Virus record (IMG/VR): IMGVR_UViG_3300027142_000028
Span: 1 to 32,029 of that record
DNA: 32,029 bases
Source: a virus
Direction: 5' to 3' (one strand)
Shown: positions 1 to 32,029 of the stretch, piece after piece
How positions within the stretch are numbered: position 1 is the first letter of the stretch
Layout of the letters: every line of letters begins with the position of its first letter
Program-made: the position numbers and the translations under genes
Notes under the pieces: generated by a model
Seen by the model: the letters and a program-made list of their open reading frames with translations, nothing else
What the model was told of the DNA's origin: nothing
Databases searched by the model: none

Positions 1-162
1 CTGTATTACTTTAGCACACGCAAGGCGTATAATCCATTCTTCTTCACTACTGTCAAGTAGCCGAATCGGATCTGTTTTGAAGAGGTCTCCAAGCCTCGCC
101 GCTAAAACTATGCGGAAATCGTCCGTTAAATCTCGGAAGACCTCTTCGTAGGGTCCAATGCG
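1..162 (-). CDS. Tail assembly chaperone, frameshift-encoded C-terminal part (partial at left edge)
   Basis: An open minus-strand frame runs from just after an in-frame TGA (163-165) to the left edge. It overlaps the 3' end of the upstream chaperone gene in the -1 frame. There is no ATG, GTG or TTG codon between that TGA and the end of the upstream gene (only an ATT), so it is unlikely to be started independently. After the overlap it reads as a sensible protein (PYEEVFRDLTDDFRIVLAAR, then a DPIRLL and an EEEWIIRLA segment). Tailed phages commonly make the longer chaperone form (lambda G/GT arrangement) by -1 slippage near the end of the first frame. The likely slip is at CCCT (minus strand, about 150-153), where tRNA-Pro can re-pair from CCT to CCC. 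The fusion would bridge tail subunits and the tape measure protein during assembly. The rest of the gene lies outside the window. Confidence 0.68.
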
Positions 163-662
163 TCAACTTGATCCCCGTAACCAGCAGCCTCAATAATTGC
201 AACTGCTGCAGATTCAACATGGGGTTCTAGCCCAAAAAAAGCCAAAACGCAATCAGGGTGCGGACGAGTGGTGTCTGTCATTTGCATAATTTCTGGTGAA
301 GCAAAAGTTACCTCAACACCACTTTCATCGGTAGCAATTTCGTCGTTTAACAAAATGCCAGTAGTGGTTGCGGCAATCAAGTTGGTTGAAAACTTCAAGG
401 TATCCATACCACCCTTGCGTTCTTCACCGGCGTTCCTACGCCAAGTCTTCAACTGTTGTTGTGTGATGTTTGGAGAAACACGAATCATTACACCTGGTCG
501 TTCAGGAATAGCGATATACACATCGTCACGGCGGACTTTTTCTTTGATTACCTTTTTAAGTTGATCTAAAACATTGTCAGAGTCGGCTATTTGCTGAGGA
601 CTTTTAGATGTCTTGGGTGTTTTGCTTTCACTATCTTCTGAACTGAATGTAATGTTGGTCAT
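126..662 (-). CDS. Tail assembly chaperone, first frame (G-like)
   Basis: This is the first protein of the putative chaperone pair, about 178 residues from ATG 662. A TTG start at 701 would give 191 residues; neither start has a convincing Shine-Dalgarno, so the start is uncertain. The N-terminal 40 residues are Ser/Lys-rich and probably disordered. The central part (IPERPGVMIRVSP, then FSTNLIAATTTGILL) and the C-terminal helical part (PHVESAAVAIIEAAGYGDQV) resemble small chaperones encoded between the tail tube and the tape measure. Function is inferred mainly from position, directly after sheath and tube, and from the -1 open frame overlapping its last codons. It would act in the cytoplasm during tail assembly and be absent from the mature virion. 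Confidence 0.66.
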   Translation of the reverse strand: MTNITFSSEDSESKTPKTSKSPQQIADSDNVLDQLKKVIKEKVRRDDVYIAIPERPGVMIRVSPNITQQQLKTWRRNAGEERKGGMDTLKFSTNLIAATTTGILLNDEIATDESGVEVTFASPEIMQMTDTTRPHPDCVLAFFGLEPHVESAAVAIIEAAGYGDQVDALDPTKRSSEI

Positions 663-721
663 GGACGCAACACTAACACGGCTCAAACCGTCAAAATGCA
701 ACCCTAAAACTCAGGGATTTA

Positions 722-1198
722 TTAGAAAGGCGCGTTACCTACAGAAACAGTGGCAACACTAAAGGTCAGCGTAAAGGTTGCTGGCGTTCCTGAAGTTGCA
801 TCACCGTCTGGCTCAGTCAAACCGACAAGCAAAGCCTTTGTGTACTGGCGGTCAGCGCCAGGAACAGCAATGTCGCAGTCAAAAAGATGAACATCAATGT
901 CGTAACGAACACGACCAACTACTTGACGCAACTGTTGGATTTTCCCAAGAAATGCGCTGTCTGTTGACACATAACCAGTCAATGTGATGTCACCAATTTC
1001 TGATGGCGCACAAAGTGTCTCGGAGAACAAGTCGCCACCGTGGTAAACCTTTTCTACCGAAGCAGTGATTTCTCCACCAGCGACCTGAGTGAAATAATCA
1101 GGGAATGTTGGAAGACCTGTTGTGCCTTCTGAAGGCGTGATCCTGCCAACAATTTGGCGTTGTGTAGCAAGATTTTTGAACAGTGTTGGACGAGCCAT
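722..1198 (-). CDS. Tail tube protein
   Basis: 158 residues, starting MARPTLFKN, with a strong GGAGG a few bases before ATG 1198. It lies 11 bases after the tail sheath gene, the normal order in contractile-tail phages (sheath, tube, chaperones, tape measure). The sequence is rich in beta-strand patterns (EIGDITLTGYVSTD, FTLTFSVATVSVG), as expected for the tube fold that stacks as hexamers to form the inner DNA conduit. Length suits tube proteins of myoviruses, which are usually 140-180 residues. Two internal Cys residues are present and nothing appears truncated. The assignment combines composition with position; I cannot quote an alignment. A less likely alternative is another small beta-rich tail protein. 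Confidence 0.8.
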   Translation of the reverse strand: MARPTLFKNLATQRQIVGRITPSEGTTGLPTFPDYFTQVAGGEITASVEKVYHGGDLFSETLCAPSEIGDITLTGYVSTDSAFLGKIQQLRQVVGRVRYDIDVHLFDCDIAVPGADRQYTKALLVGLTEPDGDATSGTPATFTLTFSVATVSVGNAPF

Positions 1199-1209
1199 TT
1201 ATTCCTCCG

Positions 1210-2673
1210 TTATGCCAAAGCAGTTGTTAGATTTGACTTGATTAAATCAACTTCAATTTTGTCTCCGACACTGGAAACACGAACACCGATTCTTGCCTTA
1301 ACTGTTCCTGTCTCAAGGTCAGCGACAGGGTTCAATGAATCGTCACACTTAATTGTGTAGCCGTAATCAATTCGCTTACCAAGGGAATCAAACCCTTCGT
1401 AGAAACCACCCTCAATGCGAATTGGTTCTACAACCGATTGAATGGCGTTGATGATATTTGCGAACAGTGTTGAACGACCGTCAATTGTTGAGAAGACAAG
1501 ATCTTCCAGGCGATTATTGGCTTGAACGGAAATATAGTTGATGACTTCTCGAGCGGTAATGAAACGCCACTGAGCAACAACTGATGAGTGAGAACGAGCA
1601 CCATAGATGCGAACTCGCCCGTTAACTAAACGCAAAGGGTTCACATATGATGTGTCCATCAAATCAGCATCCGCACGGCTAACCGCTTGAGTTAAACCTG
1701 AAACGAACCTTGCCTCTGATGCAACACCCGCATAAGCCTTCCACGGACCTGTGGAGTTGTGTGTACGAGCACGCACAGCGGCTACATACGCTTCTGGCGG
1801 TAATTCAACTGTTGCTGAACCCTGTGGGATGTAAACCCAAGGATGGTAGAAAGCCATGAATTCGTGCGAAGTTGTTCCTGTGTATCCAGTTGAAGCGGAA
1901 CGAGCCTGCGCCAAAGTGTTTGTTGAAGCAAAACCTGCCAACGCAACACGATTGTTTGCGGCTGCGTGTGTGCGAAGAGCATCATACAAAGTGGTGTCCG
2001 AAGAACCTGTAGCGATACCAGGTGCCGCTACAGCGCCTGCGCCAAGTTCTTCAGTGAACAAAGAAATTGCGGTGATGAAATCTGATTTCGCAACAGTGCC
2101 GTCAGAACCGTTTGACGGCGCCGAAGATGCTGCGGTTACCAACAGCGCTGTAGAAACAGCGGAAGCAGTCAGAGCGCAAGTTACATAGTTGGCGGCAGTT
2201 GTGTCAGCATTTACTGCTGTGACCAAAGCGCTCAGACCTTCATATCCTGTTCCCGAGAAAATCGTAGTGCCACTGTAAGTAATAGTGACATCAAAATTGG
2301 TTGTGTTGTTGGTGACAGCGAAACCCAAACTATTTCCCCACGCACCTTTGCTAACTGCAGTGAAAGTAACACCAGCAGCAGAAGAAGCCGCTAAAAGTGC
2401 TTTTGTTGCGGCGACGCCAGCGGCGGCATTAACTTTAACAAAGTAAGCGCTTACGCCACCTTCTTCAAAGAATGTTTTCATGGAATACCACGAATATGAG
2501 CCAGTTACATGCTCACCAAATTTTGTTTCAAAATCCGAAAGCGAAGTAACAGGAACGGCTACAGAACCTTTTCCACGCTCCGCTGTACCCAAAAGAAAAA
2601 ATGTTGCTGCTGGAGCAGTGCCAGTATTTGTTGCACCTGTACGAACTGCTGTTGAGATTGTTACGCCGGGCAT
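1210..2673 (-). CDS. Contractile tail sheath protein
   Basis: 487 residues. The N-terminus (MPGVTISTAVRTG, then FFLLGTAERGKGSVAVPVTSLSDFETKFG and YFVKVNAA) is the typical start of phage sheath proteins, where the first strand swaps between neighbouring subunits. The C-terminal third holds the conserved sheath core (RVRIYGARS, WRFITAREVINYI, GFYEGFDSLGKRIDYGYTIKCD). Residues of roughly 90-200 form a low-complexity Ala/Thr/Ser-rich segment, probably the surface domain facing the solvent. A GGAGGG site lies 6 bases before ATG 2673. The sheath polymerises around the tail tube and contracts during injection, so the phage has myovirus morphology. Confidence 0.95.
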   Translation of the reverse strand: MPGVTISTAVRTGATNTGTAPAATFFLLGTAERGKGSVAVPVTSLSDFETKFGEHVTGSYSWYSMKTFFEEGGVSAYFVKVNAAAGVAATKALLAASSAAGVTFTAVSKGAWGNSLGFAVTNNTTNFDVTITYSGTTIFSGTGYEGLSALVTAVNADTTAANYVTCALTASAVSTALLVTAASSAPSNGSDGTVAKSDFITAISLFTEELGAGAVAAPGIATGSSDTTLYDALRTHAAANNRVALAGFASTNTLAQARSASTGYTGTTSHEFMAFYHPWVYIPQGSATVELPPEAYVAAVRARTHNSTGPWKAYAGVASEARFVSGLTQAVSRADADLMDTSYVNPLRLVNGRVRIYGARSHSSVVAQWRFITAREVINYISVQANNRLEDLVFSTIDGRSTLFANIINAIQSVVEPIRIEGGFYEGFDSLGKRIDYGYTIKCDDSLNPVADLETGTVKARIGVRVSSVGDKIEVDLIKSNLTTALA

Positions 2674-2714
2674 CTAGCACCCTCCATTTGAGTTGAAGAA
2701 ATTTCCGTAAAACG

Positions 2715-2720
2715 AGTATA
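2715..2720 (-). promoter_or_regulatory. Possible -10 element before the sheath gene
   Basis: The minus strand reads TATACT in the 53-base gap before the sheath gene, where a strong structural-gene promoter would be useful. I see no convincing -35 at the normal distance, so this is only a candidate. Confidence 0.2.
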
Positions 2721-2726
2721 CATTAC

Positions 2727-3092
2727 TTAAACAGTCTTAACAGAAACATCATTATTTGATGGGACTATTTCTTTTTCATCTTTAATATCCTCAACCACAA
2801 CAACTAGATCTTCTGTGCCTGAACTGAGGGGCGGCTGATCTGTTGTAGGTAAAGACTTCTTTTTTTTTGAATTTTCATCAGATTGGGCTGAAGACACTTT
2901 GCTCAACTGACCCTCTAGGACTTCTAACAGCCCGGCGTCGATAAGAGCAACAATTTCATCGGTTTCTTCAACCCAAGCAGCGGTTTGCCCTGTAAGTAAA
3001 TGCCCTTCTTCGGACACATCAAGATACCCATTTGTCTTATTCCAGACACGAATAGTGCCTTTAGAACCTGATTTGCCGTAACTTGGTTCCAT
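2727..3092 (-). CDS. Small hypothetical protein upstream of tail sheath
   Basis: 121 residues. The ATG overlaps the stop of the upstream tail completion gene (TAATG), so the two are probably translationally coupled. The N-terminal half is a compact-looking segment (GTIRVWNKTNGYLDVSEEGHL, AAWVEETDEIVALIDAGLLEVLE). The C-terminal half is acidic and Ser/Lys-rich, with a run of four lysines, and is probably disordered. Many myoviruses have a short gene at this place between the tail terminator and the sheath, often of unknown function. I do not recognise a domain. Confidence 0.7.
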   Translation of the reverse strand: MEPSYGKSGSKGTIRVWNKTNGYLDVSEEGHLLTGQTAAWVEETDEIVALIDAGLLEVLEGQLSKVSSAQSDENSKKKKSLPTTDQPPLSSGTEDLVVVVEDIKDEKEIVPSNNDVSVKTV

Positions 3093-3703
3093 TAGTACGT
3101 TGCTCCCGTATTGCGCATGTTGTAGTTTTGTATGTCGTAGCCAGTTATAGCCGCAATTTGATCTCTATAAATCACTTCGTTCAATATCAAATTGTAGCCT
3201 AAATAAGCACCCGCTAATACTCGGTCGCCTTTAATGAGAGTTAAGTCAGAAAACTCTTCAGTAATAGAAGATTCGTCAATCATGACCTCTGCGTCAAAAT
3301 CACTGTCATACCGTGTCAAACAAGGCTTATCCATCAAAGCCGACCTAACAACCGTTGTCAACCTATCTCGCATCAATGTGACGGCTTCTGAACCCTCAGT
3401 TTTTGTCCAGATATATGTTCGCATATTGTAGGTGACCCTATAAAGAGGGTCGCCCTGAATACCTTGCATCAAGCGCTCAAAAGGGGAACTTGATAGACAC
3501 ACCGTAATAATGCTTGGCCAGTGGTCAAGAGCGATTGGTTCGTAAGTTAAGAAAAATTCAGGTGTTGGCAACTCATTTGAGTCAAGATTCCAACCAGAAC
3601 GGTAACGATTTATTCTGTTAGGTAAATCGCTATTCAAATATGTGTTGACATAGTACTTAGCCCACTGTGCGCCGTGCATTAAGTCTGTTACTGGTGTACT
3701 CAT
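3092..3703 (-). CDS. Putative tail completion / tail terminator protein
   Basis: 203 residues, with the start directly after the stop of the upstream gene (no gap). The pattern is that of small head-tail joining proteins that cap the tail tube: a middle strand set (YRVTYNMRTYIWTKT), a helix (EAVTLMRDRLTTVVRSALMD), then a late segment (DLTLIKGDRVLAGAYLGYNL, ILNEVIYRDQI). Such proteins form a hexameric ring at the top of the tail and contact the neck. Its position between the virion morphogenesis gene and the sheath fits this role. The assignment is by pattern and synteny; an alternative is another neck subunit. Confidence 0.6.
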   Translation of the reverse strand: MSTPVTDLMHGAQWAKYYVNTYLNSDLPNRINRYRSGWNLDSNELPTPEFFLTYEPIALDHWPSIITVCLSSSPFERLMQGIQGDPLYRVTYNMRTYIWTKTEGSEAVTLMRDRLTTVVRSALMDKPCLTRYDSDFDAEVMIDESSITEEFSDLTLIKGDRVLAGAYLGYNLILNEVIYRDQIAAITGYDIQNYNMRNTGATY

Positions 3704-4168
3704 TTATCGTGTTCTTCCGTCTGAAACATAATCTGCTGCCAATATTGCGAGACGTTCAGCAAATTGTTTTGGTTCGTAAATAATCTTTCGTTTAGGCATC
3801 TTACTCGTTCCGTATTGATGGAATTTTGCGTACTCTAAATCTGTACCAAAAGTTGCCGATTTCAATCTGATGCTGTTAGCAGGACCGTTTAAGGATCGCA
3901 ATTCTTTGAATAGTTTGCCAGACGCCACCATGATTGGGGCACCCGGAAACTTGGTTGCTTTCCATGCCGAGTAGCGAGGCTTAAGAGGAGACCATCCACC
4001 AACCGGCAAACCATTCTGCGCAAAGTTTGCTGCGTTTGCTTTTTCTAGTTCTCTTTTAGCCCATCGAAAAACAGGACGAAAATCTTTAGAACGACGCTCC
4101 ATGGCGTTCATTCTCGCTATAGCCGCACGAGCATCAACTTTGATTCTGATTCTTAAATCACTTGGCAT
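3704..4168 (-). CDS. Virion morphogenesis protein (Mu gpG / HK97 gp10-like)
   Basis: 154 residues, strongly basic. The layout matches the phage virion morphogenesis / tail completion S family: an N-terminal helix (AAIARMNAMERRSKDFRPVF), then NFAQNGLPVGGWSPL, YSAWKATKFPGAPIM, the GKLFKEL helix, the FGTDLEYAKFHQYGTSKMPK signature and a final basic RKIIYEP segment. These proteins help join heads and tails and may sit in the neck. It follows the connector gene with only three bases between them and is followed directly by the tail completion gene, forming a head-tail joining operon. Confidence 0.82.
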   Translation of the reverse strand: MPSDLRIRIKVDARAAIARMNAMERRSKDFRPVFRWAKRELEKANAANFAQNGLPVGGWSPLKPRYSAWKATKFPGAPIMVASGKLFKELRSLNGPANSIRLKSATFGTDLEYAKFHQYGTSKMPKRKIIYEPKQFAERLAILAADYVSDGRTR

Positions 4169-4171
4169 GAT

Positions 4172-5047
4172 TTAACCAATCCTGTTTCTGCGCCACCGTT
4201 TCACAGACATCAATTCTTTTTCTAAGAAACCTGTTTCCTGTAATGCAACTTCACGGGCTCCAAGATCTTTGATACCCACAACATCGTCGTGCATGTTTTG
4301 TACTTCGCGAGCCGCGGCACGAAGAATCATTAACTTAAACATTTTGATTCCATCACCCGCTAAACCAGCCGTGTAGGTCACGGTCACATTGTCGTTGGCG
4401 TATCCACGATAATAGTCAATGCCGTATGTGCGAACCGTGTAGTCGTAGCCGTATGCATTTGCGGTACCTGCTTGATTAAAAGTGCCCGCTGAGAGCCCAC
4501 TCTGTGAAACAACAAATGTATTAGTAGCAACAGAAGTAATAACCTTGGAAGTCAAATTTAATGCACTACTAGACATCCCCGTGATAGACACGGTTTGACC
4601 AATAGTCATACCATGACCAGAAGCAGTGTAGGTAACATTAGAACCTGACACCGTTGCTGAACTGATTGTTGCTTGCCTCTTTAACGCTTCACCCAAAGTT
4701 CGCTGAACTTCTGAAAGATTTTTGACGGTAACGCTTTGAACAGAAACAACAGGGGAGTTCTTTAAATAAATTGTTGGAGGGGGTGTGCCGTAGGTAATAA
4801 TCCCGACAGGATCAACATCGGTGGAATTGTAAACATCGTTGAAAAGACTTGAACCCATTGGCAAACCAACATGGTCAGAATCAAGAACATATGTTTCAAC
4901 GAATGACGCAACCTCAATGGGTCTACGCAGATATGTTTCTAACTCGCTTTGAAGACCATCAATAACAAATTGGGCGGCGTCTTCTTGCCTATTAGAGAAA
5001 CTTATATCCATATAAGTCTTTAGTTCAGATACCGTCACTAAAGCCAT
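4172..5047 (-). CDS. Head-tail connector protein with inserted beta domain
   Basis: 291 residues with a strong GGAGGT before ATG 5047. The N-terminal helices (LVTVSELKTYMDISFSNRQ, AAQFVIDGLQSELETYLRRPIE) and the C-terminal part (VTVTYTAGLAGDGIKMFKLMILRAAAREV, then MHDDVVGIKDLG) are those of gp6-like head-tail adaptors that attach under the portal and open to the neck. The family is usually 100-200 residues. Here residues of about 125-195 form an extra Thr/Ser/Val-rich beta segment (VTYTASGHGMTIGQTVSITG, TNTFVVSQSGLSAGTF), which looks like a small Ig-like or KOW-like barrel set into the adaptor. The insert may decorate the neck surface. Confidence 0.75.
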   Translation of the reverse strand: MALVTVSELKTYMDISFSNRQEDAAQFVIDGLQSELETYLRRPIEVASFVETYVLDSDHVGLPMGSSLFNDVYNSTDVDPVGIITYGTPPPTIYLKNSPVVSVQSVTVKNLSEVQRTLGEALKRQATISSATVSGSNVTYTASGHGMTIGQTVSITGMSSSALNLTSKVITSVATNTFVVSQSGLSAGTFNQAGTANAYGYDYTVRTYGIDYYRGYANDNVTVTYTAGLAGDGIKMFKLMILRAAAREVQNMHDDVVGIKDLGAREVALQETGFLEKELMSVKRWRRNRIG

Positions 5048-5063
5048 CGGTTACCTCCGATTA

Positions 5064-5471
5064 TCAGCGACGACGAGTGCGGCGTCTTTCGAGCCTGTCA
5101 GCAACACCTCTAGCAACACGGGCTAACGCACCTCGTACACCACCACGACGACGAGAACCTTGTGTGCTTCTTGGGGTTACATTTCTTGGATTGCCTGCGT
5201 TGCGACCTGCGCGACCTGCTCCCCTTGCCGTTCTTTCGGCGGCACGACCACGACGAGCAGCATTACGGGCACCAGCAACAGCGCCACGGCGTTGCCGTCT
5301 TGCTGCGTTCAACTCTGCTTGGCGACGACGGTAATATCTTGCATTACCAGGAACCCGACGACCACCTACAACACGAGGGCGACGAACAAAACGGGCGCGA
5401 CGGACAACACCGCCTGCAGTATCTACATCTGTTCGGAATTCAACATCTTCCGTTGATCTTGGTCGTGGCAT
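5064..5471 (-). CDS. Arginine-rich basic protein, possible DNA-condensing virion protein
   Basis: 135 residues, with AGGGAG 5 bases before ATG 5471 supporting a real start. By hand count 42 residues are Arg (31%) and none is Lys; the rest is mostly Ala, Gly and Val. The first 18 residues are acidic/mixed (STEDVEFRTDVDTAGG), then the protein becomes protamine-like with RRR clusters to the last residue. It has no recognisable domain and is probably unfolded without nucleic acid. It sits between the ParB-like gene and the connector gene, so it could be a packaged DNA-binding protein, a head protein or an RNA-binding protein. The plus-strand frames opposite it are low-complexity shadows. Confidence 0.72.
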   Translation of the reverse strand: MPRPRSTEDVEFRTDVDTAGGVVRRARFVRRPRVVGGRRVPGNARYYRRRQAELNAARRQRRGAVAGARNAARRGRAAERTARGAGRAGRNAGNPRNVTPRSTQGSRRRGGVRGALARVARGVADRLERRRTRRR

Positions 5472-5497
5472 CAGTACTCCCTAAAAGGACTAACCGA

Positions 5498-5524
5498 ATT
5501 TTACCACATATGAACTATTGACAA
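5498..5524 (-). promoter_or_regulatory. Candidate promoter for the Arg-rich and neck/tail genes
   Basis: On the minus strand there is TTGTCA (5519-5524), 15 bases, then TAAAAT (5498-5503) preceded by TGG, an extended -10 form. It lies in the 56-base gap upstream of the Arg-rich gene. The same TTGTCA-N12-TGN-TANNAT layout occurs at 23403-23429. Confidence 0.33.
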
Positions 5525-5527
5525 TAT

Positions 5528-6076
5528 TTAACGGTCTTTGTTAGGTGGTCTTTCAATGTCCAAGGGTTGTTCAACAACTGGTTTGGCTACCTCTATTGGA
5601 ACCCAAGCCCGTGAATATTCATATTTCTGCCAGTTTTTCTTCTTAAGAAGACCATCAGACATAAGTAAATCAATTTCATCGTCATGCATTAAAAACAAGT
5701 TAGATAAATCGTTTTCTTCATACTTACCCGAGGCAATTAATCTCTTAACTGCCCTACTTAAAGCGTAAGCGTTGATGATGCCACGAGCACGATTTAGTCT
5801 GATGTGCATGATCATTGCCCCAACTTCATCCACATCTTTGTAAATCACAGGGACTAAACGCCCGTACTTTTTGATGAATTTTTCTTCATCAACGGAAATC
5901 AAATATCTTTGATAACCATCAATAATTGTATTATCAGATTTCTTTACAACTATTGGCTGTATCCATCCGTAGTCAATCATTGATGTTTTGAGCAGCATCT
6001 TTTCAGGACGCAGAATACTGTTTACCCCCCATTTGGCAATTTTAAGTTGTCTATTGTCTACAAGAGATATTTCCAC
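5528..6076 (-). CDS. ParB/sulfiredoxin-fold protein (IbrB-like)
   Basis: 182 residues from a GTG start at 6076; an in-frame TGA lies just upstream and the next Met is at residue 28, so GTG is the best start. The N-terminal 60 residues hold a ParB-type N-terminal core: INSILRP-like first strand, a helix ending YGWIQPIVV, and IIDGYQRY (51-58), which is the nucleotide/metal-binding motif region of this superfamily. The C-terminal half is helical and charged. It follows the PAPS-reductase-like gene after 39 bases. A ParB-like protein next to a PAPS-reductase-like protein is the known IbrB/IbrA arrangement, described as regulators in Escherichia coli and also seen on mobile elements. No ParA partner is present, so plasmid-type partition is unlikely. 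Confidence 0.72.
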   Translation of the reverse strand: MEISLVDNRQLKIAKWGVNSILRPEKMLLKTSMIDYGWIQPIVVKKSDNTIIDGYQRYLISVDEEKFIKKYGRLVPVIYKDVDEVGAMIMHIRLNRARGIINAYALSRAVKRLIASGKYEENDLSNLFLMHDDEIDLLMSDGLLKKKNWQKYEYSRAWVPIEVAKPVVEQPLDIERPPNKDR

Positions 6077-6115
6077 AGCCGACCGTCACTTTCATTTTGT
6101 TTTGTTTGGAAACAT

Positions 6116-7249
6116 TTAGTAATCATCCCCTGCCTCAATAGCCTTCAGCCTCATCGTGTGTGCTCTAGTTTTTGGACCGACAGGGGTTGGTGTTGATTGA
6201 TGGAACTCATTCAAAAGCAGGGTTCTAACAAGGTACTCAAGAGGGAAACCATATGGGTCAACCGCCCGTTTTTTTCGGAAAGCAGAAGCAAATTTTAATG
6301 CGTCTAAACGCATACCCGGTGTGAGCATGTGATCGTCAATACACTCCGAAACCCCTTCCCAACTTTTTGATGCATAACTTAAAATCAATGATTCAATATC
6401 AAAGTCAGCCCAATATCTGCGTTGTGCATCTATCTGGGGGAAACAGCGGACAAGTTGATCGTAGAACTCAGGTTCAGTAGCAACGACATCTCCAATCCTG
6501 CGAATAGCGACGGAATGCAAAGGAATCCCTACACGACTGTTGCTACCAGTTAATTCGGCCAAATCATAATATTCGCAATACTCGGCTTTGTGTTCGTCAA
6601 TAATAAATTTAAGAACATCTTCGGTTGTCCAATCGTAAATAACTTTTGCAAATTTTAATGGAATAGATTTTTGTAGCAAGAATGGGGAAACAATATAATT
6701 TTCGTGAAGTTTTTGAACACACGACCGATACCTGACCATTGACTCGTTTGCTCTGACACCCATAACGAAAGCAGTTCTACCTTTTTTGCCTTGCATGGTG
6801 TAGTAATCAACAAGATTCGGACAAGGCTTAGACGGATCTAAACCAAAATGTTCTGCCCTAATAGCCCACTCGGGCATCTCTCTAACCAGGCGACCTTCTG
6901 CTTTTCTTTGAGGTGACCACAACAAAACATACTCTCGTCTACCTAAAACCCAAATTTCTTGACCCGATGGAAGGCAATACCACTCCATGTCAACCCAGTC
7001 ATACTGTCGGACTTTTTCAACAAAGGCAATTACTGACGGACTAACCATTTCTTCGTCACGAAAGATAACTTTTACTTTACCAAGATTTCTTTCCTCGTGA
7101 ATTTCTTTTGCAAGATAAATAATTGCCGTGCTATCTTTGCCTCCAGAGAATTGATAACAAACGGTGTCAAAAGTGTCGTAGACATGACGCAATCTTTCTC
7201 TTGCCGCATCCACGCAGGATGTATCAAGAAAAAGTCGCTGTCTTGTCAT
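6116..7249 (-). CDS. PAPS reductase-like PP-loop ATPase (IbrA-like)
   Basis: 377 residues. The PP-loop SGGKDST sits at residues 35-41, after a strand (DTVCYQF), the signature of the PAPS reductase / adenine nucleotide alpha hydrolase superfamily. The following segments fit the fold (VIFRDEEMVSPSVIAFVEKV for the second strand-helix, FVMGVRANESMVRYR for the later substrate loop, then a PFLLQKSIPLKFAKVIYDWTTEDV segment). Length and C-terminal extension are closer to DUF3440/IbrA-type proteins than to the 240-residue assimilatory enzymes. The paired ParB-like gene supports this. Possible roles are gene regulation or a nucleic-acid modification step; DndC, a relative in phosphorothioation, works with DndD/E, which are absent here. 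Confidence 0.78.
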   Translation of the reverse strand: MTRQRLFLDTSCVDAARERLRHVYDTFDTVCYQFSGGKDSTAIIYLAKEIHEERNLGKVKVIFRDEEMVSPSVIAFVEKVRQYDWVDMEWYCLPSGQEIWVLGRREYVLLWSPQRKAEGRLVREMPEWAIRAEHFGLDPSKPCPNLVDYYTMQGKKGRTAFVMGVRANESMVRYRSCVQKLHENYIVSPFLLQKSIPLKFAKVIYDWTTEDVLKFIIDEHKAEYCEYYDLAELTGSNSRVGIPLHSVAIRRIGDVVATEPEFYDQLVRCFPQIDAQRRYWADFDIESLILSYASKSWEGVSECIDDHMLTPGMRLDALKFASAFRKKRAVDPYGFPLEYLVRTLLLNEFHQSTPTPVGPKTRAHTMRLKAIEAGDDY

Positions 7250-7260
7250 TGCGGTAACTT

Positions 7261-7770
7261 TTAATCTTGAAAATCTGAAAAATTATCTTCTTTGTTTATG
7301 TCTTCAAATTCCCATTTTCCATCAAGGGAAGCATGAAGCGCAAGATCAATTTTGGTTGGCTCCATCTCAAACTCCTCCATTAGAGACCACCATTTTTTGA
7401 TGCACTTTTGATAAAAGCCCTCAGACAAATTTTCACCTAACGATAATTTAGCCATTCTTGTCACTTCATCAAGTTTTGCCGTGACAAAAAATCTAAACCG
7501 ATCAATCTTTGTTCTTCGAATAGCAGAGTTTGCTGATGTTTCGGCGAGTAAGAGATCTCCCTCATCCCCTAGACCTTGATACTGGTCCGAACGAATTTTT
7601 TCTTGGCGGTCAATATCCTTGATCTGATCCTCAAGATTTGAGGAAAGATACTGAAGTGCGCGTCGCCATCTTTCAAGGTTTTCTGGCATCGCCAAATATT
7701 TTTTTTGGGCTCCGGTTGCTTTATTTTTTACTTCTTCGGCGACAAGTCGCGAGAATGCTTCATCGTTCAT
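7261..7770 (-). CDS. Hypothetical protein in the recombination operon
   Basis: 169 residues. The ATG overlaps the stop of the Cas4/RecB-like gene (ATGA), so it is co-translated with the nuclease. The sequence is charged and mostly helical: a helix pair around residues 28-60 (ENLERWRRALQYLSSNLEDQ, IKDIDRQEKIRSDQYQG), a second helical block (SAIRRTKIDRFRFFVTAKLDEVTRMA) and an acidic tail. No catalytic motif is visible. Coupling with the nuclease suggests a role in DNA replication or recombination, but that is from context only. Confidence 0.75.
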   Translation of the reverse strand: MNDEAFSRLVAEEVKNKATGAQKKYLAMPENLERWRRALQYLSSNLEDQIKDIDRQEKIRSDQYQGLGDEGDLLLAETSANSAIRRTKIDRFRFFVTAKLDEVTRMAKLSLGENLSEGFYQKCIKKWWSLMEEFEMEPTKIDLALHASLDGKWEFEDINKEDNFSDFQD

Positions 7771-8540
7771 TTCTTTTTACTCCATGCAGGACATATAGGT
7801 TTAAAGTGACACCATCCGCACAATACACCAACTTTGGTTTCAAAAACTTCCGTTTGGCATCGTTCGTCTATGGCACTTCTTATTTCCACTAACATTGTTT
7901 TTATTCTATTTATATCTTCTTGGGTTGGATCCTTGGTTAGTTTAACCCCGTCTTTGATGTAGAGCAACTCTAAGGTGCCAATCTCCTTCTCTTCAATTTC
8001 AGACAAGATAACCGCATAAATAAGTAGTTGGTCAAACTTGTCATCTCGGAATCGCAACTGAGGAACTTTACCTGTTTTGTAATCCCCAATATTTATTTTT
8101 CCTTCTTTGACTACCCATCTGTCAATAAAACCTTTGATTTGAACGCCAAGCACGGAGTGATTTAGTTCTGTCTCGATGCCGTCAAACTCAATTGCGTCAG
8201 ACGGTTCCATCGCCATAAGGTTTTCTATGCAGTAACGCGCCCTTAACCTAAACTCATTGATACGGGTTTTGTCACCACGATAAATATTGATAACTTCTTC
8301 AGAATAGTTATCCCAAATGGAACGAAATAAAGTCCGAGCACCTAAGACCGTTCGCTGCGATGCATCAAGACGGTAGAACTCTTCCAAAATAGAATGAACA
8401 TAATTGCCGAGCAATGTATGCTCTGTTGCAGGTTCTTTAAGCCCGTCAATCCGAGAAAGTTTATACTTATACGGACATTGCTGAAATGTGCTTATTGAAC
8501 TTGGTGAGAGATATTCAGGAGCATTGAGCACATTAGTCAA
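7767..8540 (-). CDS. Cas4/RecB-family PD-(D/E)XK nuclease with Fe-S cysteines
   Basis: 257 residues. Motifs in order: Cys22 in FQQCPYKYKL; GNYVHSILEEF with His49; GFIDR with Asp140; GDYKTGK with Asp153 and Lys155; QLLIYA; and a C-terminal CGWCHFKPIC cluster (Cys241, Cys244, Cys250). His, two Asp and Lys form the RecB-like active site; four Cys would bind a 4Fe-4S cluster as in Cas4 and AddB. These are DNA exonucleases. In phages they pair with an annealing protein, here the Rad52-like gene directly upstream with an overlap of 8 bases. The start is TTG at 8540 or GTG at 8531; no ATG is near, and low translation initiation may set the level. There is no CRISPR array, so an adaptation role is unlikely. 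Confidence 0.85.
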   Translation of the reverse strand: MTNVLNAPEYLSPSSISTFQQCPYKYKLSRIDGLKEPATEHTLLGNYVHSILEEFYRLDASQRTVLGARTLFRSIWDNYSEEVINIYRGDKTRINEFRLRARYCIENLMAMEPSDAIEFDGIETELNHSVLGVQIKGFIDRWVVKEGKINIGDYKTGKVPQLRFRDDKFDQLLIYAVILSEIEEKEIGTLELLYIKDGVKLTKDPTQEDINRIKTMLVEIRSAIDERCQTEVFETKVGVLCGWCHFKPICPAWSKKK

Positions 8541-9228
8541 TATCTTTGAGAGGTGGCATCTCGGGAGATTTGGTTTTTTTGGGTGTTGGCGTTTCTACGA
8601 CAACCGATCCTTCAAACTGATAGGAAATTAGTTCTGTGATAAGCACATCAAGTTCTTCTTCGGTGAACTCTGATGGTTTAGGGACAGGGCGACCTCTGCC
8701 ATAGTTGGACCAAAAACTCTTAATCTTTGCTTTATTTTCATCTTTGGCTTCAAGTAATGTTTTGAACTGAGCATATTTGGGGGAAACAACGGGTGCCAAA
8801 GACACAACCGCAGTGGCTTCCATTGCTTGCTCTATTTCGATTGCCTCTTCTGAGCGGGCAAGATACAAGCAAATACCAAGAGTTTGAGCCGCTTTTTTTA
8901 AGGCGTCCGAAACCGCACCTTTAACTTCGTCCCCAATATCAACAGGGTCACCATTTTTGGACATCTTAATTTTCTGTCCACCAACACCATCACGAGTAAC
9001 GGTATTGCCTTCAATTGTTGCGACGACAGAAACTTGAGCAACGATTGATGTTCCAAGTTGTTGCCAATTCTTGACAGTGAACGACCAATTTTCCACGCCG
9101 AGAACTTTATTCATACGGTTAATAACTTCACTAATTGGCACATAGACCAAGTTTGCGCCGCCCTTGTTAAGGCGTTTTTCCATTTCGGGTGGAAAAGATT
9201 CTGTGAGTTGTGAATAAATGTTATTCAT
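8533..9228 (-). CDS. Rad52-like single-strand annealing protein
   Basis: 231 residues. The N-terminal 125 residues carry the Rad52/Rad22 pattern: YVPISEVINRMNKVLGVENWSF (residues 29-50), a strand region (AQVSVVATIEGNTVTRDGVG, 64-83) and the GDEVKGAVSDALKKAAQTLG helix (99-118), which in this family contacts DNA and the neighbouring subunit. The C-terminal half is variable and ends in a Lys/Pro-rich tail. It would anneal complementary single strands during phage recombination, with the following nuclease making the overhangs. The ATG overlaps the previous stop (TAATG), so it is in one operon with its neighbours. Confidence 0.85.
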   Translation of the reverse strand: MNNIYSQLTESFPPEMEKRLNKGGANLVYVPISEVINRMNKVLGVENWSFTVKNWQQLGTSIVAQVSVVATIEGNTVTRDGVGGQKIKMSKNGDPVDIGDEVKGAVSDALKKAAQTLGICLYLARSEEAIEIEQAMEATAVVSLAPVVSPKYAQFKTLLEAKDENKAKIKSFWSNYGRGRPVPKPSEFTEEELDVLITELISYQFEGSVVVETPTPKKTKSPEMPPLKDID

Positions 9229-9731
9229 TATTGTTCCTTTCTTACGATGATGCTTGTTTTAAGTTCGCCCACTTCGCAGTATTGATCTGCGTTGATGCCC
9301 AATTTTGACAATTCTTTTATACGCCAGTAAGAGGGTTGTACATAGTCAAGAAGTTTCATAGCAACCTCATTGGCTGTCATAACCACCTCACCCGTATCCA
9401 TATCAACAGATAAATCATTGAGCCTTCGCAAAACCTCAGAAGCAAGATCTTCATGCTTCCACCCTTTGCGATCAAACGCTGATTTCTTCTCAATCTTTTG
9501 ACCATTAGATGCTGTTGCTTCATCAGTCTCAATCTTGTTTGCAATGAGGTTGGAATACTGTGAAAAAATATTTCCGATATCGCTCTTGATCGCGTGAAGC
9601 AAAACGAGTGTGTCAAACCAAAGTTGCTCGTCGTTCTCGTTTAGATTGTTTAAAGCCTTGTCCCCAATAGCCATTAACGCTTTGCGGAGTTCAACAAAGG
9701 GTTGAAGGTTTTCGTTGTCCCAATTACTCAT
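9228..9731 (-). CDS. Hypothetical protein upstream of the Rad52-like gene
   Basis: 167 residues. The start overlaps the stop of the XRE regulator gene (ATGA) and the stop overlaps the Rad52-like start, so it is the middle cistron of a tightly coupled operon. The N-terminal 80 residues look helical (PFVELRKALMAIGDKALNNL, LWFDTLVLLHAIKSDIGNIF). The C-terminal part has AFDRKGWKHEDLASEVLRRL and ANEVAMKLLDYVQPSYWRIKEL, which recalls small proteins found beside recombinase genes in actinophages, but I cannot name a family. No catalytic residues are visible. It may be a replication or recombination accessory protein. Confidence 0.75.
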   Translation of the reverse strand: MSNWDNENLQPFVELRKALMAIGDKALNNLNENDEQLWFDTLVLLHAIKSDIGNIFSQYSNLIANKIETDEATASNGQKIEKKSAFDRKGWKHEDLASEVLRRLNDLSVDMDTGEVVMTANEVAMKLLDYVQPSYWRIKELSKLGINADQYCEVGELKTSIIVRKEQ

Positions 9732-9979
9732 ACGAGTGAAGGGATTTTTGAGTTAAGCGAAACAGAAATTCTTACCAACGTTTCAATACTCGGAGAAAAG
9801 TGACCGTTCTCAATTCGATTAATAGTCTTGCGATCAATGCCTGCAATTTCTGCTAAACCCTCTTGGCTTAGTTCAAGATTTTTTCTTGACTTCTTCACCC
9901 ATTCAGCAATTACATCTTTGCTTTGATTACTGGCAGTTTTTAACTGCGTTTTGGTTGGGGATTTATACGCTTTATTCAT
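9728..9979 (-). CDS. XRE-family HTH regulator
   Basis: 83 residues with a GAGAGG site 9 bases before ATG 9979. The N-terminal 20 residues are basic and unstructured. A helix-turn-helix of the Cro/CI type follows: SQEGLAEIAGI (38-48) is the second helix, DRKTINRIENG (49-59) the recognition helix, and SIETLVRISVSL (64-75) packs behind it. It lacks a dimerisation or cleavage domain, so it is a small Cro-like regulator. It is the first gene of the recombination operon and probably controls its own transcription. A short palindrome (10008-10019) lies 29 bases upstream of its start. No antirepressor or integrase is visible. Confidence 0.85.
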   Translation of the reverse strand: MNKAYKSPTKTQLKTASNQSKDVIAEWVKKSRKNLELSQEGLAEIAGIDRKTINRIENGHFSPSIETLVRISVSLNSKIPSLV

Positions 9980-10007
9980 TGGTTTAATCCTCTCGGCAAT
10001 AGTGGTA

Positions 10008-10019
10008 TAGGTTTACCTA
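10008..10019. promoter_or_regulatory. Short palindrome, possible operator of the XRE regulator
   Basis: The plus strand reads TAGGTTTACCTA, a perfect inverted repeat (TAGGT, two bases, ACCTA). It covers the terminase stop codon and lies just upstream of the regulator gene. The half-site ATAGGT occurs twice more in the divergent promoter region at 11334-11341 and 11361-11368. Confidence 0.3.
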
Positions 10020-11321
10020 CACGATGATAGTCGCTCTTTTCCTCTGAGGCAACCCTAAGCCAGTTAAAAAAGTAAATGCGCCGACCGCAGAGTCAACTTG
10101 GTCATCATGGGTACAAGCCTCGGGGAACGAAGATATTTCGTCAAGCCAGTCAGTAATCCATTTGCCTCTAACAAGACGAACATTACCGTTAGCAACCGCA
10201 GCGGAAAAAGGTCTTGCTCTTGTCTCTTTGTCGCCCGATGAACGAATCCCCTCCAAATCCCAACCTGGCACAACATATCTTGCATATTGGTCAATCAGTG
10301 CTTTGCCCGAGGAACCCGGTTCTTGCTCCATTCTGATAGCCACGGCTTTACCGTCTTCTTGGGCAGTCTGCGAAATAAAGGTTTCCACTTTGTCTGATTT
10401 TGCCCTAATCTTGCGAACATCCATAATGTAGGCAATTCCTTGGTCAAAAAGCATTAATGTTCCCACCGTCCAGTCAGGGTCGGTGTTGCCTGAGTGCGGT
10501 TCTGTAGCCGCCAAGTCCCAATACCTTACGGCACGAGCAGCGCTAGTGATTGTCGGAACATCGGCTCCATCAATAATTGGGAAGTCAGTTCTTTCAAACA
10601 ATGTGCCAAGAGTGGTTGCCCACCAGTCACCAAATTCAAGCCTTCGGCGCTCAACAGGATCAAGGACGGACAATGCCTGGCGATATGACTCAGCATCAAT
10701 TCCTGGGTTATCAGTTAAAAATGATGGTACAAAAAATCGCTGCTCATTTTTACCTTCCACAATAAATCTCTGCCGGACCCAGTTGGGGGCAGGGTTAGAG
10801 GCTGAGCGCATTCGCAGGGGAACCTTGGACAGAGGGCCAGAAGCAGGTCGGCGCAAACGAGAAAACATGTACCTGTAATCATTCTCACGGATTTCTGTCA
10901 CCTCGTCCATTCCAATAAATTGAAACTCCGAGCCCTTATATCTCAGGTAGTCGTTTGTGTTATTTAGGTAACCAAAAGAAACACGAGCACCAGATGGGAA
11001 TGTCGCAACATAACTATTGGCGTTCCAATGAACATCTTCGTATGCCGAAACCCAACCACGGAAACGATCCATTAGCGCACCCGGCAAAGCCAAGTCTGCG
11101 TATGTGCGACGGAATAGAATGGCTGAATAATTAGGTACATCTACATATTGCAAAGCAGACATAAGCAATGCAGAAGATTTACCCCCGCCAGCCGCCCCAC
11201 CAAAAAGACCTTCAAGTGCGTAACTTCTCAAAAAAACTTTTTGAGTTAGGGATGCATCTTCAGGACAAAACAAAGGGTCTTTTGGTTGAAGGTATTCATA
11301 AATTTTATCCCAGTCAGCCAT
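10017..11321 (-). CDS. terL: Large terminase subunit
   Basis: 434 residues from ATG 11321, which has GAGGG just upstream; a longer frame to 11375 would add 18 hydrophobic residues of no family likeness. ATPase motifs: Walker A GGAAGGGKSS (41-50, Lys48), an adenine-side RRTYADL segment (71-77), Walker B FQFIGMDE (134-140 region, Asp139 and catalytic Glu140) and the coupling motif SASNP (173-177). The nuclease domain shows YWDLA (Asp269) and HDDQVDSAVGAF (Asp406, Asp407, Asp410), the metal-binding acids that cut concatemers. The protein docks on the portal and drives DNA into the prohead. No small terminase is recognisable in the window. It is transcribed away from the portal gene. Confidence 0.95.
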   Translation of the reverse strand: MADWDKIYEYLQPKDPLFCPEDASLTQKVFLRSYALEGLFGGAAGGGKSSALLMSALQYVDVPNYSAILFRRTYADLALPGALMDRFRGWVSAYEDVHWNANSYVATFPSGARVSFGYLNNTNDYLRYKGSEFQFIGMDEVTEIRENDYRYMFSRLRRPASGPLSKVPLRMRSASNPAPNWVRQRFIVEGKNEQRFFVPSFLTDNPGIDAESYRQALSVLDPVERRRLEFGDWWATTLGTLFERTDFPIIDGADVPTITSAARAVRYWDLAATEPHSGNTDPDWTVGTLMLFDQGIAYIMDVRKIRAKSDKVETFISQTAQEDGKAVAIRMEQEPGSSGKALIDQYARYVVPGWDLEGIRSSGDKETRARPFSAAVANGNVRLVRGKWITDWLDEISSFPEACTHDDQVDSAVGAFTFLTGLGLPQRKRATIIV

Positions 11322-11395
11322 GAGCCCTCGTAAAAATAGGTAGATACATAATGTAGTATTAAATAGGTCTTTCATTTGCTAAGGTGACGGTCTCA
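11322..11395. promoter_or_regulatory. Divergent promoter region between terL and the head operon
   Basis: This 74-base region separates the first minus-strand late gene from the plus-strand head genes and must hold promoters for both or follow readthrough. It is AT-rich and has a direct repeat AAATAGGT at 11334-11341 and 11361-11368. I cannot assign -10 and -35 boxes with confidence. Confidence 0.4.
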
Positions 11396-11572
11396 ATGAA
11401 TATTTATCGCAAACTTAAGTTATTCGCCACACGCCGCAACCTTGCAAACTGTTTGATGTTTCTATTCGTCGTAGGCGTTACTTTAGGTGCTGGTCTTATA
11501 TTTCCGCCTGCGGGATTTATTACTGGTGGTATTGCTTGCGGAATCTATGGGTATCTGTTGGGATCTGAATAA
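11396..11572 (+). CDS. Small two-helix membrane protein
   Basis: 58 residues from ATG 11396, with AAGGTGA 8 bases upstream; a GTG at 11384 would add four residues but lacks a ribosome site. The first 16 residues are basic (MNIYRKLKLFATRRN). Two hydrophobic stretches follow, NCLMFLFVVGVTLGAGLIF and PPAGFITGGIACGIYGYLLG, joined by a Pro-Pro turn, so it should be an integral membrane hairpin with the positive end in the cytoplasm. The stop overlaps the portal start (TAATG). Holins also have this size and shape, but no lysin lies nearby, so I leave the function open. Confidence 0.68.
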   Translation: MNIYRKLKLFATRRNLANCLMFLFVVGVTLGAGLIFPPAGFITGGIACGIYGYLLGSE

Positions 11573-13782
11573 TGGCTTGGAACAGCAATAACAATAAGGA
11601 TCTCAGGAACATCAGTGAAAAAGCGATGTCCAATCCTGGCGCCCCTATTGCGTTTGATACACAACGAGCGGGCAAACCGTACAAAGACGGTTGGGATATT
11701 GAGCGTGCGTACCGAGACGGTATGCAAAAAGTTACATGGGTTTTCCGATGCATTGACGCAATTGCAGGAAACCAAGCACGCCTCCCAGTCATTTTAAGAA
11801 AAGGCAACGATCAACGCGGAGAAAAAACAAAAAGCAATGAATCTCTACTAGAAATTTTTAACTCAAAATCCAACGAAGGCGAAAATTCTTTTGCTTTCAG
11901 GTACAGAGTCTCAGCACAACTCTTAATGAGCACAAGAGGTGTTTTTATTGAGAAGGTTCGTTCTCGTGACGGCAAAATTATTGCCCTACAACTTTTGCCT
12001 CCCCAATTTACTGCTCCGCTTCCTGACCCGAAAAAATTTGTGTCGGGTTTTGAAGTCGATATGCGCAACGGAACAAAGTTCACTCTCAAACCAGAAGATG
12101 TCTGCTGGATTCGCAGACCACACCCGTTAGACCCATATCTTTCAATGACCCCAATGGAATCTGCTGGTATTGCAATTGAATTAGAAACTTTGTCAAAACT
12201 TTACAACCGCAACTACCTTCTCAACGATGGGCGACCTGGTGGGTTGCTTGTTGTTCGTGGCGACATGGAAGATGACGACAAACAAGAACTAAAAAACCGT
12301 TTTCGTGGCAACCTTTCAAAAACGGGTTCAACGACCGTTATTGCATCAGAAGCAGGTGTTGACTATGTGGATACTTCTGCATCACCACGAGATGCCGCCT
12401 ACACGCAAATGCGCGAAATACAAAAGAACGAAATCTTTGCCGCGTTCGGTGTTCCAGAATCGGTTATAGGTAACGCTGCTGGCAGAACTTTTGCGAACGC
12501 ATCTGAAGAACTGAGAGTGTTTTGGATGGAAACAATGGCTCCTCACCTACACACAATTGCTCGTGCACTTGATGAACTTGACGATAAATATTATGTTGAT
12601 TTTGACACTGACGATATTCCAATTCTTATTCTTGCCAAACAAGAGCGTGAACGCTATGTGATGGACGAATTTCAGCAAGGCTTAATTAGCCTCAACGAAT
12701 ACCGAAGCGCAACAGGTCGTAAAAAAGTTGAGTCAGAACTTGCTGACAGTCTCCTGTCCAACCCGAACCTCACACCTATCGCCAACACAGAGAAACCTTT
12801 TAAACCCGAAGAACAACAGCCAGTTGACATGGCGGGTGTTGATCCAAACGCTGTACCAGGCGGTCTCCCACCGCAAGAAGGCGCTATGGAAATGCCTCAG
12901 CCTGCACCACCATCGCCCATCCCCGCACCAGACCTACCAGCGGAAACACCAACAGAAACAGCGACTCTCACCCCCGACCAACAACTTTCTGAATTTGAAA
13001 AAATTCAAGAAGAGATGCAACTCAAGTTTCTCAACGAACTTGAAACAAAAGCAGATACCGACACCGACAGGTGGACGGAAATTATTGATCGTGCCTTAGA
13101 AAGACTTTTTGAAAGACAACAACGAGTTGTCATGGAAAAAGCATTTGGTAAACGTGGAGCGAAAGCGTTAGCGAGTGGTGCCTTAACAGTGGATATGGTC
13201 TTTGATCCTGAGGTATGGAACAAACAACTTGCAGACGATTTGGAGCCAATCATTGTCGCCATCTATCAAGATGCAAAAGAGTATGTTGCTTCACGAACCA
13301 GTGAAGAAGTAGCGCTTGAACCTCAGGAAGTTGAAAAACTTGCTCAGCAACAGATAGAAAGAATGCAACAAGCGAACACAAGCACAGCCGAGGAAATTGC
13401 TTCCGCTATTGCCGTTGCGTTAATGGAGCAAAACGAAGAAGACAAATCTGCGCTCTTAAGATTGGCTTTGATCGCAATATTCCTAAAACTTATTTCTAAG
13501 CGCAAACGAGACATTGCTGAACATGAAGCACAATCCTCCTATAACGGCGGCGTGTATTTGGCGGGCAAAGACAGTGCTGGTGGTTTCACGAAGACTTGGT
13601 TGACCCGAAAAGATTCCCGTGTTCGTACTGCTCATAAGTTTCTTGAAGGCAAGACAGTGAATTTTGGTGATGGATTTGTTGTTGACGGGATGATGTTGCG
13701 TTTCCCTGGCGATCCAATAGCCCCACCTGCTCTCACATTCAATTGTCGTTGCCGTCTTCGTTTTGGATTTAGCGAGGACTAG
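11572..13782 (+). CDS. Portal protein fused to a C-terminal MuF-like domain
   Basis: 736 residues. Residues 1-400 are an HK97-type portal: KVTWVFRCIDAIAGNQARLPV, the wing and stem region with AFRYRVSAQLLMSTRGVFIE, LNDGRPGGLLVVRGDM, and the clip/crown part AAFGVPESVIGNAAGRTFAN with MAPHLHTIARAL. Residues of roughly 400-480 form a Pro/Glu/Gln-rich linker. The C-terminal region is helical and ends in a MuF-type module (about 656-736): TWLTRKDSRVRTAHKFLEG, RFPGDPIAPPALTFNCRCRL. MuF proteins are minor head proteins thought to sit in the capsid near the portal; fusing it to the portal guarantees its copy number. It is twelve-fold by analogy, forming the DNA channel. Confidence 0.93.
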   Translation: MAWNSNNNKDLRNISEKAMSNPGAPIAFDTQRAGKPYKDGWDIERAYRDGMQKVTWVFRCIDAIAGNQARLPVILRKGNDQRGEKTKSNESLLEIFNSKSNEGENSFAFRYRVSAQLLMSTRGVFIEKVRSRDGKIIALQLLPPQFTAPLPDPKKFVSGFEVDMRNGTKFTLKPEDVCWIRRPHPLDPYLSMTPMESAGIAIELETLSKLYNRNYLLNDGRPGGLLVVRGDMEDDDKQELKNRFRGNLSKTGSTTVIASEAGVDYVDTSASPRDAAYTQMREIQKNEIFAAFGVPESVIGNAAGRTFANASEELRVFWMETMAPHLHTIARALDELDDKYYVDFDTDDIPILILAKQERERYVMDEFQQGLISLNEYRSATGRKKVESELADSLLSNPNLTPIANTEKPFKPEEQQPVDMAGVDPNAVPGGLPPQEGAMEMPQPAPPSPIPAPDLPAETPTETATLTPDQQLSEFEKIQEEMQLKFLNELETKADTDTDRWTEIIDRALERLFERQQRVVMEKAFGKRGAKALASGALTVDMVFDPEVWNKQLADDLEPIIVAIYQDAKEYVASRTSEEVALEPQEVEKLAQQQIERMQQANTSTAEEIASAIAVALMEQNEEDKSALLRLALIAIFLKLISKRKRDIAEHEAQSSYNGGVYLAGKDSAGGFTKTWLTRKDSRVRTAHKFLEGKTVNFGDGFVVDGMMLRFPGDPIAPPALTFNCRCRLRFGFSED

Positions 13783-13812
13783 TTTCAGTAAAATACCCTT
13801 GATATACTGAAA
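13783..13812. repeat. Inverted repeat with an embedded extended -10 candidate
   Basis: TTTCAGTA (13783-13790) and TACTGAAA (13805-13812) form a perfect 8-base inverted repeat with a 14-base spacer, directly after the portal stop. The right arm overlaps TGATATACT (13800-13808), an extended -10 promoter form, so it may be a promoter with an operator. A T-run starts 10 bases later, so a weak terminator is an alternative. Confidence 0.35.
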
Positions 13813-13838
13813 GTGTTCATTTTTTGGGGCTTCAAATA

Positions 13839-13855
13839 GTTTATTGTTAATAAAC
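13839..13855. repeat. Perfect inverted repeat before the prohead protease gene
   Basis: GTTTATT, a three-base loop, then AATAAAC. It lies 18 bases before the protease start at 13874 and could be an operator half or a weak RNA hairpin in the leader. Confidence 0.4.
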
Positions 13856-13873
13856 AAACATTTTTGGAGCATC

Positions 13874-16009
13874 ATGCCAACAGCAATATCTGAATCACAA
13901 CAATACAAAGCGCTACAAGGTCAATTCAACATTGACGAAGCACTTGGAGTAGTTGAATGTTTTGTTGCTGGCATTGGGAACAAGGACTCCGTTGGTGACA
14001 TCATCGTGCCAGGTGCTTTCAACGAAAGCCTAAAAAGGCGTAAACCACGGGTTGTATGGGGTCACAACTGGAATGAGCCAATCGGCAAAGTTCTTGACAT
14101 GTACGAAGTGCCGGCGTCAGATCCAAGGCTCCCAATGAAGATGCGTGCCGCGGGAATTGGTGGTCTTTACGCCAAGGTTCAATTCAATCTGAAGTCAGAA
14201 CGAGGCAAACAGGCTTTCGCTGATGTTGCCTTCTTTGGCGAAGAACAAGAATGGTCTATCGGCTACAAAACACTTGACGCTGATTTTGATCCTAAGCGTC
14301 AAGCCAATGTTCTTAAAAAAGTTGAACTCTACGAAGCAAGCCCTGTTCTTCACGGCGCAAATCAACTCACTGGCACTATTTCAATCAAATCAGTTGAAGG
14401 GCAAGATAACAACGAAAGCATTAAAGGTGAGATGCGTGGCGAAGATGGCAAACTCACAGAACAAGGTCGTTCGTTGCTGATGCGAATTTTGGAAAGCGGT
14501 ATGGCAAGACAAAAGCCTGAAGAAGAAAAGCCTCGCAAGGAGTCAGAAGAAGACGGCAACGATGACGCTGTCAATGCTCCGATGCCCGAAAAGGGACGCA
14601 AAGAAAACCTTCCATACGCCTTAGCAAAAAAGTTTGGTGGCTCAGTGCGGGTTAGGGAATCTGACGAGAACAGCGTCATTTTTGACCATCGTGGAGAAAC
14701 AGGCGAGATAGTCACAATGCGTCTCTCTTATCATTACGAAGACGATCAGTTCATGTTTGGTGAACCAACAAGAGTTAAACCACAAACCGTGTATGTCAAT
14801 GTTGATGGAGATAAGCCAAGTGGCTCTGATGGTGAACGTCGTTTTGAAGACCGATACCGAATGGAACAAGACCCTCAGGTGCCTGCTGGTGTGAAACCAA
14901 AGTCCCCAGAGAAGGCTGACCCTCTTGGTGGAATCATTCCACAAGAAATTGTCACTGCAAGAACTCGTGGGTACGGTCCTCGTAGGGGCAACCTTGAAAA
15001 GTTATTGCGCTACTGGCGCCCAATTATGCGCAAGCCAGGCGGTTTCCGACGATGCCGAGTGATTCTTGCAAACCACCCTGAGTTGTACCCGTTGAGCAAT
15101 ATTTGCGCTTGGCTTCACCACGAAACCACTGGTCTCTGGCCGAACGAAGGGTGCCATCACCCCGGCATGAAGAACTGCCGTGGCAAGTTAAAGAAGAACA
15201 ATTGGAGCGACTCGGAGTTCAGTGAGCGGTTGGGGTCAATACTTAAGCCAGGGAAATCTTTGGATTCCCTTAACGAACAAGACATCAAATCAATCTTTGA
15301 CTTCCTTGACAGCGAAGAAAAGGGATATGAAATGATGGAACAACTTGCTAGTCGCCTTGCCGAGGAAGACAAACCAAAAGGCGAAGAAGAAATGCAACTT
15401 GAAGATGTTGAATTTGAGAACGAAGACGAGGGCAACGAAAAGGCTTATGAGGCTCTTAAAGAGTTCATGAACTCGGAACCAGATTTCATCAACTACATGG
15501 CAGACAAAGATAATTGGGTCATGGAAGGCGATGACGATAAAGGTGGCGTCATGGAAATGCCTTACTACGACTCAGAAAAAGAACATGACTGCGGATGTGG
15601 TGGTGGGGAAAGCATGAGTCCTCAAAGCATGATTCCAATGTTGATGGCGGCTATTTCTGAACTGATGGGCAAAGATGCTGATGAAGACATCGAAGTCAAA
15701 GCAGGCAGGGTAATTAACTCTCGCAACATGGCAAAACTACAAAACGCCTTCAATCTCCTTAAAGAGGTGTTGAGTGCGGGTGGTGCTTTGTCTGATATTG
15801 AAGCCAAATCCTTACAAACTGACGAAAAAGAAACGCTTATGATTTCGTCCCCAGAACGATCATTGTATGAAGTTAAAGAACTTTTAGATCCAATTTTGGA
15901 TTACTACCAAATCAAATCAGAGGTTACGGAAGAAGGTGTACGAGTTGAAATTGATGGTGTTGAAGATGATGCGTTTGACGCACTGCTCAACATCATGGAC
16001 ATAATGTAA
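13874..16009 (+). CDS. Prohead protease (S78 / HK97 family) with long Cys/His-rich extension
   Basis: 711 residues from ATG 13874, preceded by GGAG; an upstream ATG at 13844 lacks a ribosome site. Residues 15-170 are the HK97-type serine protease: His64 in GHNW, Ser128 in EEQEWSIGY and Glu154 in ELYEAS make the expected triad. It cleaves the scaffold and capsid subunits during head maturation. The family is usually 180-250 residues; here another 500 follow. Around 370-440 is a compact basic segment with FRRC, ICAWLHHETTG and a GCHHPGMKNCR run, which could bind zinc. The rest is acidic with a CGCGGG patch, and the NSRNMAKLQNAFNLLKEVL segment resembles scaffold helices. A combined protease and scaffold is the likely role. 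Confidence 0.88.
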   Translation: MPTAISESQQYKALQGQFNIDEALGVVECFVAGIGNKDSVGDIIVPGAFNESLKRRKPRVVWGHNWNEPIGKVLDMYEVPASDPRLPMKMRAAGIGGLYAKVQFNLKSERGKQAFADVAFFGEEQEWSIGYKTLDADFDPKRQANVLKKVELYEASPVLHGANQLTGTISIKSVEGQDNNESIKGEMRGEDGKLTEQGRSLLMRILESGMARQKPEEEKPRKESEEDGNDDAVNAPMPEKGRKENLPYALAKKFGGSVRVRESDENSVIFDHRGETGEIVTMRLSYHYEDDQFMFGEPTRVKPQTVYVNVDGDKPSGSDGERRFEDRYRMEQDPQVPAGVKPKSPEKADPLGGIIPQEIVTARTRGYGPRRGNLEKLLRYWRPIMRKPGGFRRCRVILANHPELYPLSNICAWLHHETTGLWPNEGCHHPGMKNCRGKLKKNNWSDSEFSERLGSILKPGKSLDSLNEQDIKSIFDFLDSEEKGYEMMEQLASRLAEEDKPKGEEEMQLEDVEFENEDEGNEKAYEALKEFMNSEPDFINYMADKDNWVMEGDDDKGGVMEMPYYDSEKEHDCGCGGGESMSPQSMIPMLMAAISELMGKDADEDIEVKAGRVINSRNMAKLQNAFNLLKEVLSAGGALSDIEAKSLQTDEKETLMISSPERSLYEVKELLDPILDYYQIKSEVTEEGVRVEIDGVEDDAFDALLNIMDIM

Positions 16010-16069
16010 ATAATAAAAACATTTTTATGTTGGTTACATTTGTAGCAAAAACAAAAGACTAAGATGAGT

Positions 16070-16075
16070 TATACT
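16070..16075 (+). promoter_or_regulatory. Possible -10 box before the head accessory gene
   Basis: TATACT occurs in the 204-base gap that follows the protease gene. No good -35 lies at the normal distance. The gap also holds an AT-only inverted repeat near 16012-16027 and the hairpin at 16174-16195; otherwise I see nothing in it. Confidence 0.2.
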
Positions 16076-16173
16076 TCAATAACAGGTTTACCACAAAAAA
16101 CGGCAAAATATCAGTGCTTGATGTCAGGCGAAAAACGCTTGACACCTTGCTCTGTTTGCTCTAATCCATCACG

Positions 16174-16195
16174 GTGCATTGCGAAAACAATGCAC
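16174..16195 (+). promoter_or_regulatory. RNA hairpin just upstream of a ribosome site
   Basis: GTGCATTG, loop CGAAAA, CAATGCAC: a perfect 8-bp stem with an adenine-rich loop. It ends three bases before AAGGAG (16199-16204), the ribosome site of the next gene, so it could stabilise the mRNA 5' end or control initiation. There is no T-run, so it is not a terminator. Confidence 0.5.
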
Positions 16196-16213
16196 TATAA
16201 GGAGTCCACGAAC

Positions 16214-17560
16214 ATGGCTGATACGACACCAATAGTAAAACTTTTAGCAGACGGCGGAATTGAGTGCGCAAAAGGTTTGGAACTCAAAGATTGCGGCTAC
16301 AAGCCGGGAGCAAAAGTTTGTGGCAAGTGTGGAGCAAAGGCTGTCACGCAAACGGAAGAAGCCGTACCTGCTGACGCAGCACCAGAAGTAGCAACCGAAA
16401 AATCTGAATGGGTTACAGCCTCGGATGAAAAAGTAGCAAAGATGGCACATGAGGAAACAGAAATGGCAGAGGACGAAGAAATGCCTGCTCCTAAAAAGAA
16501 AAAGAAGCCAGCAATGCCAATGGTCGCCGAAGAAGAAGAGACGGACGACGAAGAAGAGGATATGCCAGAAGATCTTGACGAGGAAGAAGAGAAGATGTAC
16601 GGCGAGATTGAAAAAATGATGGAGCAACGCAAAAAGGCTCGAGCAAAGCGTATGGAAACAATGGGCGTCAAGTCAGCAGACTATGACGATCTTGCTTTTG
16701 TTTGCGCTATTGAGCGTCGGGTTTACGCAGGCGGTTCAGAAATTTGTGCATCATGCCCAGGTGGATGTGAACAACAAGACACAATGCCAAGTCTTCTAGA
16801 AGTTGAAGGTATGGCTGAGAGCATGTTTGCAGGAAAAGTTCTTGACTCAGGCTACGCAGATGAAGTTGATATTTTTGTTGTTGATGTTCAACGCAAAGAT
16901 GGAAAACCTGTTGAGGCTTACTTTGACGGAACAAGCGGAGAATGTATGGGTTGGCATCTTCTCAACGAAGACTTGATCGGTGAAGTAGCAACAGTTCCTG
17001 GTCAGAAAGTTATTTCGTTCAGTGAGGCTTCTGCTATCGCAACAAAGTCAATTGATGGTGAAGTTGTTTCTGTTGATGCAGATATGTTTGACGGATACGA
17101 CGCTTACGCAGTTGAAATTGAAGGCGTAGACGGAAAATCTTACGATGTTTATGTTGGGGTTGACGGTGAAATTCTCGGCTTTGATGAATACGAGCCAGAA
17201 GAAGCAGCCGACATTGACGAAGAAGTAGCCGACATTGCCTTGAAAGCAATGTACAGCGAAGATGAGCGCATGGAAATGGCTAAGGGCGGAATGGCAATGG
17301 CAGACGGCTCTTACCCAATCAAGGACGAAGAGGACTTGAAGATGGCAATTATGGCTGTCGGTCGTGCGAAAGACCAAGACGAAGCAAAAATGCATTGCAT
17401 GAAGCGCGCCAAAGAACTTGGGAAAGAAGACATGATCCCAGAATCATGGACTTCAGAAAAACCAAATGAAAAAGTTCTTCTTGACGATGAAGCAAAAGAG
17501 TTCTTGAGCAGTTTGATGGAACTTGAAATGCTCGAAATTGAAACAGGATTTGACAAATGA
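16214..17560 (+). CDS. Acidic head accessory protein with Cys-rich N-terminus and PepSY-like domain
   Basis: 448 residues from ATG 16214, which has AAGGAG; the frame stays open to 16064 but the hairpin and ribosome site argue against that start. Residues 1-50 hold CAKGLELKDCGYKPG and VCGKCG, a zinc-ribbon-like cluster. An acidic Glu/Lys-rich stretch follows (about 75-150), then CASCPGGC. Residues of about 215-325 show two strands-and-helix units (FVVDVQRKDGKPVEAYFDG; FSEASAIATKSIDGEV with YAVEIEGVDGKSYDVYVGVD) that resemble PepSY domains. The C-terminal motif DEEDLKMAIMAVGRAKDQ with KRAKELGKEDMIPESW recurs in head proteins of actinophages. A scaffold or decoration role is inferred from position after the protease. 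Confidence 0.72.
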   Translation: MADTTPIVKLLADGGIECAKGLELKDCGYKPGAKVCGKCGAKAVTQTEEAVPADAAPEVATEKSEWVTASDEKVAKMAHEETEMAEDEEMPAPKKKKKPAMPMVAEEEETDDEEEDMPEDLDEEEEKMYGEIEKMMEQRKKARAKRMETMGVKSADYDDLAFVCAIERRVYAGGSEICASCPGGCEQQDTMPSLLEVEGMAESMFAGKVLDSGYADEVDIFVVDVQRKDGKPVEAYFDGTSGECMGWHLLNEDLIGEVATVPGQKVISFSEASAIATKSIDGEVVSVDADMFDGYDAYAVEIEGVDGKSYDVYVGVDGEILGFDEYEPEEAADIDEEVADIALKAMYSEDERMEMAKGGMAMADGSYPIKDEEDLKMAIMAVGRAKDQDEAKMHCMKRAKELGKEDMIPESWTSEKPNEKVLLDDEAKEFLSSLMELEMLEIETGFDK

Positions 17561-17820
17561 GAAAACTGAATCAACCTGTTGACTCAGTCAACACTTCAGG
17601 GCTTCTTTTTGACACAAAACAAGAACAAGTCCCTGTGGTAGCGACACCCGAAGTAGAGGTTGCTGTTGTTGAGGTTGAAGTCAAGGAAGAACCAGTAGTC
17701 GTTGAACAAGCCGTAGAAGAAAAAGTGGAACCCAAAAAGGCTTCTAAGAAAAAAGAAGTAGAGGATGATGATGTGGTTCCAATGTCAACAATCAATAAAG
17801 CGTCAGACTCAAGCGACTGA
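17557..17820 (+). CDS. Small acidic Val/Glu-repeat protein
   Basis: 87 residues. The ATG overlaps the previous stop (ATGA), giving translational coupling. The sequence is mostly alternating Val and Glu (EVEVAVVEVEVKEEPVVVEQ) followed by a Lys-rich KKASKKKEVEDDD patch and a Ser-rich end. It has no fold-like core and is probably disordered or a coiled segment. A linker, scaffold fragment or chaperone is possible; nothing identifies the role. The minus-strand frame opposite is a Ser/Thr shadow. Confidence 0.65.
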   Translation: MRKLNQPVDSVNTSGLLFDTKQEQVPVVATPEVEVAVVEVEVKEEPVVVEQAVEEKVEPKKASKKKEVEDDDVVPMSTINKASDSSD

Positions 17821-17832
17821 TAAGGAGAGGCG

Positions 17833-18573
17833 ATGATTAAATCGTCTCGCGCTTTTGACGCAAACGAAAGAGTCGCAGAGTATCGCAAATCCGTTGCGGT
17901 AGTTCAAGAAAATCTTTTACTTTTTAAAGGGTTCCTCGGACCGACCATAAAAGATAGACCCGATCTAGATTCTGTTGGAACACGTGCTGCTCGTGCGGCT
18001 GGTGTGATAGTGGATGCGCTAGGTAAATTGCGATGCCCGCCGGGTACTCCAAACGCAAATCAATTTACTGACATGCAAATGTCTAATTGTTTGATACCTA
18101 GTGCAGAAACAGCAGCAAAGGAAGTTGCCTCTTTTGCGGGGAAGATGATTGACGGTGCTAAAGGCATTCTGAAAACCGAAAACGTAAGGAACGGAGCAAA
18201 AGCGACAGCGCTCGCGGCTTTGCAAGTATTGGATTACATGCATGCGGACGGTTCAGGGTCACTCACTGACTCCACATTAATGAGCCTGGTTTTATTGAGG
18301 TCTGGTGGTGCTCAAGTTTTGGAATTCGCTACTGATTCTCTTCAAAAGAGAGGAAAAATATCTGGCCGAAGAAAAGAGCAACTAGACGCAATTGCATCAA
18401 AACTTGAGAAAGATGCCTCAATTGATGCAAGAAACTTTGTTCTAGCGAACCTAAAAAGGCGTAAAGAGAAAAAAGAAAAACAGAAAGAAATTGATGACAC
18501 CATGGTTGCGGAGTTAAGTGGCACATTAGATGTGGGCGACACAACTAAAATAGAGAAAGAATCATTGACATGA
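17833..18573 (+). CDS. Hypothetical protein with the CPxG...TD...C motif
   Basis: 246 residues with AAGGAGAGG before ATG 17833. Residues 68-86 are CPPGTPNANQFTDMQMSNC, the same 19-residue Cys-to-Cys pattern as in four downstream proteins. The flanks are helical: an N-terminal helix pair (ANERVAEYRKSVAVVQENLLL), then ETAAKEVASFAGKMIDGAKG and ALAALQVLDYMHADGSGSLTDSTLMSLVLL. The C-terminal third is a highly charged helix (LANLKRRKEKKEKQKEID). No enzyme motif is visible. This is the simplest member of the motif family, where the motif stands alone in a helical protein. A head-associated or packaged protein is inferred from its place between head genes. Confidence 0.75.
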   Translation: MIKSSRAFDANERVAEYRKSVAVVQENLLLFKGFLGPTIKDRPDLDSVGTRAARAAGVIVDALGKLRCPPGTPNANQFTDMQMSNCLIPSAETAAKEVASFAGKMIDGAKGILKTENVRNGAKATALAALQVLDYMHADGSGSLTDSTLMSLVLLRSGGAQVLEFATDSLQKRGKISGRRKEQLDAIASKLEKDASIDARNFVLANLKRRKEKKEKQKEIDDTMVAELSGTLDVGDTTKIEKESLT

Positions 18574-18689
18574 AAAAACAGCACATAGCCAAATGCTTAG
18601 AGATTTACAAAGGCTTCGAACCTGATATTCTTGGGGTAGTAGGTTGGTGCCCAACATGCAATGGGATTAATCCCTACCAGATCAATTAG
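18570..18689 (+). CDS. 39-residue CPxC mini-protein
   Basis: The ATG overlaps the stop of the previous gene (ATGA), a coupling used throughout this operon. The product is 39 residues: a charged helix-like start (MKKQHIAKCLEIYKGFEPD), then VVGWCPTCNGINPYQIN. One CPTC pair plus Cys9 could bind a metal or form a redox site, though three Cys make only a partial zinc ligand set unless it dimerises. It is too short for most gene callers. The next gene starts 20 bases later. Confidence 0.55.
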   Translation: MKKQHIAKCLEIYKGFEPDILGVVGWCPTCNGINPYQIN

Positions 18690-18709
18690 CACCCAAAGAA
18701 CTGACAAAA

Positions 18710-20449
18710 ATGAGCAATCACCTCAATCAAGATTTTGAATATTTTGCGAGGAAACTCCGCATGTCTATGCGCGAGAAAACAAAAATGAAAAGAACAAATA
18801 TTGCATTAGGACAAGAACTATTTTTTGACCCTGAGAACGCAAAAACAAAGTTTCTTTTCACCAAAGGATCTAATGTTCGCAAAACACCCTTAGACGGAAA
18901 TAGGGCTCTTTTAAACTTTAAAGCAAAACTTTACTTAAAATCCCGTATTTCTCGTTTAGGTGCAGAAACTTTTATTGGCGATGAAACTAAGCGCGGTGGT
19001 TTAGGTAAATGGTTTGAAGAAGAATGGGTTGACATCTCTCGCCCTAAGAAGGGTGGAGGCTTTGAGTCTTGCGGTCGTGGGGACGCAAATTCGGGGAAGT
19101 ATCCAAAATGTGTAAAAAAATCTAGGGCAATGAGTATGACTGCTGAGCAAATTGCTTCCGCTGTGAGCAGGAAACGCCGAGCCGAAAACTCTCAAACTCG
19201 TGTGGATAAGAAACCAATCAATGTGTCCACAATAAAATCTGATGTAGTCACATCTTGTTGTGAAGAAAACGAAATCAAGGGTGTCAATATTCCGACTGAC
19301 TCCGAACTTTATGCACGAGTGAAAGCGGAAGCAAAAAAGAAATTTAATGTTTACCCGTCTGCTTATGCGAATGCTTGGCTTGTTCGTGAATATAAGAAAC
19401 GCGGCGGTGGATACCGAGTAGGTAAAGACGATTCAGAGGGCTTAGAAGAAAAAGCAGGAATTATTGGTTCTGGTTCAAGTGCGGGAAGAGCATTGCAAGG
19501 CATTGGTTCAGCGTTAACCCCGGGAAATATTTCTCCAATCACTTCACCGATTCGTTCGAGAGTTTACGGCGCCCTAATTCCTGGTGGTGGTCAGGGTGTG
19601 CTTAGTAGGTTAAAGCCAAATCGTAGACGTCAAGCACGATGCCCTGCTGGTTTTGAATTTGGTGGAAGGTTCACAGATAACCGTTTTTCCACTTGTGGTG
19701 CTCAACTATTTGAAATACCAGGTCCTTTAGAACTTATTAGACGGGCAATGCGTCCTGCGGCGGCACCAAAACTTCCGCAAGCACGACAGGAGAATCTTTC
19801 TGAAGTATTAGAAGGTGCGCCAACTTCAGCAAGGACAATTCAGATTCAACGCATGGCACAAATTCCAAGAACGGGTGCTTTTCAAAAAGATAAGTTCAAT
19901 CGTTCGGTAGCGGATTCAATCAAACTACTCAAAGGCGCCCCAAAGGGTGAGGGCAGAATGATTCGTAGAGACGGCGTAATTTTGCGCCCTGTTGTTCCTT
20001 CTTCTGTTTTGCGTTCATTCAGTGAAAACCCTGACATGGAAGATGGCGCAATGATTCGCGCTATTCAATTGCCTGCCGATATTGGAGCAGACGATTTAGC
20101 GCTTCTTGGTGGTCCGTCAATGAGCAAGATTGCTTTCGTTGCGCCAAACGGTGTGACCGTGAGTATTGAACGCTCACGACCTTTCACGATTGGCGAAAAA
20201 CGCAAGTTCCCACGAATGATTAATTCTCTTGCAGAGTCAAGCAACAAAGACAACATCATCAAAAATATTGAAGACTTCGCAAAAAATTCTGATGGCGCAT
20301 TCAAGTTCATTGCAGATACCGGCGATATTCCTAATGCACTGGAACTTGTAGAATACACTGGCGCCGACGGGGTGGAACGAACCGCCACACGCTGGATTTA
20401 CGAAACATTTATTAAGCCTGATTTGGTAAAAGCCCGAAAGAAACAGTAG
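18710..20449 (+). CDS. DUF5872-like protein with the CPxG...TD...C motif
   Basis: 579 residues. Two segments recall the viral DUF5872 family: about 98-150 (WVDISRPKKGGGFESCGRG, KYPKCVKKSRAMSMTAEQIASAV) and 198-235 (ELYARVKAEAKKKFNVYPSA, YANAWLVREYKKRGGGYR). The second is thought to be a small DNA- or protein-binding unit, function unknown. A Gly/Ser/Pro linker leads to CPAGFEFGGRFTDNRFSTC (311-329), the shared motif. The last 150 residues look folded (ADIGADDLALLGGPSMSKIA, FVAPNGVTVSIERSRPFTIG). The first 60 residues are basic. It ends directly against the next start with no gap. The ribosome site is weak (AAAGAA), suggesting coupling to the upstream genes. Confidence 0.75.
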   Translation: MSNHLNQDFEYFARKLRMSMREKTKMKRTNIALGQELFFDPENAKTKFLFTKGSNVRKTPLDGNRALLNFKAKLYLKSRISRLGAETFIGDETKRGGLGKWFEEEWVDISRPKKGGGFESCGRGDANSGKYPKCVKKSRAMSMTAEQIASAVSRKRRAENSQTRVDKKPINVSTIKSDVVTSCCEENEIKGVNIPTDSELYARVKAEAKKKFNVYPSAYANAWLVREYKKRGGGYRVGKDDSEGLEEKAGIIGSGSSAGRALQGIGSALTPGNISPITSPIRSRVYGALIPGGGQGVLSRLKPNRRRQARCPAGFEFGGRFTDNRFSTCGAQLFEIPGPLELIRRAMRPAAAPKLPQARQENLSEVLEGAPTSARTIQIQRMAQIPRTGAFQKDKFNRSVADSIKLLKGAPKGEGRMIRRDGVILRPVVPSSVLRSFSENPDMEDGAMIRAIQLPADIGADDLALLGGPSMSKIAFVAPNGVTVSIERSRPFTIGEKRKFPRMINSLAESSNKDNIIKNIEDFAKNSDGAFKFIADTGDIPNALELVEYTGADGVERTATRWIYETFIKPDLVKARKKQ

Positions 20450-20854
20450 ATGCAAAAAAACGAAGTCAACTTCAAGGCTTTGACTTTCATCTCAGAACAG
20501 ACAGCAAGCACTTTTAATTACGAAGTAAAGGGTGTTCGTGCTTTATGGGATCCGAGTCTGTCAATACCTGGCACTAATCGGCGTGGGGGTTGGCGTTGCC
20601 CTGTCGGTACTCGTTACGGCGGACAAATAACGGACAGATTCGGTCGCTCATGCGGATGGGGGGTTGCGAGGCGTATCGCTAATCAAATTGCCGACATCGG
20701 TGAACGTTTGGAAAACGTTGACGACCGCAAGCGCAATAATCGTCTTGCTAAACGGAATGCTCGCATGCAACGACTTTTGGCTCGACAGCAGAAACCTGGT
20801 TTGCTTGAGCGTGGCGCAAGAGGTGTCGCCGAAGCACTTGATGGCGGGCAAGCA
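20450..20854 (+). repeat. Shared N-terminal module, copy A
   Basis: First of three homologous coding segments. Over 38 codons from the WDPSL motif it differs from copy B at 21 codons, and only one changes an amino acid (Trp/Phe). Confidence 0.85.
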
Positions 20855-23074
20855 CCACAACAGCGTCCAAGAATTCCTGTTCAGCAACAGCGTCCACAAA
20901 TACCTATGCAGCCACCTCAACTTTCAGTTGCTGATATTGATCCAGTTTCACCTCGTCCTCGTCGCCGAAGAGGGAATCTTCGTGAATCAGAACAAAGACG
21001 AATGGAAAGAGAACTTGTAGAACCTGGCGCACCTCGTACAGGCGAACCACCAAAACCTAATAGACCAAGAGGACGACGAAGAGCCGCCACACAACAAGGC
21101 GCAAAGCGAACTGTGCGCAGAAAACCCGAAGCGGATTTTGTTGACGGGGTAAAACCTTCACCAACCGCAATCCCACAACGAAAACCACCGCCAGCGCCAC
21201 CAAAACCATTAGTTGTAGAACCAGATCCTAATTTCAATGCACCAGATTTAGGCGGAAGTGTTCCTGATGCTCGTTCAGAAAGAAATGTGCGTAACCGTTT
21301 CCGTGAACAAGGATTACCCGATACTGCATATTGGCGTGAACAAGATTTCCCTGAAGGGGAAGACAAGTTAGAACTTGAACGCAGGTTTGGACGTTATTAC
21401 GGTGAAGATAATAAACGTAACGCACGAGGCGATTATGTAAACCGAAAAATTAAAAAAGGGGCTAATCCACCAGCCCAACCAAGAAGCCAACCTCCTCAAC
21501 CACCAGCACAAGTTGAACCACCAGCAGCGGCTCAACGAGTGGGACCGCCACCAATACGTAGGGTATTAGATGTTGACGGAGAGTTTAACAAACCCGAAGA
21601 CCAACCAGTTAAAGACATAATAAAAAGAAATTTAAATAATTATGAACCTAATGCTTACAATAATTTACGCGGGTTGACCAAAGAACAATTGCAATCAAAG
21701 AAAGCACAATTGAAACAACGACAAGATCAAGTATTGGATAATCAGTTTAATATTCAATTGGCTTTTTGGTCTCAAGAAAAAAACAAAAACGAGACCGCTC
21801 GAGAGGCAGCGAGATCAATGTTGGTCAACGCACACCTTGAGCGCGAAAAAAATAAACTGGATCAAGAAGCAGTAGATATGCGAATGGTTGAAATTGATGC
21901 AGGTATTGAATGGCGTCAAAAACTTCCAAAACAATTACCTGCCGATCTGAGACCTCAAGTACAGGCACCACAAGCGCCAATCGCTGATGCCCCCGAGCCA
22001 CAAGGCGGTTTTGACGTTTCTCCACCAATTTCAAAAGATGATCACAAACCTAATTTGATTGGGAAAATAGGCGAAGATGGTTTACCTGATGTCAAAAGTG
22101 TACCTATGGGCAACAAGGGTATGGATAGCCCGCAAAAAGCAATTGATCATTTAGAAAAAGGTGGGGATCTTGCTGATGTTCCAGATGATCTGTTGAAAGA
22201 AGCACTCAATGGGGCGACTGTCAGATTCAGGACAGAGAATCTTGGTGGTGGTGGGGTTAACGCAAATGTATCGGGGAATATGACTTTGTTTTCTGATTCT
22301 TTGACTGGGAAAAAGTACTATTTGAAATACCAAATTGAGTCAGCAGCAAAAAATGAAGACTTCCACGAACTTATTGGAAATAACCTTGCTGGTCGTTTTG
22401 GTTTTCCTATTGGGGGTTTTAGGGTAGACAGTCCGCAACAGAGAGGCTTTGATGGCAATCCAGCAGATGTTGCAAATAACGGGCGTGCAATTCTGTTTGA
22501 ACACGCAGGAAACTATGTTGATGGTCCTTTAACGGCAGGTAGGGACGCTACTGCTCGTGATATAAAAGCAAGCGACCGTGTACGGGCAACATTGTTGGAC
22601 TTCACTATGGTCAACAGAGATCGTCATGGTGGAAACTTTTTTGTTTCAACAGATGCGAACGGAAAACGCAGATTTGTTCCAATCGACCCATCGCTCGGAT
22701 TTGACGCAGAATATGGTGGGCAAGTTCACTTAGGCTTTGAGGGGGACGACGCTGGGTTCATGGGGTGGTTGGGTCATGGTTATGGTGGCGGAAGAAACGA
22801 TATGGTTCGTTCGTTGCGTGAACAATATCTAGCGGGTTCTTTAAGTAGACGAGAAGTAACCGCAGCCGTAGCGGATGTTCAACAATCAATTCGCGAAGCG
22901 GAAAGAAAAAATCCGTATATGAACATGGTTGAAGACGCTTTGGTTACAGTGGGAGCCAACGGTCAGCGTAGACTTGCTCGGAGAGATAAGGTTATTGAAA
23001 GACCTCAAGCAAAAATGAAATACATTACAGATGTTGACCCATCTAGAATCGCTGGTTGGATTCTAGGGTTATGA
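20450..23074 (+). CDS. Large modular protein A: conserved N-terminal module plus kinase-like C-terminal domain
   Basis: 874 residues, starting one base after the previous stop. Residues 1-135 are the shared module, with WDPSLSIPGTNRRGG and Cys50-Cys68 (CPVGTRYGGQITDRFGRSC), then GWGVARRIANQIADIGERLE and a basic helix. Residues of about 135-380 are Pro/Arg/Gln-rich and disordered, with a LRESEQRRMERE repeat shared with protein C; 385-480 are charged helices. Residues 544-590 match protein B (GNKG, GGDLADVPDDLLKEAL). The C-terminal part looks like a protein- or lipid-kinase fold: Lys626 in KKYYLKY, a following helix with FHELIGNNLAGRFG, catalytic loop DFTMVNRDRHGGNFF (Asp724, Asn729) and Asp746 in PIDPSLGFD. 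HipA and PI3/4-kinase families share this DRHxxN ... D order. Substrate unknown. Confidence 0.8.
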   Translation: MQKNEVNFKALTFISEQTASTFNYEVKGVRALWDPSLSIPGTNRRGGWRCPVGTRYGGQITDRFGRSCGWGVARRIANQIADIGERLENVDDRKRNNRLAKRNARMQRLLARQQKPGLLERGARGVAEALDGGQAPQQRPRIPVQQQRPQIPMQPPQLSVADIDPVSPRPRRRRGNLRESEQRRMERELVEPGAPRTGEPPKPNRPRGRRRAATQQGAKRTVRRKPEADFVDGVKPSPTAIPQRKPPPAPPKPLVVEPDPNFNAPDLGGSVPDARSERNVRNRFREQGLPDTAYWREQDFPEGEDKLELERRFGRYYGEDNKRNARGDYVNRKIKKGANPPAQPRSQPPQPPAQVEPPAAAQRVGPPPIRRVLDVDGEFNKPEDQPVKDIIKRNLNNYEPNAYNNLRGLTKEQLQSKKAQLKQRQDQVLDNQFNIQLAFWSQEKNKNETAREAARSMLVNAHLEREKNKLDQEAVDMRMVEIDAGIEWRQKLPKQLPADLRPQVQAPQAPIADAPEPQGGFDVSPPISKDDHKPNLIGKIGEDGLPDVKSVPMGNKGMDSPQKAIDHLEKGGDLADVPDDLLKEALNGATVRFRTENLGGGGVNANVSGNMTLFSDSLTGKKYYLKYQIESAAKNEDFHELIGNNLAGRFGFPIGGFRVDSPQQRGFDGNPADVANNGRAILFEHAGNYVDGPLTAGRDATARDIKASDRVRATLLDFTMVNRDRHGGNFFVSTDANGKRRFVPIDPSLGFDAEYGGQVHLGFEGDDAGFMGWLGHGYGGGRNDMVRSLREQYLAGSLSRREVTAAVADVQQSIREAERKNPYMNMVEDALVTVGANGQRRLARRDKVIERPQAKMKYITDVDPSRIAGWILGL

Positions 23075-23084
23075 TAGATGTTCT

Positions 23085-23381
23085 ATGAAAGTGGCACTAT
23101 TTACGATGAGGGATCCCTCAATTACTGCGACTCCTTTTGCGATGGTTGAAGACGATAAGGGCACGATTAAGTATTATTCAAAAAACAAAGAACGAGACAA
23201 AGAAGACAACAAACGAGCCTTAGACGCAAAAAAGACGCTCAAAGATCAGCCCCTCTTGGAATATCTGATGCACGGGTACTCTTATTACAACACTGAAATT
23301 TTGGATTACAAGGGTGAGAACAAAGAAAAAATTAACAACTTTTTAATCGCTTTAGGACATAAAAAACTAAATAACAAATAA
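23085..23381 (+). CDS. Small protein between modular proteins A and B
   Basis: 98 residues, starting 10 bases after protein A. The first half looks like a short beta unit (KVALFTMRDPSITATPFAMV, EDDKGTIKYYSKN), the second is Lys-rich and helical (NKRALDAKKTLKDQPLLEYLMHG). Its beginning resembles the first 45 residues of protein B (RD, TPF, a V-rich strand, then a Gly turn) and more weakly the 106-residue gene at 26463. It could be a partner, chaperone or neutraliser of the large protein beside it, by analogy with effector-partner pairs; that is inference. The ribosome site is poor, so coupling to protein A is likely. Confidence 0.65.
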   Translation: MKVALFTMRDPSITATPFAMVEDDKGTIKYYSKNKERDKEDNKRALDAKKTLKDQPLLEYLMHGYSYYNTEILDYKGENKEKINNFLIALGHKKLNNK

Positions 23382-23402
23382 TATATTTACACTAGGTTAA
23401 AA

Positions 23403-23429
23403 TTGTCATCACCCTGTTAGTGATACCAT
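23403..23429 (+). promoter_or_regulatory. Candidate promoter before modular protein B
   Basis: TTGTCA (23403-23408), 15 bases, TACCAT (23424-23429), with TGA just before the last box. It lies in the only sizeable gap (121 bases) in this gene block and has the same layout as the site at 5498-5524. An ATCAC/GTGAT inverted repeat (23408-23424) falls between the boxes. Confidence 0.33.
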
Positions 23430-23502
23430 TTTAAAGTAGCGATATTGCGATGCAAGACTTACAGGGCTTGCTCAATGCCTTCACAAATGTGGAAAGTAAA
23501 AA

Positions 23503-26454
23503 ATGAACCTAGTTTTCATTATCAAAAACCGTGACGAAACACCTTTTATGGTTGTTAGAACCACACCTAACGGTTCAACTTTTGAACCGATGTCTGACTC
23601 CGCTAAAGATATTGCAAAAATGTTGCGTCAAGAATACAGCAAAACACCAATCACTAAACCTGAACTAGTTCAGACAATGGACGCATCAAAAATTATTGAA
23701 GGTCCAAGCCCTTCAGGAACAGCAACACAGAAAAAAGTTGCGAACATTTCTATTGTGGGAAAAGAATTGCAAACACTTCCAGTTTTATCCATATCCGAAG
23801 TATTGCTGTCAGAGTTCTCTAATGAGGAGTTTAAAAATGTTCTTACTTTCAAAGCATCTTCTTTCATATCGGATCAAACTCGTTCATCAGCACATTTTGA
23901 AATCAAAGGTGTTCGCGCTATTTGGGATCCAAGTCTTTCTATACCCGGAACTAATCGTCGTGGCGGCTTTCGTTGCCCTGTAGGAACAAGATACGGTGGA
24001 CAAATCACAGATCGCTTCGGTCGTTCGTGCGGCTGGGGAGTAGCACGACGAATCGCTAATCAAATCGCAGATATTGGTGAACGCTTAGAGCAACGAGACG
24101 ATGACAAACGAAAGCGTCGCCTTGACCGTCGTAATGCTCGAATGATTAGACGACTTGGCGGTGTTGCAGAAACGGGTCGTGTTGAAGGTGGTTTGAGGGG
24201 TATCGCCAACCGCTTAGATGGCGGAGAGGCAATACAAAGAACAGGACGTCGCGGTGGGTTTAGAGAAATTGGTCAAACAATATTAAATGATATACGACCT
24301 GGAAGTATCGCCGATAGAGCGCGTAACAGAATCAACGAAGAGTTAGACCGGCGTAATGGCGAAGCACCCGAAGTTGATGCACCGTCTGCACGAGTACCAC
24401 GCAACAGGCGACGAGATGTAATCCCTGAAACAGCGCCGACACCCGCACCTAGACCCGCACGACGACCAGCACCGGCGGGACAACGCCCACAACCTCGCCC
24501 ACGAGTTGCACCACAAGCAGAGAATGTTGATGTACTCACAGCACGAGACGCATCAGACGCAGGAGAAACAGAAGACTTCAAACCTTACGTATTACGAAAA
24601 TACAACGAGTACGCAAAACGTGTCCGTGAAATTCGTGCAGGTGGCGGTAACGCAGGAATGTTGACTCGCCGTGAATGGTATGCGATTAATAAAGAAAATC
24701 TTCGTGACGCTTGGAAAGATGCTCACGGTCGTAGCGCACCACAAGATTTTGAACCACCAACACCGCAGGCTCGTCGTCCACGAAACAATCGAGGTCGTCG
24801 CAGACAAGCAACAGCAGAAAGTGCGGGGCGTTCTGCTTCTCGCAAACCCACATCTGATGATGTCCCCGAACCAGCGCCAGGGCGTCCTGTGAGACCTGCT
24901 CGTCGTCCGCGACGCCAACCAGTTGCAGGAGACACACCTACTGGTGCTGGTGGTGGCATGGGTGGTGCTGGTGGTCCTGATGTAAACAACGAAGGTAATC
25001 CTAAGAATCGCTCCAAGAGGGAATCTGGGGTACTTAATGTTGGGGAGATTTTGGGTCGTGAGTTTAATCTTGATTTGCCTTATGAGCAAAAATTTGACGC
25101 CAATCCTCCAAACATTCCACCACAGGGAGTGAACAGAAGGGGACAAATAGTTTGGAACCCTGATGTTATTAGGGCTTTCAATCAAGCAGAACTCAAGATT
25201 GATCAATCAAATCTCAAAGATACGCATATGGCGATTTATTTGCAGAATAATGTTTATATTGTTCGTAAAATAGATGCAAAAAATATAGAAGATGCTTGGC
25301 GTAACAATAGCCAGAGAGGAAATGCGCTCGGTTATCGAGACATAAATGCAACTTCTTTTCCAGAGCCAAATGTAGGCAAGACACCGAAGACACCACCTGC
25401 ACCACAGGGACAGCGAAAACCTAGTTTAGATGAAGAAGCCGCCAAAAGAGTTAACGGGCGAGTTAGTGGTCGTTTAAAGAAAAGTAAAGCGTCAAGGTTT
25501 AACAAAAATCATGGCCATATTGAGATAGATGGAATTCTTGTCCCTGAAGGAATTAAAAAAGGGAACAAAGGCATCGCAACAAAAGATGATGCTATTCAGT
25601 TCGTAAGGGACGGCGGCGATCTTGATGATGTGCCAGATGTTTTTGTGAAAGACGCAATTCTTGGAAATGCGTCTTATCCGGACGATCCTGCAGGAGGAAT
25701 ACCGAAACGATTCAAATTAAAAAAAGACCCTGGCAATGGTATTAATAACCGCGGTGCACGAAACAGAGAAAACAAAACATATCTAGTAACCGACAATGTT
25801 TCAGGCAAGAAATATATTTTGAAGAGCCCATCATATGTACAAAATGAGTTCGTTGGTGAACAATATGCCGCAATTATTGGTCAGGCTCTTGGACGCCCAA
25901 TGTCTAGAGTTAGATTGGCTGGCGATATAACAAATTCGCAAAATGTTCGTGGTAGTACGAAAAGAAACGCACCTATTCTGGTGGAGCACTATGGAGATGT
26001 GGTAGAAGGAGCCGTAGTTTCTGGCATGCGACCGCCAGCACAGAAGAATGAAGTTTCTCAAGGTTACGTGCGAGTTCTTGATCAAATTATTGGAAACCCT
26101 GACAGACATGGAAAAAATTACCTTTGGGCTGGCGATGAACAAATTCCGATTGATCATGGAATAATTAACAACGGCTTAGGGGAACCAGCAATTCTGACAG
26201 CAGATCAAGCAAAGAGAATTCTGAGGGGAAGCGGGCTTAGACAAGAAGCCCTAACAGAAATGAGACAAAAAATATCCGAGTTGACAGAACAGCAAATTGA
26301 CAGAATCGCCGATCAACTGGCGCAGTCGTTCGCCGTACTAGAGGGGGCAACCCCTGCGGATAGGGTTAAAATATATAACACAGTGGTTGCTGTGAGGCGA
26401 AATCTGAAAGCCCTCAGACGGGCTGCTGAAGATATTGCCGCAGGAAGACCATAG
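23503..26454 (+). CDS. Large modular protein B: N-terminal extension, conserved module, kinase-like C-terminal domain
   Basis: 983 residues, with GGAAAG before ATG 23503. Residues 1-112 are an extra N-terminal part resembling the small neighbouring genes. The shared module spans about 113-245, with Cys158-Cys176. A long Arg/Pro/Ala-rich linker follows (245-500), interrupted by a helical piece (FKPYVLRKYNEYAKRVREI). Residues 677-722 repeat the GNKG ... GGDLDDVPDVFVKDAI segment of protein A. The kinase-like domain has Lys774 in KKYILKS, a helix with NEFVGEQYAAIIGQALG, catalytic loop DQIIGNPDRHGKNYLW (Asp867, Asn872) and Asp884 in PIDHG. The last 150 residues are helical. All expected catalytic positions are present, so activity is plausible. 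HipA-like and PI3/4K-like folds are both possible. Confidence 0.8.
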   Translation: MNLVFIIKNRDETPFMVVRTTPNGSTFEPMSDSAKDIAKMLRQEYSKTPITKPELVQTMDASKIIEGPSPSGTATQKKVANISIVGKELQTLPVLSISEVLLSEFSNEEFKNVLTFKASSFISDQTRSSAHFEIKGVRAIWDPSLSIPGTNRRGGFRCPVGTRYGGQITDRFGRSCGWGVARRIANQIADIGERLEQRDDDKRKRRLDRRNARMIRRLGGVAETGRVEGGLRGIANRLDGGEAIQRTGRRGGFREIGQTILNDIRPGSIADRARNRINEELDRRNGEAPEVDAPSARVPRNRRRDVIPETAPTPAPRPARRPAPAGQRPQPRPRVAPQAENVDVLTARDASDAGETEDFKPYVLRKYNEYAKRVREIRAGGGNAGMLTRREWYAINKENLRDAWKDAHGRSAPQDFEPPTPQARRPRNNRGRRRQATAESAGRSASRKPTSDDVPEPAPGRPVRPARRPRRQPVAGDTPTGAGGGMGGAGGPDVNNEGNPKNRSKRESGVLNVGEILGREFNLDLPYEQKFDANPPNIPPQGVNRRGQIVWNPDVIRAFNQAELKIDQSNLKDTHMAIYLQNNVYIVRKIDAKNIEDAWRNNSQRGNALGYRDINATSFPEPNVGKTPKTPPAPQGQRKPSLDEEAAKRVNGRVSGRLKKSKASRFNKNHGHIEIDGILVPEGIKKGNKGIATKDDAIQFVRDGGDLDDVPDVFVKDAILGNASYPDDPAGGIPKRFKLKKDPGNGINNRGARNRENKTYLVTDNVSGKKYILKSPSYVQNEFVGEQYAAIIGQALGRPMSRVRLAGDITNSQNVRGSTKRNAPILVEHYGDVVEGAVVSGMRPPAQKNEVSQGYVRVLDQIIGNPDRHGKNYLWAGDEQIPIDHGIINNGLGEPAILTADQAKRILRGSGLRQEALTEMRQKISELTEQQIDRIADQLAQSFAVLEGATPADRVKIYNTVVAVRRNLKALRRAAEDIAAGRP
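23839..24237 (+). repeat. Shared N-terminal module, copy B (internal)
   Basis: Second copy of the module, here preceded by 112 residues. The residue aligned with the start Met of copies A and C is Glu (GAG), so the ancestral start codon seems to be lost. Confidence 0.85.
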
Positions 26455-26462
26455 GAGCACAA

Positions 26463-26783
26463 ATGATTGAAGACGGATATTTTGTACAGTTCTTTGAAGA
26501 TGATGAGGCAAAGAAACAAGAGCCACGCAACATCATTGTAATCAAGAACGGAAAAGTTTCTTTTTATATAAATCCAAAAGAAAACGAAGTAGATAAAAAA
26601 TGGCTTTCAAACCTTAAAGAAAAATTGTCAAAACTTGAAAACAATAAAAAACAATACGAGTTTGAAGCATCGCTACTTGAAAACTTTTGGGAATGGAACG
26701 GTTATACCCCGAGCCCGTCGGATTTTATAGAACCAGACGAGTATGACGGCAAATACGATTCTCTTATGAAAAAGTGGGGATAG
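26463..26783 (+). CDS. Small protein directly upstream of modular protein C
   Basis: 106 residues. TAGGAG, which includes the stop codon of protein B, is the ribosome site 5 bases before ATG 26463. Its own stop touches the start of protein C with no gap. The first half has strand-like stretches (GYFVQFFEDDEA, RNIIVIKNGKVSFYI), the middle is Lys-rich and helical (KKWLSNLKEKLSKLENNKKQ), and the end is acidic. Its length and place in front of a module-bearing gene match the 112-residue extension on protein B. Function unknown; a partner of protein C is the simplest guess. Confidence 0.68.
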   Translation: MIEDGYFVQFFEDDEAKKQEPRNIIVIKNGKVSFYINPKENEVDKKWLSNLKEKLSKLENNKKQYEFEASLLENFWEWNGYTPSPSDFIEPDEYDGKYDSLMKKWG

Positions 26784-27188
26784 ATGCTTCAGAATATTGT
26801 TGACTTCAAAGCGAAATCTTTCTTGAGTGAAAGAAACACGTCAACAATGGCTTATGAAGTGAAGGCTGTTCGTGCTCTTTGGGATCCAAGTTTGTCTATT
26901 CCTGGCACTAATCGTAGAGGCGGGTGGCGATGCCCAACAGGGACACGTTACGGCGGACAAATCACTGACCGTTTTGGCAGATCTTGTGGTTGGGGTGTCG
27001 CGCGACGTATCGCAAACCAAATTTCTGATATTGGTTCACGGTTAGAGAATGTTGATGATGCCCGTAGAGGTCGCCGTATTGCTCGTCGTGAACGCAGAAT
27101 TCTTGCTCGTTTAAATCCTCAAGACGCACGCTCTGGTCGTCTAGAGCGTGGGTTGCGTGGTGTTGCGGAAAGATTAGAGGGTGGGGAA
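26784..27188 (+). repeat. Shared N-terminal module, copy C
   Basis: Third copy of the module. CPTGTRYGGQITDRFGRSC differs from copies A and B at one residue (Thr for Val), while codons differ widely. Confidence 0.85.
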
Positions 27189-30100
27189 GCACCAACTCCT
27201 CGTGGAGGACGACGTAGGGCAGTGACTGCGAGAACGCCATCGGTTGACGCACCTGAAACTCCAAGAGAATTAACGCCTGCTCCTCGTGCTCCACGCAGAA
27301 GGCGTGCACCAAACCTACGAGAATCTGAGCAGCGAAGAATGGATCGCGAAATTGAACAACCCGGCGCACCACGAACAGGTGAAGCACCTGCTCGTCGTCG
27401 CCGTCGTGCCGTAGTTGAAGCAACACAGAAACCAAAAGCACCAGTCAGAAAACCTGAAACAGTTGTTGAACCTAAAGTTGTTAAACCTCGTCGTCCGAAA
27501 CCAAAAGTTGATGTACGAGAACCAGACCCCGCTCTTGAACGATTACTTGACGAAGAAGAAGAAGTATCACGTCGAGTACGACGGGGAGAAAATGTTGACA
27601 TTGGAGATGCGCCGAAAGATTTTGCGTTGGCTGGCAACGGGCGTTGGAGAAAAGGTGATTGGTACATTGCGGTAGACCAAAACGAAGATCAAGTTCTAGG
27701 GCTCACTGCATCAAATGGTCAAGGCAGAATTGTGCAGGCTCGTAATTTTAACGAATTAGTTAGGAAGATGGACATTGCGGATCGCCGTCCAAAACCAACA
27801 GTTGATGTACAAGAACCAGCCCCCGTTCGCAGAAATGCACCCGAAATACGAAGAGAACTTCAAGATTTAATGAATGCGGAAGATTTTGACGAGGTTGGAA
27901 AAATATTAAAGATAAAAGGAAATGACTTTCCTATACAGGGTTACGAAAATCTTCGAAATGAATGGGATGAAGGAGAAGTCGCAATTCAAGATGTTGAGGA
28001 AAATATTCAACAAGATCTTTTGAATGAAGTTTTTGGCGAGAATTTTCCTGATAAAGGTATGCAACGGAGGCGCCAAAAAAATGGACAACTTATCAGTGGG
28101 TTGGAAAACGAAATAGAAACACAACTCCAAGCCCTTTATGACTTAGAAAACGCACCTGGCAACATTGACATTAACGAAAAAAAGCGTTTAGCAGGACGAC
28201 TTATCTACAATATTCAAGAAAGACGAAAACTTCAGCGCGAAAACATTGTTCTTGCAAACAACATCAATGATTTAGACAATCTATCAACACCATCGTCGGT
28301 TCGAAGAATGGACGACACTATTGATAGTGGTGAACAATCCGAAAGCCCTAAACCAAGTACACCCAAAAAACCAAAAGGTGCTGGACGAAAAGTTGACCTG
28401 AATCAAATGCTTGACGAAAGATTTTTGGGACGCTATATCCGCGAAGTCGTTATTCCTAATGACCGAATAATGATTATCAACGACCCTGCCAACTTCCCAA
28501 ATGGTGCCGCCGAGAGGAAAATTAAACGGGCTGAAGCGATTCAAAAAATTAATAGAGCCAATAGTGTTCTAAATAAAATTGAAAAAGCAATTGCTCGCGG
28601 TGAACTTTCCAACAATGATTTTATTGAACGAGATGGTGAACAAATCAATATTGCCCGAGTCAAAAAATCCCTTGCAGATTACAAGGGCGCGTGGCGTGAA
28701 GTTTTTGACGGCAATGTTTTTGATACCCCTGCCGTACCCAAAGCGCCTGCTCGCCCAAAAATCCCTGTACAACCACCCGCACCTGCTGCGCCTGCAATTG
28801 ATCCGATAGACGCACCGTTTATCGCACCAGACAAAAAAGATATTAGGAAGGCTCCCGAGGCTCTAAAGCATCAGCCACCAAAAGTAGAACCAGCAAAATT
28901 TAAAGCCGAACAAGAACAAATAATTGAAGAAGCGCTGCTTGAAATCAGAGATGCGGCAAGTTTGAATAAATTCAGTTTATTGGTGGATCAAGCGATTTTC
29001 AACGAAAACGAAGGTCGCCAAGGAGCGTTGAGGAATTTTCAAAAAGAATTAACAAAGGTAGCAGAGATTCTAAAAAGAGATCCTGGCGCCAATATTGATG
29101 CCTTAATTGCTGAACAAAAACGTCAATATATGGCAAATTTTCAGATGCGAGGAGGCGTCGCTAACGCTAGGACGAAACTAAACGAATTAGAAACACAACT
29201 TCGTGACAAGTTCATAAAATTAAGAACACCACCAGGTAATGGTGCGGAAGAGAAGGAACGAAGCCGTGTTTCACTTATGGAAGACATTGCTAACATCAAA
29301 AAGTCAATTGGTTCCTACGAAGGTCATCTTCAGTTGGTTGATGCTTTGGAGCCAGAAATACGCAAAGCATCTGAAAGAATAAAGCAAGGATTCGTTTTTA
29401 ATCCAGATGCAACAAATATTCCAAAACCCACCCCTGCGGATGTAAAGAAAAAAATCAAGGATCAAATATCCGCAGCGATTGATCGTCGTCAAGGAAAACT
29501 TGCAAAATATTTGGAAGAACGTTACCCCAACGGGGGCGCACAGTTTCAAGATATGACCCCCGAAAAATGGAGAACGCTCAGCCCAATTCAAAGAAATGAA
29601 TACATAAAAGAGGCTTATAGTCACCCCTTGATCAAAGGCAAAAACGGAAAACTTTACAATGCCGTTGCGTCCGTCAATGGGGGTTCTGTTGAGGTTGTAT
29701 TTAATGAAATCAATGCTCAAGGACAAATTATTAGGGCACGAATTGGAACATCTAGTAGAAGCATTCGCTTTGTTGGAGGAGAAGTTTACCAAGCCTCAAT
29801 GTTTATCAGTAGTAAATTAGACAGAGGTGCTGATATTCAAACTATTTACAATCAACATGCTTTTCTTTATTTAAGTAAAATAGGTATTACCAAAGCCAAA
29901 GTAAACGCAGCCGATGATGGGCAGTATGTTTGGGCTCGTGTTGGGTTCAAACGGGGATCAGGTTTGGGTAGGGGAGACCTTAGAGCACTTGAAGCGCCTC
30001 TAAAGTTTTACGAAGACTTTGGTCCCGGTGGGCTTATTTCCAACGACGCCGAGTACGCAAGGATTAAGTCAATTCTTACACAGGCAGCAGGCGGAGCAAA

Positions 30101-30305
30101 ATTTTCCCACCAAGACATTATTTTTGCGCTAGATGATCCTACTGGTGATAAACCACGAATGGAATATGTGAAACAATGGTTTAAGCCGAATCTTGGATTT
30201 CCAGGTGGAACATTAAAATTTGTCGACCAGAAAGTTGGTGGAACCCCTCCGAGGCGACCTCGCCGCGCAAGGGCGCCTCGAGTACCAGCAAACGGAGGAG
30301 TATAA
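26784..30305 (+). CDS. Large modular protein C: conserved N-terminal module, long coiled linker, possible acetyltransferase-like end
   Basis: 1173 residues, the longest gene here. Residues 1-135 are the shared module with Cys50-Cys68 at the same positions as in protein A. An Arg/Pro-rich linker with LRESEQRRMDRE and PGAPRTGEAPARRRRR follows. About 270-330 form a small beta unit (NGRWRKGDWYIAVDQNEDQV). Long charged helices dominate 350-930. Residues of about 955-1080 look like a folded enzyme (VNGGSVEVVFNEINAQG, IQTIYNQHAFLYLSKIGITK, DDGQYVWARVGFKRG), which recalls GNAT-like domains with a YVWAR-GF end found in actinobacterial multidomain toxins; I am not sure. No kinase motif is present. The tail is basic. 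The minus-strand frames opposite the Arg-rich part are shadows. Confidence 0.78.
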   Translation: MLQNIVDFKAKSFLSERNTSTMAYEVKAVRALWDPSLSIPGTNRRGGWRCPTGTRYGGQITDRFGRSCGWGVARRIANQISDIGSRLENVDDARRGRRIARRERRILARLNPQDARSGRLERGLRGVAERLEGGEAPTPRGGRRRAVTARTPSVDAPETPRELTPAPRAPRRRRAPNLRESEQRRMDREIEQPGAPRTGEAPARRRRRAVVEATQKPKAPVRKPETVVEPKVVKPRRPKPKVDVREPDPALERLLDEEEEVSRRVRRGENVDIGDAPKDFALAGNGRWRKGDWYIAVDQNEDQVLGLTASNGQGRIVQARNFNELVRKMDIADRRPKPTVDVQEPAPVRRNAPEIRRELQDLMNAEDFDEVGKILKIKGNDFPIQGYENLRNEWDEGEVAIQDVEENIQQDLLNEVFGENFPDKGMQRRRQKNGQLISGLENEIETQLQALYDLENAPGNIDINEKKRLAGRLIYNIQERRKLQRENIVLANNINDLDNLSTPSSVRRMDDTIDSGEQSESPKPSTPKKPKGAGRKVDLNQMLDERFLGRYIREVVIPNDRIMIINDPANFPNGAAERKIKRAEAIQKINRANSVLNKIEKAIARGELSNNDFIERDGEQINIARVKKSLADYKGAWREVFDGNVFDTPAVPKAPARPKIPVQPPAPAAPAIDPIDAPFIAPDKKDIRKAPEALKHQPPKVEPAKFKAEQEQIIEEALLEIRDAASLNKFSLLVDQAIFNENEGRQGALRNFQKELTKVAEILKRDPGANIDALIAEQKRQYMANFQMRGGVANARTKLNELETQLRDKFIKLRTPPGNGAEEKERSRVSLMEDIANIKKSIGSYEGHLQLVDALEPEIRKASERIKQGFVFNPDATNIPKPTPADVKKKIKDQISAAIDRRQGKLAKYLEERYPNGGAQFQDMTPEKWRTLSPIQRNEYIKEAYSHPLIKGKNGKLYNAVASVNGGSVEVVFNEINAQGQIIRARIGTSSRSIRFVGGEVYQASMFISSKLDRGADIQTIYNQHAFLYLSKIGITKAKVNAADDGQYVWARVGFKRGSGLGRGDLRALEAPLKFYEDFGPGGLISNDAEYARIKSILTQAAGGAKFSHQDIIFALDDPTGDKPRMEYVKQWFKPNLGFPGGTLKFVDQKVGGTPPRRPRRARAPRVPANGGV

Positions 30306-30307
30306 AA

Positions 30308-30565
30308 ATGAAACTTACACAAGAACAAAAAGAATCCATCAAAAACGAACTATTTACAACAGTAAAGAACGCCGACACACGTTCAAAAATTATTGCCACC
30401 GCTTATGGTTATGCAAACGATAACGGTAAGGACGGAGATCTTGAATCAATGGTTTCCTACCTGATGGACAATAAAGACAAGATTGATGAACTATTTAACG
30501 AGTACGCAATGTCTATGCCATATACCCTAGAGGTTGAGCAACCATCAAAAAAAGATAAAAAATAA
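30308..30565 (+). CDS. Small helical protein downstream of modular protein C
   Basis: 85 residues with GGAGGAG 7 bases before ATG 30308, one of the strongest ribosome sites in the window, so it may be made in excess over its neighbours. The whole sequence looks alpha-helical (LTQEQKESIKNELFTTVKNA, RSKIIATAYGYANDNGKDGD, LESMVSYLMDNKDKIDELFNEY) with a short Lys tail. It does not resemble the other two small genes. Its stop overlaps the next start (TAATG). A virion chaperone or partner of protein C is possible; nothing identifies it. Confidence 0.72.
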   Translation: MKLTQEQKESIKNELFTTVKNADTRSKIIATAYGYANDNGKDGDLESMVSYLMDNKDKIDELFNEYAMSMPYTLEVEQPSKKDKK

Positions 30566-32029
30566 TGGCAGAAGAAAAACTTGATCTAGTTTCACGAGAA
30601 CAGGCTCTTCGTGTCGCACGCATGCTTGGCTGTCAAGGTGCACATGAAGCCGAAAAGGGTTGGATGCCGTGTGGGTCGCATGAAGAATATGAGGCGATCA
30701 AAAAAGGCAAAGAAGAATATCTAAAAGTCCTTGCCGCTAAGAAGAAAAAGCCTTTGCCTAGGATGGTTCAACGAACTAAGCGTTTAGAAACAAAGTCTGA
30801 TGCATATTACGAGAATCGTGCTGACGCTGTTGCTATTTCTAAGGCTCGTGGTTGTGGTGGTGTGCGTACTGTCCTGCTTGCAGGTAAAAAATATTATGCG
30901 GTTTGTAACCATAGGGCACCCAAACGGGGTTGGGAAAACCTTGATGAGAAACCTATTACGGGTATCGCAACTCTGCCGGGTGGTGGACTTGTGTCTGGTT
31001 CGTTTTCTGGTAAGTCACTTGAAGAGAAGGGTTTCGTTAACTTTGTTAGCCGTTCAACAGACCCTGATACTTTTAGTGATCCTGAGTCTGCCCGTATCCG
31101 TGCACGCAACCTTGGCTGTATTGGTATCCGTCGTTATACGGCACGAGATGGGAAACTTGTTTGGTTGCCTTGCACGAATGTTTCTGACTACAACCGTGTA
31201 ACAGGTATCCGAGGGGATAACAGTCCTAGGAACAATCCTCGCCGACAAGGTTCAAAATTTGGGAAAAAGGTTTTAGGTACACCCATCGGTGGCGGATCTA
31301 ACGAAGACGGTGACGGGGACGGGTTCACAACTGGTGGGATTATTGGTGGAGAAGACAAAATCCCAGTTATCGCAAAAATTGATTTGCTTGACACGAATTA
31401 TAAATTTGATATCCCTGAAGCAAAAACAGAAGCCGGGAAAGAACTACAAAAGATTGTTAATGGAAAATCGTTTGACAGAGAAACACTAATTGGTGCTTTA
31501 GGTAAACTTAAAATAAGTATTTACCCTTATTCGTCGGCTGTAATTGAGCCTCAAAAATTGGGGTATAACAATTTTGATGAAATGGATTTTTCTAGTCAAA
31601 GATTCAAAGATGCGGTTTACGCTTATCAAAAAGAAAGAAATTTTGCCTTTCATATTGCTCTAGAAAAAAGTTTGAGTGGCGCAACCCTACCAGTGGCAAA
31701 AAATTACGAAATTAAATACCTCCCCGAAAGTCCCACTATTTTAAACCCAACAAAACCACACACTTATTTTGGTGATTTACTTACAATCAAAGACAACAAT
31801 AATGAACATAAAATAAAAATAAAAGACTTAAGTCCACCAAACCATTCTATTGTTAAACCTTCTGGTCTTGCGAGATGGGAAAGAGGTGCGTCAAGTAAAA
31901 GAGAAGGGAGCGCCGCCGAGAATTTTCATAAAGAATTAGGTTGGTTTGCATCACAAATAGCAAACATAGTTGCCCCATTTGAGAAGCCTGATAGCAAATG
32001 GCGTGGTGTAAGTAGGGGAGGTGCACCAA
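30565..32029 (+). CDS. Protein with three Cys-repeat units (partial at right edge)
   Basis: At least 488 residues; the frame is open to the window end. The first 215 residues contain three repeats of one unit: REQALRVARMLGCQGAHEAE with GWMPC and a following EEYE; RADAVAISKARGCGGVRTVL with YYAVC; and ESARIRARNLGCIGIRRYTA with VWLPC and DYN. Each has a helix, a GC-G turn and a second Cys about 13-17 residues later, so each may be a small disulfide or metal unit. A Gly/Asn-rich linker leads to DGDGDGF, similar to a calcium loop but without the usual acid at position 12. The rest is Lys-rich and unrecognised. Similar GCxGAH...WMPC units occur in aquatic phage head proteins, from memory. The start overlaps the previous stop. 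Confidence 0.75.
   Translation, partial: MAEEKLDLVSREQALRVARMLGCQGAHEAEKGWMPCGSHEEYEAIKKGKEEYLKVLAAKKKKPLPRMVQRTKRLETKSDAYYENRADAVAISKARGCGGVRTVLLAGKKYYAVCNHRAPKRGWENLDEKPITGIATLPGGGLVSGSFSGKSLEEKGFVNFVSRSTDPDTFSDPESARIRARNLGCIGIRRYTARDGKLVWLPCTNVSDYNRVTGIRGDNSPRNNPRRQGSKFGKKVLGTPIGGGSNEDGDGDGFTTGGIIGGEDKIPVIAKIDLLDTNYKFDIPEAKTEAGKELQKIVNGKSFDRETLIGALGKLKISIYPYSSAVIEPQKLGYNNFDEMDFSSQRFKDAVYAYQKERNFAFHIALEKSLSGATLPVAKNYEIKYLPESPTILNPTKPHTYFGDLLTIKDNNNEHKIKIKDLSPPNHSIVKPSGLARWERGASSKREGSAAENFHKELGWFASQIANIVAPFEKPDSKWRGVSRGGAP

Follow-up and report, generated by a model that had tools for sequence, protein, structure and literature searches.

A conserved proline codon as the probable site of -1 frameshifting in the tail assembly chaperone gene of a tail sheath-encoding phage and its relatives

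Described frameshift systems and the locus studied here

Frameshifting in tail assembly chaperones is widespread (PMC5009743), and the lambda G/GT chaperone is a described case (Xu, Hendrix and Duda 2004, cited in PMC5009743). The DNA analyzed in this work, referred to as the window, comprises 32,029 bases and is the whole of its IMG/VR record; its left end truncates a leftward gene pair, the first member of which encodes such a chaperone. In lambda, the slip site is a G/A-rich heptamer and a tail sheath is lacking. In contrast, the pivot in the window is a proline codon, C_CCU, and the phage has a tail sheath gene. Judged from its sequence, the site is a variant of the well-known chaperone frameshift; its slip context is uncommon, and its clade probably has a stimulator of its own.

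The records of four Gordonia phages, GMA6, DalanDe, ChisanaKitsune and UBSmoodge, show the chaperone as joined frameshift genes, and for GMA6 the joined genes are also described in PMC4524720. These phages resemble the window in gene order, in C_CCU at Asp-Pro and in a homologous protein, which in GMA6 likewise belongs to PHROG 5088. They differ from it at the site itself, where they carry C_CCU_UUG, a canonical X_XXY_YYZ heptamer, and the window carries G_GAC_CCU_ACG. GMA6 (NC_030906.1, locus L038) has been described as a siphovirus with an unusually thick and rigid tail (PMC4524720). Genes at the same position in its relatives are annotated as tail sheath, its own as 'putative structural protein', and GMA6 may thus be a myovirus.

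Arthrobacter phages such as BarretLemon, Wyborn, ArV1 and Abba are like the window in having GAC CCU followed by a non-slippery codon and the same overlap of reading frames, but in single-sequence folds they do not show the window's stem (see below). None of the 14 Arthrobacter records fetched is annotated as frameshifted: ten show a downstream hypothetical protein, four nothing at all. The Brevibacterium phage Cantare, also not annotated as frameshifted, has a hypothetical protein instead. In all of these records the chaperone lacks its second half, or that half has been given a probably false start, so that their annotation can be corrected.

For the slip itself, two other systems are informative. 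At the G_GAU_UUU site of pea enation mosaic virus, as would be the case in the window, the first codon is Asp and re-pairs partly on GGA, and the next re-pairs fully; blocking P-site re-pairing cut shifting to 36-40% (PMC4737148). This is, however, a plant RNA virus, with UUU rather than CCU. Re-pairing of a single proline tRNA from CCU to CCC has been tested in E. coli with C_CC.U, which shifted above background in the presence of the IS3 pseudoknot; tetramers hardly shift there without a stimulator, and C_CCU alone is weak (PMC4066793). Unlike the window's natural site, that construct is an artificial reporter with the IS3 pseudoknot, and the part of PMC4066793 available to us notes no natural C_CCU site.

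The chaperone gene and its second reading frame

The features of the locus are collected in Table 1. The 0-frame start, ATG at 662, was picked by alignment to relatives. The gene had been predicted to encode a tail assembly chaperone, and this identity holds: the first ORF falls into PHROG 5088, with tail tube (PHROG 5102) and tail sheath (PHROG 23) genes upstream. The landmarks of the proposed shift were also placed correctly, namely TGA at 165-163, GGA at 156-154 directly before CCCT at 153-150, and the 0-frame TAA at 128-126. No Pfam model matched the chaperone or the -1 part, the -1 part had no match in PHROGs, and no phage tRNA was found within the 32,029-nt window.

Table 1. Positions of the features discussed, in window coordinates
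Feature	Position	Strand	Basis or remark
Tail assembly chaperone, 0 frame, putative lambda gpG-like role, 178 aa	126..662	-	PHROG 5088, E 1e-12
TAA ending the 0 frame	126..128	-	8 codons past the slip codon
TGA opening the -1 frame	163..165	-	translation
C_CCU, putative slip tetramer (tRNA-Pro CCU -> CCC)	150..153	-	C_CCY in 151/151 readable sequences
G_GAC_CCU, partial heptamer around the slip; upstream tRNA-Asp could co-slip GAC -> GGA	150..156	-	
-1 extension (lambda T-like part)	1..153	-	cut by contig end; conserved protein in the alignment of relatives
Stem, 5' arm	132..147 (147-139 and 136-132)	-	consensus fold, 22 relatives
Stem, 3' arm	79..93 (93-89 and 87-79)	-	consensus fold, 22 relatives
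Tail tube gene, upstream	722..1198	-	PHROG 5102, E 4.5e-16
Tail sheath gene (contractile tail)	1210..2673	-	PHROG 23, E 4.3e-43

The wider setting shows some further features. The structural block is split in an unusual way, with neck, tube, sheath and chaperone genes on the minus strand (1-5047) and portal and head protease genes on the plus strand (11572-16009). Three large plus-strand ORFs of 498, 874 and 1173 aa (16064-17560, 20450-23074 and 26784-30305) with absent or weak PHROG matches sit where the structural region would be expected. The window also carries an auxiliary metabolic gene for phosphoadenosine phosphosulfate reductase (6116-7249, minus strand; PHROG 2302, E 1.7e-76), adjoined by a ParB-like gene (5528-6076). 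The chaperone gene also contains seven consecutive T at about 233-239 (minus strand; 0 frame GCT TTT TTT GGG), which give a further heptamer with the look of a strong slip site, U_UUU_UUU. Slippage at this run would soon be terminated, and it is not conserved, since relatives such as L033 have GCT TTC TTT; L011 has eight T here, which is either an indel or a sequencing error.

From 162 on the minus strand, the -1 frame reads RIGPYEEVFRDLTDDFRIVLAARLGDLFKTDPIRLLDSSEEEWIIRLACAKVIQ and is free of stops to base 1, as predicted. Its end can be read in relatives. L002 is identical to the window across the 662 shared bases and contains the complete -1 extension of 65 residues beyond the shared proline, closing 15 residues past the window edge. 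In L020 the -1 frame stops at 5753 and a 1192-aa ORF follows from 5802, in line with the expectation that the frame would close before the tape measure gene. This ORF matches a PHROG of unknown family, and the label 'tape measure' hence rests on its position and length; in annotated isolates, the gene after the -1 ORF is the tape measure gene.

A tblastn search with the 54-residue -1 peptide matched the tail chaperone region of Cantare better than chance (E 5e-4) and, weakly (E 0.4 to 6), the corresponding region of the Gordonia phages DalanDe and GMA6 and the Arthrobacter phage Wyborn. Of the 23 records returned, 17 were capsid genes of Stenotrophomonas phages at chance level. Furthermore, past the 0-frame stop, variable sites among 23 distinct clade relatives were distributed as 16, 10 and 34 over -1 codon positions 1, 2 and 3 (53 sites each), the skew expected if the -1 frame is translated. 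By this pattern, the -1 frame appears to be translated in the relatives.

The second frame had been described as having no normal start, and this was confirmed for L002 and 15 more of the 25 closed -1 ORFs in the window's clade, which are devoid of ATG, GTG and TTG. The other nine have one or two such codons, the earliest 48 bases past the slip. Over all 78 closed distinct -1 ORFs, 26 have none of the three codons and 52 have some; three of the 81 distinct regions (see below) are open at the contig end and were excluded from start-codon and length counts. In high-GC isolates, GTG and TTG codons lie mostly within the conserved domain, which is where annotators have put the start of a 'hypothetical protein'.

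The slip codon and its changing partner

Scans of viral contigs and a phage collection yielded 156 loci besides the window's own (L001); the scan of the cellular genome collection (genome_contigs) gave no relative. With a profile of 19 chaperones, the 0-frame ORF was detected in all 157. Five loci that run off their contig (L033, L034, L082, L092, L096) were left out, as was L011 with its upstream indel, yet L011 has the exact slip motif further downstream. Each of the 151 readable sequences has a single C_CCU or C_CCC, read in the 0 frame, downstream of the -1 stop and among the final 20 codons. The overlap is kept in all of them, and a readable relative without it, which would have spoken against the original prediction, was not encountered. 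The predicted tRNA-Pro slip from CCT to CCC is borne out to the extent that CCCT, or CCCC in a few cases, is invariably present.

Many of the loci are repeat fetches of one contig, and we therefore collapsed them to 81 distinct 180-nt regions. Their sites are GGACCCT (44), AAACCCT (27), CGACCCT (4), AAACCCC (3), AAGCCCT (1), GGACCCC (1) and TGACCCT (1), so that the slip codon is CCT in 77 and CCC in the rest. At 70% identity, these sites form 18 lineages. The slip codon is CCT in 16 of the 18 lineage representatives (3.2 expected from the proline codons of the same genes) and either CCT or CCC in all 18 (8.8 expected). Some of the preference for T may be due to the following -1 codon, of which this T is the first base. 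In 18 of 18 representatives the codon preceding the proline ends in C, compared with 13.3 expected from the codon use of the same genes.

Could the second ORF be a gene of its own, with a separate start, perhaps the rare ATT at 159-157, or coupled to termination of the first gene? Ten of the 14 Arthrobacter records and Cantare are so annotated, with a 'hypothetical protein' that starts within the -1 frame. However, these annotated starts mostly fall inside the conserved domain, the ORFs of L002 and 15 other clade members offer none of the usual start codons, and the ATT is not kept, the corresponding codon in relatives being ATT, GTT, AGT or TAT. A separate gene would also leave the conservation of CCCY unexplained, and we consider it extremely unlikely. 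It is almost certain that the frame change reflects neither an error in sequencing or assembly nor a broken gene. The ORF is cut by the end of the window, a metagenomic contig, and L011 does carry an indel in the upstream T run; the same arrangement nevertheless recurs in 81 distinct sites from many metagenomes and cultured isolates, and both frames look coding. An independent start, reinitiation and sequencing error were all rejected for the second ORF after these tests against relatives.

A real shift might still use another position in the overlap, which is about 12 codons long in the window, or another mechanism (+2 ribosomal movement, transcriptional slippage), as sequence alone cannot time the event. 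In DalanDe, however, the -1 stop TGA abuts CCC and the 0 frame ends three codons on. This tight overlap leaves three codons for the event and pins the shift to a few bases, with little room for another site. No second C_CCY occurs within the last 20 codons of any readable overlap, and the sole run at the site, CCC, is too short to make polymerase slippage likely. A different site or route is hence very unlikely. Since every readable relative retains the slip site, the frameshift is very probably real, and we conclude with high confidence that the chaperone is made in two lengths through a -1 frameshift on the proline codon CCU, from 152-150 to CCC at 153-151.

We infer the following course of events. 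Most ribosomes would end at the 0-frame TAA and release the 178-residue protein. A minority would slip back by one base, with tRNA-Pro re-pairing from CCU (152-150) to CCC (153-151), and read on in the -1 frame to a long product of about 236 residues with a T-like C-terminal domain. For a proline tRNA with GGG anticodon, wobble pairing would be better after the slip (U to C), which would fit the preference for CCU. In the window, the upstream tRNA-Asp probably moves too, from GAC to GGA, as at the plant-virus site G_GAU_UUU, and shifting is probably made more frequent by the stem-loop, seen in this clade alone, that starts 2 nt past the site. If the two products work as lambda G and GT do, coating of the tape measure protein would fall to the short one and recruitment of tail tube subunits to the long one.

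With CCU preceded by C at 153-150, the window has a Z_ZZN tetramer. It has no canonical X_XXY_YYZ heptamer, as GGACCCU has GGA for its first triplet; relatives with AAACCCU or CCCUUUR do have one. The original prediction of an unusual slip site thus stands for the window's G_GAC_CCU. It does not extend to relatives with canonical A_AAC_CCU or C_CCU_UUR at this proline, and the tetramer C_CCU has been tested for shifting in E. coli (PMC4066793). Among the top matches of a full-text search of openly accessible papers there was no report of the window's site; we make no claim that it is unpublished.

As read from the codons, the proline tRNA appears constant across the family and its partner varies. 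G_GAC_CCU is present in the window and most Arthrobacter phages, and other relatives have A_AAC_CCU, a canonical heptamer. In four lineages (Cantare; DalanDe; GMA6; ChisanaKitsune with UBSmoodge) the proline codon is followed by UUR, which creates canonical C_CCU_UUR. Where UUR is absent (14 lineages), the P-site codon is preceded by a copy of its own first base (G_GAC or A_AAC) in 13 lineages; the sole exception is Abba, whose C_GAC_CCU_ACC provides the bare tetramer only. Restricted to codons with synonyms, the match in these lineages is 12 of 13 (5.2 expected, P 2e-5) in a test conditioned only on the absence of a following UUR, and in the UUR lineages it is 1 of 4 (1.0 expected). Fisher's test of 13/14 against 1/4 gives P 0.019; this test and the preceding-base test assume independent lineages, which these are not fully.

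The family may thus keep the C_CCY pivot and swap the partner tRNA, with Asp or Asn upstream, Leu(UUR) downstream and none in Abba; G_GAC_CCU in this family would then represent a two-one-three slip class, and its Arthrobacter and Brevibacterium members would carry unannotated frameshift proteins. We give this reading about an even chance. The label two-one-three is what GGACCCT would be called under PRFect naming, going by the names alone; the eight backward motif names in the part of the PRFect paper available to us do not include it. Motif-based finders limited to listed patterns could miss G_GAC_CCU. Such a natural series, in which the proline tRNA is fixed and its partner changes, would let the share of each tRNA in bacterial -1 shifting be measured.

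A stem after the slip codon in the window's clade

The original account of the slip site did not include the downstream stem-loop of the window's clade. This is a bulged stem of 14 pairs that starts only 2 nt after CCCT, closer than the spacing rule of 4-10 nt used in PMC4066793. In the consensus fold of 22 distinct sequences, all 14 pairs are unbroken and the few changes lead to G-U pairs. Covariation was not seen, as no stem pair is altered on both sides in these 22 sequences.

Synonymous diversity, analyzed in 25 of the 26 clade members, has an observed/expected ratio of 0.25 over -1 codons 9-25, compared with 0.73 upstream; the remainder of the -1 ORF is likewise lowered, at 0.54 (permutation P 0.008). 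At -1 codons 20-25, in the 3' arm, the ratio is 0.22; upstream, all 77 windows of 17 codons have ratios of at least 0.58. Constraint in the loop is similar to that in the arms, so selection may act on something beyond the stem. Of versions recoded at random with synonymous codons, 14 of 1000 folded equally well. The folding z-score is -3.5 for 80 nt and a less striking -1.86 for 99 nt.

Beyond this clade, RNAalifold found no consensus pairs in the A_AAC clade (28 of 30 sequences), and a family-wide downstream structure was not found, with single-sequence z-scores from -4.8 to +1.0 over 24 representatives. Searches of three loci against Rfam gave no match. It is likely, although unproven, that the clade-specific stem stimulates shifting.

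Two smaller observations concern the flanks of the site. By eye, a loose Shine-Dalgarno-like GGGGA lies 18 nt upstream of the window's CCCT; the range searched in PMC4066793 was 6-17 nt. A second nearly invariant synonymous stretch covers -1 codons 45-57 in L002 and the clade, partly beyond the left edge of the window. It reads TGT GCT AAA ... ATA ... GAT AGA GAA AAA CAG GAA in 25 of 25 sequences; codon bias may account for GAA and AAA, though not obviously for TGT, GCT, ATA and AGA.
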